Source: Saprospiraceae bacterium
GTDB taxonomy: Bacteria; Bacteroidota; Bacteroidia; Chitinophagales; Saprospiraceae
Length of the DNA stretch: 53,255 bases
Reading direction: 5' to 3'
Assembly (NCBI GenBank): GCA_026986005.1
Contig: JALSPK010000045.1
Span: 1 to 53,255, forward strand
The position numbers were made by a program, and so were the translations under genes. Shown piece after piece: positions 1 to 53,255 of the stretch. The notes beneath the pieces are model-generated. The model saw nothing but the letters and a program-made list of their open reading frames with translations, was not told the DNA's origin and did not search any database. The stretch's first letter is position 1. Each line of letters starts with the position of its first letter.

Positions 1-2919
1 TCGGATTTGGACTGGGTGGATAATGCAAGTGCAACGACATGGGATATTGAGTGGGGAGCAACAGGATTTACGCAAGGTAACGGTACAATGATAACAGGAA
101 CGACTACAAAGCCTTATGCATTGTCAGGACTAACTGCAAATACGACTTATGACTGGTATGTAAGAGCTGATTGTGGTGCAAGCGGAGGAACAGGAACAAG
201 TCCTTGGGAAGGACCGCATACATTTACTACTTTACCACCGCCTCCTGCCAATGATGAATGTACCGGAGCGATATCCGTGACTGTTGATGCAGCGGGTACG
301 GGATGTACTTCTCCTACAACAGCAGATAATACAAGTGCTACAGGGTCTGAGGCAACAAACGGTACACCATCTTGTAATGATTATCAGGGAGGTGATGTAT
401 GGTACAGCTTTACTGCCCCTTACGGAGGCAAAGTAAAAGTAATACTTTCAGTAAATAATTGGTCAACTGCGGCAGCAGCAATATATGATGATTGTGGATC
501 AAGTACAGAAATAGATTGTAATGGTAAATTTGGTACAGGGGATTTTACTTTGGAAGGAATGACTGCCGGTAATACATATTATTTACGTATGTGGGATTAT
601 GGTAATAATGATAAGGGAACTGTCGATTTTTGTCTTGAAGAGTTACCTTGTAACATACCGACAGGTTTAAGTGCAAGCAATGAAACTACTTCAGGTGCCG
701 ATTTGGCCTGGACTGAAAATGGTGCAGCAGATCATTGGGATTTGTTTATTGTTGAGACTTCAGTGGGAACAGTTCCGGATGCATCTACTACCCCGACAGT
801 TGATAATACCACAGACAATCCATATACCTGGGCGGGAGGTAATCCTGCTACAGATTATGACTGGTATGTAAGAGCGGATTGCGGTGCATCAGGTGGATCA
901 GGACAGAGCGATTGGAGTGCAAAAGGTACATTTACAACAGCTTCTGCTGATGCTGTAGATTGGTGTAATCTGCAATATCCAGATCAGGCGACAATTACTG
1001 CAGGTGGTAGTGTGGATGTATTTGCACAGGTTTATGAGCCGGGAGTTACTGAAGCAGCAGGTCAAGGAGCAGGTATAACAGCTTGGATAGGATACAGTAC
1101 AACAGATACGGATCCTTCTACATGGACTGATTGGGTAGCTGCAACATATAATACGGATTCCGGTAATAATGATGAATATAAAGCTGCTCTTGGTTCAGGA
1201 CTGACACCGGGCACTTATTATTACGCAAGTAGATTTAAGTTGAATGCAGGTGCTTATAAGTACGGTGGATATAGTTCCGGTGGCGGTGGCTTCTGGGATG
1301 GTACGACTTATGTATCGGGAGTACTTACTGTAAATGCAGTAACGGGAGATTTACTATGTGATGCTATTGCATTGACAGTAGATGCAGCTCCTGCTACTTA
1401 TTCCAATTCCAATTGCTACGGAGAAACTAATGAACCAAACGGTAGTTGTTGGAACGGAACCACTTCAATGGAATCAATATGGTTCTCATTTGTAGCACCA
1501 AGTACCGGTCATGTAGAGGTGACAACTGATTTTGATACTCCCCTTGATGATACGCATATTGCTATTTATGAGGTTGGTGATTGTAATGATATGACTACTT
1601 TGACAGAAAATGGATGTGATGAAGATGGTGGAGATGCAGGAACTAATGGTTGGAATTCTGTAGCTGATGTTGACGGACTTACATCCGGCAATACTTACTA
1701 TGTGCAGGTAGATGGTTATACCACAAAGGATGGTGAGTTCCAAATTCAGGTCAAGACTTTATGTCCTACCAATCTTGTAGTACTTCCTGCATCGTCAGCT
1801 GCGGTTACTTCCAATGCAAGTTGTCAGGATGGAGATTGGACAAATTATTATAACGGTACAAATATATTATTGTCACTCAATATCGGTACTTCGGGAGCTG
1901 TGATTCCAGTCAGTGGAGTGACTGTAGATCCTGATGGTGCTACGGATGCATTTTGGGGTGCTAATGATGGTGATGGATTTCCAAGTGTAAATGGAGCTAC
2001 AGGAGCAGGATTTATGAGAAGAAAATGGAATGTAAGTCCTACAACTCAACCTTCTTCAGATGTTGGTGTTAGATTTTATTATACACAGGCTGAATTTGAT
2101 GCGGTGAATGGTGAAATAACAGGACATGGAGGAACGGCTATGACTAATAAAAATCAAATAAATTTCTACAAGGTTCTAACATCAGAAGATCCGTTTAATG
2201 TATCTCCGGGAGGTATTGCAGCCGGTGATTATACTTTGGTTTTGCACGGTTCTACTCCGGGTACGGAAGAATGGGTAGATGGAACATATGGTTCAGAATA
2301 CTATGCTGAGTATAATGTCACAGGATTTTCCGGAGGTGGCGGTGGAGGTGCATCTGCAAATGCATTAATTCCTATTGAGTTGAAAGAATTCAAAGGCTAT
2401 GCGGAAAAATCTTCAAATGTCTTAGAGTGGATTACATTATCAGAAGCGAATACAGCTAAATTTGTTATTGAGCGATCTGTTGATGGAGATGATTGGAAAG
2501 CTGTAGCAAGTGTTAAAGCTGCCGGTAGTTCTAGAGGCGTTTTGAATTATAAAGCAATGGATAATGATCCGGTAAGTAGCGCATATTATAGATTACGTAC
2601 TTATGATCTGGATGGAAGATTTATGTTGTCCAGTGTGATTCTCATTACAAGAAGAAGTAGTGAGTTAAAAATAAGTAGTGTGTATCCTAATCCAAATAAA
2701 GGACAGTTTATAGTAAGCTTAACAAAAGAAAGAAATAAAACTCTTTCATTTAAGTTAGTAAATACTCTTGGAATAAGTGTTTATACAAATACGATAAACG
2801 ATAACAAAGATAGAATGCAAGAGGCTATTGATGTTAGTAATTTGCCGAATGGAGTCTATATGTTGATAACTAAGCAAAGTAATAATTCTATAATTAAGAG
2901 AATTGTTATAAGTAAATAG
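1..2919 (+). CDS. T9SS-exported multidomain surface protein with fibronectin type III-like repeats (5' truncated)
   Basis: The reading frame is open from base 1, so the gene starts upstream of the window; a TTG at position 7 is only an in-frame codon. At least two fibronectin type III-like segments share the motif YDWYVRADCGASGG (near residues 50 and 285). They alternate with Cys/Gly/Asp-rich beta-sandwich stretches like those that bind carbohydrate or cap secreted enzymes. The last ~80 residues form a type A T9SS sorting domain: the YPNPNKGQF motif, then NLPNGVYML and a basic C-terminal strand. Such proteins cross the outer membrane through T9SS and are anchored to the surface or released. 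No catalytic motif is visible, so an adhesin or matrix protein is likeliest, but the missing N-terminus could hold an enzyme domain. A terminator follows. Confidence 0.85.
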   Translation, partial: SDLDWVDNASATTWDIEWGATGFTQGNGTMITGTTTKPYALSGLTANTTYDWYVRADCGASGGTGTSPWEGPHTFTTLPPPPANDECTGAISVTVDAAGTGCTSPTTADNTSATGSEATNGTPSCNDYQGGDVWYSFTAPYGGKVKVILSVNNWSTAAAAIYDDCGSSTEIDCNGKFGTGDFTLEGMTAGNTYYLRMWDYGNNDKGTVDFCLEELPCNIPTGLSASNETTSGADLAWTENGAADHWDLFIVETSVGTVPDASTTPTVDNTTDNPYTWAGGNPATDYDWYVRADCGASGGSGQSDWSAKGTFTTASADAVDWCNLQYPDQATITAGGSVDVFAQVYEPGVTEAAGQGAGITAWIGYSTTDTDPSTWTDWVAATYNTDSGNNDEYKAALGSGLTPGTYYYASRFKLNAGAYKYGGYSSGGGGFWDGTTYVSGVLTVNAVTGDLLCDAIALTVDAAPATYSNSNCYGETNEPNGSCWNGTTSMESIWFSFVAPSTGHVEVTTDFDTPLDDTHIAIYEVGDCNDMTTLTENGCDEDGGDAGTNGWNSVADVDGLTSGNTYYVQVDGYTTKDGEFQIQVKTLCPTNLVVLPASSAAVTSNASCQDGDWTNYYNGTNILLSLNIGTSGAVIPVSGVTVDPDGATDAFWGANDGDGFPSVNGATGAGFMRRKWNVSPTTQPSSDVGVRFYYTQAEFDAVNGEITGHGGTAMTNKNQINFYKVLTSEDPFNVSPGGIAAGDYTLVLHGSTPGTEEWVDGTYGSEYYAEYNVTGFSGGGGGGASANALIPIELKEFKGYAEKSSNVLEWITLSEANTAKFVIERSVDGDDWKAVASVKAAGSSRGVLNYKAMDNDPVSSAYYRLRTYDLDGRFMLSSVILITRRSSELKISSVYPNPNKGQFIVSLTKERNKTLSFKLVNTLGISVYTNTINDNKDRMQEAIDVSNLPNGVYMLITKQSNNSIIKRIVISK

Positions 2920-2943
2920 AACTAAATAATGGTTGTGAAAAAA

Positions 2944-2977
2944 GGGTCATCTTTTAAAAAAGATGGCTCTTTTTTTA
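2944..2977 (+). terminator. Rho-independent terminator of the fibronectin-repeat protein
   Basis: A 12-bp stem with two wobble pairs (gggtcatctttt pairing with aaaagatggctc) is followed by a run of eight T, 24 bases after the stop codon. Confidence 0.85.
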
Positions 2978-3057
2978 TGGAAGAAGTGATTATAAGTCTA
3001 GGACCTCGTTAAAAATATAGGAAGGACTTGATTCATAGTTGGTATTCTTTAAATGGC

Positions 3058-3236
3058 GTCGCAAATTTATTTGCGACAAAGTCGTGGTTATCAAAGTCGG
3101 CTTTGAAGTCCCGCTATCGCGGGCTTTTAAGTCCTACTTTACATCTTCATTTTTATTGTTTCAAATAAATTTGAAACGCCTTTTAAAGTGGGTCGGTTCT
3201 TTAAAAGGTGTCGGAAATTTAAGGGATTTTGTCCCT
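3058..3236. repeat. Cluster of six short perfect palindromes (hairpin island)
   Basis: Six inverted repeats follow one another between convergent genes: 3058-3077 (9-bp arms, 2-base loop), 3091-3106 (6-bp arms), 3110-3123 (cccgc/gcggg), 3158-3177 (9-bp arms, 2-base loop), 3179-3208 (10-bp arms, 10-base loop) and 3222-3236 (aggga/tccct). All arms are perfect. The stretch is richer in G+C than its surroundings and has no convincing ORF. It fills much of the 614-base gene-free region 2920-3533; I see nothing else there apart from the two terminators. Function unknown: it could be a structured RNA, a nest of REP-like palindromes or a recombination remnant. Confidence 0.7.
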
Positions 3237-3482
3237 ATTTCGAAGAGTAGCATAGAAATGAAGTCTGACCAGCTTTAGCGGGCGAGTTAAAGGGCAGCAG
3301 AGCAAAAAATAAAAATACATTGATTTTGGGGTCACCTTAATTCACAATGGGTCAGTTGTTCTGATATTGGTGTATAATTTATGAATTAGTCATGTAGAAG
3401 CATGCCTCTATATTGCATTGGGGACTACATTATATTCGTATATTTTATTACAAAATTATAAGATAGATTTGTATATAATAAT

Positions 3483-3505
3483 CCCCGGTGATTGCGTCAC
3501 CGGGG
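3483..3505 (-). terminator. Terminator-like hairpin after amt
   Basis: A 9-bp perfect GC-rich stem (ccccggtga/tcaccgggg) with a 5-base loop lies about 30 bases past the amt stop. The following minus-strand sequence is A/T-rich but has no clean T run, so termination may be only partial. Confidence 0.6.
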
Positions 3506-3533
3506 ACTATAATGTCATCCCTTCGGCATTATC

Positions 3534-4754
3534 TTATAACGAACCTTCATCATAGGCTTTCTCTCCGTGTAACGCAGCATCTATACCTAATTTTTCTACT
3601 TCTTCTGTTACTTTTACTTTTGTTACAAGATTTATTACGATAAGCATTATATATGTAAAAACAAAAGCATATGCTGCTGCCCCAATTACTGCAACGGTTT
3701 CCTTCATAAAGAAACCTGTATCACCTTCTAATAAACCTGATTGACTATTAATGGCTGATGAAGCAAATATTCCTAACATTATTGTTCCGAATACCCCTCC
3801 CATACCGTGAACACCCCAAACATCTAAAGCATCATCCCAGCCCAATTTATTTTTAAATTGAACGGCAACAAAACAAAGAGAACCTGCGGCAAGGCCAATA
3901 ACCATAGCTGCCCAAAGCGGTACAAAGCCTGCAGCCGGTGTGATAGTAGCCAACCCGGCTACAAAACCCGTTAATAGTCCGACAAACTTTGGTTGTCCTT
4001 CTTTAATCCATTCTATAATTAACCAAGTGATTCCTGCTATTGATGCTGCAACATCGGTATTTAAAAATGCAATTGTTGTGACAGCATCAACTTTTAATTC
4101 ACTTCCGGCGTTGAATCCATACCATCCAAACCATAATAAACCGGTACCAATAGCTACTAATGGAATGCTATTAGGTGGTGATTTAACATCTTTTCTTTTT
4201 CCTACATAAATAACAGAAGCTAATGCCGCGAAACCTGCTGTTGTATGAACTACTATACCTCCGGCAAAATCAAGAACACCCCAATCTGCTAATAATCCGC
4301 CTCCCCAAATCATATGAACGAAAGGGTAGTAAACAAAAATTTGCCAGACTATTAAGAAAAACAAATAGGCTTTGAATGTAATTCTATTTACAAATGCCCC
4401 TGTGATTAAAGTAGGTGTAATTACAGCAAACATCATTTGATAAGCGATGAAAATAAACGTAGGATATTGACCGTCAGCTCCTGAATATGCCTGATTAAAT
4501 GCAATTCCCTGTAAAAATGACATGTCAAAATTTCCAAAAATAGCACCCTCGCCACCGCTAAAACACAGTGAATATCCAAAGGCTATCCACAAAATTGTTG
4601 TAATTCCTAATGATACAAATGTTTGTATCATTATACCTAAAATATTTCTTTTACCGGCTAAACCTCCATAAAAGAAAGCAAGACCCGGTGTCATTAACAT
4701 CACAAGACTCGTACTGAGAATCATAAATGTTGTTGTTCCTGTATCAAAACCCAT
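3534..4754 (-). CDS. amt: Ammonium transporter (Amt/MEP/Rh family)
   Basis: Trimeric inner-membrane channel for ammonium/ammonia. The 406-residue product has about 11 hydrophobic segments and the family motifs MTPGLAFFYGGL near the start and GGIVVHTTAGFAAL and DVWGVHGMGGVFG inside, the last two carrying the twin pore histidines. The length is normal and there is no cleavable signal peptide; Amt proteins that have one are about 20 residues longer. The gene lies 48 bases after the porin gene with no promoter or terminator between, so the two are probably one transcript. No glnK/PII gene is adjacent, unlike in Proteobacteria. The start ATG is the first possible in frame and gives the expected N-terminal helix. 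Confidence 0.95.
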   Translation of the reverse strand: MGFDTGTTTFMILSTSLVMLMTPGLAFFYGGLAGKRNILGIMIQTFVSLGITTILWIAFGYSLCFSGGEGAIFGNFDMSFLQGIAFNQAYSGADGQYPTFIFIAYQMMFAVITPTLITGAFVNRITFKAYLFFLIVWQIFVYYPFVHMIWGGGLLADWGVLDFAGGIVVHTTAGFAALASVIYVGKRKDVKSPPNSIPLVAIGTGLLWFGWYGFNAGSELKVDAVTTIAFLNTDVAASIAGITWLIIEWIKEGQPKFVGLLTGFVAGLATITPAAGFVPLWAAMVIGLAAGSLCFVAVQFKNKLGWDDALDVWGVHGMGGVFGTIMLGIFASSAINSQSGLLEGDTGFFMKETVAVIGAAAYAFVFTYIMLIVINLVTKVKVTEEVEKLGIDAALHGEKAYDEGSL

Positions 4755-4802
4755 AATTGTAAATTTTAGTTATTATAATATTGAACTTGTTAAAAATGTA
4801 AT

Positions 4803-5552
4803 TTATAGTGATATTCCAGCAACAAAATATATCTTTTTTGCTTGTGGATTTGTAATTACTGATACTGTTAATGGTAGTGTAAAACTTTTAGTAATCTTGA
4901 TGTTTTTAGTCGTTGAAATTCCTAAATTTATTATCCCAACCTCATCGCCAAAATAGCCTGATTCACCTCTGTCTGTATCAGCTTTAGTTAAATTGATTCC
5001 TAAAAATGCATTGAGGTACTTTAATGAATAGCCTAATTCTGTATAGGTTGAAAATTGAATGTTTCCTACTGTACCGTCATCGTTAATCTTTTTTGCGTCA
5101 GCACCATAAACATTTGCTGCAATCATGACCGATAAAGGTAGTTTCTCTGTTCCATTAAATGAAAAAGTTGTTTCCAAAACATGACCGGTTGTTTCTTTTT
5201 TGTAATCAAAATAATTTTGACTTGCTAAATCACTTTGGAAATAATAATCAGTTATCAAAACGCTAAACATATCTTTGTAAAATTTGTACCCCAAATAAAA
5301 ATCAGATTCTTGGTAGCCTTGGAAATTTATTGCATAGGCTCCCCAAACTCCGATAGCAAAACCCGATTTGTTATATTCAATTCCCGGTTGAATACTTGGA
5401 GCTGTGCCTAAATCCGCACCTCTCCAAACATACCTGCTCATCAAATCACAACTAATACTGATTGGATTTTCTGCTTTTGTACTGTCTTTTTGTGAGTATG
5501 TATTAGAAATAATTAATACCATAACTAATAAGATAAAACTAAATTTCTTCAT
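4803..5552 (-). CDS. TorF/Gcw_chp-like outer-membrane porin
   Basis: A 249-residue product begins with a signal peptide (MKKFSFILLVMVLIISNTYSQ) and continues as alternating beta-strands typical of a small outer-membrane barrel. The segment SRYVWRGADLGTAPSIQPGIEY closely resembles the opening of the Gcw_chp/TorF putative-porin family (known family feature: S.YVFRG....P.vQ.g.dy). It ends in a beta-strand with terminal SL. It is the first gene of a two-gene unit with amt and has a good promoter. By context it may admit ammonium or small nitrogen compounds through the outer membrane; that role is inferred. Confidence 0.8.
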   Translation of the reverse strand: MKKFSFILLVMVLIISNTYSQKDSTKAENPISISCDLMSRYVWRGADLGTAPSIQPGIEYNKSGFAIGVWGAYAINFQGYQESDFYLGYKFYKDMFSVLITDYYFQSDLASQNYFDYKKETTGHVLETTFSFNGTEKLPLSVMIAANVYGADAKKINDDGTVGNIQFSTYTELGYSLKYLNAFLGINLTKADTDRGESGYFGDEVGIINLGISTTKNIKITKSFTLPLTVSVITNPQAKKIYFVAGISL

Positions 5553-5575
5553 TGTTTAATGTTTAGATTATCGGA

Positions 5576-5606
5576 CAAAGTTATGTATTAGAAACATTCC
5601 GTGCAA
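5576..5606 (-). promoter_or_regulatory. Bacteroidetes-type promoter for porin-amt
   Basis: On the minus strand, TTG (5604-5606), a 20-base spacer and TAACTTTG (5576-5583) match the TTG-N19-21-TAnnTTTG pattern. The -7 box ends 24 bases before the porin ATG. Confidence 0.7.
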
Positions 5607-5647
5607 TCGTGTATTTGCGTATTTTTAATACGTGCTTCACGTAGTTA

Positions 5648-6307
5648 CTATATTTCTATTATGTTGTTTTTAATTGCAAATTTTACTAATTCCACTGTAC
5701 TGTGCAGATTAAGCTTGCGCAATATACTTGTCTTATGTGTTTCGACCGTTCTAATGCTTATATTGAGTTTTTTAGCAATATTTGGATTACTTGAGCCTTC
5801 CACAACATAAAGCAATATTTCATTTTCCCTTTTTGTAAGTTTGCTTAGTTTGTCATCAGAGTTATTGTTATCATATCTTGCACTTTTTAAGTAACTTTTT
5901 AGGATTGTGTCCAATATTGATTTACTGAAATATTCTTCACCTTTATGTACTTTTGTGATTGCTTGTAAAAGTTCATCACTTGTCGTGTTTTTGGATAAAT
6001 ATCCATTTATTCCGGATTTGATTGAGTTGAAAATAAAATCTTCTGATGTGTACATCGACAGCATTATTTTTTTTATTTGAGGATAATCAGAAGAGAGGAT
6101 TTTCGAAACTTCTATTCCTGATATTGTAGGTAAAGAGATATCCAAAAGCACTACATCCGGTGTTATTATTTTGAGCAGTTTAAAAAACTCTTCTGCATTT
6201 TTTGCCTCTCCAATTATTCTGATATTTGTCATTTCAGACAACAGAGCTTTGATACCATCTCTAACTATTTGATGGTCATCAACCAGTATTATTCTTATTT
6301 CACTCAT
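5648..6307 (-). CDS. LuxR/NarL-family response regulator
   Basis: A 219-residue two-domain regulator. Receiver domain (residues ~4-120): acidic pair D10/D11, phosphoacceptor D56 in VVLLDISLP, and the conserved lysine in GYLSKN. C-terminal LuxR-type helix-turn-helix (~150-215): LTKRENEILLYVVEG, then NISIRTVETHKTSILRKL. It overlaps the 3' end of the sensor kinase gene by 8 bases and is certainly its partner. The pair lies downstream of an amylase gene in the same orientation, so polysaccharide or sugar control is possible, but the target genes cannot be read from the sequence. Confidence 0.93.
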   Translation of the reverse strand: MSEIRIILVDDHQIVRDGIKALLSEMTNIRIIGEAKNAEEFFKLLKIITPDVVLLDISLPTISGIEVSKILSSDYPQIKKIMLSMYTSEDFIFNSIKSGINGYLSKNTTSDELLQAITKVHKGEEYFSKSILDTILKSYLKSARYDNNNSDDKLSKLTKRENEILLYVVEGSSNPNIAKKLNISIRTVETHKTSILRKLNLHSTVELVKFAIKNNIIEI

Positions 6308-8078
6308 TTTTCATTGTTTTAACAGGAATGTTAATAGTTATTATAGTGCCTTTGTCGATCTTAGATATAATTTTAATTTTACCGGAAAGTAAAGCAACTC
6401 TATCCTTTATATTATTAATTCCATTTGACTTTCTTGATTTATTCTTTGATAAATTAAAACCACAGCCATCATCTTCTATTTTAATGGAAATATATTTTGC
6501 CTTAAATATAAGAAAAATACTTGCATTTTTAGCATCTGAGTGTTTGATAATATTTGTGAGTCCTTCTTGAATTATCCTAAAGAGGTATGTTTTTATTTCC
6601 AAATCAAGTTGTTTGCCGGAGCCATATACATTGTATTTTACATTTATATCAGTATTCTCTGTGATTTCATTGCATATATTTCTAATAGCTGTTGTTAATC
6701 CAAATTCAGATAAGGCTGCCGGCATTAAATTGTTAGATATTCTGCGAGTTTCTTCTATTGTTCGGTCAAATAATATACCCAATTCATAAGTCTCGTCAGA
6801 TGTTAAAAGTGTTTTATTTATAAAACTTCCATATTTCAATTTTAGTCCTATTAGTAATTGACCAAGACCATCGTGTAATTCTCTGGATAATCTTTGCCTC
6901 TCTGATTCTTGACCATCAAATAATGAACGTAAACTTTTAGATTTTTCAATTTCTAATTCTTTGGTTTGTTGTTTTAGTTTAACTATCATTTGGTTAAAAG
7001 TCTCGGTCAATTCACCTATTTCATCATCCGACTTAGAATGAATTTCCACATTAAGGTTTCCCATTCCAACTTCATGTGCTGCTTGATTTAGTTTTTGGAT
7101 TGGATATGTTATTTTTCTTGACAAAACTATTATTAATATTAAAACAATTAGAAAGATGAAAATACTTATAAAAATAATCTCACTCCTTATCTTGTATATC
7201 GGTACAGTTACTTCCTTATAATCAATCTCTACAAGGATTCCCCAATTTAAATATGGTATTTTTACCTTGCTATATGAGCTTAAAACCTTAATTTCTCTAT
7301 AATCATTTATGACTTTAGTCCCCGGATTGTCGGCGAATAAAGAATCAACAGCTTCTGTCCTAACAATAGTATTGAATATAGAATTCTCTTGAAAACGTGA
7401 AGAGCTTCTCATTAGATAATCTCTACCTACCAAATATGATTCCCCCGATGTTCCAAGACCATTGGATGGATCATTGTTAAGCATTATAGTATCTATAGCA
7501 CTAGGAAGTATTTCGAATGCAATAATCCCAATAGTATTATTCAATGAATCTTTAATATTGGAACTCAATGTAAAATGAAAATTGTCTGAGCTATTCACTT
7601 GAGAAAAATCATTAAAATATATTGACTTATTTTTTACAGTATTTTCCCACAATAGATTGTAGTTAATTGAATTAATTTCGTTAGATTTTACCGGATATAC
7701 AAGTTTATTTCGTCCGATTATATAAATGTTATTGTAGGATTCTTTTAATATTTTTTCTAAAAATAGGTTTTTGGAATCAATAAAACCATTGTTTAAAACA
7801 TTAAAGGTGGAAGAGTCCTTTATATTATTAATTTCTTCAACAATTTTGTGAATGTCAGATGATACTGTCGCTAATTGAATATCTTTTTCACAATTGATAA
7901 AGAAACTCTCTAACAAGTTAGATTTTATAACTCTAACAGAATTCATTTGGCTGAAAGATCTCTCTAAAATAGCTATTTTAGCTTTGTAAAAGGAAAATGT
8001 CGCAACTATAACAATAATAATAACGCTTAAAAGAAATGCAGCTATTATTAATTTATCTGTTATAGAATATCTTCTCAT
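6300..8078 (-). CDS. Membrane sensor histidine kinase (dCache-HAMP-HisKA_3-HATPase)
   Basis: A 592-residue NarX/DegS-type kinase. A transmembrane helix (residues ~10-32) precedes a ~260-residue extracytoplasmic region with a Cache-like motif (GTSGESYLVGRDYLM, ~209-223). A second helix (~298-320) leads to a HAMP domain (~322-375). The HisKA_3 motif ESERQRLSRELHDGLGQ carries phosphoacceptor H402. The ATPase domain has the N box (EGLTNIIKHSDA) and G box (EDDGCGFNL). The gene starts 36 bases after the amylase stop and overlaps the regulator gene, so all three are probably co-transcribed. The Cache region implies that a small periplasmic ligand is sensed; its identity is unknown. Confidence 0.92.
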   Translation of the reverse strand: MRRYSITDKLIIAAFLLSVIIIVIVATFSFYKAKIAILERSFSQMNSVRVIKSNLLESFFINCEKDIQLATVSSDIHKIVEEINNIKDSSTFNVLNNGFIDSKNLFLEKILKESYNNIYIIGRNKLVYPVKSNEINSINYNLLWENTVKNKSIYFNDFSQVNSSDNFHFTLSSNIKDSLNNTIGIIAFEILPSAIDTIMLNNDPSNGLGTSGESYLVGRDYLMRSSSRFQENSIFNTIVRTEAVDSLFADNPGTKVINDYREIKVLSSYSKVKIPYLNWGILVEIDYKEVTVPIYKIRSEIIFISIFIFLIVLILIIVLSRKITYPIQKLNQAAHEVGMGNLNVEIHSKSDDEIGELTETFNQMIVKLKQQTKELEIEKSKSLRSLFDGQESERQRLSRELHDGLGQLLIGLKLKYGSFINKTLLTSDETYELGILFDRTIEETRRISNNLMPAALSEFGLTTAIRNICNEITENTDINVKYNVYGSGKQLDLEIKTYLFRIIQEGLTNIIKHSDAKNASIFLIFKAKYISIKIEDDGCGFNLSKNKSRKSNGINNIKDRVALLSGKIKIISKIDKGTIITINIPVKTMKNE

Positions 8079-8114
8079 TGTTTTGGAGTTGTTGTGTTTT
8101 TGTGAAGCAGTTTC

Positions 8115-10064
8115 TTAGTTTTGTGTTTTCAATTCCAATATCAAAATACTATTATTGTTTACAGTTATATTTGATAAATTATTAATTTTTTTATCTGTAA
8201 TAATATTTTTAGCATTAGTAAATTTATTTAAAATCTCTTTATATTTCTTTGTGCCAATAGTTTTGGAAGTACTAGAAGTATTTAATATGACCATAATTGT
8301 TTTTGTCTCATCATATCTAAAATACACATAAATACCATCATCCGGAATAAAATGTTTTAAATTACCTGTCTGAAGAGCTATTGTGTTTTTACGATAATTA
8401 GCGAGTTTTTTTATAAACTTGAAAATTTCATTTTCAAGTTTTGTTCTACCATTTTTTGTGAATTTGTTCAAGACGTCTTTTCTCCAGCCACCCCTTATAT
8501 CCTGCCGTACATTGCCATCCGGTTTGGCATCTCCCTTGAATCCCAATTCTGTGCCGTAATACAGTACGGGAATACCTCTTAACGTAAGTAATAGCCCAAT
8601 AGCACTTTTTAATTTGTTGATATTTTCTCCTACTGTAGTGAATATCCGGCTTTTATCATGATTGTCAAGAAAAATTACATTTTGATATGGATTGTCATAA
8701 AGAAAATCTTGAGATAATGTATAATACAACTTTGATACGCCCCCTGTCCAAGTTTGTGGTTTAGTCAGTGCTTCTTCCATTGCAAAATTTAATTGGAAGT
8801 CGGTAACTGACGGAAGGTTAAATAATGGATTTTGTCCGGAATTATTATTTTTGGTAAAAAATGCTTGTACACTTTCATTTTGAACCCATGTTTCACCAAA
8901 AAGAGTTAGATTTGGGTATTCTGATTTCATACTATTTACCCATTTTGAAAGAAAGTTTTGATTAGGAAAGAACCATGTGTCGATTCTGTATGCATCAATG
9001 TTTGCATATTCGACCCACCAAATATCGTTTTGAATTAAATATGTTGCAAGTAATTTATTTTCTTGATTCAAGTCTGGCATTGAATAATCAAACCATCCGT
9101 TGCTCAGTTTCTTCTTATCAAAATCGGAAGCATATGGATCGGGGATAACCGAAGATCTGAAATTGGATTTAGTGAATTCAGGCCATTGATGTATCCAATT
9201 ATTATCCGGAATATCACGCATTAACCAATTTTCATTGCCACAATGATTGAGTACGATATCCATTATTATTTTTATGCTTTTATTATGAGCTTTTTGCACA
9301 TATGTTTTGTATAAATCATTTGTTCCAAATCTCTTGTCAATATTGTAAAAATCCGTAATAGCATAACCGTGGTAAGAAGCATAAGGTTGATCGTTTTCAA
9401 GCAACGGCGTTGACCAAATAGCTGTAGCTCCTAGTTTGTTTATATATTCCAAATGGTCAATGATCCCTTGTATGTCACCACCGTGCCTAAAATACATTTT
9501 ATTGCGATTAATACCCTGTTGAAGCATATCTTTATAACTGTCATTGGAGTAATCTCCATTAGCAAATCTATCGGGCATTATCATGTAAATAATATCAGAG
9601 TTGTCTAGTCCCTTTCTGTCGTAAGACGCCCTCTTTTTTAATTCGTATTTATATATTTTAGTTTTATTATTATTTGATAAAACGATATCAAAGAATCCGG
9701 TTTTGGCATTATTGGAGATTTCAATATCTAAAAATAGATAATTTGGGTTTGGGACGGAACTAACTTTTAGTAGTTTTATACCGAAAGCATTTTTTAATGC
9801 AACCTTGGCTTTATTTATATTTTGATCGTAAAGCAGTATTTGCAGTTTATTGTTCTTCATCCCTTTCCACCAAAAAGGGGGGTTGATTCTTTGTTTGTCT
9901 ATTTTGGTTAAGCCGGTATCGGCATAATAGTGATACTTTGCATGATGCATCCCAAGAGGCATATATTGGGTTGGATCATTATTGTAAAGACTATCTTTGG
10001 GTTGTGAATATAAATTGATAGAGATGAATATTAAAAATAAAAATATTGATTTTTGATATAGCAT
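8115..10064 (-). CDS. Periplasmic GH13 alpha-amylase/neopullulanase-like enzyme
   Basis: A 649-residue glycoside hydrolase with an N-terminal secretion signal (residues 1-20). An N-terminal beta-sandwich (~35-145) resembles the cyclomaltodextrinase N domain, and the TIM barrel begins at IMPDRFANG. Conserved GH13 regions are all present: DIVLNH (269-274), YRIDTW with nucleophile D362, FGETW with acid/base E391, and FLDNHD with D470. A small C-terminal beta domain follows. It should cut alpha-1,4-glucans or maltodextrins in the periplasm, like SusA-type neopullulanases. No SusC/SusD partners are nearby. It is the first gene of a unit with the two-component system. A weak promoter-like TACCTTTA lies at 10083-10090. 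Confidence 0.92.
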   Translation of the reverse strand: MLYQKSIFLFLIFISINLYSQPKDSLYNNDPTQYMPLGMHHAKYHYYADTGLTKIDKQRINPPFWWKGMKNNKLQILLYDQNINKAKVALKNAFGIKLLKVSSVPNPNYLFLDIEISNNAKTGFFDIVLSNNNKTKIYKYELKKRASYDRKGLDNSDIIYMIMPDRFANGDYSNDSYKDMLQQGINRNKMYFRHGGDIQGIIDHLEYINKLGATAIWSTPLLENDQPYASYHGYAITDFYNIDKRFGTNDLYKTYVQKAHNKSIKIIMDIVLNHCGNENWLMRDIPDNNWIHQWPEFTKSNFRSSVIPDPYASDFDKKKLSNGWFDYSMPDLNQENKLLATYLIQNDIWWVEYANIDAYRIDTWFFPNQNFLSKWVNSMKSEYPNLTLFGETWVQNESVQAFFTKNNNSGQNPLFNLPSVTDFQLNFAMEEALTKPQTWTGGVSKLYYTLSQDFLYDNPYQNVIFLDNHDKSRIFTTVGENINKLKSAIGLLLTLRGIPVLYYGTELGFKGDAKPDGNVRQDIRGGWRKDVLNKFTKNGRTKLENEIFKFIKKLANYRKNTIALQTGNLKHFIPDDGIYVYFRYDETKTIMVILNTSSTSKTIGTKKYKEILNKFTNAKNIITDKKINNLSNITVNNNSILILELKTQN

Positions 10065-10314
10065 GGCATATAATTTTGGTTGTAAAGGTAGTAATAAATT
10101 TTTTCAAAATACAATATTATAAATTTTATGCAGCTGAGTTTTATAGCTATTTGGAAGAGTCTCTAAATTCATGTTTTTAATAGTTTAGAATAATCCGATA
10201 TTTTAGCATTGATTGTTTTATTAAGTATGAGATTTGGATGTAGAACAATCATGTTTTAATCAAATTTATAATTTTTGTATGTCAACCATTTGCTATTACA
10301 CAATTGGTAAAAGC

Positions 10315-10346
10315 AAAGAAGCCCAATATCTCTATTGGACTCCTTT
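10315..10346 (-). terminator. Probable terminator of the Mbx-like operon
   Basis: A long hairpin: arms of about 14 bp with two wobble pairs around a 4-base loop, with core pairing gtccaata/tattgggc. T-rich sequence follows on the minus strand. It lies about 190 bases after the last stop codon because the MITE-like element 10378-10536 sits in between. Apart from these two features, I see nothing in the 471-base gap 10065-10535. Confidence 0.65.
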
Positions 10347-10377
10347 TCATAACAAATATTGAACTTACGACTATCAA

Positions 10378-10536
10378 GTGTCTGTCCACAAAGTTATTAA
10401 AATTTAAAATAATCTTTTTGCGATATTTTTACTTTATTCAAATTACTGATGCTAAGGCATCACTAATTCTCAGAAAGACAAAAATTTCATTAAAAATCTT
10501 TATTTTTCCAAAATCAAGCACTTTATAGATAGACAC
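10378..10536. repeat. MITE-like element, family 1, full-length copy (A)
   Basis: The 159-bp element has imperfect 17-bp terminal inverted repeats: gtgtctgtccacaaagt at the left and the complement of gtgtctatctataaagt at the right. It contains no gene. The interior matches the element at 23267-23399 for about 110 bases at high identity, and its ends match those at 46239-46315 and 52199-52253. Flanks tatcaa (left) and tatcta (right) could be a decayed target duplication. The right end touches the stop codon of the next gene. Its transposase source is not in this window. Confidence 0.75.
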
Positions 10537-12329
10537 TATCTATCTTTGTTCATCAACATTTCATCTATTGCTTTACATGCTCTGAATCCATCTGCAATAG
10601 CACTAATAGCATCGGCGGTTCTATTGGCAGAGTCACCTCCCGCAAACAATCTTGGTAGTGTAGTTTGTTGTTTATCATCTACTACAAAACGACCTCTTTC
10701 TACTTTGACCTTATCTGTATATTCATCTAGGAAAGTATAATCACCTTGTTGTCCTATTGCTGCCATTACAGCAGTTACAGGCATAATAGTATTGCTTCCT
10801 TCAATAGCAACCGGTCTTGGTCTTCCACCACCTTCACTCTGCACCATTTCTGCTTTTAAGTACTCGACTGCATTAACTTTACCGTTTTCATCAGTATGTA
10901 TTTTGATTGGAATAGCTTGTGGTTCATATTTCACTCCTTCCTCTTCAGCACCTTCTATTTCCTCCCAGTCAGCGGGCATATCTTTAACACGTCTTCTGTA
11001 GAGCATTGTCACATCTGCACCGAACCTTCTACTAACTCTTGCGGCATCAATGGCAACATTTCCTCCTCCAATCACGGCTACTTTATCACCTATTTCTACA
11101 CTTTCTCCTGAATTAATCATGTGTAGGTAATTTACTGCTTGCATTGAACCTGTTGCTTCCTCACCTTCTATTCCAAGTGTCCAGGCTTTTGGAAATCCAA
11201 CTCCTATAAATACTGCATCATTATTTTCGTATATCTCTTTAAAGCTAATGTCTTTTCCTACTTTTGTATTGAAATTAATTTTTACACCTATACTTTGAAT
11301 ATATCCAATTTGTTTTTCCAAACTTTCTATAGGTAAACGATATTTAGGAATTCCGTACATTGTCATACCACCTGCCTTAGCATTGGCTTCCCAAATAGTA
11401 ACATCGTATCCTCTCAATGCAAGATAATATCCTGCGGTTAAACCTGCCGGACCAGCCCCGATGATACCAACTTTTTTCCCATTTGGCTCTCTGATTTCAG
11501 GATTTACAATATCTCTTGTCACATCAGATGCATCAGCTGCTTCAGTAGCATATCTTTTCAACCATCTAATTGCTACCGGTTCTCCTCTTGTGGCAATCGC
11601 ACAAACATCCTCGCATCTACGAGTACAAACTTTACCACACATTTCCGGTAGAGGATTATTGTCATATATAATTCTTAAAGCATCCTCATCATCTCCTTTC
11701 GCAATAGCATTGATGTATTCCGGAATATGCATATGGTCAGGACAAACTTCAGTACAAATACCACAACTTATACATCTCTGAGCTTCCTCTCTTGCCTGCT
11801 CTTCACTATATCCAAGTACAACTTCTGCGAAACTTTTAACCCTTTCCATTCCTTCAAGCTCTGGCATTGGAATACGTGTAAAATGGTTCAATGACCATTC
11901 AACTGAACTTGAATATGAAACACGATCTTTCCCTTCCGGATTATCAATGCCGGGAGTTACTAATTGTGTGTTAGGATCATTTGTGACATTGACAAAGTCT
12001 TTTGTTAAACTTAGACTACCGGTTGGGCATACATCTACACACAATGCACAGTAACAACATCTACCATAATCGACTCTTGGTCTTAAACCTGAATCACCTT
12101 TTTCACCTTTAACCTGATCTACAATCGTCATATCAATAGCATCATTCATACAAATAGTAGAGCAATTACCACATCCAATACAATCTTCAATTTCATTAAA
12201 GTGAAAACCTCTATATCTATCAGAAGCCTCTACAGGCACCTCCGGATACCGAATAGTATGAGGAGGCTTAGCAAATTGCTTAAGCGATGTAAGTGGTCTT
12301 AATGTACCTTTTAAATTAAAAAATCCCAT
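10536..12329 (-). CDS. NuoI-type ferredoxin fused to a GltD/NfnL-like NAD(P)H flavoprotein (Mbx-like complex electron-input subunit)
   Basis: A 597-residue fusion. Residues 1-~150 resemble NuoI/MbxN, with two [4Fe-4S] motifs (C50, C53, C56, C60 and C91, C94, C97, C101-P). Residues ~165-597 are a glutamate-synthase-small-subunit-like flavoprotein. They hold CISCGICTEVCP (186-197), a second cysteine set (231, 235, 239, 243), the FAD fold GIIGAGPAGLTAG (~288-300), the NAD(P) fold VIGGGNVAIDAARV followed by YRRR (suggesting NADPH), and a C-terminal AGGDSANR flavin motif. No gltB partner is present; the gene closes a complex I-like operon that lacks nuoE/F/G. It probably passes electrons from NAD(P)H through four Fe-S clusters to the NuoB-type subunit. 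Direction and nucleotide preference are inferred. Confidence 0.88.
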   Translation of the reverse strand: MGFFNLKGTLRPLTSLKQFAKPPHTIRYPEVPVEASDRYRGFHFNEIEDCIGCGNCSTICMNDAIDMTIVDQVKGEKGDSGLRPRVDYGRCCYCALCVDVCPTGSLSLTKDFVNVTNDPNTQLVTPGIDNPEGKDRVSYSSSVEWSLNHFTRIPMPELEGMERVKSFAEVVLGYSEEQAREEAQRCISCGICTEVCPDHMHIPEYINAIAKGDDEDALRIIYDNNPLPEMCGKVCTRRCEDVCAIATRGEPVAIRWLKRYATEAADASDVTRDIVNPEIREPNGKKVGIIGAGPAGLTAGYYLALRGYDVTIWEANAKAGGMTMYGIPKYRLPIESLEKQIGYIQSIGVKINFNTKVGKDISFKEIYENNDAVFIGVGFPKAWTLGIEGEEATGSMQAVNYLHMINSGESVEIGDKVAVIGGGNVAIDAARVSRRFGADVTMLYRRRVKDMPADWEEIEGAEEEGVKYEPQAIPIKIHTDENGKVNAVEYLKAEMVQSEGGGRPRPVAIEGSNTIMPVTAVMAAIGQQGDYTFLDEYTDKVKVERGRFVVDDKQQTTLPRLFAGGDSANRTADAISAIADGFRACKAIDEMLMNKDR

Positions 12330-12413
12330 ATCCTTAATTTTTATCTTCTTTTTCTAAACCAAATCAATCCTTTTCCTTTTTCCAAGTCGTCTCCTCGTAA
12401 CCCTTAGTCTCCT

Positions 12414-12675
12414 TTCGTCCCCATCGCACCAATCGTCCCGAATCGTCCCCATCGCACCATCGCACCTTCGCACCATCGTCCCCATCGCACCATCGTCCCT
12501 ATCGTACCCATCGTCCCAATCGCAACACCATCGTACCATCGTACCATCGCACCATCGTACCATCGCACCATCGCACCATCGCACCATCGTACCCATCGTC
12601 CCCATCGCAACACCATCGCACCTTCGCACCATCGCACCATCGCACCATCGTACCATCGTACCATCGCACCCATCG
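12414..12675. repeat. Tandem 8-bp repeat array 1 (between nuoD-like and nuoI-like genes)
   Basis: About 31 copies of a degenerate octamer, plus strand consensus TCGYACCA with variants TCGTCCCA and TCGCACCT, and some 9-mers. The array starts 6 bases past the nuoD stop on the minus strand and fills most of the 351-base gap to the next gene, in an operon whose other junctions are overlaps or gaps under 15 bases. Because 8 is not a multiple of 3, the minus strand stays open in several frames and would encode Met-Val-Arg-Trp-Tyr-Asp-Gly-like octapeptides; I treat these as non-coding. Confidence 0.9.
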
Positions 12676-12680
12676 CAACT

Positions 12681-13787
12681 CTATCTCTCTATCTCCGGCG
12701 GACAAGTTCCCAAACTATTCATTATTGCTGAAACATCTGCTATATTAGCTCCTACCAAAACATCTTCCAGTAGTGAAACGGCATGAACGTAAGCCGCACC
12801 TCTAAAGTGAGCTCTTCTTGGTTTATTTCCACCATCACTTACCAAATACATCCCAACTTCTCCTCTGACTGATTCTGCTCTTGCAAATGCATCTCCGGCA
12901 GGAATTGTCCATTTTTGAGGATTTGGCAATTTTACATTAAAATCACCCTTTGGAATTTTTCCTATTACTTGTCTAATAATACTTATTGATTCTCTTAGTT
13001 CTGCCCTTCTTACCAAAGCTCTTGCCCAAATATCACTACCTGTTTGAGTAGGGATGTCAAACTTTAATTTATCATATACTTCATACGAATCATCTATTCT
13101 GATATCGCTTTTTATTCCAGCTGCTCTAAGAGGTTGTCCAACGACTCCGTGTTCTATTATTTGCTCAGGGTTTACTATTCCAACCCCTTGAGTTCTTTTT
13201 TGAAAAATGCTATTTTCAAATAATAGATTATCATAATCCGGCAATTTATTTTCGAAATAGTCCATTACTTTAAGTACTCTATCTTCAAATCCTTCCGGAA
13301 AATCTTTTCTCACTCCACCGGGCCAAACATACATATGATAGATACGCGCTCCTGTCAGTTCTTCAAATAAGTCCAATATATAATTCCTGTCTCCGACTGA
13401 CCATTGTCCCATCGTGTACAATCCTAAAGAATGCCCTTGTCCGGCATGCCACAGCAATAATGATGACATTCGTGCCAACTCTAATATTAAAACTCGTATC
13501 CATTTTGCTCTTTCCGGAATTTCTATTCCAGCTATCATTTCAACTGCTCTTGCATAAGTGTTTTCTACAGGATCTGGTTCCGGAACGCAAAATCTACACA
13601 TCAATGTAAAGCTTTGAACCCAATTTCTTTTTTCCACAAGTTTTTCAAAAGCTCTATGTAAGTAGCCAACCTCAGTTGTAGCTTTGACAATAGTATCGCC
13701 TTCTACCTTGAGACGAATCATCATATTGCCGGTAATACCGGGGTGTTGAGGACCAAAATATAAAGTTGTTGCTCTTTCTCTTTTCAT
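12681..13787 (-). CDS. nuoD: NuoD/MbxL-like large catalytic subunit (NiFe-hydrogenase large-subunit family)
   Basis: A 368-residue protein, shorter than typical NuoD, beginning near the GPQHP motif (residues 12-16). Complex I has GPQHPxxHG; here the second His is replaced (GPQHPGITG). The quinone-site Tyr region instead carries C64-R-F-C67, matching the N-terminal CxxC of NiFe hydrogenases. The C-terminus ends CPPEIER: C362 lies where the first Cys of the hydrogenase CxxC would be, and E365 replaces the second. So it is neither a standard quinone reductase subunit nor an intact NiFe site. As I recall the family, this resembles archaeal Mbx/Mbs L subunits. Its start shares one base with the nuoC stop (TAATG). 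Confidence 0.88.
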   Translation of the reverse strand: MKRERATTLYFGPQHPGITGNMMIRLKVEGDTIVKATTEVGYLHRAFEKLVEKRNWVQSFTLMCRFCVPEPDPVENTYARAVEMIAGIEIPERAKWIRVLILELARMSSLLLWHAGQGHSLGLYTMGQWSVGDRNYILDLFEELTGARIYHMYVWPGGVRKDFPEGFEDRVLKVMDYFENKLPDYDNLLFENSIFQKRTQGVGIVNPEQIIEHGVVGQPLRAAGIKSDIRIDDSYEVYDKLKFDIPTQTGSDIWARALVRRAELRESISIIRQVIGKIPKGDFNVKLPNPQKWTIPAGDAFARAESVRGEVGMYLVSDGGNKPRRAHFRGAAYVHAVSLLEDVLVGANIADVSAIMNSLGTCPPEIER

Positions 13788-14356
13788 TATCTTGAATGTT
13801 TTTTAGCAAAATCAGGAATCACTTCCCCTGAACGTTTAGCAATAGTCTCACGTACATCCTGAGCATCTTCTCTGCCTATTCTTTCAGAAAATACATCTTT
13901 AGCATATGCTTCTGTGTCAAAGTCTCTTCGCATTGGAGGTGGACCTTCCCAATCTTCAAGTATAAACTCTTCAGGTGCTACTAATCCAGTAAATTCTATC
14001 CCATACATTTCCTTAAACTCTCTTTCGTAAGTATTTAATTGAGGCCATATCATATCAAGATTTTCCATTACAGGATTATCACGATCAAGCTTTGTTCTTA
14101 CAAAAACTCTTATTTTCTCTTTAGGAGTCCAAAGCATAAACAAAACCTCAAATTTCCCTTCTTCTAACCAATCTACAACACTTGCGTGCATCAAATGCCT
14201 AAAATTCATATTCTCTTTCAAATACCTTAATATTGAAGGTATTTGTTCCTTTTTTATTTGAACATCGACTCTTTTTCTTTCGACATCAATCGAACTCCTA
14301 TCCAATTCAAAATTTACAGAAATCCTATCTTTGATTTTCTCTAAAAATGTTTCCAT
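13787..14356 (-). CDS. nuoC: NuoC/MbxK-like subunit (30 kDa complex I family)
   Basis: A 189-residue soluble subunit of the peripheral arm. The family signature is clear: YEREFKEMYGIEFTG, followed by LEDWEGPPPMRRDF in place of the usual LRR tail. It supports the NuoB/NuoD core and has no cofactor. It is translationally coupled to nuoD (TAATG overlap), but array 2 separates it from the upstream nuoB, leaving 282 bases to the nuoB stop. Complex I NuoC and hydrogenase/Mbx K subunits cannot be told apart by eye; the operon argues for the Mbx type. Confidence 0.88.
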   Translation of the reverse strand: METFLEKIKDRISVNFELDRSSIDVERKRVDVQIKKEQIPSILRYLKENMNFRHLMHASVVDWLEEGKFEVLFMLWTPKEKIRVFVRTKLDRDNPVMENLDMIWPQLNTYEREFKEMYGIEFTGLVAPEEFILEDWEGPPPMRRDFDTEAYAKDVFSERIGREDAQDVRETIAKRSGEVIPDFAKKHSR

Positions 14357-14446
14357 TTTATTTGTTATTTTAATAAACTTTATAATTCATAAATAATCTT
14401 TACTACACCCTTTTCTCCAACATTTCACAACCTAATTCTCAACCCC

Positions 14447-14632
14447 TAGTCCCCCTCGCACCCCTCGCACCATCGTCCCATTCGCACCCATCGTCCCATC
14501 GCACCATCGCACCATCGTCCCATCGCACCTTCGTACCATCGTACCATCGCACCATCGTCCCCTCGCACCTTCGTACCATCGTACCATCGCACCATCGTCC
14601 CCTCGCACCATCGTCCCCTCGCACCCATCGCA
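14447..14632. repeat. Tandem 8-bp repeat array 2 (between nuoB-like and nuoC-like genes)
   Basis: About 22 copies of the same octamer as array 1, in the same orientation, beginning 8 bases past the nuoB stop. Both arrays start on the minus strand with ttgcgatgggtgcga. Array 2 contains a higher-order unit of five octamers (40 bp) present twice in tandem. Its distal end is flanked by ccctagtccccct, resembling the cccttagtctccttt that flanks array 1. Multiple open frames cross it, but none has a credible start. Confidence 0.9.
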
Positions 14633-14638
14633 ATCCTT

Positions 14639-15184
14639 CTACCAATTATAATCAGGAAAATCCCAATTCTTTATAATCTTCTTTTGATTCCCTCTGTAAT
14701 AATCCAAATTGTCTTTGTATTTAGTTGCTCCTCTTGCTTCACCTGCTCTTATTTGTTCCTGCAATTTAGCAAATCCTTCCAAAACTGCTTCCGGTCTTGG
14801 CATACATCCGCTAATGTATACATCTACAGGTAAGTACAAATCTAATTGTTTGATTGTGTTGTAAGAGTCCCAATACATTCCTCCATTTACAGCACAAGAG
14901 CCAAAGCCAATTACGTATTTTGGATCTTGCATTTGTTCATAGACTCTGATCACTCTTTTTAGCGTTTTTACCGTTAAATATCCTGTAATCATCAGTACAT
15001 CAGCTTGTCTTGGAGTTGCTGCTCCTCTTACACCAAGTCTTTCTGCATCGTATCGTGAAGTCATGGTTGCAGGAACTTCTATAGCTCCACATCCTGTTCC
15101 GTAAGCGAGTATCCAAAGTGAATGACTTCTTGCGATATCTGTAACTATTCTCGTCAATTTATCTTGATAAATACCGTAATCCAT
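14639..15184 (-). CDS. nuoB: NuoB/MbxJ-like small [4Fe-4S] subunit
   Basis: A 181-residue subunit that normally holds the terminal iron-sulfur cluster next to the catalytic site. The family frame is clear: YGTGCGAIEVPA, SRYDAERLGV, GFGSCAVNGG and ISGCMPRPEAVLEG. Complex I has tandem cysteines (CC) at the first site; here it is Cys-Gly, and the protein has only three cysteines in total. The fourth ligand is therefore absent, non-cysteine, or supplied by another subunit. This is a real departure from NuoB. Its stop is followed within 8 bases by repeat array 2; its start lies 12 bases after nuoH. Confidence 0.9.
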   Translation of the reverse strand: MDYGIYQDKLTRIVTDIARSHSLWILAYGTGCGAIEVPATMTSRYDAERLGVRGAATPRQADVLMITGYLTVKTLKRVIRVYEQMQDPKYVIGFGSCAVNGGMYWDSYNTIKQLDLYLPVDVYISGCMPRPEAVLEGFAKLQEQIRAGEARGATKYKDNLDYYRGNQKKIIKNWDFPDYNW

Positions 15185-15196
15185 TATAGCTGTTTT

Positions 15197-16108
15197 TTAA
15201 AAATATACTGAATAAATAATTGCTAAAAATCCAAATAGCAATGGCCAACCCCAAAAATACGTTACCGCTTGTTCTGTTCTGTATCGAGGATTTACTACTC
15301 CATACATAACGGGGATCATATAGAGTAAAAATGTCTTAATGACCAATTCTATTAAATTGCTTGCACCACCAAAAAATACATCTACCAAGAGAGTAAGTTT
15401 TACAAATGCAAAAACAGAGCCGGCAGACATCATAGTGAACAAAAACTTACCTCCATTTTCTGAAGCGGGCCCCGAAGCTAATTCAGTAGGTGCACCTACT
15501 ATATTGAATGGCGCATATCTAAACATACCCAATGATGCCAATATAGCTGCGACAAAGGCAAATGGATTTTGAAATATCAACCATTGTCCTACTTCATTTT
15601 GTACATTCATCAAATCTACAACTGAAGTTGTATTGTATTTAATCATCAAAGCAACTAATGCCATTACCCAAGGTATTTCAAAACCCACCATTTGACTTAA
15701 CCCTCTCGTTACTCCTATTGCGCTATTGGGATTACCTGTTTGACCTGCTCCAAGAGCCATGCCAAGAGGTCCGAAAGTCATAATGTATATCAAAAAGATT
15801 AAATCTCCTTTGAAATTCAAGTTTGTAAACCAAATATTGTCACGCAATACAGGTATGATCATCAATGCGACTACTGCTGATACCATCAAAAATGCTGGTC
15901 CCAATAGGTGCATTGCCCCATGATGAACGGCTGTTGTTTTTGAAAACAATTTGAATGCATCAATGAAATTTTGATATATCGGAGGTCCGTATCTGTTTTG
16001 AACTCTTGCTATCACTTTTCGTCGTATCCCACCGTATGTCATTCCTACAACAAAGGCAAGAAGGAATGTGGCTATTGCACCTAATATGCTCATTAATATA
16101 CCTTCCAT
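15197..16108 (-). CDS. nuoH: NuoH/MbxM-like membrane subunit
   Basis: A 303-residue protein with about eight transmembrane helices that joins the peripheral arm to the ion-pumping membrane arm. The cytoplasmic loop has the family motif RRKVIARVQNRYGPP near residue 30, followed by QNFIDAFKLFSK; GPASENGGKFLF is a further conserved loop. Acidic residues within helices, for example in GAPTELASGPASENGG, form the proton entry path in homologues. It is spaced 11 bases from the upstream antiporter gene and 12 from nuoB, so it is part of one tight transcript. Confidence 0.93.
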   Translation of the reverse strand: MEGILMSILGAIATFLLAFVVGMTYGGIRRKVIARVQNRYGPPIYQNFIDAFKLFSKTTAVHHGAMHLLGPAFLMVSAVVALMIIPVLRDNIWFTNLNFKGDLIFLIYIMTFGPLGMALGAGQTGNPNSAIGVTRGLSQMVGFEIPWVMALVALMIKYNTTSVVDLMNVQNEVGQWLIFQNPFAFVAAILASLGMFRYAPFNIVGAPTELASGPASENGGKFLFTMMSAGSVFAFVKLTLLVDVFFGGASNLIELVIKTFLLYMIPVMYGVVNPRYRTEQAVTYFWGWPLLFGFLAIIYSVYF

Positions 16109-16119
16109 TTATACTTTAT

Positions 16120-17970
16120 TTAACCCAATAAATTTTTACCAAACATTAATAAAATAATCAAAAATATCATTGCGTAAATAGCATACGTTTGACCATTTCC
16201 ATTATAAATTCTTCTTGTGAATTCGAATAAATCCTCGACACCTTTTGCAAAACTAAGCATATATTTGTCAATTTGCCTTTTCATAACCGGTTCAACTGCT
16301 CTTAAAAACGGTTGGAAGAATCCACGACTAAATGTTAAGTTTTCATGCTCCTTGATTATTTCACCTGAAGTACTGATATCTTTTGTAGTTACGTATCTGG
16401 TTCGTGATCTATTTCTGAAGAATAAAAATATTGTGACAATGACAAATACAAGCATTATTCCGTACATAATAGGAGCTAAGGCTATTTGGTTTCCCCATTT
16501 GTTGAATAGGATAGATTCTTTCCACAGATTTCCGTAAGTATCCGGTAAGCCAAATGACATCATTGCTGCATTGATTGGCTTCAATATCAACTGAGGGTAA
16601 GTACCTAAAACTATAGAACTTATTGAAAGTATCACCATAGGTACAATCATGATCGCAGGAGCTTCCTTTACGTGAGCCCATTCTTTTTCTTCTTGACCTA
16701 AGAAAAAACCAAACAATATCTTATAACAATACAAAAATGCAGCAGTACTCGAAAAGAAAACAAGTATAACCAACATGAAATGGTCGCTTAATATTAATGA
16801 TTCATAAAGCATCCATTTTCCAACAAATCCTCCTAATGGTGGAATTCCTGCTAATGCAATTATTGAAATCAATGCAGCGAGAAAAGTCCAAGGCATTTTT
16901 CTTATCAATCCGGTTACTTCGGTTAAATCTGTTGTACCGGTTTGCTTTTCTACTGCTCCGACTACCATAAATAAAGCAGATTTGAATACTCCATGCATAA
17001 ATGCGAGAAATAATCCCGCAATTATAGACATTGGAGTCCCTATAGCTACTCCTATTATTATATACCCTAACTGACCAATTGATGAATATGCTAATAATCT
17101 TTTTGCATCATCTTGTTTTATTGCCCAAAGCGTAGAGATCGCTGCCGTGATAGCTGCTAACCATGCTACAATATCTCGTATTAAAGCTCCTTCAGGTACT
17201 TTGGATAATAGGCTCAAAAACACAATGACCATTCCGTAAATACCCATTTTTGACAATGCTCCGGAAAAAATAGCAGTATATGACATTGGAGCATTGCTGT
17301 AAGCATCAGGCGCCCAGATATGAAGAGGCATCAATGCAGCTTTTACCCCAAATCCAATCAATAATAGTGCGGGAATAAGTAATTGCATACCCTGAGTCAT
17401 TCCGGTGTATTCCGAAATCAAGTCGGTGATTAAAAACGAACCTGTTATTGAATGAATCAAGACAATTGCCATTAGCATTGCATAAGCACCAATTGCACTC
17501 ATGACAAAGTATTTTATTCCTATTTTTTGAACATTTTTCCCATTGTATATTACTATTAGATATGAAGCCCATGTCATTATTTCCCAAAAGATGAAAAAAG
17601 AAATAAAATCTTTGCTCATTAATATCCCAAACATTGCACCTATACTTAGGATATAATTCAAATAATAATATCCTTTTCTCTTCTTCCCATTCATTTGACC
17701 TACTGTATAGAATCCGGCAAGAACAGCTAAGCCCATAACAATCAAAGAAAAATAATAACTTAATGGTGTCATTCCAAATGTTAATTGAGCTTGTGAAAAG
17801 GTTATTATACTTTCAGTGTTCATATCTACGCCTGTAAAAAATAATACAGCGGGGACTACCAATACAATTAGAAATAAAATATCTTGTACCAAAGCAGATA
17901 TCTTACCTGAAAAAGCAGTGATTATTGCTCCAAGAAAAAATAAGATTAGTATTAAAATTATTATATTCAT
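16120..17970 (-). CDS. Antiporter-like proton/sodium-pumping subunit (NuoL/NuoM/MrpD family, second copy)
   Basis: A 616-residue membrane protein with about 14 helices in the antiporter core, including WAPDAYSNAPMSYTAIFSGALSK (discontinuous-helix region with the key Lys) and KRLLAYSSIGQLGY. A C-terminal extension of about 110 residues has a charged amphipathic stretch and a last helix, resembling the lateral helix of NuoL and of one Mbx H subunit. Paired with the MrpD-like gene upstream, it gives two antiporter subunits, as in Mbx/Mbs. The gap to the upstream gene is 2 bases. Confidence 0.9.
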   Translation of the reverse strand: MNIIILILILFFLGAIITAFSGKISALVQDILFLIVLVVPAVLFFTGVDMNTESIITFSQAQLTFGMTPLSYYFSLIVMGLAVLAGFYTVGQMNGKKRKGYYYLNYILSIGAMFGILMSKDFISFFIFWEIMTWASYLIVIYNGKNVQKIGIKYFVMSAIGAYAMLMAIVLIHSITGSFLITDLISEYTGMTQGMQLLIPALLLIGFGVKAALMPLHIWAPDAYSNAPMSYTAIFSGALSKMGIYGMVIVFLSLLSKVPEGALIRDIVAWLAAITAAISTLWAIKQDDAKRLLAYSSIGQLGYIIIGVAIGTPMSIIAGLFLAFMHGVFKSALFMVVGAVEKQTGTTDLTEVTGLIRKMPWTFLAALISIIALAGIPPLGGFVGKWMLYESLILSDHFMLVILVFFSSTAAFLYCYKILFGFFLGQEEKEWAHVKEAPAIMIVPMVILSISSIVLGTYPQLILKPINAAMMSFGLPDTYGNLWKESILFNKWGNQIALAPIMYGIMLVFVIVTIFLFFRNRSRTRYVTTKDISTSGEIIKEHENLTFSRGFFQPFLRAVEPVMKRQIDKYMLSFAKGVEDLFEFTRRIYNGNGQTYAIYAMIFLIILLMFGKNLLG

Positions 17971-17972
17971 AA

Positions 17973-19457
17973 TTATTTATTTATCGTCAATACTTCTTTA
18001 ATATAATTGCCCTTATCCATCAAATCTGTAGCAGCTCTATCCAAATAACCTGAAATTAAATCGGGGTAAAATCCAATAACCAATACTATTATGCCTAAAC
18101 AAATCATAGCAATCAATGCATTGATAGAAGGCTTTTGAGTTTCAGTTTTTTCTTTTTTATCAAAGAAATAGATTCTATTGACTACTCTAAGGTAATATAC
18201 TGCTTCAAGAATACTTATTATTAAAATAACCGCTATTAATATGACCATTTTGCTATCAGCTGCAGCTGTAAGAACTGCAAGTTTACTCCAAAATCCTGAG
18301 AAGGGTGGGAGACCGATGATTGCAAAAGACCCTATTGTAAATAAAACAGAAGTAATAGGTAAATATTTGCCCATTCCGTTGACGTGCTTAATGTATTTGT
18401 TCTTTTTGTTGAATACAAGATAACTTCCTGAGAAAAACAACAAAGATTTTATGATGGCATGGTTGAACATTAAAAATAATGCTGCATACACACCTTCTTT
18501 TGTTCCGATACCAAAGGCTATCATTACCAATCCCATTTGCCCAATACTTGAATATGCCAGCATCCTTTTTAGCCTATCTTGTCTCAATGCTGTAGTTTCA
18601 GCTACTATAAATGTAATAAGTCCTATTATTATGAATAAATCAAATGCTCCGCCGAAATCGTACATCGTATATACTAGTCTTACACTTGCATAAATTGCTG
18701 CTTTGACTACGATTCCTGCAAACGCAGCACCAATAGGTCCCGGAGCTTGTGTGTAAACATCAGGAGCCCATCCATTGAGAGGGAAAATCTCTGCTTCAAC
18801 TCCAATGGCAAGAATAAAAAATACTAAAGATAATACCTTTAATTTATTATCCATCAAAGGCATCTTTTCTGCAATATCTGCAATGTTTAATGTACCCAGT
18901 TGAGAGTATATTATCATTATTGCAATCAATAAAAATGTAGATGCAATCGCTCCCATAAATAAAAATTTGAAAGCAGCTTCTGCACTATCTCTTCTTGTGT
19001 AAAATGAAGTAAGTCCATATCCTGAAATACTCACTATTTCTATAAATACAAACATATTGAAGATATCCCCCGTCAATACTATACCAACAGAACCTGTGAC
19101 AAGTAGCATCAATAAAATAAAATACTTCATCGAAGGCTCAAAATCTACATTTCTCTTGAATTTGTAGCTATAAAGCCATACCATAAATCCAAGGAAAGTC
19201 ATCAGCATAGTTAAAAATCCTGTAAAAGGACTAAATACAAGATTAATACCAATCGGAGGTTTCCATCCTGCTATTACTTCTACAATAGTTCCGTGTTCAC
19301 TTACATAGCCCATCAAAGATATTGATAGGGCGAACATGAATGCGAGGACTAATCCGGGAATAATTCTAACCGAATTCTTCCATATCATCCCTGTTAGCGG
19401 TATGATAAATGCCGCCAATAATGGAATCGCTACAAATAATACCGGTGATCCTACCAT
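17973..19457 (-). CDS. mrpD: MrpD/MnhD-like antiporter subunit
   Basis: A 494-residue, roughly 14-helix antiporter subunit. Family motifs include IEIVSISGYGLTSFY, WAPDVYTQAPGPIGAAFAGIVVK (broken-helix region) and KRMLAYSSIGQMG, and its length matches MrpD. In Mrp antiporters it works with MrpC to exchange Na+ and H+. Here it is in one operon with catalytic redox subunits, so the antiporter module is probably the membrane arm of a larger redox-driven pump. Its start overlaps the mrpC 3' end by 7 bases. Confidence 0.9.
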   Translation of the reverse strand: MVGSPVLFVAIPLLAAFIIPLTGMIWKNSVRIIPGLVLAFMFALSISLMGYVSEHGTIVEVIAGWKPPIGINLVFSPFTGFLTMLMTFLGFMVWLYSYKFKRNVDFEPSMKYFILLMLLVTGSVGIVLTGDIFNMFVFIEIVSISGYGLTSFYTRRDSAEAAFKFLFMGAIASTFLLIAIMIIYSQLGTLNIADIAEKMPLMDNKLKVLSLVFFILAIGVEAEIFPLNGWAPDVYTQAPGPIGAAFAGIVVKAAIYASVRLVYTMYDFGGAFDLFIIIGLITFIVAETTALRQDRLKRMLAYSSIGQMGLVMIAFGIGTKEGVYAALFLMFNHAIIKSLLFFSGSYLVFNKKNKYIKHVNGMGKYLPITSVLFTIGSFAIIGLPPFSGFWSKLAVLTAAADSKMVILIAVILIISILEAVYYLRVVNRIYFFDKKEKTETQKPSINALIAMICLGIIVLVIGFYPDLISGYLDRAATDLMDKGNYIKEVLTINK

Positions 19458-19822
19458 TTTAATTTCTTTATTTCGTCAATTCTTAATGTGTTATGATGTC
19501 TGTATAGCCTAATCACAAGAGATATTGCTACTGCGGTAACACCAAATCCAATTACAATAGCCGTCAAAACTAAAGCCTGAGGAATAGGGTCAACCATAAC
19601 ACTCATTTTTTCTTCATTTCCGGCTGAGAAAATCGGCGCCGTACCATCTTTTAAATAACCAATGGCAATCATCAATAAATGTACTCCAGAATCTAATATT
19701 GAAAGTCCTAAGACTATCTTAATTAGAGATTTTTTTGTCAATGCACCATAAAGTCCTATCAGCATCAAAAGTACTGCCGAACCGTATATAGCAACATTTA
19801 GTATGTCTAAGTATTTTTCCAT
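19451..19822 (-). CDS. mrpC: MrpC/MnhC-like subunit (NuoK family)
   Basis: A 123-residue protein with three transmembrane helices of the NuoK/MrpC family. Conserved features are GLYGALTKKSLIKIVLGLSI and the loop VDPIPQALVLTAIVIG, which is diagnostic of MrpC (DPLPQALVLTAIVI in known members). It carries membrane-embedded polar residues used in ion translocation. It lies 3 bases after the MrpB-like gene and overlaps mrpD. Confidence 0.93.
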   Translation of the reverse strand: MEKYLDILNVAIYGSAVLLMLIGLYGALTKKSLIKIVLGLSILDSGVHLLMIAIGYLKDGTAPIFSAGNEEKMSVMVDPIPQALVLTAIVIGFGVTAVAISLVIRLYRHHNTLRIDEIKKLKW

Positions 19823-19825
19823 TCT

Positions 19826-20521
19826 TTAGTCTTTTTCGTGTAATACTGTGTAAATAATTCCCGTCAATTCCGCCGCTACTTTAAATCCAACAGCTATATA
19901 TATAATTCCAATAACTCCACCACTAAATAAGTCATTCATATTACCTACCGGTAGTACGTTTTCGAGGAAACTTCCTTTAGAAAAATATCCAACTAAACCA
20001 ATACTTATAAATAATATACCGGCAAGCGATTCAAAATAAACCAACCTATTGTGACTTACCGAATAATTTCTGTATGTGAGAAGCATTAGCAAAAAACCTG
20101 TTGCTATTATTGTGCCTCCTTGAAATCCTCCTCCTGGTGAAAGATGACCGTGTATAAATACATATGCTCCCAATAAAACTATTGAAGGAAATAATAACTT
20201 TGCTCCTGACATTACTATTCTACTTGCCGGAAATAATACAGAACGTTCTCCGACGTGATGACGCTTTTTGTATAATATTCCTCCCAAAGCAGTCGAGGCT
20301 AAGAATAAAACAGTAACTTCTCCAAGAGTATCAAATCCTCTAAAATTTACAACTATTGATGTGACAACATTAGAAACCTTTAAAATATCTTTACTGTTTG
20401 ATAAGTACAAATCTTTGACTCCATTGGAGAAGTGTTGTACTCCAAAACCAATACCAAAGAAAATATCCATTAGATAAAATCCAAGTATCCCAAGTGATAT
20501 TAAAATAATTGCTATCTTCAT
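19826..20521 (-). CDS. mrpB: MrpB-like subunit with N-terminal MbhE-like segment
   Basis: A 231-residue membrane protein in two parts. The N-terminal ~85 residues carry RGFDTLGEVTVLFLAS, a signature of MbhE or the C-terminal tail of MrpA. The remaining ~145 residues are MrpB/MbhF, with the motif HGHLSPGGGFQGG. In archaeal Mbh/Mbx complexes these are separate small genes, so this may be a fusion of the E and F positions. It overlaps the DUF4040 gene by an ATGA junction. Confidence 0.88.
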   Translation of the reverse strand: MKIAIILISLGILGFYLMDIFFGIGFGVQHFSNGVKDLYLSNSKDILKVSNVVTSIVVNFRGFDTLGEVTVLFLASTALGGILYKKRHHVGERSVLFPASRIVMSGAKLLFPSIVLLGAYVFIHGHLSPGGGFQGGTIIATGFLLMLLTYRNYSVSHNRLVYFESLAGILFISIGLVGYFSKGSFLENVLPVGNMNDLFSGGVIGIIYIAVGFKVAAELTGIIYTVLHEKD

Positions 20522-20802
20522 TTTGTGGTAGTTTTTACTTTTTTCTTCTTATCGTGTTCATCTTCATACCTAACAGTATTTCTGATGGCGATAATAAAAA
20601 TAATTGTAGTCAATGCTACTCCAATAGCAGCTTCTGTCAATGCGACATCAGGCGCTTGGAGGATTACAAAAACTATTGACAAAAACAAACTCAAAATGCC
20701 TGATGCTATTACAGCATACAGCAAGTCTTTTTGCCATATTGCATAGATTGCTGAAGCAACCATGAGCAATAATAAAACCAATGTTAAAATTACGTATATC
20801 AT
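20518..20802 (-). CDS. DUF4040/MbhD-like membrane subunit
   Basis: A 94-residue protein with three helices, corresponding to an internal part of MrpA/MbhD. The motif LQAPDVALTEAAIG contains the conserved acidic residues seen in Mrp and Mbh homologues. The C-terminus is short and very basic (Lys-rich). A stand-alone D subunit, with no MrpA antiporter core attached, is typical of Mbh/Mbx-type modules rather than of ordinary Mrp antiporters. ATGA overlaps join it to both neighbours. Confidence 0.87.
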   Translation of the reverse strand: MIYVILTLVLLLLMVASAIYAIWQKDLLYAVIASGILSLFLSIVFVILQAPDVALTEAAIGVALTTIIFIIAIRNTVRYEDEHDKKKKVKTTTK

Positions 20803-21146
20803 TTTTCTGAATTATCTTTTTCTTCAATTTCACTATAAGCATCAATATCCTCATCCTTGAAGTACATATATCCTTTTCTTTTATGCATCGCTCTGGCCAA
20901 TGCATGAGAGCTGATAGGATTGGAATATGCAATGAAAAGTATGATAATCAATACCTTGAAAATCCATCCGGGAGCTAATAAGCCTACCCCGAGTATAGTA
21001 GCCATAGCGCCAAGAGTCGATGCTTTGGTGCCTGCTTGTAATCTGTTAAAAACATCAGGCATTCGATATATCCCCAATGCTCCTAGAAATAGGAAAATAC
21101 TTCCTATCACTATTAATAATCCGCCAATAATTTCAAGTATGCTCAT
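20799..21146 (-). CDS. mrpG: MrpG/MnhG-like subunit
   Basis: A 115-residue protein with three helices. The motif LGIYRMPDVFNRLQAGTKAS followed by LGAMATILGVG is diagnostic of the MrpG family. The tail is acidic and soluble. It overlaps mrpF and the DUF4040 gene by four-base ATGA junctions, so translation is coupled. Confidence 0.93.
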   Translation of the reverse strand: MSILEIIGGLLIVIGSIFLFLGALGIYRMPDVFNRLQAGTKASTLGAMATILGVGLLAPGWIFKVLIIILFIAYSNPISSHALARAMHKRKGYMYFKDEDIDAYSEIEEKDNSEK

Positions 21147-21400
21147 AATGCTTTTTCTAAATATCTTGCAATAACAATGACTCCAATAAATCCCAGTACT
21201 CCATAAACTAATGCCACATCTAAATATATATATCTATCAAATAAGTAGGCTAGCAAAACAATACTTGATACACCAATTGTTGTCATAGTATCCAATGCCA
21301 AAGTTCTGTCACCGGCTGAAGGGCCTTTGTAAAATCTAACAGCAGCTAATATCAAAGCCAATGTCATTACGGTTAAGGAAAAATATATTATATAATCCAT
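21143..21400 (-). CDS. mrpF: MrpF/MnhF-like subunit
   Basis: An 85-residue protein with three helices. The motif RFYKGPSAGDRTLALDT matches the MrpF signature (GPs..DRvlAlD). It lies 1 base after mrpE and overlaps mrpG. It is a structural component of the antiporter-like membrane arm. Confidence 0.92.
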   Translation of the reverse strand: MDYIIYFSLTVMTLALILAAVRFYKGPSAGDRTLALDTMTTIGVSSIVLLAYLFDRYIYLDVALVYGVLGFIGVIVIARYLEKAL

Positions 21401-21401
21401 A

Positions 21402-21929
21402 TTAAAATATTTTTAATAGTATTTCTTCAAATTGTTCTGCTATCTCCTTGTATGATTCCTCCGGATTAGTCGTTAATGTATCTATCCAATGTACATAAAA
21501 TGTATCATCAACAACATCAATGGTCAATGTGCCCGGTGTTAAAGTTATGCTATTGGCTAAAACCATTTTGGAAAAATTAGTTTTAAGCTTTGTTTTGAAT
21601 TTTACAATACCGGGGTTTATTGGTAGAGAAGGAGATAATACTCTCCTCGCTACATCAAAATTAGATTTTATTAATGCGATTAAAAAGACAATGATAAACT
21701 TGGCTATATTGTACAATCTAACAGGGTGAAGCAAAGATAAATCACAGCATGTAAATAATCTGATTCCGAGAAATGAAATCAACGCTGTTAATAATACACC
21801 AACTATTATCTCTTGCATATCAAAGGTATTGGTAAATCCAATCCAAACCATTATCAAAAATATCCAGTTCATAAAGAACCTTGATAATTTTGTTCCGAAA
21901 CTTAATTTTTTTAAATAATCACTCTTCAT
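21402..21929 (-). CDS. mrpE: MrpE/MnhE-like subunit
   Basis: A 175-residue protein with an N-terminal pair of hydrophobic helices and a cytoplasmic C-terminal domain. The family motif is the ANSITLTPGTLTIDV segment followed by FYVHWID. It is the first of thirteen complex genes and lies 29 bases after the dihydroorotate-dehydrogenase-like gene. The segment IGFTNTFDMQEIIVGVLLTALIS is like the N-terminal region of known MrpE proteins. Confidence 0.92.
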   Translation of the reverse strand: MKSDYLKKLSFGTKLSRFFMNWIFLIMVWIGFTNTFDMQEIIVGVLLTALISFLGIRLFTCCDLSLLHPVRLYNIAKFIIVFLIALIKSNFDVARRVLSPSLPINPGIVKFKTKLKTNFSKMVLANSITLTPGTLTIDVVDDTFYVHWIDTLTTNPEESYKEIAEQFEEILLKIF

Positions 21930-21958
21930 TTTTATGTGTTTGTTATGAATTTGAAAAA

Positions 21959-22942
21959 CTATTCAAAATCATATTTTTTTCCTTCAAAATAATTCATGAA
22001 TTGTACTCTTTCAACTACAGCAGGATTTTCAATATTCTTTTGACTCATTTTAGCTCTGAAATCATCCAATGAATCAAAATCATGTCTTGTCATCCATTCT
22101 TTCAATTCAGTAAGCATATCTTCGATATACTCAATTCCATGCTTGTACAATGCTGATACAACTTGAGTAGCATCAGCCCCGGCTAATATCTCTTTGATAA
22201 TTGACTGACCATCATGTACTCCGGTAGAAGCGATAAGACTACTATCTACTTTGCCGGCCAATATTGATATCCATCTCAATGAAATAGCGATATCAGTAGT
22301 ACGACTGAGAACATTAGTGGAGGTAATTTTGAAATTCTCAATATCAAAATCAGGATGAAAAAATCTGTTGAATAATACAATACCATTAACTTTTGAAGAG
22401 ACCTCCTTTACAAATCTTGCAAGGTCTGCAAAATAATAACTCAATTTAACTGAAATCGGTAATTTTGTATTACTTCTAACCTTCTCTATGATATCCATAT
22501 AAATCGCTTGAATTTCATAACATTTTTTATGGAAGTCAGAAGGCATAATAAACATGTTTAACTCAATAGCATCTGCACCGGCTTTTTCAAGTTTCTTGGC
22601 AAAGTAAGTCCATTCATGAGAGCTAGTACAGTTTATACTTGCGATAATAGGAATATTTACTTCTGCTTTTGCGTCCTTTATATATTGAAGGTATTTATTA
22701 AGATTGTCATTCTTGATCTTGACATCATAATAATCCATATAGCCATCACTCTCTACACCAGCTTTTATTAAGTGAGCATATTCCAACGTAATCTCTTCCT
22801 CAAACAATGATTTCAATACAATAGCACCTGCTCCGGCTTTCTCTATTTTTTTCAGATTAGCTATATTCATCGTTAGAGTTGAACTTCCCACAACGATAGG
22901 TGACTTCAATTTCAAACCAAGATAGTTTACCGATAAATTCAT
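21959..22942 (-). CDS. Dihydroorotate dehydrogenase-like flavoprotein
   Basis: A 327-residue TIM-barrel FMN protein. The N-terminus (LGLKLKSPIVVGSSTLT), KAGADAIELNMF, LPISVKLSYYF and STGVHDGQSIIKEILAGADA outline the DHOD fold and its phosphate-binding loop. It lacks Fe-S motifs. The usual NxxCPN active-site motif is replaced by INCTSSHEW, so the substrate may not be dihydroorotate. Related DHOD-like proteins often lie next to ferredoxin-linked oxidoreductases in other bacteria (known context). The 29-base gap to mrpE puts it in the complex operon. It could feed electrons into the complex or act separately; the sequence cannot decide. Confidence 0.85.
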   Translation of the reverse strand: MNLSVNYLGLKLKSPIVVGSSTLTMNIANLKKIEKAGAGAIVLKSLFEEEITLEYAHLIKAGVESDGYMDYYDVKIKNDNLNKYLQYIKDAKAEVNIPIIASINCTSSHEWTYFAKKLEKAGADAIELNMFIMPSDFHKKCYEIQAIYMDIIEKVRSNTKLPISVKLSYYFADLARFVKEVSSKVNGIVLFNRFFHPDFDIENFKITSTNVLSRTTDIAISLRWISILAGKVDSSLIASTGVHDGQSIIKEILAGADATQVVSALYKHGIEYIEDMLTELKEWMTRHDFDSLDDFRAKMSQKNIENPAVVERVQFMNYFEGKKYDFE

Positions 22943-22966
22943 ATTAAACGTATTTTTAATTTTTTA

Positions 22967-23001
22967 CAAAAGTATATGTTTATTTTTGAATATAAAAACA
23001 A
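22967..23001 (-). promoter_or_regulatory. Putative promoter of the DHOD-Mbx operon
   Basis: A perfect -7 box TACTTTTG (22967-22974, minus strand) lies about 25 bases upstream of the first ATG. A TTG (22999-23001) is 24 bases further up, a slightly long spacing. Confidence 0.5.
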
Positions 23002-23266
23002 TAATATTTGGAGGCAATACCTTTATGAGCCTTATTAAAGAATCAAATTCTTTATTTATAAAATTTATAAATTTATATTATTGTAAAGTTTTATATCTTT
23101 AATGATGTATTATAAAAATATATAAAGTATAAATACCAGAGTAGCAATTTACAATAAATATGTTTAGAATTAATCTTAATGCATGAGATTAGAAGTATTT
23201 GAAAAAATATTTTATGTGATTATGCACTTTTAAATCAATCAAGAGGCTTTCTAAATAGAAATAGTA

Positions 23267-23399
23267 GTGCATTTATATTTTTTGATATTACTCACTTTAT
23301 TCAAATTAGTGATGCTAAAGCATAACTGATTCTCAAAAAGACAAAAATCTTATCAAAAATATTTATTTTTCAAGAATCAAGCACTTTATGTACATACAC
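23267..23399. repeat. MITE-like element, family 1, left-truncated copy (B)
   Basis: About 133 bp matching the right two-thirds of the element at 10378-10536 in the same orientation, including tgatgctaa and the right inverted repeat actttatgtacatacac. The left inverted repeat is missing except for gtg. It lies in the 774-base gene-free stretch 22943-23716, where apart from this element and the promoter at 22967 I see only AT-rich sequence. Confidence 0.7.
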
Positions 23400-23716
23400 T
23401 AATGAAATGTAGATTGTATAGTACTATAATACTATAAGTAAAATATAATAAATTCTAAATTATATTGCTATTGCAAAACAATTGTGTTGGTAAATGCGTT
23501 AATTTCTGCTATATGGAATATTACTTATTTGCTAGTTTAAATAAAAAAAATAAAAATTGGCACGAAATTTGATATTCAGTGTATTATAGTTTATGAAAAA
23601 TTATAATATAAAAATTTGAATAATTGAAAATAAGTAATAGCTTTGCGGTTTATTTGGAGAAATTCAAATATTATCAGAAAAATAATTCTGATAACCGATT
23701 TAAAAATATTAATCCT

Positions 23717-25006
23717 ATGAATAAAAAATCTGCAATCAATAGCGGTATTTTAATGCTATTGTTTTATATGATATCTTTTAGCTCTTTACAGGCATTTTCG
23801 CCTGATAACTTCAATTCTGTATATACAGAAGAGGAAATGAAATGGAAAGTAATGAGCTTAGGTGGGGATATCGATTTCAAGTATACACCTGAAGTCCGAA
23901 AATACATTAAAACTTATACTAAAAACGGACGCACAAGCTCTGAATTGATTTTGGGTAAAATTCCAGTGTATTTCCCGGTTTTTGAAAAGATACTTGAAGA
24001 AAAAAATCTTCCAAGAGGATTGAAAATACTAGCAATTGTTGAATCTCACCTTAATGTAGATGCTTATTCCAAAGCAGGGGCAGCCGGACTTTGGCAGTTT
24101 ATAAAAGGTACTGCCAAAAACTATCATTTGAAGGTGAGAACAAATTTTGATGAAAGATACGATGTTGAGAGATCTACAAGAGCAGCATTATCATTTTTAA
24201 ATGATTTATATACGGAATTTGGTGATTGGACATTGGCTTTAGCGGCTTACAATTGTGGAGCAGGTAATGTAAGAAAAGCAATAAGAAGGTCGGGAGGAAA
24301 GAAGAATTTTTGGGAGATTAAGAGGTACTTGCCTAGAGAAACAAGAAACTATGTCCCCAAGTTTATTGCTATTTCATTTATGATAGAGCATTACAAAGAG
24401 TATAATTTACTTCCTCAGATGCCTGATAAATCATTGTTTTCGACAGCTGAAGCTAGAGTTTATAAACATATGAATTTTCGTAAGATTTCGGATATTACCG
24501 GTATATCCCTATCTATAATAAAAAAGTTAAATGGAGCGTATAGGAAAAATTATATCCCTATGAATTCACATGGTTATAAGTTGGTCTTGCCAAAAAGTGC
24601 ATTGTTTACATTGTTGGAGTTTGAAAAGTATGATAAAGTTGAGTTTGTTAAGGAAAATAAATTTGATTATTCGAGGTATTTAGTTGGTAAGTTTTCAAGA
24701 GAGACTACGGCATATTTATTAGGAACTGAATACAAGATAGAACTTGGGGTAATTACTCCTTTAAAAATGTTTATTGCATATCAAAAAGATATGAATAAGA
24801 CCTTTCTTAGTTTTGCTGCTTTTAAACCGGTATTGTCAACTTCACCTTCTGATGTGAGAGGGTTTCATGAGCTCAAAGCAGGAGAAACTCTTAGTGATGT
24901 TGCTTCTAATTATGATGATATTTCAATGATAGATATAATGCATCTTAATAATATAAACCTTCAGCATCCCCCGCGAGTAGGAGCAATGCTATTGGTCAAA
25001 AAATAA
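23717..25006 (+). CDS. MltD-like membrane-bound lytic transglycosylase with LysM
   Basis: A peptidoglycan-cleaving enzyme that makes 1,6-anhydromuramyl ends in the periplasm. The frame opens at a TTG (23624), but the ATG at 23717 starts a proper signal sequence (MNKKSAINSGILMLLFYMIS), so I chose it; the product is then 429 residues. The SLT domain (~90-235) holds AIVESHLNVDAYSKAGAAG with catalytic E109, LWQFI, and the AAYNCGAGNV motif. A C-terminal LysM-like segment (KAGETLSDVASNYDDISM) binds peptidoglycan. It is monocistronic with a terminator downstream. Confidence 0.9.
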   Translation: MNKKSAINSGILMLLFYMISFSSLQAFSPDNFNSVYTEEEMKWKVMSLGGDIDFKYTPEVRKYIKTYTKNGRTSSELILGKIPVYFPVFEKILEEKNLPRGLKILAIVESHLNVDAYSKAGAAGLWQFIKGTAKNYHLKVRTNFDERYDVERSTRAALSFLNDLYTEFGDWTLALAAYNCGAGNVRKAIRRSGGKKNFWEIKRYLPRETRNYVPKFIAISFMIEHYKEYNLLPQMPDKSLFSTAEARVYKHMNFRKISDITGISLSIIKKLNGAYRKNYIPMNSHGYKLVLPKSALFTLLEFEKYDKVEFVKENKFDYSRYLVGKFSRETTAYLLGTEYKIELGVITPLKMFIAYQKDMNKTFLSFAAFKPVLSTSPSDVRGFHELKAGETLSDVASNYDDISMIDIMHLNNINLQHPPRVGAMLLVKK

Positions 25007-25012
25007 TAGTAA

Positions 25013-25075
25013 TACCAAACCGCAATCAAAAAACTAATTCTTTTTCTATTTTATCATCTTGATAGAGGTTTGGTA
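25013..25075. repeat. MITE-like element, family 2, short copy
   Basis: A 63-bp palindromic element bounded by taccaaaccg and its near complement ggtttggta. Read on the minus strand, its first ~50 bases match the left end of the element at 53008-53166 (core atcaagatg then aaatagaaaaagaa). It lies between the mltD stop and the shared terminator. Confidence 0.7.
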
Positions 25076-25084
25076 CAAGACAAT

Positions 25085-25120
25085 AAAAAAAGCGACTAAT
25101 AAATTTTAGTCGCTTTTTTA
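25085..25120. terminator. Bidirectional terminator between mltD and glnA
   Basis: A 12-bp stem (aaaaaagcgact/agtcgctttttt) with A and T runs on both sides serves the two convergent genes. Confidence 0.85.
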
Positions 25121-25242
25121 CTAAGTCGCGAAAGAATTTTCTATAGAAATGATACGTTTGATATTTCTAAGTTTAACGGTGGCTTAGTTAACATTACAAT
25201 TTTTTATCTCACAAGCACTATAATAGAGTTAATATCTTTAGG

Positions 25243-26247
25243 TCAAAATTTCACTTTTTCCAAAGATTTTTGTATTTTCTGTAATATTAAATAAGGATCT
25301 GCATTCGATGCAGGCCTCCTATCTTCTAGGTGACCTTTCCAGGTTTTGGCAGTAGAAGCAGGAATTCTCATTGAAGCTCCTCTATCACTTACACCGTAAC
25401 TGAATTTGTCAATGCTTTGTGTTTCATGCAACCCTGTCAATCTTTGGTCATTGTCGGGACCATATGCTTCCATATGTTCTTTGTGAGTTTTAGCAAAAGC
25501 TTCGCATATATCATTCATCATTTTTTTACCTCCTTTAGTCCTCATGGGTTCATTTGAAAAGTTTGTATGCATTCCTGAACCATTCCAATCTCCTTTCACG
25601 GGCTTTGGGTGAAGGTCTATTTTGTATCCGTAATATTCTCCCATTCTGTGTAGCATATACCTTGATATCATTAAGTCATCACAAGCTTTTAGTGAACCCT
25701 TTGCAAATACTTGATATTCCCATTGTCCTAACAATACCTCAGCATTGATCCCACTCATGCCTAGACCGGCATCAATACATTCGTCAAGATGTGCTTCAAC
25801 AAAGTCTCTCCCTGCTACATTGCCTGTGCCTACAGCACAATAATACGGTCCTTGGGGAGCTGGAAAACCATCTTTAGGAAATCCTAAAGGTTTACCTCCC
25901 AGAGAAATCACATATTCTTGTTCGAATCCTACCCAAATGTCAGGAACATCCTTGAGCCCATGCCTTGTATTGCTCTCATGAGGTGTTCCGTCCGGATTAA
26001 ATACTTCGCATAATACGAAGAAGGCATCTCTTCTGCCTGGATCAGGATATGATCTTACAGGTGTTAATAATAAATCCGAAAAGTTCCCTTCTGCTTGTTT
26101 AGTGGAGCTACCGTCAAAAGCCCATTCAGGTAAAATTGATATATCACCATCAAATGAGTCCATTTCAATGATTTTTGTCTTACTCCTAAAGTTAGCTTTA
26201 GGCTTATAACCATCTATCCAGATATATTCAAATTTAATCTTAGCCAT
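25243..26247 (-). CDS. glnA: Glutamine synthetase, type II (eukaryote-like GSII)
   Basis: ATP-dependent ligation of ammonia to glutamate in the cytoplasm. The product is 334 residues from the ATG at 26247, much shorter than the ~470-residue GSI and typical of GSII. Motifs: the beta-grasp opening YIWIDGYKPKANFRSKT, DGSSTKQAEG, WEYQVFAKG, HPKPVKGDWNGSGMHTNFS (ATP/ammonia region) and DRGASMRIP. An in-frame GTG 39 bases upstream (26284-26286) overlaps the -7 box, so the ATG is preferred. With amt at 3.5 kb it forms the window's ammonium-assimilation pair. The two are not linked in one operon. Confidence 0.93.
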   Translation of the reverse strand: MAKIKFEYIWIDGYKPKANFRSKTKIIEMDSFDGDISILPEWAFDGSSTKQAEGNFSDLLLTPVRSYPDPGRRDAFFVLCEVFNPDGTPHESNTRHGLKDVPDIWVGFEQEYVISLGGKPLGFPKDGFPAPQGPYYCAVGTGNVAGRDFVEAHLDECIDAGLGMSGINAEVLLGQWEYQVFAKGSLKACDDLMISRYMLHRMGEYYGYKIDLHPKPVKGDWNGSGMHTNFSNEPMRTKGGKKMMNDICEAFAKTHKEHMEAYGPDNDQRLTGLHETQSIDKFSYGVSDRGASMRIPASTAKTWKGHLEDRRPASNADPYLILQKIQKSLEKVKF

Positions 26248-26285
26248 AATTTTTTTTATATTAAATGATTGAGTTAATGAAAGCA

Positions 26286-26293
26286 CAAATCTA
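26286..26293 (-). promoter_or_regulatory. -7 box of glnA
   Basis: TAGATTTG on the minus strand, 38 bases upstream of the glnA ATG, matches TAnnTTTG. I see no clear -33 TTG at the right spacing, so the promoter may need an activator. Confidence 0.45.
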
Positions 26294-26456
26294 ATAATCT
26301 TTTTAAGAAAAAAATAATAATATGATTTTTTTTGATATCAAATTATTTAAGAAAACAACCTACATGTAGAGAGTATTGTGCTTGGTGTAAGTCAAAGTTC
26401 TATGCATAAACAACAAGGCTTGGTATAGTTAGAGTATATTCTACGTGATACTATTA

Positions 26457-26807
26457 TTATGGGGATTCATTGTTTATACTGAGTCTAAGTACTTTAAGCA
26501 CTTTTCCATATTGGCTAAAAGCCCTCAATAAATAAATGCCATTTCTTAAGTCTGAAACATCAAATAAACCTCCGTTGTCATTGGTTAATGTCTTGATCCT
26601 TTTACCAATTATGTTGTAAATTTCAATTTTTTTAATAATGAGTTTTGAGTCAATTTTAAAATAGTCTGCAACCGGATTAGGATAAATGCTAATGCTATTA
26701 GAGAAATGATCTTTTTCAGGTTTTAATTCTATTTCTTTGGCACTTTGTGAGTATAGAAAACTAAACCCAAGCATGAAGAATAAAAGTATGTAAAATTTTA
26801 ATTTCAT
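26457..26807 (-). CDS. Minimal T9SS cargo: signal peptide plus sorting domain only
   Basis: A 116-residue protein. The signal peptide (residues ~1-20, ending LYSQ) is followed after only ~20 residues by a type A sorting domain: IYPNPVADYFKID, IEIYNIIGKRIKTL, DVSDLRNGIYLLRA and a basic C-terminal strand. There is essentially no passenger. The sorting domain is clearly paralogous to that of the gene at 27170-27943. It has its own promoter, so it may be a real small exported protein; alternatively it is a remnant of a larger cargo gene. Confidence 0.75.
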   Translation of the reverse strand: MKLKFYILLFFMLGFSFLYSQSAKEIELKPEKDHFSNSISIYPNPVADYFKIDSKLIIKKIEIYNIIGKRIKTLTNDNGGLFDVSDLRNGIYLLRAFSQYGKVLKVLRLSINNESP

Positions 26808-26841
26808 ATTACTTATTTATTAAATCGACGCATTACTTTTA

Positions 26842-26873
26842 CAAATGTAATAAAAAAGTTGTAATATTTTCAA
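26842..26873 (-). promoter_or_regulatory. Promoter of the minimal T9SS cargo gene
   Basis: TTG (26871-26873), a 21-base spacer and TACATTTG (26842-26849) on the minus strand closely match the Bacteroidetes consensus. The rest of the 362-base gap 26808-27169 holds only the terminator at 27102 and AT-rich sequence. Confidence 0.7.
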
Positions 26874-27101
26874 TTTTTTAACAAAATTTAACTCTTTTTG
26901 CCCTAATATTGCAATAAAGTTTAATGTGTAAGGGTTTTATTGTGTTTTTTTAGCTTAGATATTTATAAAAATCCGCCATGATGATTCTGATTATAAAAAG
27001 TTTATTTATTTACTTTTTCTATTTCAAAAATAATATATTTATATAGCTAATACCATACAATTATTTTTTCAGAGAATAAGCTAAAACAAAAAATATTATG
27101 C

Positions 27102-27138
27102 AAAAAAAAAAAGACAATTTATTGAATTGTCTTTTTTA
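27102..27138 (-). terminator. Terminator of the 27.2-27.9 kb T9SS gene
   Basis: A stem (aaaaaagacaat/attgtctttttt) with a 7-base loop and an uninterrupted T run on the minus strand lies about 30 bases past the stop. Confidence 0.85.
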
Positions 27139-27169
27139 TGTTATATTCAGAAATATAAATACTTAAACA

Positions 27170-27943
27170 TTAAGGCCTGGATTTAGTTATATTTAGTCTT
27201 GTTACTTTTAATATTTTGTTAGATTTATTTAGAATTCTTACCAAATACATTCCGGTTCTCAAATCAGACACATCATAGAAGTTATAAGATTTATTTTTTA
27301 AAGTTTTTACCTTTTTACCAATCAAGTTATAGATTTCAACTTTTGAGACTTCTGATTTTGTAGATATCTTAAAATAATCCAATGTCGGATTTGGTGAAAT
27401 ATATAAGTTGTCGTCTTTATATTCAATTGTAGCTGTATTAAATCTCATATTGAATATTAAAGGTAATGTGTCAACGACATTTTTAAATTCTTTATCATCA
27501 TACATCTTTAATACTAGCATTCCTGTATCAGCTACAGAATTGTCATTAAAATGAAAACTCCAAAATTGTGTGCTGTCAGGTTCAAGAATATTTGGGCTGT
27601 TTTTTGAAGAATGGTTGTAGTTTGGGGGATAACAATTTTGAGAATCACAAATTAAAAATTGCCATGCATCATTGAATGCTACGGTCTCTACTCTCCAATA
27701 AAGGGTTTTTGTCTCTGTACCTTTATTTGTTAAAAATATATCAATAATCCTTTCTTCTCCTAAGATAACTGAATCAACAATAATAGTGTCTTCATCGAAT
27801 TCGACATTTGTTTCAGATGGAGAAAGTAATTCAAAATCAATGTTTTTACTAGATTTATGATTTGATGATTTTATTGATATGTCTTGTGCATTTATTAATA
27901 ACACAGATAAAACAAAAATAAAAAATAGTAACGTTTTTTTCAT
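27170..27943 (-). CDS. T9SS-sorted secreted protein of unknown function
   Basis: A 257-residue product from the ATG at 27943, which starts a signal peptide (MKKTLLFFIFVLSVLLINAQ); the in-frame codon 33 bases upstream would spoil it. Residues ~50-170 look like one immunoglobulin-like beta-sandwich (DTIIVDSVILGEERIIDIFL, then LEPDSTQFWSFHF), similar in style to DUF1573/ASPM-type domains. The C-terminal ~75 residues are a T9SS sorting domain (SPNPTLDYFKI, VEIYNLIGKKVKTL, DVSDLRTGMYLVR) close to that of the neighbour at 26457. No enzyme motif is visible. Confidence 0.8.
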   Translation of the reverse strand: MKKTLLFFIFVLSVLLINAQDISIKSSNHKSSKNIDFELLSPSETNVEFDEDTIIVDSVILGEERIIDIFLTNKGTETKTLYWRVETVAFNDAWQFLICDSQNCYPPNYNHSSKNSPNILEPDSTQFWSFHFNDNSVADTGMLVLKMYDDKEFKNVVDTLPLIFNMRFNTATIEYKDDNLYISPNPTLDYFKISTKSEVSKVEIYNLIGKKVKTLKNKSYNFYDVSDLRTGMYLVRILNKSNKILKVTRLNITKSRP

Positions 27944-28179
27944 AATGATAATATTGAAATAGTTAAATAAATACAAAACGCATCTTTTCTACAAACATCA
28001 TCCCATAAATAACGGAACAGAGACGGTAGAAAGTGCAAAAAAACATAAAATTTACTAAAATGCGGTATTTTAGTAATAAATATTTTTAATATTATATAGC
28101 TTCTATCTAAATCTTGTGCGTTTCTGATAAAAACGTTGCGAAATAATTGGAATAATTTATTTTTTTCTAGAAAACAATG

Positions 28180-28187
28180 TATATTTG
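28180..28187 (+). promoter_or_regulatory. -7 box before a small membrane ORF
   Basis: TATATTTG lies 19 bases upstream of the ATG at 28207. No -33 element is seen at a standard distance. Confidence 0.35.
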
Positions 28188-28206
28188 GATTATAAAAAAA
28201 AATGTT

Positions 28207-28362
28207 ATGAATATACTTTTATTAGTTAAAGACTCTGTTGTAGTTGATACGACTCAATTGGGATATAGAATAGGTTACACTATTGCTAGTTGGATACCAT
28301 TTCTTATCATAGCTTTCATCGTCCTAATGATTATTAGGAAGAGATATAGATTGAACGAATAA
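28207..28362 (+). CDS. Small single-pass membrane protein (hypothetical)
   Basis: A 51-residue product: a short polar N-terminus (MNILLLVKDSVVVDTTQLGY), one strong hydrophobic helix (ASWIPFLIIAFIVLMIIRK) and a basic tail. The helix followed by Arg/Lys fits an N-out, C-in inner-membrane protein. An upstream in-frame ATG at 28177 overlaps the -7 box, so the later start is preferred. No family recognised. It ends 17 bases before the nadB stop (convergent). It is supported only by the promoter box and the clean membrane profile. Confidence 0.5.
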   Translation: MNILLLVKDSVVVDTTQLGYRIGYTIASWIPFLIIAFIVLMIIRKRYRLNE

Positions 28363-28378
28363 ACTTTTTATCTAGAAT

Positions 28379-29998
28379 TTAAATCAATGTTATCTCATTG
28401 TAAGGAAGTTTTTCCGGATAATCTGTATTATAGTTCAATCCCCTGCTTTCGTGTCTGTTTAGTGAAGATCGAGTTACTAAATAGGCTATTGTATTTAAGT
28501 TTCTCAATTCACATAACTGTTCAGAAATAACACTTGATTTGTACAATTCCTCAGTTTCCTTGTAGTAAAGCAATATTCTGTTAATTGCTCTTTTTAACCT
28601 AATATTATTTCTGACTATTCCTACATAACTACCCATGACATCTCTTATCTCTTTGAGCGATTGAGTAATTAAGACCATTTCTTTAGGGTCACTGGTGCTT
28701 GTGATGTTCCAATTCGGAATATCTTCGTTGATATCAATAGAATCTATCTCTGATGAAATGCTTTTGCAGATTTTTTCGGCAAAGACCAATCCTTCTAACA
28801 GGGAATTGGAAGCAAGTCTGTTGGCACCATGTAGTCCACTATATGTAGCTTCACCTGCGGCATAAAGATTTTTAATAGATGTTTTACCTTTGCTATCAAT
28901 TACTATTCCCCCACAGAAATAATGGCATGCCGGAGCAACAGGTATCATATCCTTCATTGGATCAACTCCTTCACGAATACATTTCTTATAAATATTGGGA
29001 AAATGCTTAATGAAATCTTCCTTTTCTATGTGTTTTACATCTAGAAAAACATTGTTAACACCCCTTATTTTCATTTCGTTGTCGATGGCTCTTGCTACGA
29101 TATCTCTTGGTGCTAGTGAGCCTCGTTTATCATACCTGAGCATAAAGTCTTCCCCATCTTCTGTACGCAGTATTCCCCCATGACCTCTTACTGCTTCGGA
29201 AACTAAAAAGTTTGGAGATTCTTCTATTTTTGTATATAGTGCTGTTGGGTGAAATTGAACAAATTCCATATTGGCAATTCTTCCTTTTGCTCTATAGACC
29301 ATTGCTATTCCATCGCCTGTTGAGCCTTCAGGATTGGTAGTAATGGTATATAATTGTCCGGCACCTCCTGTTGCGACTACCGTAGTTTTAGAGAGAATTG
29401 TTTCAATACCTAGGCTGTTTTTGTTCAATACATAAACACCAAATGCTTTTATGTCCGGTGTGACTTTTGATATTATTCTTCCAAGATGATGTTGCGTAAT
29501 TAATTCTAAAGCGAAGAAGTTTTCTAAAACTTCAATGTTTTTTAGCGATTTAACCATTTCAATTAAAGTCCTTTCTACTTCCCAGCCTGTAATATCTTTA
29601 TAGTGCAATACTCTATTTTCAGAATGCCCCCCTTCTTTTCCCAGTTCCAATTTTCCATTATCTTTTTTGTCAAATCTTGCGCCCCACTCAATTAGTTCCT
29701 TGACTCTTTTTGGACCTTCCTTTATTACCATTTGGACAATTTCCAAATCATTTAACTCATCCCCTGCATCCATAGTGTCAGCGATATGTTTTTCAAAATT
29801 ATCTTTATCCAAATCCCATACAGTTGCTATACCTCCTTGGGCAAACTTAGTATTAGAATCGTCAATATTATTCTTTGTCACAATCGTAATCTTCAGATGC
29901 GGTCTTTTTTTTGCTAGTTTTATAGCTAGAGTTAACCCGGCAACACCGGATCCTATTATTAAAACATCTGTTTTTCTTCTCGTTACTGCTTTTCCCAT
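28379..29998 (-). CDS. nadB: L-aspartate oxidase (NAD biosynthesis)
   Basis: A FAD enzyme that oxidises L-aspartate to iminoaspartate, the first step of de novo NAD synthesis. The 539-residue product has the Rossmann motif IIGSGVAGLTLAIKLA (~15-30), the flavin-binding NTKFAQGGIATVWD, the FHPTALY segment and GLHGANRLASNSLLEGLVF near the C-terminal third, all typical of NadB rather than succinate dehydrogenase. The length is normal. It follows nadC by 11 bases as the last gene of the unit that starts with the DUF1573 lipoprotein. No nadA is in the window; quinolinate synthase must be elsewhere. Confidence 0.93.
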   Translation of the reverse strand: MGKAVTRRKTDVLIIGSGVAGLTLAIKLAKKRPHLKITIVTKNNIDDSNTKFAQGGIATVWDLDKDNFEKHIADTMDAGDELNDLEIVQMVIKEGPKRVKELIEWGARFDKKDNGKLELGKEGGHSENRVLHYKDITGWEVERTLIEMVKSLKNIEVLENFFALELITQHHLGRIISKVTPDIKAFGVYVLNKNSLGIETILSKTTVVATGGAGQLYTITTNPEGSTGDGIAMVYRAKGRIANMEFVQFHPTALYTKIEESPNFLVSEAVRGHGGILRTEDGEDFMLRYDKRGSLAPRDIVARAIDNEMKIRGVNNVFLDVKHIEKEDFIKHFPNIYKKCIREGVDPMKDMIPVAPACHYFCGGIVIDSKGKTSIKNLYAAGEATYSGLHGANRLASNSLLEGLVFAEKICKSISSEIDSIDINEDIPNWNITSTSDPKEMVLITQSLKEIRDVMGSYVGIVRNNIRLKRAINRILLYYKETEELYKSSVISEQLCELRNLNTIAYLVTRSSLNRHESRGLNYNTDYPEKLPYNEITLI

Positions 29999-30009
29999 AG
30001 TTCAAATAA

Positions 30010-30864
30010 TTATTTGATTATTTTTAAACTTAAATCTAAAATACCGGCAGAATGTGTCAACGCACCTGAAGATATGAAATCTACTCCTGTCTCGGCAATT
30101 TTTCTAACGGTTTGTAGTGTTATCCCTCCGGATGCCTCACTTTCATATCTTTTGTCAATGGTACAGACGGCTTCTTTGAGTATTGGTAATTCAAAATTGT
30201 CAAGCATTATTCTCGTAATTCCACCGGTGTCCAAAACTTCATTTAGTTCGACAAGATTACGAACTTCCACTGTTATTCCTAGATTTAGCTTATTGTCTTT
30301 TTGGTATTTATGAACTTTATTAATAGCATTTGCTATGCCACCGCTTGCGTCTACATGATTGTCTTTTATCATTATCCAGTCGTAAAGTCCATCCCTGTAG
30401 TTAAAACAACCTCCTATTCTTACTGCCCATTTTTCTAATGGCCTTAGAAGAGGTGTGGTTTTTCTTGTGTCCAAAATCTTTACAGGTAGACCTTCTACCT
30501 CATGCGCAAATTCAGAACTGATAGTTGCAATACCACTTAGTCTTTGCATAGTATTTAGCACCAGTCGTTCCGTTTTAAGCAATGTCCTTGAATTACATTC
30601 GATGTTAAAGGCTATATCACCATAATTAACTACATCTCCATCTTGTTTGTATGTTTCAAAATTGATATCTTCATTCATGTATTCAAATATCATTTTGGAC
30701 AAATCAATTCCCGCGATAACCCCATGGTCTTTTACTAATAGTTTTGCTTTGGAAACTGAATCAGCTGAGATACATGCATTAGATGTGTGGTCTCCTTCCC
30801 CAACATCTTCTTTCATGGAGTTTTCCACAAACCATTTTAAATACTTTTTATCTATATTTTTCAC
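30010..30864 (-). CDS. nadC: Nicotinate-nucleotide pyrophosphorylase (carboxylating)
   Basis: Converts quinolinate and PRPP to nicotinate mononucleotide. The 284-residue product contains EDVGEGDHTS near the start, TMQRLSGIAT, KILDTRKTTPLLRPLEKWAV and MIKDNH, with the Arg/Lys/His residues that bind quinolinate and PRPP. GITLQTVRKIAETGVDFISSG closes the barrel. It sits 10 bases after the YbbR gene and 11 before nadB. Confidence 0.94.
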   Translation of the reverse strand: MKNIDKKYLKWFVENSMKEDVGEGDHTSNACISADSVSKAKLLVKDHGVIAGIDLSKMIFEYMNEDINFETYKQDGDVVNYGDIAFNIECNSRTLLKTERLVLNTMQRLSGIATISSEFAHEVEGLPVKILDTRKTTPLLRPLEKWAVRIGGCFNYRDGLYDWIMIKDNHVDASGGIANAINKVHKYQKDNKLNLGITVEVRNLVELNEVLDTGGITRIMLDNFELPILKEAVCTIDKRYESEASGGITLQTVRKIAETGVDFISSGALTHSAGILDLSLKIIK

Positions 30865-30874
30865 AATTTAATAT

Positions 30875-31804
30875 TTATTCTTGATTATTTTTTAAGTATA
30901 TCTCTACATAATTTGGTCTTATATGTTGAATTGTCACAAGTTTTGGCTTATCAATAATCGATACCGGATACGATATGGATTTTATAGAATCCTCATCTAG
31001 ATAGATGTTTGCTTTAAAATCATCAGTACTTATACTGTCGAATTTGCTTAATCCGACGAGGAATGATACTTCCACATATGGAGGTAATACTTCTAAGTTA
31101 TCTTGTTTGTTACCTTCAAGACTAACCGGTAACATTATTTTTTTTTCTGTGTATTGTTCTACCGGGATTGAAAGCAATGTTTCAAGCTGGCTCAAAAATA
31201 TTTTTTGGTTTGAAGGCTTTCTCAGTTTAATCTTTTCCTTGATAGAATGAGATAATTGATTGTAAACTATTTTGACTGTATTCCATTTCTTTATCTTTTT
31301 AACGTAAGATTGAGGACCTGTAATATCGATTGTTGTTGGAGTTAACACTATATTTGATTTTAGTCCATAAAGATTTTTAAATACAACTTTACCATCAAAA
31401 ATAATGGGGATTTTTCTTGTGATTTTTTTGTCTATACTCAAGGCTTTAGTAGTAAAAATAATACTTTGTATATTTATATTTAACTTCGAAGTTTCCTTAC
31501 TCAAGTACTTTATTATATCATCTCCTCTTATCATTTTTGAGTTGGGGGGGATAAAAACTCTCAACGGTTTGTTTTTTGTATGTTTATTTTCAAATATCAA
31601 GTCAACACCTTTCCCTTCCAAAGTAACATTTGCTTTATAGAGATCAGCATTCAACACAATCAAACTATCCGGTGTGATTAATTTCACCCAAATGTCTTTG
31701 GTGTAACTTGACTTTTTATTAAGTACAGTACTAATCCAAAAAAAAGTTGCGATACCAACAAAAATAAAATAAGAGATAAGTTGTCCCTTGTTTATTTTAA
31801 TCAT
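30875..31804 (-). CDS. YbbR/CdaR-like domain membrane-anchored protein
   Basis: A 309-residue protein with one N-terminal transmembrane helix (GQLISYFIFVGIATFFWIS) and a large extracytoplasmic part made of YbbR-type beta domains (ITRKIPIIFDGKVVFKNLYGL... then TPTTIDITGPQSYVKKI). In Firmicutes such proteins regulate the diadenylate cyclase CdaA; no cyclase gene is adjacent here, so that role is not shown. Its start overlaps the yajC stop by four bases. Bacteroidota often place it between yajC and other housekeeping genes. Confidence 0.8.
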   Translation of the reverse strand: MIKINKGQLISYFIFVGIATFFWISTVLNKKSSYTKDIWVKLITPDSLIVLNADLYKANVTLEGKGVDLIFENKHTKNKPLRVFIPPNSKMIRGDDIIKYLSKETSKLNINIQSIIFTTKALSIDKKITRKIPIIFDGKVVFKNLYGLKSNIVLTPTTIDITGPQSYVKKIKKWNTVKIVYNQLSHSIKEKIKLRKPSNQKIFLSQLETLLSIPVEQYTEKKIMLPVSLEGNKQDNLEVLPPYVEVSFLVGLSKFDSISTDDFKANIYLDEDSIKSISYPVSIIDKPKLVTIQHIRPNYVEIYLKNNQE

Positions 31805-32118
31805 TTTTTATTTTCATTATTTAGTGCATCTGTCATTTCTTTAGAAACGGCACTTTTAAACACTTTTAGGTATGTCTTTGGGTCTATTTGTATGAAAACA
31901 AAATCATCTTCGATTTTATTGATCTTACCGATTATTCCGCTAGTTGTTGCTACTTCCTGACCCTTTTCAAGAGAATTTGAAAAAGCGGTTTGCTGCTTTT
32001 GTTTTTGAGCCTGGGGTCTGATTATGAAAAAATAAAATACAAGTAGTATTCCACCGAATAATACGATGTTCATCATGCCTGCACCTCCTGCCGATTGTAA
32101 AAATATTTCGTTTATCAT
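31801..32118 (-). CDS. yajC: Sec translocon accessory subunit YajC
   Basis: A 105-residue protein with one N-terminal helix (MNIVLFGGILLVFYFFIIRPQ). The RPQAQKQKQ turn is the YajC signature, followed by the small KGQEVATTSGIIGKI domain. It associates with SecDF-YidC in the inner membrane; no secDF is adjacent. It lies 30 bases after the DUF1573 gene. Confidence 0.93.
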   Translation of the reverse strand: MINEIFLQSAGGAGMMNIVLFGGILLVFYFFIIRPQAQKQKQQTAFSNSLEKGQEVATTSGIIGKINKIEDDFVFIQIDPKTYLKVFKSAVSKEMTDALNNENKK

Positions 32119-32148
32119 TTAATTAGTTTTTTGTTTATATATTTAATA

Positions 32149-32625
32149 TTATTTTTCTTTTGGTATTACATAACCTTTCATTGTTAATGTTGACATATTG
32201 GGGAATGTGTTAGCAAAGATTTTTACTTTTTTGTTTTGACTTAACTTTTTACCTTTAGAATCAAAAACAACGGTTATCTCTCCCGTAGAGCCGGGTTTGA
32301 ACGGATCTTTTGAAAAGCTTGGAACTGTACAACCACAAGTTGTCTTATGATATAGTAAAAATAAATCTTTTGTTCCTGTGTTTTTAAATTTGAATGAGTG
32401 CTTGACAACATCTCCTTCTTTGATTTTCCCAAAGTCAAAAGTTGTTTCCTCAAATGAAAGATTAGCCATTTTGGACGTATCTACTTTTCCGTCATTTGTT
32501 GGTATCTGCAGTTGACTTGCCATATCTGAGGAGGATTTAGCAAAGCCATCATCTTTTTTAGTGTCTGATTTACATGCACCGAATAAAGTGATACTGAACA
32601 GTAAAAAATAAATGCTTTTAAACAT
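32149..32625 (-). CDS. DUF1573-domain lipoprotein
   Basis: A 158-residue product from the ATG at 32625. The signal peptide ends with a lipobox, LFGAC, so the mature protein is a lipid-anchored envelope protein. The DUF1573 beta-sandwich contains ETTFDFGKIKEGDVVKHSFKFKN and HKTTCGCTVP, followed by PGSTGEITVVFDSKGK. Its function in Bacteroidota is unknown. It is first in the unit with yajC, ybbR, nadC and nadB and has the best-formed promoter of that region. An alternative start 18 bases upstream is less likely, because it would lengthen the signal peptide for no gain. Confidence 0.88.
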   Translation of the reverse strand: MFKSIYFLLFSITLFGACKSDTKKDDGFAKSSSDMASQLQIPTNDGKVDTSKMANLSFEETTFDFGKIKEGDVVKHSFKFKNTGTKDLFLLYHKTTCGCTVPSFSKDPFKPGSTGEITVVFDSKGKKLSQNKKVKIFANTFPNMSTLTMKGYVIPKEK

Positions 32626-32640
32626 GGTAATAATTTTTTG

Positions 32641-32672
32641 CAAAAATAATAAAATTTAAATCTAAAAACCAA
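32641..32672 (-). promoter_or_regulatory. Promoter of the DUF1573-yajC-ybbR-nadC-nadB unit
   Basis: TTG (32670-32672), a 21-base spacer and TATTTTTG (32641-32648), minus strand, 15 bases before the ATG. Confidence 0.65.
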
Positions 32673-32696
32673 TAATATTGAATTATCATTATATTT

Positions 32697-33263
32697 TTAA
32701 AAATTGTAAATAAAAGCCATCCGGTAATCAAGGGGGTAAAATAGTTGATTGCTATCAGGGTTGACATTATATAATAAAGTGATTATCATAGACCATTTTG
32801 AAGATGAGTAGTATTGGTATCCTCCTCCAATGTATGTCATGAGGTAGGGAGTTTGGATTTTACTAGATTGCAAAATTCTTGTCAGATACATCCTGTCTAC
32901 TTCTATTTGAGCAAAATAAGATTTATAAATAGTAGCATTGACCAATCCACCAAATCCATAGTCAAAAATCCTGTAATTGGGTGCATTTCCACTTTGCCAT
33001 ATGTACGAATAATTACCGTGAAGTATAAGCCCTGTTTTTACTCCATCAAAAATTTTGTATCCTCCCATCAGAGAGATGCCTGTGTTAAATACACTATTGC
33101 CAATGCTAATATTACCAATATTAATTCCGTACCATAGCTTTTCCTTTAATTCTGTTTTCTCTTTTTTTTCACGCCTTATTTTTTGAGAATAACCGGTTTT
33201 AATGGTAATAAGCAAAATAAAAATGAACAATGATTTCAATGTGATGTTATAATATTTAGTCAT
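32697..33263 (-). CDS. Hypothetical outer-membrane beta-barrel protein
   Basis: A 188-residue protein with a signal peptide (ending IKTGYSQ) and a short very basic segment (KIRREKKEKTELKEK). About eight alternating amphipathic strands rich in Tyr and Gly follow, such as IGGGYQYYSSSKWSMIITLLY, ending in the aromatic strand RMAFIYNF with the terminal Phe typical of outer-membrane barrels. It belongs to no family I can name. It diverges from the metalloprotease gene at 33357 and has no obvious operon partner. Confidence 0.7.
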   Translation of the reverse strand: MTKYYNITLKSLFIFILLITIKTGYSQKIRREKKEKTELKEKLWYGINIGNISIGNSVFNTGISLMGGYKIFDGVKTGLILHGNYSYIWQSGNAPNYRIFDYGFGGLVNATIYKSYFAQIEVDRMYLTRILQSSKIQTPYLMTYIGGGYQYYSSSKWSMIITLLYNVNPDSNQLFYPLDYRMAFIYNF

Positions 33264-33294
33264 AGTATTATGTATTTTTCTTTTATCAACGGTA

Positions 33295-33323
33295 TTTGCG
33301 ATTGAATAAGTATATTATCTTTG
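33295..33323 (+). promoter_or_regulatory. Promoter of metalloprotease gene 1
   Basis: TTTG (33295-33298), a 17-base spacer and TATCTTTG (33316-33323). The -7 box overlaps an upstream in-frame start at 33321, which supports translation from 33357. Confidence 0.6.
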
Positions 33324-33356
33324 ACTAGATTTATTAATTTTGCAAATCATTTACAT

Positions 33357-35900
33357 ATGAGATTTAGATATGTTGTTTATTTCCTGATTTTTAGTGTAAG
33401 TAGTCCAATAAGCGGACAAATAAAAATAGCTCCGCTTCTTAAGCCTATTGATAAAACATCGTTGCATTTAAGAGAAAAGAATTCAATTACAAATTCAGTT
33501 ATTGCGGAAGTGAACAATAAGTTTGTTCAAAAGATTTCAGATAACGAAATAAATAGTTTTGATTCATCAATTCCGATTGACAATTATGGAACTGAAGCGA
33601 ATTTACATTTTAGTCAGTTTGATTTGCTCAATGATGATTTTGTAGTATTGAACGCTCGTGAAATAAACGTTGACTATAAAAAAGGAAAGTATTTTTCTGT
33701 ATTAGCTGATGGAAATAATGCACTTGGGACTTTCAGCTTTTATGAAAATAATCTAATGGGCATGCTTACTTATGAAGATGGTATCGTATATAATATAGGA
33801 AAGGTCGAAGATAGTAAATATATAATATATAGAGGTGGTGATTTCAAAGCAGGTCTTAGGTTTTATTGTGATACAGACGACAATGATGATAAAATTGATG
33901 ATTTACGGGATTTAGATAAAATAGTTAGTAGAAAAAGTGGCAAAAAGTGTATAAATCTATATGTTGAAGCAGATTATGCTCTTTTTGCTGATAATGGCAA
34001 GAATATAGCAAAAACAGTTGATTTTGTGCTTGGATTATTTGCGGAGTCTGCATTATTATATAAAAAGGAAGGTGTCAACATAAAGATAGCTAGGATTAAA
34101 GTGTGGGATTCTAAAGACAATTATGATACTAAAAGTTCAAATGCTGCATTGGATCAATTTGTTGCTAATAACAAAAATAAAGAGATGGATTTAGGTATAT
34201 TATTAGCATTGGGAGCTAACGGACTTGGAGGTCTAGCTTATATAAATGGTCTTTGCACCCACAATAGACATTTTGCCTATGCCAATATTAGGGAATCGTA
34301 TAGGAATATTCCTCTGTATTCTTGGTCAGCAATGGTAATATCACACGAATTAGGTCATAATTTGGGTTCTAGACATACGCATGCATGCAATTGGAACAAT
34401 AATGGAACGCAGATTGATGATTGCGGAAATATTTATTTATTTAATAATGGAGGCCAACCCGAGGGGTATTCTTGTTTTAATGAAAATAATCCCATTTTGC
34501 CGGATGATGGAGGTACTATCATGAGTTATTGTCATTTGGTGGGAGCTGTTGGAATAAATTTATCTAAAGGATTTGGAGAGCAACCGAATAGAGTTATTAA
34601 CAGAGTTATTGAGAATGCCGGATGTTTGGATAAATGTGAGGGCATTGGAGATACTAAACCTATCGCTGATTTTGCTGGGCAGAAGGAATTTACTTGTGTT
34701 GGCGGAGAAATAAAATTTTTTGATAAGTCTGAAAATCATCCTAGTGAATGGATTTGGCTATTTGAAGAAGAGACCGGTTTAGATACTATGTATCACAAAT
34801 ATCCCACGATGAGATATAATAGTATGGGGAGTTATGGTGTTAGCTTAATATCTATCAATGCAGCCGGTAGTGACACATTATACAAGGAAAATTATATAAA
34901 AGTTATTGAAGGCCCTGTGGCAAATTTCGATTTTGAATTTATTGAGAATAATAGAGTTCAGTTTGAAAATAAATCGGAACTTTCAAATTCCTACTTTTGG
35001 AAATTTGGGGATGGGAGGATAAGTGCAGGTAAAAACCCAAAGCATAGGTATAAAGAAGGAGGTAAATATATTGTTGAACTATTTGCTATAAGAGATACAT
35101 GTAGTACCAAAGCATACTTTGCTGATACAATTGAAGTAAAGATTCCATATATAGCAAAATTTTCAGTTTCAGGCAGAAGTGTTTGCAAGGGTGATACCAT
35201 TGTTTTTAAGTACAATAACGAAAAATATGATTCTGTAAAATGGACTTTTGAAAAGGGGCAAGTTGTAAATGAAGAGGATGGTGAAATGGCTGTATTATAT
35301 GAAGATTCAGGTGAATTTGATGTTGAAATGATTGCTTTTTCCAAATATGGTAACGACACTATCGTCAAAAGTGAATATATTGATGTATTATTTAATCCTG
35401 TCTCAGAGTTTAGTTATACAATAAGTGGTGATACGATCTTTTTTACAAATGAAAGTTTGAATAGTTCTGATTATATTTGGTATTTCAATGGGACGATAAG
35501 TTCTTTCAAGACCAATCCTATTTATAAGTTTGGTAATAGTCCTGAAGTAGAAGTGACACTAGTTGCGAAAAATAAATGCGATAGTAGTGTTATTTCAAAG
35601 CAAATATTCACTACGGATATTGATGAATTTGAAGAAAGCAATGCCATATTTATTTATCCAAACCCTAATTCAGGTAAGTTTGGATTTAATTCCGATTTTG
35701 AACTGAAAGACGAAGACATTTTGAAAATATTTAATATTTATGGTAATCTTGTTTATCAGGTGACATTTGCCTATCTTAAAAAAAAGAAAGGAGAATATGT
35801 TGTTGATATTGAAAGCTTAAAATCGGGATTATATTATATGAGTATTTCAAATAAAACAAATATTATTTGCAAGAAAGCTTTTACAGTAATTGAAAAGTAA
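33357..35900 (+). CDS. Secreted zincin metalloprotease with four PKD-like domains and T9SS sorting domain
   Basis: An 847-residue exported peptidase. Order: signal peptide (ending SPISGQ), a ~180-residue prodomain, the catalytic domain with HELGHNLGSRHTH (zinc ligands H330, H334, H340; catalytic E331; a reprolysin-like M12B motif), and a C-rich segment with a downstream Met-turn (IMSYCH). Four beta-sandwich PKD-like domains follow, and the last ~80 residues are a T9SS sorting domain (IYPNPNSGKFGF, LKSGLYYMSI). PKD domains alternate between a C-containing type and a WKFGDG type. It is paralogous to the next gene. It probably degrades proteins outside the cell; the substrate is unknown. Confidence 0.9.
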   Translation: MRFRYVVYFLIFSVSSPISGQIKIAPLLKPIDKTSLHLREKNSITNSVIAEVNNKFVQKISDNEINSFDSSIPIDNYGTEANLHFSQFDLLNDDFVVLNAREINVDYKKGKYFSVLADGNNALGTFSFYENNLMGMLTYEDGIVYNIGKVEDSKYIIYRGGDFKAGLRFYCDTDDNDDKIDDLRDLDKIVSRKSGKKCINLYVEADYALFADNGKNIAKTVDFVLGLFAESALLYKKEGVNIKIARIKVWDSKDNYDTKSSNAALDQFVANNKNKEMDLGILLALGANGLGGLAYINGLCTHNRHFAYANIRESYRNIPLYSWSAMVISHELGHNLGSRHTHACNWNNNGTQIDDCGNIYLFNNGGQPEGYSCFNENNPILPDDGGTIMSYCHLVGAVGINLSKGFGEQPNRVINRVIENAGCLDKCEGIGDTKPIADFAGQKEFTCVGGEIKFFDKSENHPSEWIWLFEEETGLDTMYHKYPTMRYNSMGSYGVSLISINAAGSDTLYKENYIKVIEGPVANFDFEFIENNRVQFENKSELSNSYFWKFGDGRISAGKNPKHRYKEGGKYIVELFAIRDTCSTKAYFADTIEVKIPYIAKFSVSGRSVCKGDTIVFKYNNEKYDSVKWTFEKGQVVNEEDGEMAVLYEDSGEFDVEMIAFSKYGNDTIVKSEYIDVLFNPVSEFSYTISGDTIFFTNESLNSSDYIWYFNGTISSFKTNPIYKFGNSPEVEVTLVAKNKCDSSVISKQIFTTDIDEFEESNAIFIYPNPNSGKFGFNSDFELKDEDILKIFNIYGNLVYQVTFAYLKKKKGEYVVDIESLKSGLYYMSISNKTNIICKKAFTVIEK

Positions 35901-36017
35901 TATTTATAGTGCTTTTCTTTATAATAATTATTATTTGTGTTACTTTAGCGTAGTTTTTATCGACTATATATGTCAAATTGAAGAGAAAATTAATTATTTC
36001 AAATAAAAAAATTAAAT

Positions 36018-39000
36018 ATGAATTTTAAGAGCTTATTATTCGTCGTTATTGTATTATTGATGAATAGTTCCGTGTTTTCCCAAAAACAAGAAGATATTTC
36101 AAGATTGTTTACTAAATCAGAGGTTATTTTACCTAGAGCTATTGGATTGGCAGATGATATGGTGGCCTTGAAGATAAATCAATCTTTCTTAAGTGATATT
36201 TATAAGCATAAAAATTACGATATTTCATTTTCACTTCCGATCTCCGATGAAGAAACAATTACTATGGAAATGACTCAATATTCGGTATTGAATGAAGGTT
36301 TTATTCTTAGGACATCTAGAGGCGATACTATAACTGATTATGAGCCTGGGTTGTTTTATAAGGGAAAGATTAAAGGTAAAAAGGGGTATGCTACCCTTAA
36401 TGTGTTTAAAGATCAGGTGATGGGAATTATTGCTATTGAAGGGGTAGGCAATATTGATTTAGTGAAGTTAGAAGGTAGCAATGTAGACTACGTGGTATAT
36501 CAAGATAGAAAAGTGAAAATTGACAAAAATCTTAAATGTGACACTCCTGACGATGCAATAGCTCATAATGATGGTACTAGGATCAATAATGAAATTGTGA
36601 GTAGAGCAAATGCAGGACTGTGTTTTTATATTGAGGGAGATTATGCCTTGTACGAGGATAAAGGAAGCGTTCAAGCTGCTACAGACTACATAACTGCTGT
36701 TTTTGCAGAAGTGGAGGTTCTATACGATGAGATTAATGTAAGTATTGGGATAAATGAGATTATGGTGTGGGAGACACCGGATGGATATGATCAGAATAGT
36801 TCTAGTGTTGCATTAAATCAATTTAGAGATAATAACCCTAATCCAAATGGAGGGCTAGCTAGTCTCTATGCTTTGGGAGGAAATGGTACAGGAGGACTCG
36901 CTTGGTTGGATGTGCTTTGTACAGATGGTTGGAATTATGCATATATGAATATTAATTCAGGATTCAATAGTGTACCTACTTATTCGTGGACTGTTGAAGT
37001 CGTTGCACATGAGGTTGGTCATAATTTCGGATCTCGTCATACACACGCTTGTGTGTGGAATGGTAATAATACCCAAATTGATGATTGTGGACCTGAAGCT
37101 GGTTATAACGAAGGTGACTGCTATGACCCCAATAATCCAATATTGCCTGATGCCGGAACTATTATGAGTTATTGTCATCTGGTTTCCGGAATAGGGATAG
37201 ATTTCAATCTTGGTTTTGGGGATCAACCCGGGACTCTTATTACCAATCATTACAATGATGCTCCTTGTGTAGGAGACTGTACTCTTGGAGTTGAGCCACC
37301 TGTTGCTGATTTCGAAGCAGATCCGGAAGTGATTTGTGAAGGTGAAGAAGTTTCATTTTATGATCTTTCTACAAACGATCCCACCGCTTGGGATTGGACA
37401 TTTGATGGAGGTGACCCGGATAATTCAGATGAAAAAGATCCTGTTGTCATATATTATGATGCAGGTGTATATGATGTTTCTCTTGTAGCTTCAAATAGCG
37501 GTGGCGAAAGTGAAGAAGAACTTAAAGAAGATTTTATTACTGTGAATGCAGTAGCAATACCTGAATTTACTTATGAGATATTTAATGATAACGAGGTTCA
37601 TTTTACAAACACATCTCAACTAGCTACAGTTTATTCTTGGGATTTTGATGATGGAGATGAAAGCGAAGAGGAAAATCCAATTCATACGTATACTTCTGAT
37701 GGTACTTATACAGTAGTGTTATATGCCTCAAATGATGAATGCTCTGAACCACAAGAATATTCTTTGGTTATCGATATAGTGACACAACCAACAGCAGGGA
37801 TTACAATGGATCATTCTGAAGGATGTAAACCTGACACTATCCATTTTCATGATAACTCATCAGATAACGTGGATACAAGATATTGGACATTTGAAGCTGG
37901 AACACCTGCAAGTTCCACTTTAAAAAACCCTGTAGTCAGATATGATACTGCCGGCAAATTCAATGTTCAGCTTATAGTTTATAATGCATTGTATTCTGAT
38001 ACGATCAAGTATATAGATACAATATACATTCACGATATACCAAAAGCGAATTTTATTCATACGATTAATGGAAACATTGTGACATTTACTAACACTTCTT
38101 TTGATGGCAATACTTTTAATTGGGATTATGGAGATGGGACATCTTCGACTGATACTAATTCTGTTCATACATATTCGGCAGGAGGAGATTATAATGTAAG
38201 ATTAATCGCTACAAATGATTGTGGGAAAGATACGATTACAAAACTAATACATCTGACATTGGAAGCAAATGCTGATTTCACAGTAGATACTGCAAGAGGT
38301 TGTGCAGTATTTGATGCGAATTTTCATAGTTTAGCGAACACAGATAATGTTTCATGGGTGTTTGAAGGTGGAAATCCCGGAACATCTACAGAGTTACATC
38401 CGGTAGTACAATACAATAATGCAGGAAAATTTGATGTGACCATGTATGCAAGCAATAGTTTGGGTAAAGACACGCTTGTGAGACTAGATTATATTGAAGT
38501 ATTGGCACAGCCTACCGGAGATTTTACCAATACAGTCAATGCTTATATTGTGAATTTCACACAGACAACTGACAATATAGAAGGCTTTAGTTGGGACTTT
38601 GGGGACGGATCTACTTCTACTGATGTGAATCCTAGTCATACATATGCAATTGACGGAGATTATGAGGTTAAATTCAAATTTTGGAGTATATGCGATACAA
38701 TTGAGGTTAATAAAACTGTCGTTATTGCCAATCCTCCTCTTGCAGATTTTACATACAATATTACAAATGGATGTGCTCCTCTTACTGTACAATTTACAAA
38801 TATGTCGTCTCAAAATAGCGAATCCTATGAATGGACATTTGAGGGAGGTGCACCGGCAACTTCGACAGAAGAAAATCCAACTATAGTCTTTAATAACAAT
38901 GGTGTTTACGATGTTTCATTGAAAGTTACAAATTCTGTTAGCTCAAATACAAAAACTGAAGTGGATCTTGTTGAAGCATACGGAAGCCCAGTTCCGGATT

Positions 39001-39965
39001 TCGCAACATCATCTAATGAACTTGATGTTACATTTACATACACCGGTGGAACAGCGACAAATGTAGATTGGGACTTTGGTGATGGTCAAAATGGAACAGG
39101 TAACATTGTTACTCATACATATGCATCTCAAGGGGATTATGTAATAAAAGTAACAGCAACTAATAATTGTGGTGAGGAATCAATAGAACGCGATATTTCA
39201 GTTGCTTCTTTACCAACAGCTATGTTCAATAGCTATCCATCTGAAGGTTGTGCCCTTTTAGAAGTCAAATTCAATAACCTTTCTACATCGGCAAATTCTA
39301 TTTTGTGGAAATTTGAAGGAGGTAATCCTGCAAGTGTTCTCAATGATAATGCTCCAACCGTAAGTTATGCAGTTGGTGGAGAATTTGATGTAACATTAAT
39401 TGCATATGGGGATAATGGTAATGATACAATGTTTACCGAATCTGCAATTATTGTAGATGATGGACCAAAAGTAGATTTTTCATTTGAGAAAAATGGTGGT
39501 AAAGTTACATTTACTTCACAATGTTCTAATGATGCTAATAAATTTAGTTGGGATTTTGGAGATGGATCTATTGTGGCTGAAGAAGAAAATCCAGTTCATC
39601 AATACTCTTCGACAGGAACATATACAGTCACATTGTATGCTAATAATGATTGTGGACAACAAATAGAGTCCAAGCAGCTAAGTGTACAAGTTTCAGGGAT
39701 AAGTGAAATTGATTTTAATGAAGTCAAGATTTATCCTAATCCGAATGATGGAGATTTTTATTTGAATATTGATGTTAAGGAAGGTGGAGACTATATGATG
39801 ATTATTAGTAGTATGACTGGAAAATTAGTTGCGCAAAAAGCGATTAAACTGAATGGAGGTAAGAATATTCATAAATTTAATGAAGGTGAATTAAGTTCAG
39901 GTATTTATATAATGAGCATTAGGAAAGGTAATAAGAAATACGACTTACTTTTTAATGTGAGATAA
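36018..39965 (+). CDS. Secreted zincin metalloprotease with ten PKD domains and T9SS sorting domain
   Basis: A 1315-residue paralogue of the previous protein. It has a signal peptide (ending SSVFSQ), a prodomain and a catalytic domain with HEVGHNFGSRHTH (H331, H335, H341; E332) and the Met-turn IMSYCH, then ten PKD domains. These alternate strictly between type A (one Cys, W-T-F-E-G-G core) and type B (WDFGDG core, HTYS strand), giving five A/B pairs. A sorting domain (IYPNPNDGDFYL, LSSGIYIMSI) ends the protein. It starts 117 bases after the first protease with no terminator between, so read-through is possible. A bidirectional terminator follows. Confidence 0.92.
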   Translation: MNFKSLLFVVIVLLMNSSVFSQKQEDISRLFTKSEVILPRAIGLADDMVALKINQSFLSDIYKHKNYDISFSLPISDEETITMEMTQYSVLNEGFILRTSRGDTITDYEPGLFYKGKIKGKKGYATLNVFKDQVMGIIAIEGVGNIDLVKLEGSNVDYVVYQDRKVKIDKNLKCDTPDDAIAHNDGTRINNEIVSRANAGLCFYIEGDYALYEDKGSVQAATDYITAVFAEVEVLYDEINVSIGINEIMVWETPDGYDQNSSSVALNQFRDNNPNPNGGLASLYALGGNGTGGLAWLDVLCTDGWNYAYMNINSGFNSVPTYSWTVEVVAHEVGHNFGSRHTHACVWNGNNTQIDDCGPEAGYNEGDCYDPNNPILPDAGTIMSYCHLVSGIGIDFNLGFGDQPGTLITNHYNDAPCVGDCTLGVEPPVADFEADPEVICEGEEVSFYDLSTNDPTAWDWTFDGGDPDNSDEKDPVVIYYDAGVYDVSLVASNSGGESEEELKEDFITVNAVAIPEFTYEIFNDNEVHFTNTSQLATVYSWDFDDGDESEEENPIHTYTSDGTYTVVLYASNDECSEPQEYSLVIDIVTQPTAGITMDHSEGCKPDTIHFHDNSSDNVDTRYWTFEAGTPASSTLKNPVVRYDTAGKFNVQLIVYNALYSDTIKYIDTIYIHDIPKANFIHTINGNIVTFTNTSFDGNTFNWDYGDGTSSTDTNSVHTYSAGGDYNVRLIATNDCGKDTITKLIHLTLEANADFTVDTARGCAVFDANFHSLANTDNVSWVFEGGNPGTSTELHPVVQYNNAGKFDVTMYASNSLGKDTLVRLDYIEVLAQPTGDFTNTVNAYIVNFTQTTDNIEGFSWDFGDGSTSTDVNPSHTYAIDGDYEVKFKFWSICDTIEVNKTVVIANPPLADFTYNITNGCAPLTVQFTNMSSQNSESYEWTFEGGAPATSTEENPTIVFNNNGVYDVSLKVTNSVSSNTKTEVDLVEAYGSPVPDFATSSNELDVTFTYTGGTATNVDWDFGDGQNGTGNIVTHTYASQGDYVIKVTATNNCGEESIERDISVASLPTAMFNSYPSEGCALLEVKFNNLSTSANSILWKFEGGNPASVLNDNAPTVSYAVGGEFDVTLIAYGDNGNDTMFTESAIIVDDGPKVDFSFEKNGGKVTFTSQCSNDANKFSWDFGDGSIVAEEENPVHQYSSTGTYTVTLYANNDCGQQIESKQLSVQVSGISEIDFNEVKIYPNPNDGDFYLNIDVKEGGDYMMIISSMTGKLVAQKAIKLNGGKNIHKFNEGELSSGIYIMSIRKGNKKYDLLFNVR

Positions 39966-39983
39966 TATATGTATTGAATAAAT

Positions 39984-40016
39984 AAAAAGAGACTGTTTAT
40001 TTAGTCTCTTTTTTTT
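39984..40016. terminator. Bidirectional terminator between the protease and cbb3 accessory genes
   Basis: An 11-bp stem (aaaaagagact/agtctcttttt) with T runs at both ends; it serves the protease (+) and the SafE-like gene (-). Confidence 0.85.
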
Positions 40017-40722
40017 ATTTGCTTTTCATCATTTTTAGCTTGTTTATCCAAAAATCAAAATCATCGGGCATCATGCTTATCTTGAAAGCTCTCATCAAAA
40101 ATAGAATTGCAAAAATAATCATGAAGATAGGGTAGAGTCTTCTCAGTATCGTTCTGAATCTTGTACTCAATAAATGACCACCATAGCCCAAAGCCATCAT
40201 CATTGGCATTGTACCTAGTCCAAACAATATCATATAAATAACGGAGCTGATAACATTGCCGGTAGCTATAGCAGCAACTATTGCCATATAGACCAAACCG
40301 CAGGGTAAAAATCCATTGAGAATACCAATGTATAAAAATGATTTTATTGTAGCATTTTTTAGCGCTTTGGCTAATAAAGTTTTCAATTTTGTGTTGAACC
40401 TCTTAATAAATGGAATTTTAAGAGCTTTGGACTCAACATCTATAGAGAATAGTGCGACTATTATTAGGACAATTGCTAATGCTATCAAAACCCATTTTTG
40501 GATTCCCATAGTAAAAAAACCCTTACCGACAATTCCAAAAAGCAATCCGAAAAAGGCATAGGTGATTATTCGACCTAGATTATAAACTAATATTTTAAAA
40601 AAAGTTTCTTCTTTTGTTTGCATACCAACACGATAGGGGAGGGATATTGCTATTGGACCGCACATCCCTGCGCAATGCATGCTACCAATTAATCCCATCA
40701 AAAGAGCTGTAATTAAATACAT
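40015..40722 (-). CDS. TauE/SafE-like membrane protein of the cbb3 cluster
   Basis: A 235-residue protein with about six helices. The N-terminal motif GSMHCAGMCGPIAISLP has the paired cysteines typical of the family found with ccoGHIS in many bacteria (annotated as sulfite exporter or UreH-like). It is related to the DsbD/CcdA fold, and a metal or thiol role in oxidase assembly is assumed. It is the last gene of the cluster, 52 bases after fixH. No ccoI copper ATPase is nearby. Confidence 0.82.
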   Translation of the reverse strand: MYLITALLMGLIGSMHCAGMCGPIAISLPYRVGMQTKEETFFKILVYNLGRIITYAFFGLLFGIVGKGFFTMGIQKWVLIALAIVLIIVALFSIDVESKALKIPFIKRFNTKLKTLLAKALKNATIKSFLYIGILNGFLPCGLVYMAIVAAIATGNVISSVIYMILFGLGTMPMMMALGYGGHLLSTRFRTILRRLYPIFMIIFAILFLMRAFKISMMPDDFDFWINKLKMMKSK

Positions 40723-40774
40723 ATGTTAAATATTTAAAAATTAAAGAAAAATTTCCAATATAAAAATAAAAAGA

Positions 40775-41227
40775 TTATTTTACATAGATATCCTTATGAT
40801 CAAGGTACTGCTTACCTCCGGCAGCCCAATCTATATTTACTTTCCATTTCCCTCCGGCAAAATTATCAAAATTAATTATTTGTTTGCCAGCCGAATCTGT
40901 TTTTATATTAATCTTCTTATCCAATTTTTCATTGTTAACCCTGTAGAGCCAAATTTGACCTGTTACATTTTTTATATCGGGTGGAAATATAATAGCGAGA
41001 TTCTCATTGACTTTGTCATATTCAATTGCAACAGGGGTTTTCAGTGCATTTGAATTACGTCTTTTTTCTCCGATTAGTTTTTCATAACCAATATCATAAT
41101 CGTAATAATTGTCTCTTACGAGAGAGTGGTCAACTCCTTTAGAGTAAATTACGAAATATACCATTGCTGCGACAAAACTTGTGTAAAAAACACCTATCGC
41201 CCATCCCCAGTGAAACTTAAATTTCAT
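40775..41227 (-). CDS. ccoH: FixH/CcoH family oxidase assembly protein
   Basis: A 150-residue protein with an N-terminal transmembrane helix (WGWAIGVFYTSFVAAMVYFVIY) and a periplasmic beta domain. The DHSLVRDNYYDYDIGYEKLI motif is characteristic of FixH (known form: LV..dYY..g..y). It helps assemble the cbb3 oxidase. A perfect -7 box at 41246-41253 lies just upstream, beyond the ccoG terminator, so the fixH-SafE pair may have its own promoter. Confidence 0.85.
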   Translation of the reverse strand: MKFKFHWGWAIGVFYTSFVAAMVYFVIYSKGVDHSLVRDNYYDYDIGYEKLIGEKRRNSNALKTPVAIEYDKVNENLAIIFPPDIKNVTGQIWLYRVNNEKLDKKINIKTDSAGKQIINFDNFAGGKWKVNIDWAAGGKQYLDHKDIYVK

Positions 41228-41245
41228 TTTTATTTGTTTTAATTA

Positions 41246-41253
41246 CAAATTTA
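41246..41253 (-). promoter_or_regulatory. -7 box upstream of ccoH
   Basis: TAAATTTG on the minus strand, 18 bases before the ccoH ATG; it abuts the T run of the ccoG terminator. No clear -33 element. Confidence 0.4.
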
Positions 41254-41290
41254 TAAAAAAAAGAGAAAGCAGAATGATTTGCCTTCTCCT
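41253..41290 (-). terminator. Terminator between ccoG and ccoH
   Basis: Minus strand: gagaaggc and gctttctc form an 8-bp stem (one wobble) followed by eight T. Confidence 0.75.
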
Positions 41291-41330
41291 TTTATTGAGT
41301 TATGTCATTTATATAACATTTCTTTATTTA

Positions 41331-42767
41331 TCAATGAGGTCCCAAAAAATTGGTTTCAGGTTCATCAACCAGTTTACCATCCGCCAATACTTGAAATTTG
41401 ATTGGCGTTTTATATCCCTTCATTGCAGATACGGGAATCGTCACTATAATACTTCCTGTAGCTCTCCCGAATTTAGGAATCAAATCAATTTTAGCAGGAA
41501 TCGGTTTTAGTACAGCTTCTTTAATATTGATTACCTTAAATTCGACATTGTGTATATCTCCGGAAGTTTTGTTAATAAGCTTATAATTATAGAGATTGAC
41601 AATGTGTGTAGTGTCCCCCTCTGCATACTGATAAGTCATACCGGGAGTACGTAGGATTATCCCTTCAACTTTAACCCTATTCAATGCAACAATTGTAAGC
41701 AACCCAAGTATTAAAACCAATACTCCTGAATAAGCTTTTGCTCTGGTAGAAAATTTAAAAGGCTCTCTGTTTTTAATAGAATACTCTGATGCGTATCTGA
41801 TAAGTCCTTTGGGCTTATGTATTTTTTCCATGACAGCATCACAAGCATCCATACAAGCAGTACAGTTCACACACTCCAGCTGCGTCCCATTCCGAATATC
41901 TATCCCGGTAGGGCATACGGCTACACATTGGTTGCAGTCGATACAATCTCCAAAATCATCTTCTTTAGCTTCTCCTGATTTTATTTTTTGATTTCTTTCT
42001 TTTTGGCTTGCTCTTTTTTCTCCTCTGTAAAAATCATAATGCACTACAATAGAATCATCGACTAACAAGACACTTTGCATTCTACCGTAAGGACAAACAT
42101 TGGTACATACTTGTTCTCTAAAAAATGCAAAAATAAAGTAGAAAAGCATTGAGATAATAAAAATTACTGTAAACATTGTAGTATTAGCTAATGGATTAAC
42201 CCAAGTTTCGCCTATATGTTCGATTCCTACGATGAAAGCTAGCCCAAAACTTACAAACAAAAATGCAAGAGCAATAAAGATCAAATGCTTTAAAACTTTT
42301 TTGAAGATTTTTGAATTGTCCCATGGTCCTTCATTCAGCCTTTTTTGAGAACCGGCATCCCCTTCTATCATATATTCTATTCGTCGATAGACTAATTCCA
42401 TGAAGATTGTTTGGGGGCATAGCCAACCGCAAAAAAATCGACCAAATACAAATGTAAATAAAACTATAAAAATCATTAGTGCTACCATGCCTATGGCAAA
42501 TAGATGAAAATCCTGCGGAGTAAATACCATTCCAAAAATGATGAATTTTCGCTCAAATATGTTTAATAAAAATAAAGGCTCGTTTTCATATTTCAAAAAT
42601 GGCAATACCAAAAGTACTAAAATTAATAGGAAAGCAACAATTTTTCTTCGATTATACCACGTTCCCTTTGGTTTTTTAGGATAAATCCATCTTCTCTTTC
42701 CGGAGTCATCAACGGTAGATAATCTATCTCTAAAGTTTACATCTTTTTCTTTGTTTATTTCAGACAT
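41331..42767 (-). CDS. ccoG: cbb3 oxidase accessory protein CcoG (polyferredoxin)
   Basis: A 478-residue membrane ferredoxin that takes part in copper handling for cbb3 oxidase. It has several helices, FFCGWLCPQTIFMELVYRRIE, FREQVCTNVCPYGRMQSV, and paired [4Fe-4S] motifs CIDCNQCVAVCP and CVNCTACMDACD. The C-terminal ~120 residues form an Ig-like periplasmic domain (CcoG C-terminal fold). The length is typical. It is separated from ccoP and from ccoH by terminator-like hairpins, so its expression may be set apart from the structural genes. Confidence 0.94.
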   Translation of the reverse strand: MSEINKEKDVNFRDRLSTVDDSGKRRWIYPKKPKGTWYNRRKIVAFLLILVLLVLPFLKYENEPLFLLNIFERKFIIFGMVFTPQDFHLFAIGMVALMIFIVLFTFVFGRFFCGWLCPQTIFMELVYRRIEYMIEGDAGSQKRLNEGPWDNSKIFKKVLKHLIFIALAFLFVSFGLAFIVGIEHIGETWVNPLANTTMFTVIFIISMLFYFIFAFFREQVCTNVCPYGRMQSVLLVDDSIVVHYDFYRGEKRASQKERNQKIKSGEAKEDDFGDCIDCNQCVAVCPTGIDIRNGTQLECVNCTACMDACDAVMEKIHKPKGLIRYASEYSIKNREPFKFSTRAKAYSGVLVLILGLLTIVALNRVKVEGIILRTPGMTYQYAEGDTTHIVNLYNYKLINKTSGDIHNVEFKVINIKEAVLKPIPAKIDLIPKFGRATGSIIVTIPVSAMKGYKTPIKFQVLADGKLVDEPETNFLGPH

Positions 42768-42812
42768 TTCTCAAGTTAATTTTATTAACAATTTAAACAT
42801 ATTAAAAATAGT

Positions 42813-42853
42813 AAAAAACAAAGACTACACCCAATAAAGGCTGTAGTCTTTGT
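42813..42853 (-). terminator. Terminator between ccoP and ccoG
   Basis: An 11-bp stem (acaaagactac/gtagtctttgt) with a 14-base loop and a run of six T on the minus strand, 22 bases past the ccoP stop. Confidence 0.8.
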
Positions 42854-42875
42854 GTTATTTAGAAAGTCTTCTAAA

Positions 42876-43478
42876 TTATTTAGGATCGCCCGGATATACT
42901 TTTGGGTTTGCAGGATTAGTTCCTTTCAACTTTACGAGTATATAACTTGCGACTTCTTGAATTTGTTTAGCAGATATTTTACCGTCCCAAGTAAGCATAC
43001 CTTTCTCAGGAACTCCTTGTTTGATAGTTTTGAAAACACTCTTGATATCTCCACCGTGAATCCATTTATCATCTGTCAAGTTCGGTCCGATGATACCACC
43101 CCCATCAGGCCTATGACAAGAAGCGCAGTTTGTATCAAATACTTTTTTCCCTTCTGCTAATGCATTAGCATCATTCATCAATTTAGCTGTGTTTTCATTG
43201 ATATCTCCACCGGTCTTTTTTAAGTAGGCATCAACATCAGCTTTAGCTACAGCCATTTCTTCTGTATATTCTTTAGCAGAGCTCCAATCACCGATAATAT
43301 GATACTTGGCAAAATAGATTACCGCTATAAATATTGTAATATAAAATAGCCACAACCACCAAGGCGGTAGGACATTATCCAACTCTCTGATGCCGTCATA
43401 TTCATGCTCCAGCATAACGTCAGCTTCTTGTTCCAGAGACGTTGTTTTTGTTAAAATTTGCATTAATTTTTTCCACAT
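42876..43478 (-). CDS. ccoP: cbb3-type oxidase subunit III (CcoP), single-haem form
   Basis: A 200-residue membrane-anchored cytochrome c that brings electrons to the oxidase. The N-terminal region has the CcoP motif YDGIRELDNVLPPWWLWLFY, which includes its transmembrane helix. It is followed by one cytochrome c domain with CASCH (haem ligands) and a Met ligand, probably in KGMLTWDG. Proteobacterial CcoP has two haems and about 300 residues; this short form is usual in Bacteroidota. It follows ccoQ by 34 bases. Confidence 0.92.
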   Translation of the reverse strand: MWKKLMQILTKTTSLEQEADVMLEHEYDGIRELDNVLPPWWLWLFYITIFIAVIYFAKYHIIGDWSSAKEYTEEMAVAKADVDAYLKKTGGDINENTAKLMNDANALAEGKKVFDTNCASCHRPDGGGIIGPNLTDDKWIHGGDIKSVFKTIKQGVPEKGMLTWDGKISAKQIQEVASYILVKLKGTNPANPKVYPGDPK

Positions 43479-43512
43479 AGGATAAATATTTTAATGATTA
43501 AACAAATGTTTA

Positions 43513-43707
43513 TTAATTTTCATCTTCCTCAATATCATTTCCCTCCAAAGGTAAATTGGCATCATAGGCGTCCAATGATTTTGACCTCATCGCTGTAACA
43601 ATAAATATTGTAATTAGCAGCACGAAGAAAAAAATCAATGGTCCTATTGCCATCCAATTGATTCCGGCTTCTCCGGAATTAATCAAGTATTTTATTCTAC
43701 TTATCAT
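43513..43707 (-). CDS. ccoQ: CcoQ-like small subunit
   Basis: A 64-residue protein with one transmembrane helix (GPLIFFFVLLITIFIVTAM) and an acidic C-terminus (GNDIEEDEN). Position and profile match CcoQ, which stabilises the cbb3 core. It overlaps the ccoNO stop by one base (TAATG). Confidence 0.8.
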   Translation of the reverse strand: MISRIKYLINSGEAGINWMAIGPLIFFFVLLITIFIVTAMRSKSLDAYDANLPLEGNDIEEDEN

Positions 43708-45833
43708 TATTTCATTGTTGTTTCACCTTTGCCAATATCTGTACCAAGTCTTTGTAGGTAAGCTATTAGAGCTACTATCTCTTTATTTTCTAGTCCGGGA
43801 GTTTTGATTCCATTACTATTAAGGTTAGCAGCGATTTCTTTAGCTTGTTTTTTAGCCAAGTCAGTTGCTTTTTTCTCAAAGCCTTCTGCGTAAGGTGTTC
43901 CTAGCATTCTTAAGACATTAATCTTGCTTTCCATTGAACTATAATCTATGTCATTTTCTTGAAACCAAGGATACCTAGGCATGATTGATCCTGGTGATGT
44001 GCTCCTAGGATCAAACATATGATCATAGTGCCATTTGTTAGGATACTTACCACCTAATCTATGTAAGTCCGGACCTGTTCTTTTTGAACCAAAAAGAAAT
44101 GGTCTATCGTAAATAAATTCTCCAGCCTTAGAGTACTGTCCATATCTTGCAGTTTCTGACCTAAAAGGTCTAATCATTTGCGAGTGGCATCCAACACATC
44201 CTTCTCTGATATATAGGTCTCTACCTTGAAGTTCGAGTGGAGTATAAGGTTTTACAGAAGCTATTGTAGGAGTATTGGATTTGACTAAGATTGTAGGTAT
44301 AATCTCTACCATACCACCGATGAATACAGCTACAAAAGCCCAAAAATAGAATGCACCCATTCTGCTTTCAATCCATCTATGGCCTTTGTTTACATGTTGA
44401 ATCCTTTCTAATGCTGGTGCTTCTGCTTCTTCATTTGCAACAAATGTGCCTTGAGCAGCTGTTTTCCAAAGATTCCAAACTGCCATTAGTAGTCCGATAT
44501 AATACAATGTTCCCCCAACTGCTCTAATAGCATACATAGGGATTACTTGTGTAACAGTATCCAAAAAGTTTCCATAAACTAGTGTCCCATCAGGAGAAAA
44601 TTGTTTCCAGCTTAATTGTTCGGTTACACCTGCCCAATACATTGGTATTACCCACAATATGATTCCTATTGTTCCCAACCAGAAATGCCATTCAGCAAGT
44701 TTGGTTGAATACAACTTGGTTTTATATAATTTTGGAAAAAGATAATAAAACATACCAAAAGTCATGAATCCATTCCACCCCAATGTTCCTACGTGAACAT
44801 GTGCAATAGTCCAGTCAGTATAGTGTGTAATGGCATTTACAGATTTGATAGACATCATAGGTCCTTCAAAAGTTGACATACCATAAGCGGTGATGGCAAC
44901 AACAAAGAATTTTAAAACAGGATCTTGTCTTACTTTATCCCACGCACCTCTTAAAGTAAGGAGTCCGTTAAGCATACCACCCCAAGAAGGAGCAATAAGC
45001 ATCAATGACATTACTGTACCTAAAGATTGAGCCCAGTCAGGTAATGCAGTATAAAGCAAATGGTGAGGTCCAGCCCATATATACAAGAAAATCAAAGTCC
45101 AAAAGTGAATTACTGATAGTTTGTATGAATAAACCGGTCTGTTTGCTGCTTTAGGTACAAAATAATACATAAGTCCAAGATACGGTGTAGTAAGGAAGAA
45201 TGCAACAGCATTGTGTCCGTACCACCATTGTATCAGTGCGTCGTGAACCCCGGCAAATACAGGGTAACTTTTGAATACATCAAATGGAATTTCAAGGTTG
45301 TTACCAACATGCAGCATAGTTACTGTTATCCAAGTAGATATATAGAACCAAATAGCAACGTAAATGTGACTTTCTCTCCTTTTTACGAGAGTCATAATCA
45401 AGTTAATTCCAAATGCAATCCAAGAAACAGCAATAGCAAGGTCAATGGGCCATTCTAACTCTGCATACTCATGCGAGCTAGTAATCCCTAAAGGTAATGT
45501 AATCGCAGCAGCTAAAATTATTGCTTGCCACGACCAAAAGTGGAAGCATCCAAGCTTTTTGCTCCACATTCTTGTTTTTACTAAGCGTTGAGTTGAATAA
45601 TATACCCCTGTAAAAATAGCATTCCCTACAAATGCGAAAATTGCAGCATTTGTGTGTAACGGTCTCAATCTACCATAAGTCATCCAAGGTATGCCTAGAT
45701 TCCAATCCGGTAGAAATAACTGAAAGGCTATCGTGAGTCCCACTAATAGCCCAATAATACCAAAGACAATAGAGGCAATAGCAAACTTGCGCACAATGTC
45801 ATTGTCATAATAAAATCGATCAATTTTTGTCAT
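43707..45833 (-). CDS. ccoNO: cbb3-type cytochrome c oxidase, fused subunits I and II (CcoNO)
   Basis: A 708-residue fusion. Residues 1-~470 are the 12-helix haem-copper subunit CcoN, with metal-ligand His residues in helices such as RLRPLHTNAAIFAF, QWWYGHNAVAFFL and YTDWTIAHVHVGTLGWNG. The rest is CcoO, a membrane-anchored cytochrome c with REGCVGCHSQMIRPF (haem c). It performs high-affinity oxygen reduction. N and O are separate genes in Proteobacteria; the fusion is common in Bacteroidota. It starts 51 bases after ccoS. Confidence 0.95.
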   Translation of the reverse strand: MTKIDRFYYDNDIVRKFAIASIVFGIIGLLVGLTIAFQLFLPDWNLGIPWMTYGRLRPLHTNAAIFAFVGNAIFTGVYYSTQRLVKTRMWSKKLGCFHFWSWQAIILAAAITLPLGITSSHEYAELEWPIDLAIAVSWIAFGINLIMTLVKRRESHIYVAIWFYISTWITVTMLHVGNNLEIPFDVFKSYPVFAGVHDALIQWWYGHNAVAFFLTTPYLGLMYYFVPKAANRPVYSYKLSVIHFWTLIFLYIWAGPHHLLYTALPDWAQSLGTVMSLMLIAPSWGGMLNGLLTLRGAWDKVRQDPVLKFFVVAITAYGMSTFEGPMMSIKSVNAITHYTDWTIAHVHVGTLGWNGFMTFGMFYYLFPKLYKTKLYSTKLAEWHFWLGTIGIILWVIPMYWAGVTEQLSWKQFSPDGTLVYGNFLDTVTQVIPMYAIRAVGGTLYYIGLLMAVWNLWKTAAQGTFVANEEAEAPALERIQHVNKGHRWIESRMGAFYFWAFVAVFIGGMVEIIPTILVKSNTPTIASVKPYTPLELQGRDLYIREGCVGCHSQMIRPFRSETARYGQYSKAGEFIYDRPFLFGSKRTGPDLHRLGGKYPNKWHYDHMFDPRSTSPGSIMPRYPWFQENDIDYSSMESKINVLRMLGTPYAEGFEKKATDLAKKQAKEIAANLNSNGIKTPGLENKEIVALIAYLQRLGTDIGKGETTMK

Positions 45834-45884
45834 TAGTTTCAGCGTTTTGTTAAGAAATATTGTTAATTCTAATTTTGTTTAATT

Positions 45885-46058
45885 TTATTTTACTTCTTCT
45901 TTGGTATCGTCTTTTTTAATCTCTGTGTCAAAAAGCATCCTGATAGCCGGGGTAGTAGAGTCATCGAATTGACCGCTTTTTACTGAAATAAAAAAAGCCA
46001 CCAAGAATCCTAAAGCCACTACAGCCCCCATGAATATTAATAAATATATAGCTTCCAT
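45885..46058 (-). CDS. ccoS: cbb3 oxidase maturation protein CcoS
   Basis: A 57-residue protein. It begins MEAIYLLIFMGAVVALGFLV and continues with a second stretch FFISVKSGQFDDSTTPAIRML and an acidic/basic tail. The N-terminal helix and the GQFDD..TPAIRML motif match CcoS (known form: GqFdDl..pa.riL). It is needed for cofactor insertion in cbb3 oxidase. It is the first gene of the cluster, with a perfect promoter 27 bases upstream. Confidence 0.9.
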   Translation of the reverse strand: MEAIYLLIFMGAVVALGFLVAFFISVKSGQFDDSTTPAIRMLFDTEIKKDDTKEEVK

Positions 46059-46084
46059 CAGTATTTTTTATGCAATAAACACGA

Positions 46085-46115
46085 CAAAAGTAGTAAAAAA
46101 TTCTATGAAAGCAAA
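46085..46115 (-). promoter_or_regulatory. Promoter of the cbb3 operon
   Basis: Minus strand: TTTG (46112-46115), a 19-base spacer and TACTTTTG (46085-46092), the best consensus match in the window. It drives ccoS-ccoNO-ccoQ-ccoP. I see no clear FNR site. Confidence 0.75.
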
Positions 46116-46159
46116 AAAAAAAACTAAAAAAGGATAAAAAGGTCATTTTTTTTTCAAAA

Positions 46160-46195
46160 GGAAAGGGTGGTCTTGGTTGAAGATCCACCCTTTTC
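46160..46195. promoter_or_regulatory. Strong hairpin between the cbb3 operon and the FAD gene
   Basis: A near-perfect 9-11-bp GC-rich inverted repeat (aaagggtgg/ccacccttt) extended by tctt/aaga around a short loop. It lies about 45 bases upstream of the ccoS -33 box in the divergent region. It is not placed as a terminator for any gene I call. It could be an operator or a terminator against read-through. The 528-base gap 46059-46586 also holds a MITE-like copy and two promoters. Confidence 0.5.
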
Positions 46196-46238
46196 CTAAA
46201 TTACTATGAAATCACTTCTAAATAACTAAAACTATTTA

Positions 46239-46315
46239 GTGTCTGTCTATCTGTGTAGTTACATAATATCGCAAAAAGAATATTTTTCAATTTTAATGAC
46301 TTTATGGACAAACAC
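46239..46315. repeat. MITE-like element, family 1, internally deleted copy (C)
   Basis: A 77-bp element. On the minus strand its first ~57 bases match the left part of the element at 10378-10536 (gtgtttgtccataaagt, then ttctttttgcgatat), and it ends directly with the opposite inverted repeat. Flanking tattta on both sides is a likely target duplication. Confidence 0.7.
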
Positions 46316-46544
46316 TATTTAGCCCTAGATTTTAAACATTTTGTGTTTATCAAATCTTTTTCCGATAAAATAACAAATGTTTAAGTTTAAGATACAACTC
46401 TGTGGTTAATTGGATATGAATTTAAAATGTGTTGCATGGGTTTTATCTTTTTTCAGTATAAAGTAAAATGATTAAAACAAAAATTATATTATATTGTTAG
46501 GTATATTCAATTGTTATTATATGGTTTTATTCAGGAATAATCTT

Positions 46545-46552
46545 TATATTTG
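46545..46552 (+). promoter_or_regulatory. -7 box of the FAD oxidoreductase gene
   Basis: TATATTTG, 34 bases before the ATG; only a T-rich stretch (atggtttta) lies at the -33 position. Confidence 0.4.
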
Positions 46553-46586
46553 GTTAGAATTAATTGTATAAAATGTTTGATTAGTT

Positions 46587-47615
46587 ATGAGAAAATATAA
46601 ACTTCTTATCGTGGGGGCAGGTCCTGCAGGAATTTCTTTGGTGATGGAAGCTAGAAATGCAGGGTTGAGCTCTGACGAGATCCTGATAATAGATAAAGCC
46701 GAAGCTCACTCTTGGGTAATAAGATCGCTATATCCTGATAAGAAATTAGTGACGGCCAATTATAAAGGAATGCCTGCTGTTTGTCATGGTGTGATGTGTT
46801 TGGAGGATAGTAGTAAAAAAGATACTATTAATTATTTAGATAAAGCCATTAAAAATACCGGAGTTAAAGTTAATTATAGAGAGGAAGTATTAAAGATTGA
46901 GCATGTTGATAAAAATGGTGATGAATTTTTTAATGTGATAACGAATAAAAATAAGTATGAGTCTAAAATTGTTGTGATTGCAATTGGCATATTCGGTAAA
47001 CCTAATAAACCGGACTATAAATTACCACTAAAGCTAAAAAACAAAATTCATTTTGATATAACTTCTTTCTTTGCAAAGGGTGAAAGTGTCTTGGTAGTTG
47101 GAGGAGGAGACTCAGCGTCTGAGTTTGCCCAGTATTTAGTTGAAATGGGTAATAAAGTGACACTATCATATAGGAGAAAAGAATTTATTAAGATGAATGC
47201 AATTAATCGGAAAAGTTTGATTGAATTGGCTCATTGTGGTAAGGTTAGTATTTTATTTGAAAGTAATATATTTAGAGTAGAGGTTTCTGAAAGTAAAACA
47301 CCATTGGTTTACTTTAAAGAAGGGCATTTTGGTATGCAGGAATTTGATAGGATTGTTTATGCACTTGGAGGTAGTACACCTGAAAATTTTCTTAAATCCA
47401 CAGGAATTGATTTTTGCGAGGATACACCTAAGCTAAAAGAAGATGGAGAGACGAATATTAAAGGATTATTCGTTGGAGGAGATTTATTAGCAGGTAAAAA
47501 AGGAGGTTCTATTTCTCATGCATTCAATTCTTCGAGATTGACGATGGAAAAAATATGCCGCAGCTATTTAGATTGTGAAATTGCAAATAAAACAAATTAT
47601 TTTATTGACCTATAA
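46587..47615 (+). CDS. NAD(P)/FAD-dependent oxidoreductase (thioredoxin-reductase-like, no redox CxxC)
   Basis: A 342-residue two-dinucleotide-domain flavoprotein: FAD motif LLIVGAGPAGISL (residues ~5-17), NAD(P) motif VLVVGGGDSASEFAQ (~172-186) and a final ATG-like motif GLFVGGDLLAGKKGGSI. The size and order resemble thioredoxin reductase or the YpdA-type bacilliredoxin reductases, but the CxxC disulfide motif is missing. The nearest cysteines are C-H-G-V-M-C, in a different place. It diverges from the cbb3 operon. The substrate is unknown. It ends 3 bases from the converging gene. Confidence 0.82.
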   Translation: MRKYKLLIVGAGPAGISLVMEARNAGLSSDEILIIDKAEAHSWVIRSLYPDKKLVTANYKGMPAVCHGVMCLEDSSKKDTINYLDKAIKNTGVKVNYREEVLKIEHVDKNGDEFFNVITNKNKYESKIVVIAIGIFGKPNKPDYKLPLKLKNKIHFDITSFFAKGESVLVVGGGDSASEFAQYLVEMGNKVTLSYRRKEFIKMNAINRKSLIELAHCGKVSILFESNIFRVEVSESKTPLVYFKEGHFGMQEFDRIVYALGGSTPENFLKSTGIDFCEDTPKLKEDGETNIKGLFVGGDLLAGKKGGSISHAFNSSRLTMEKICRSYLDCEIANKTNYFIDL

Positions 47616-47618
47616 AAA

Positions 47619-49004
47619 TTAAATTTTAAACTTCGCTCCTATATTTAAGCCAAAACTATGTCTGTATATATCAAATCCTGCACTTTCTTTCATCAATGAA
47701 TTTATACCGACTTTGTATTGTGGGCCGAAGGTTAATATAAGCTTCTTTTTTAATCTATATTGAAGTTTAATATCTAAATGAAAATCTCCAAGTAAATTTT
47801 TTCTTCTAAGGCTTTCTGCTGTGTTGTCTAAAGCAATAGTCTTACCTTCCGGTGTTATCGCTTTTGCATTGTTGCATGTCAAGACGTTAAAATCTATCCC
47901 CGCCTTTATTTCATATATTATGGATTTAATAGTTGAGCTATATGCTATCAGAACAGGTATTCTCAAATATCTTCTGTAATTGAACTTAATGTCATGGATA
48001 TTGAAGGTTCCTTTAGTCTTTGCTCTTTCGTATATACGCAGTGTATCAGTAAGGCTTTTATACACAACTTTTGTTAGTGCACTATCCAATATTATGTCCT
48101 GCCTGTCTTTGTATGTGAAATCAAGTTTGCTATCAATTTGACCATAATTTAATCCGGTATAAAAACTAAACTTTTTATATAAAGGGATATTGTATCCAAA
48201 GAACACATCAAATGCCTCCAATTGTTTTTCGTTGTTTATTACGTTTTGCATGAAATTATTTGCTTTGTTTTTTGACAACGAAAAGCTGTTGTAAATGTAA
48301 TTCGCAGCGATTGAGATATCAGGATAGAGATTTATATTAAAGGATCTTTTCGAAACAAAAGTTTTTTTAAAAGGGATATATTTCAATTGTAATTCTTGTC
48401 TATTATATATCAAACCATTTATTCTTGTCGGAGTGTTTGAAATTGATTTGTAAGAATGCATTCTTCTAACGATTTTAGAATTGGTGTACTCCTCACTTTT
48501 TGATAGTATTATATTTTTTTGTTCTTTTTCCGCTTCTATTTTAGAAGTATGATCAGGATTAAATGTATCACTCGTTATCTCTGAAAAGTTGTGTGAATGA
48601 TGATTTTTTCTTTTTACGATATCATTTTTATTATTTATTCTTGTTTTTGAATCTGTGTAAATATTTTTTATATTTCTCTTAGTAGTTGTAGATGTTCTTG
48701 AATTTTGCGTTTGTGAATTAATTGGAAATTGATTGTTAGGATTAACTCTTTGTGTCTGATAACCGGAATTATCTAGATTATCTCTGACTATTTCACGTTG
48801 ATTCGGACTATGGTTTATTTTCAAAAAATATACTGTGGCAAACAAAAAAGCGATTGAAGCAGCAATCCAAATGAATCCCCACCTGCGTTTTTTCTTTTTA
48901 TTCCTTTTAGCTTGAATACCATCCCAAATCTCGTAAGGGTCTACCTCACTATTGTAGTTCTCAAGCCTGTTTTTAATTTTATATTCAAAATTATTCATAT
49001 TCAA
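47619..49004 (-). CDS. Anti-sigma-like protein with C-terminal beta-barrel-like domain
   Basis: A 461-residue protein. The N-terminal ~40 residues are cytoplasmic and acidic/basic (including DPYEIWDGIQAKRNKKKKRR). One transmembrane helix follows (GFIWIAASIAFLFATVYFL), then a ~150-residue low-complexity linker rich in Asn/Ser/Thr/Arg. The last ~220 residues are Tyr-rich alternating strands resembling an outer-membrane barrel (LDIKLQYRLKKKLILTFGPQ, ending GLNIGAKFKI). It overlaps the ECF sigma gene by an ATGA junction, and this layout is a recurring Bacteroidota partner of ECF sigmas. An anti-sigma role is inferred from context; no canonical zinc anti-sigma motif is seen. Confidence 0.7.
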   Translation of the reverse strand: MNMNNFEYKIKNRLENYNSEVDPYEIWDGIQAKRNKKKKRRWGFIWIAASIAFLFATVYFLKINHSPNQREIVRDNLDNSGYQTQRVNPNNQFPINSQTQNSRTSTTTKRNIKNIYTDSKTRINNKNDIVKRKNHHSHNFSEITSDTFNPDHTSKIEAEKEQKNIILSKSEEYTNSKIVRRMHSYKSISNTPTRINGLIYNRQELQLKYIPFKKTFVSKRSFNINLYPDISIAANYIYNSFSLSKNKANNFMQNVINNEKQLEAFDVFFGYNIPLYKKFSFYTGLNYGQIDSKLDFTYKDRQDIILDSALTKVVYKSLTDTLRIYERAKTKGTFNIHDIKFNYRRYLRIPVLIAYSSTIKSIIYEIKAGIDFNVLTCNNAKAITPEGKTIALDNTAESLRRKNLLGDFHLDIKLQYRLKKKLILTFGPQYKVGINSLMKESAGFDIYRHSFGLNIGAKFKI

Positions 49005-49558
49005 AACTTAATATTAGATAATTTTATATTAGGGTACAATTTGTGTAATTTTCCCACCAGTAGTTTTCTAGCTCTTGATAGTCTTGATCTGGAGCTACTT
49101 TCACTTAATCCCAGCATTTCGCCTATCTCATTATGACTGTATTCTTCAAAAATATAAAGATTAAATATTTGTTTGTACTTGAAAGGTAAAGTGTTTATTA
49201 GATCTATCAATTCCTCTAGTTCAAGTTTGTCTATAACATTTGATTCATATCCGTTTGAATAAGATACATCCTTGTCATATGTCTCTTTTACCATATACAT
49301 TTTACGATATCTCCTTATTGCAGTACGCGCTACTATTTGCTTCATCCAATTTTCTAAGCCTCCTTTAGCCGGGTCATAACCATTGATCGAGTTGAAAATT
49401 TCTATAAATGAGTCCTGCAATATATCCTTAGCATCATGATAATCTTTTGCATATCTTCTACAGACGGTAAACAAAAGTGCAGAGAATCTTAAAACCAATT
49501 CTTTTTGGCTGTTATCATCTTTTGACTTGCATCCCAATATGATTTGTTCAGTCTGCAC
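49001..49558 (-). CDS. ECF-type RNA polymerase sigma factor
   Basis: A 185-residue sigma-70 family factor. Region 2 (~15-95) includes AKDYHDAKDILQDSFIEIFNSI and ENWMKQIVARTAIRRYRK. Region 4 (~125-175) includes INTLPFKYKQIFNLYIFEEYSHNEIGEMLGLSESSSRSRLSRARK, with its helix-turn-helix. It starts 6 bases after the lipoprotein gene and overlaps the anti-sigma-like gene, so the three form an operon. The promoter for the unit is not obvious. Confidence 0.94.
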   Translation of the reverse strand: MQTEQIILGCKSKDDNSQKELVLRFSALLFTVCRRYAKDYHDAKDILQDSFIEIFNSINGYDPAKGGLENWMKQIVARTAIRRYRKMYMVKETYDKDVSYSNGYESNVIDKLELEELIDLINTLPFKYKQIFNLYIFEEYSHNEIGEMLGLSESSSRSRLSRARKLLVGKLHKLYPNIKLSNIKF

Positions 49559-49564
49559 AATAGG

Positions 49565-51292
49565 TTAATTTAAAATTTTAAAATAACCATCAATCGTCTT
49601 GCTTTCCCCTTTATAATTAATCGTTCCAAAAAAATGACCTATTAAATATTGTTCATCACTTGTAATAATTTCAAAATTTAATGGATCATCATGTGTAGTT
49701 CGCATTATATCAAAATCTAACTTACTTAATAGTTTAATATACGAAAAATGACAAAATGAATCAGATTCATTAAAACGTATGGCAGCAATAGATCTTGATG
49801 ATACGGATTCTATGGTAGTGGCATTTTCCTCTTGATAAATGTAGTTGTTAATATCAAAAATCTCTTCCTCCTTATTATTGATATTTATGTATATATAAGT
49901 TGAAGTTTCTTTTAGCGGAATAAAATCTTTTGCTTCAATCTGTATTCCTTTGTATAAAAGAATTGGTGTTGAATTTTTTACAAAAGGTAATCCTTCTACA
50001 TCATAAAGAGAAATGTATGAAGAGTTACAACTGTATAAGTCAATTTTGTTTTGGATTGAATCGTGTACCGGAACTGAAAGTTTTGTTGAAAAATCATATC
50101 CTTTTTCTTCGACGATTAAAAAACCATGAGAAACAGGACTTTCTATTGATAATTCGAATTTGTTATTAAAATCATCAGGTAAAACCAGTTCTCCTATATT
50201 TTTTTCGTTTTTCCCAATTAGGTATTCATAATTAGATTTATCGCATTTAGGAATTATTAATGAAACGTCTTTATTCTCTTCCTTAAAAAATCTAATTGTA
50301 CCAAAATTGTCTGAATAATATTGTCCCAACAACAATCCGGTTTGTCGTTCTATTACTTCAAAATACACGTTTTCTGCAGGAGAATGGTCGCTATAAAGCA
50401 TTTGCCCTTCGATGCTTAAGATAATGTCTGTTTTATTGGTAATTATATAATAACCTGATTTTATAATATTAAATTTTAGGATATTTGATGTCGAGTGAAT
50501 TTCATTTTGAGCGATCCATTTGCCTGTATTCGAATCAAAAAACCATAAAATATAATTTTCATGTACTAAACAAGGAACATTTGATTTTTTTATTTTTACT
50601 GTAGCAGAATCTCCAAAAAACAATAGGTTTTCAGCATCATCTTCTATTTGAATCAAGGTTGAAAAAAGAGGAAAAACTATTGTTCTTTTTTTATCCAAAT
50701 TAATTCCGATATTAGAAAACGGGATGCCAAGATCGGGGTAACATTGTGTATTTTGCTTGAGAAAAGGAGATTTGCAGAATAGATTGAATGAGCCGGTATA
50801 TTTGTTATTGTTTTTATCAATTATTGAGTGTGGAGGAATATCCATTTCGATTGTATTGTTGTAAAAAAACTCACTATTGTTGGCTTTTGCATATATTTTC
50901 CTAGCTTCATTTTTTAGTTGTTGAACAAGGCTGACAACTGAAAGTTGATTTTTACTTGGTTCTATGTAAGCGTATTGAGTAAAATATTCACTTTTGTTAA
51001 AGGTTAATATTTGACCGTTTTCATCAAGAAACTTGTTTTTTATTTTGAAAATCCCGTTTTCATCTGTTTGTGTAGTTTGTAATTTATTGTTGTAATCCTT
51101 GAACGAAACTATAGTGTTTGGTAACACATTTAAATCTTGATCCACTACTTGTCCAATGATAGAACTCTTGCTAAAATACTGTATTCGGATAGGCTCTATA
51201 TGTATTATTTTCTTTGTGTAGCTGTCATTTCTGCCGCATGAGAATAAAAAGATAAAGCTTAAAAGAATAAAAATACGCAGTATATATTTCAT
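49565..51292 (-). CDS. Lipoprotein with carboxypeptidase-regulatory-like domain (hypothetical)
   Basis: A 575-residue protein. The signal peptide ends in a lipobox (LFSC, residue ~19), so it is a lipid-anchored envelope protein. Residues ~40-120 are a CarboxypepD_reg-like beta-sandwich (SIIGQVVDQDLNVLPNTIVSF, then TQTDENGIFKI). The rest is beta-rich, with a second sandwich near 290-370 (SIEGQMLYSDHSPAENVYFEV), and has no recognised family. It is first in the unit with the ECF sigma and its partner, so it may be part of the signal path or a target expressed with it. Confidence 0.75.
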   Translation of the reverse strand: MKYILRIFILLSFIFLFSCGRNDSYTKKIIHIEPIRIQYFSKSSIIGQVVDQDLNVLPNTIVSFKDYNNKLQTTQTDENGIFKIKNKFLDENGQILTFNKSEYFTQYAYIEPSKNQLSVVSLVQQLKNEARKIYAKANNSEFFYNNTIEMDIPPHSIIDKNNNKYTGSFNLFCKSPFLKQNTQCYPDLGIPFSNIGINLDKKRTIVFPLFSTLIQIEDDAENLLFFGDSATVKIKKSNVPCLVHENYILWFFDSNTGKWIAQNEIHSTSNILKFNIIKSGYYIITNKTDIILSIEGQMLYSDHSPAENVYFEVIERQTGLLLGQYYSDNFGTIRFFKEENKDVSLIIPKCDKSNYEYLIGKNEKNIGELVLPDDFNNKFELSIESPVSHGFLIVEEKGYDFSTKLSVPVHDSIQNKIDLYSCNSSYISLYDVEGLPFVKNSTPILLYKGIQIEAKDFIPLKETSTYIYININNKEEEIFDINNYIYQEENATTIESVSSRSIAAIRFNESDSFCHFSYIKLLSKLDFDIMRTTHDDPLNFEIITSDEQYLIGHFFGTINYKGESKTIDGYFKILN

Positions 51293-51463
51293 ATAAAAAA
51301 GATTATTACAATTTAGTGCTTTCTACGTTAATATTACTATTTCATTTGCTATTTATTTATAAAACGCTGCAAAATATATTAATGTTTTGTTAAAATTGAG
51401 GATATTTGTATACCTTTATGTTTTTCTTAGTCATAATAGCATTAAACTATTATTAGTCTATTC

Positions 51464-51494
51464 TTTGTTATTAGAAGAATAATAGTTAAGTTTG
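51464..51494 (+). promoter_or_regulatory. Promoter of the secreted coiled-coil gene
   Basis: TTTG (51464-51467), a 19-base spacer and TAAGTTTG (51487-51494) match the consensus exactly. It lies 41 bases before the ATG at 51536 and favours that start over the TTG at 51506. Confidence 0.7.
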
Positions 51495-51535
51495 AATATA
51501 TATTCTTGAATTTGAAAATAAAAACTCTTTTTATT

Positions 51536-52195
51536 ATGAAGATATTATATTTTTTGGCAATGTTAATTTTGATTGTAGGCCAATCATTTGGTCAAGTAAA
51601 AGAAAAACAAATAAACCTGAGTTTGGGAGTTCAACCTTGCTTATCAACTAATATTGATAATATTAAGGAAAAGAAAATAGCTAAATTGTGGAAAAAATTT
51701 TTTAAGCCTTATGGAAAAGTAAAAAGGAATAAGAGAGCTAAAGAGTATTACAGTACGGGAGTGACAGTCAATCGCATCAAATCAGGAGATCCTGTCGATG
51801 TGTATATTAAATTTGTAGAAGCAGCAGATGGTATCAATATGAATTTATGTTTTGATTTGGGAACTTCTTTTGTTGGTAAAGATACACCTCAAGAGTACAA
51901 AGGGGCTGAGGACGTGATAAACGAATTTGTCATATACGTAAAACAGAATCAGCTGCAAGATAAGCTTGAGGATGCTGAAGATGATTTGTCTCATCTAGAA
52001 AAATCACTAAAATCAGCTAGGAAAAAGAATAAAAAACTACATAGAAACATTGAGAAATATAAGCAAAAAATAATAAAAGCAGAGGAGGATATTGAAAAAA
52101 ATAAGGATAAGCAAGAGGATTTGAAAAAAAATATTAAACTTCAAACTGATAAGGTTAAGGAATTACAAAATGATATTAAAGCATTAAAAAAATAA
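51536..52195 (+). CDS. Exported protein with C-terminal coiled coil (hypothetical)
   Basis: A 219-residue product from the ATG at 51536: a signal peptide (MKILYFLAMLILIVGQ, ending SFGQ), a ~115-residue globular part without recognisable motif, and a ~75-residue very charged coiled coil (Lys/Glu heptads, for example DLSHLEKSLKSARKK). The frame extends upstream to a TTG at 51506, giving 229 residues, but that spoils the signal peptide. The coiled coil suggests a self-associating periplasmic or surface protein. The next gene is separated by a MITE-like copy. Confidence 0.7.
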   Translation: MKILYFLAMLILIVGQSFGQVKEKQINLSLGVQPCLSTNIDNIKEKKIAKLWKKFFKPYGKVKRNKRAKEYYSTGVTVNRIKSGDPVDVYIKFVEAADGINMNLCFDLGTSFVGKDTPQEYKGAEDVINEFVIYVKQNQLQDKLEDAEDDLSHLEKSLKSARKKNKKLHRNIEKYKQKIIKAEEDIEKNKDKQEDLKKNIKLQTDKVKELQNDIKALKK

Positions 52196-52198
52196 TTA

Positions 52199-52253
52199 TG
52201 TCTGTCTATAAAGTGCTTGATTATTAAATTTTAATGACTTTATAGATAGACAC
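52199..52253. repeat. MITE-like element, family 1, minimal copy (D)
   Basis: A ~55-bp palindrome consisting of only the two ends of the family: on the minus strand, gtgtctatctataaagtc with tattaaaattta, then directly atcaagcactttatagacag. The interior of the full-length copy is missing. Flanks taatta and taataa resemble a target duplication. It begins 4 bases after the coiled-coil gene stop. Confidence 0.7.
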
Positions 52254-52276
52254 TAATAAATTAAAAATATATTAAA

Positions 52277-52987
52277 ATGATAAAACGTATTGTATTATTA
52301 TTGTTGACCATTTCAATGGTATCATGTGATCCTGCTACCCTCCAACGGGTGATGGATTCGGTAGGAGATGCCGGGTTGTCCAATACAGATATTTCCAACG
52401 GATTAAAGCAAGCATTGAATAAAGGGATTAGTTCAGGTGTAAATTATTTGTCAAAAACAGATGGCTTTTATAAAAGTCCATATAAGATACTTTTACCCGC
52501 AGATGCACAGAAAGTAGTTGAAAAACTCAGAATTGTTCCCGGTTTTAATAGGGTAGAGGATGAGATTACTAAAAGGTTGAATAGATCGGCTGAAGACGCG
52601 GTAAAAAGAGCTAAACCGATATTTGTCGGCGCTATTAAACAAATGACATTTAGTGATGTTAGAGATATCTTGATGGGAGATAAGAATGCAGCAACTCAAT
52701 TCTTGCATAGAACTACAAATTCAAAACTCTATAAAGAATTTAATCCCGTAATTGTAAGGTCTTTGAATAAGTTTGGTGCATTGGATTATTGGGCTGATGC
52801 CGTCAAAGCTTACAATAGTATACCTTTTGTTAAAAAAATGAATCCCAGATTAGATGATTATGTGACTAATAGAGCCTTGGACGGTGTATTCAAAATGGTT
52901 GAGAAAAAAGAATTGGACATTCGTACAAATATAAAATCACGGACTACCGATTTATTGAAAAAAGTGTTTGCACTTCAAGATAAATGA
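52277..52987 (+). CDS. DUF4197 lipoprotein
   Basis: A 236-residue protein. The signal peptide ends in MVSC, a lipobox, so it is a lipoprotein. Residues ~35-230 match the DUF4197 family: SNGLKQALNKGISSGVNYLSKTDGF, YKILLPADAQKVVEKLRIVPGF, PIFVGAIKQMTFSDVRDILMGD, AATQFLHRTTNSKLYKEFNPV and LDDYVTNRALDGVF. Function unknown. It is transcribed in the same direction as the coiled-coil gene 82 bases upstream and could be read through. A terminator lies ~195 bases downstream, after a MITE-like element. Confidence 0.9.
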   Translation: MIKRIVLLLLTISMVSCDPATLQRVMDSVGDAGLSNTDISNGLKQALNKGISSGVNYLSKTDGFYKSPYKILLPADAQKVVEKLRIVPGFNRVEDEITKRLNRSAEDAVKRAKPIFVGAIKQMTFSDVRDILMGDKNAATQFLHRTTNSKLYKEFNPVIVRSLNKFGALDYWADAVKAYNSIPFVKKMNPRLDDYVTNRALDGVFKMVEKKELDIRTNIKSRTTDLLKKVFALQDK

Positions 52988-53007
52988 TGTTAAATCAGTG
53001 CTGCTAA

Positions 53008-53166
53008 TACCAAACCGTTATCAAGATGGTGAAATAGAAAAAGAAATAGTTTTTACTCATTCAATGAAAAAAATCTTTGCATAGCCTTAGCTACGGAAAT
53101 ATTTTATAAAAAGGAAGAAGTGAAAACAAAGCTTTTTATAATCATGATATTGGTAGCGGTTTGGTT
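53008..53166. repeat. MITE-like element, family 2, long copy
   Basis: About 159 bp with inverted ends accaaaccgttatcaa and the complement of accaaaccgctaccaa (~18 of 23 end bases matching). It contains no gene. Its left ~50 bases match the short copy at 25013-25075. It sits between the DUF4197 stop and its terminator. Confidence 0.65.
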
Positions 53167-53181
53167 TAAATCAATATTACG

Positions 53182-53222
53182 AAAAGAACCTTCAAAAAAT
53201 GATAATTTGAAGGTTCTTTTTA
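53182..53222 (+). terminator. Terminator of the DUF4197 gene
   Basis: A stem (aaaagaaccttcaaa/tttgaaggttctttt) with a T run; its 14-15-bp arms are almost perfect. Confidence 0.85.
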
Positions 53223-53255
53223 TTAAGTACAGGTATTATTCATATATGAAAAGAT

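Follow-up and report, generated by a model that had tools for sequence, protein, structure and literature searches.

A Predicted MBS/MBX-Type Complex with a Fused NAD(P)H Arm in a Saprospiraceae Bacterium

Results

A Thirteen-Gene MBS-Type Operon

The window, meaning the whole stretch of 53,255 nucleotides that was analyzed, contains a complete 13-gene operon (Table 1) with the gene order A B C D E G H H′ M J K L N, which is the MBS order in the subunit table of PMC8415708. The best PDB matches of L, J, E and H′ are the MBS chains of 6u8y, and the E subunit has the MBS-type fusion of MbhE and MnhB parts. The NuoD-like L subunit, identified as such in a preliminary description of this DNA, is encoded by an intact open reading frame and is part of a full 13-gene complex, not a solitary oddity.

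Table 1. Operon genes and key residues of the L subunit in the window
Feature	Position	Strand	Domain or PDB match
MbsA-type (MrpE), first of 13 genes	21402..21929	-	PF01899
MbsB-type (MrpF)	21143..21400	-	PF04066
MbsC-type (MrpG)	20799..21146	-	PF03334
MbsD-type (MbhD)	20518..20802	-	PF13244
MbsE-type, MbhE part fused to MnhB part	19826..20521	-	6u8y_E, residues 4-229, E 3e-47
MbsG-type (MrpC/NuoK-like)	19451..19822	-	PF00420
MbsH-type (MrpD-like) antiporter subunit	17973..19457	-	PF00361
MbsH′-type antiporter-like	16120..17970	-	6u8y_X, residues 60-611, E 2.2e-93
MbsM-type membrane anchor (NuoH family)	15197..16108	-	PF00146
MbsJ-type (NuoB)	14639..15184	-	6u8y_J, E 1.1e-63
MbsK-type (NuoC/30-kDa family)	13787..14356	-	PF00329
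MbsL/MbxL-type large subunit (NuoD/49-kDa family), 368 aa	12681..13787	-	6u8y_L, E 1.2e-108
MbsN-type NuoI domain + NfnL/GltD-type domain, fused	10536..12329	-	6u8y_N, E 5e-23; 5jca_L, E 2.3e-95
L residue C64	13596-13598	-	
L residue C67	13587-13589	-	
L residue E70	13578-13580	-	
L residue C362	12702-12704	-	
L residue E365	12693-12695	-	

Relatives were found at 74 loci which, by their record titles, are mostly from Bacteroidota (Saprospiraceae, Bacteroidales, Flavobacteriales and others), with several Chlorobiota, some Calditrichota, one WOR-3 and one Sulfurovum; isolate labels, as we read them, point to vents and sediments as source habitats. The search peptide contained the C64 motif, and C64 may therefore be over-represented among these loci. 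At a query coverage of at least 40%, L and K are matched around 72 loci each, J around 68, N around 63 and MrpE around 43, a fall that reflects the ends of contigs. The remaining open reading frames of the window gave one match in total, to the frame at 49001-49558, and no further sulfur gene was found as a conserved neighbor around the 74 loci.

A dihydroorotate dehydrogenase-like gene (21959-22942) lies directly upstream of the operon on the same strand and is matched at 29 of the 74 loci. Two minisatellite-like arrays fill the L-N and K-J gaps (12449-12677 and 14456-14632), with an 8-base unit that reads CGATGGTG on the minus strand. This unit has 21 matches in the organism's own genome (at most two mismatches), all on one strand and only in these gaps and near the start of contig C20. 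Arrays in relatives differ, being of the TTGCGA/GCGA type in both gaps of L004 and in the L-N gap of L005. Further along the window (41331-45833) are cbb3-type oxidase genes (fused COX1-FixO, FixP-like and FixG-like), which equip the organism to respire oxygen as well.

Matches above 75% identity occur in 6 of 60 related genomes, own genome included, and matches of any kind, complex I included, in 23 of them. Across Bacteroidota, the MBS/MBX-type complex occurs rarely, with a match at E ≤ 1e-85 in 2 of 395 genomes, again counting the own genome. In the phyla of L062 and L066, 12 of 40 and 7 of 28 genomes have a match. In WOR-3 (the phylum of L067), some match at E ≤ 1e-60 is present in 55 of 147 genomes, and type assignment, which covers the fetched loci of these 55, gave 28 MBX-type loci (27 at E ≤ 2e-108 plus the fragment L120) and two complex I-like ones (L119 and L121). 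One scan of viral contigs found no relative.

The L Subunit Retains Two of the Four NiFe Ligand Positions

In the PDB search, the closest solved relative of L is P. furiosus MbsL, with complex I subunits following (E 4.8e-66 and weaker) and MbhL (6cfw_L) matching at E 2.5e-41. The structure predicted for L (mean pLDDT 82.6; 48 in the last block) aligns in VIA with complex I 49-kDa subunits at a Z of about 44; the 50 matches listed are all complex I entries, with 6u8y and 6cfw not among them. The structural model that the preliminary description had called for thus supports a NuoD-type fold, and model and alignment confirm the fold only. We consider L almost certainly a member of the MBS/MBX family.

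L contains only three cysteines, C64, C67 and C362, which had been read as three of the four hydrogenase cysteines, with C64-x-x-C67 as the first CxxC. A gap-free phmmer alignment (query residues 37-101 against the PDB) sets L 39-101 against MbhL 40-102 and pairs C67 with C68, E70 with C71, C64 with E65, and R65 with R66. The NiFe ligands of MbhL are given in PMC11228991 as C68, C71, C374 and C377. The full-length alignment, in which L 8-362 spans MbhL 9-374, pairs C362 with C374. For two four-cysteine group-4 hydrogenases (L149 and L154), BLASTP and three MAFFT modes all yield an identical register. In place of the CxxC...CxxC pattern of hydrogenases, L has C67xxE70...C362xxE365 (C67-V-P-E70 and C362-P-P-E365), keeping the first cysteine of each pair and carrying Glu at the second, as the preliminary description had rightly noted for the C-terminal pair. 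The cysteines lost are those that bridge Ni and Fe in [NiFe] enzymes. In the same alignment, the MbsL equivalents are the cysteines C85 and C385 and the carboxylates E88 and D388; L and MbsL thus retain an identical pair, two of the four ligands. These alignments place C64 three residues upstream of C67, at a position where hydrogenases have Glu or Gly, which makes it an additional cysteine that matches none of the NiFe ligands. The phmmer, BLASTP and MAFFT register thereby overturns C64, C67 and C362 as three NiFe ligands. Placement of the cysteines outside the active site, which the preliminary description had named as grounds for its refutation, comes close to applying to C64 only, C67 and C362 being in register.

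Over 118 rows, Cys is present at 64 in 99/117 (Pro 10, Leu 5, Ile 2, Ser 1), at 67 in 113 of the 117 with a residue and at 362 in 102 of 111; R65 is present in 117/117, E/D70 in 117/117 and E/D365 in 110/111, with Cys at 365 in no row. By these counts, the conservation of C67 and C362 is beyond chance. Among rows L004-L077 (73 aligned), counting those with a residue, the cysteines are near-invariant (C64 71/72, C67 72/72, C362 69/69). Four rows have lost both C67 and C362 and five have lost C362 alone (to Tyr), and these relatives could have another function. L114-L117, from the phylum of L067, have N67 and V/T/I362 and keep C64, E70 and E365. On a tree of 77 rows, made by a quick method with open deep forks and long-branch warnings and in which gain and loss are indistinguishable, C64 changes six times, C67 once, C362 twice and the J site described below three times.

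The quinone-site residues of complex I are also missing, as the preliminary description had claimed: Nqo4 H38 aligns with T19 and Y87 with V68. The position of MbhL Glu21 is G20 in L, from the alignment offset and the hydrogenase rows. Of the 116 rows that have a residue at position 19, 103 carry Thr and 2 carry His, and Val occupies position 68 in 117/117. His38, Tyr87 and Glu21 are reported to be absent from MBS (PMC7684303). The organism's own genome also encodes a canonical complex I NuoD/NuoB pair, whose separate NuoD (L002) retains both quinone residues. The earlier views, that L stands midway between hydrogenase and complex I and that conventional quinone reduction by it is improbable, are both supported by its MBS/MBX type, which PMC7684303 already describes as such an intermediate.

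The J Subunit and the Surroundings of the Proximal Cluster

The only cysteines of J, C32, C97 and C127, correspond in the alignment to the three residues that ligate the proximal 4Fe-4S cluster in MbsJ, and the position of MbsJ Cys25 is Gly29. By this motif, J would bind a proximal cluster with three cysteine ligands. MbsJ Cys25 is reported as dispensable for MBS catalysis (PMC7684303). In L, C64 is next to R65, the Arg of the cluster's second sphere, and so adjoins a residue that touches the surroundings of the cluster.

In an early set of 70-odd rows, L-C64 and J-Cys25 seemed mutually exclusive. Over 103 rows with both sites, 78 have C64 without Cys25, 15 have Cys25 without C64, 8 have both and 2 have neither. 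Four independent pairs on well-supported branches differ in C64; in J, one to two of them differ oppositely and none in parallel (sign test, p 0.5 to 1). A strict swap is refuted, and the association is not significant. L091 (G065:C59), divergent at 47% to the L067 protein, is the second MBX-type L of its genome, and here neither C64 nor J Cys25 is present.

The N Subunit Carries a Fused NAD(P)H Arm

N comprises a NuoI domain (about residues 9-116), for which 6u8y_N ranks ahead of all other NuoI-type PDB chains, and an NfnL/GltD-type FAD-NAD(P)H domain with further 4Fe-4S motifs (about 152-595). Among solved structures, this second domain is closest to the large subunit of NfnI (5JCA). The NCBIfam model PRK13984, "putative oxidoreductase" (611 positions), matches residues 8-595 with 627.7 bits, below its cut-off of 946. 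Of the 18 cysteines of N, 17 are conserved in 61/61 rows (the window protein plus 60 relatives no shorter than 560 aa), as are the GxGxxG FAD loop and, past the second glycine-rich loop, a YRRR motif. We take the YRRR motif to indicate a preference for NADPH. No NfnS-like protein was found among the operon genes searched. Since N is fused and not the stand-alone NuoI-type subunit of the P. furiosus MBS, the complex is filed as an MBS/MBX variant. In titles and abstract beginnings, a scope that leaves most subscription papers outside, we found no MBS/MBX described with a fused NfnL arm or an extra cysteine.

NiFe Assembly in the Family Genomes

Of 26 family genomes, 14 have HypD. The search for PF00374 covered 20 of the 26; eight of those 20 have HypD (G000, G001, G002, G004, G062, G067, G084 and G632), and all eight encode a PF00374 protein over the cut-off, which accounts for HypD there. 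Neither was found in 10 of the 20, including G030 (locus L009, matched by contig number and position) and G248 (locus L128), which are rated 100% complete and are of the C64/C67/C362 type; the complex therefore needs no NiFe cofactor. The sub-threshold PF00374 match in G060 and G061 is the L subunit itself. Two genomes fit poorly, with no HypD match alongside a hydrogenase (G003) or a PF00374-like protein (G131). In the organism's own genome, HypD is accounted for by a true PF00374 hydrogenase on contig C47.

Discussion

MBS has been known from archaea, and PMC7684303 portrays this relative of complex I as an intermediate stage between it and hydrogenase. Judged by its genes, the present complex is built like the archaeal MBS, with an in-built NAD(P)H-oxidizing arm, in a marine-type bacterium. 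It shares with the P. furiosus MBS (6U8Y) the 13 genes in identical order, the fused E, the H′ subunit, the absence of His38, Tyr87 and Glu21, the two retained cysteines of L and the three J ligands; it differs in the flavoprotein fused to N (6u8y_N has 208 aa), in the extra C64 (Leu in MbsL) and in Gly at the Cys25 position of J. The P. furiosus MBH (6CFW), a group-4 hydrogenase, has related L and J subunits and the same first cysteine in each pair, whereas it has four NiFe cysteines and Glu21 where L has two cysteines and two carboxylates. Complex I (Nqo4/NDUFS2, Nqo6/NDUFS7) shares the fold and the Arg at R65, and certain mitochondrial 49-kDa chains end E-I-x-R as well; unlike complex I, L is without His38 and Tyr87, and J is without the tandem Cys pair. 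The NfnI large subunit and PRK13984 proteins have a similar FAD/NAD(P)H domain with Fe-S motifs, although the operon has no NfnS-like gene as Nfn transhydrogenase would require. The Thermotoga maritima MBX presumably includes a GltD-like gene. By description only, it is alike as a bacterial 13-subunit MBS homologue, and its mbxA is induced by S0 (PMC9431562).

We propose, at roughly even odds, that the complex is an ion-pumping NADPH:sulfane-sulfur (S-S) reductase acting at the three-cysteine proximal cluster. The features of the MBS chamber and cluster are present together with an NfnL-type domain bearing YRRR, presumed to favor NADPH, and this combination makes NADPH-driven S-S reduction our favored reading; electron donor, acceptor, coupling and ion are all inferred. 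NADPH would reduce FAD in the fused N subunit, and electrons would pass through the NfnL-type and then the NuoI-type 4Fe-4S clusters of N to the proximal cluster in J. In the chamber of L, J and M, an S-S bond (of polysulfide or another sulfane) would be reduced at the open iron of this cluster, and the energy released would drive the Mrp/antiporter-like arm. C67 and C362 would be relics without a NiFe site. S-S reduction at a three-ligand proximal cluster is proposed for MBS in PMC7684303, where MbsJ C25 and MbsL C85/C385 are said not to take part in MBS catalysis. Several observations count against our reading. P. furiosus MbsN has no flavoprotein part, so that the donor differs here and the acceptor may as well. 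In sulfur reduction, NADPH yields far less energy than ferredoxin and may not support much pumping. With cbb3 oxidase genes and a canonical complex I pair, the organism need not live by sulfur reduction, and no other sulfur gene is a conserved neighbor around the 74 loci.

The main rival, an Rnf-like, ion-translocating ferredoxin:NADP+ oxidoreductase in which ferredoxin would feed the fused N and NADP+ would be the acceptor, is less probable though still a real contender. The kinship of the NfnL domain with the NfnI large subunit suits it, and PMC6349859 restates an older interpretation in which P. furiosus Mbx is a ferredoxin:NADP+ oxidoreductase; the sulfane reductase activity of MBS was demonstrated afterwards (PMC7684303). 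Placing both substrates on the outer arm would leave the conserved chamber and three-ligand cluster jobless. No RnfC_N match better than E 5e-6 occurs in 8 of the 26 family genomes (G000-G003, G030, G061, G066 and G089), as replacement of Rnf would allow, but such a match is present at E ≤ 1e-14 in 17 of the 26 and at E ≤ 0.001 in 25, which speaks against simple replacement, and overall the presence of Rnf did not discriminate between the readings. An NAD(P)H:quinone pump, in effect complex I with a modified quinone site, would fit the predicted fold and the cbb3 oxidase genes, yet it is very unlikely given the near-uniform Thr and Val at the H38 and Y87 positions, the closer kinship of L with MbsL than with NuoD, and the intact quinone residues of the genome's other NuoD.

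Marginally less credible still is the preliminary reading, in which three cysteines left over from the NiFe site would continue to bind a metal or cluster. C64, C67 and C362 are indeed the sole cysteines and near-invariant in L004-L077; against this, C64 is out of register, same-type relatives are without HypD, and MBS in which the C67/C362 equivalents were mutated kept catalysis (PMC7684303). A working [NiFe] hydrogenase or NiFe-type metal site is contradicted already and deserves next to no weight: HypD and a true hydrogenase are in the genome, but the hydrogenase on C47 accounts for this HypD, Glu replaces the second cysteine of each pair, Gly occupies the Glu21 position, and 100%-complete relatives have neither HypD nor a PF00374 match.

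Within the favored reading of a sulfane-sulfur reductase, it is conceivable, although improbable, that in the bacterial branch the thiol beside the proximal cluster moved from J (Cys25 to Gly) to L (C64 gained or kept), with C64 ligating or gating the catalytic iron of the NADPH-driven, ion-pumping enzyme. If true, C64 would represent a natural redesign of the MBS active site. The bacterial substitutions mirror the MBS mutagenesis, with J Cys25 lost, C67 and C362 lost in some branches and the three cluster ligands kept. This pattern agrees with catalysis by the proximal cluster itself, a view for which the family offers many test cases, and with an NAD(P)H arm fused to the complex the electron donor can be tested directly.
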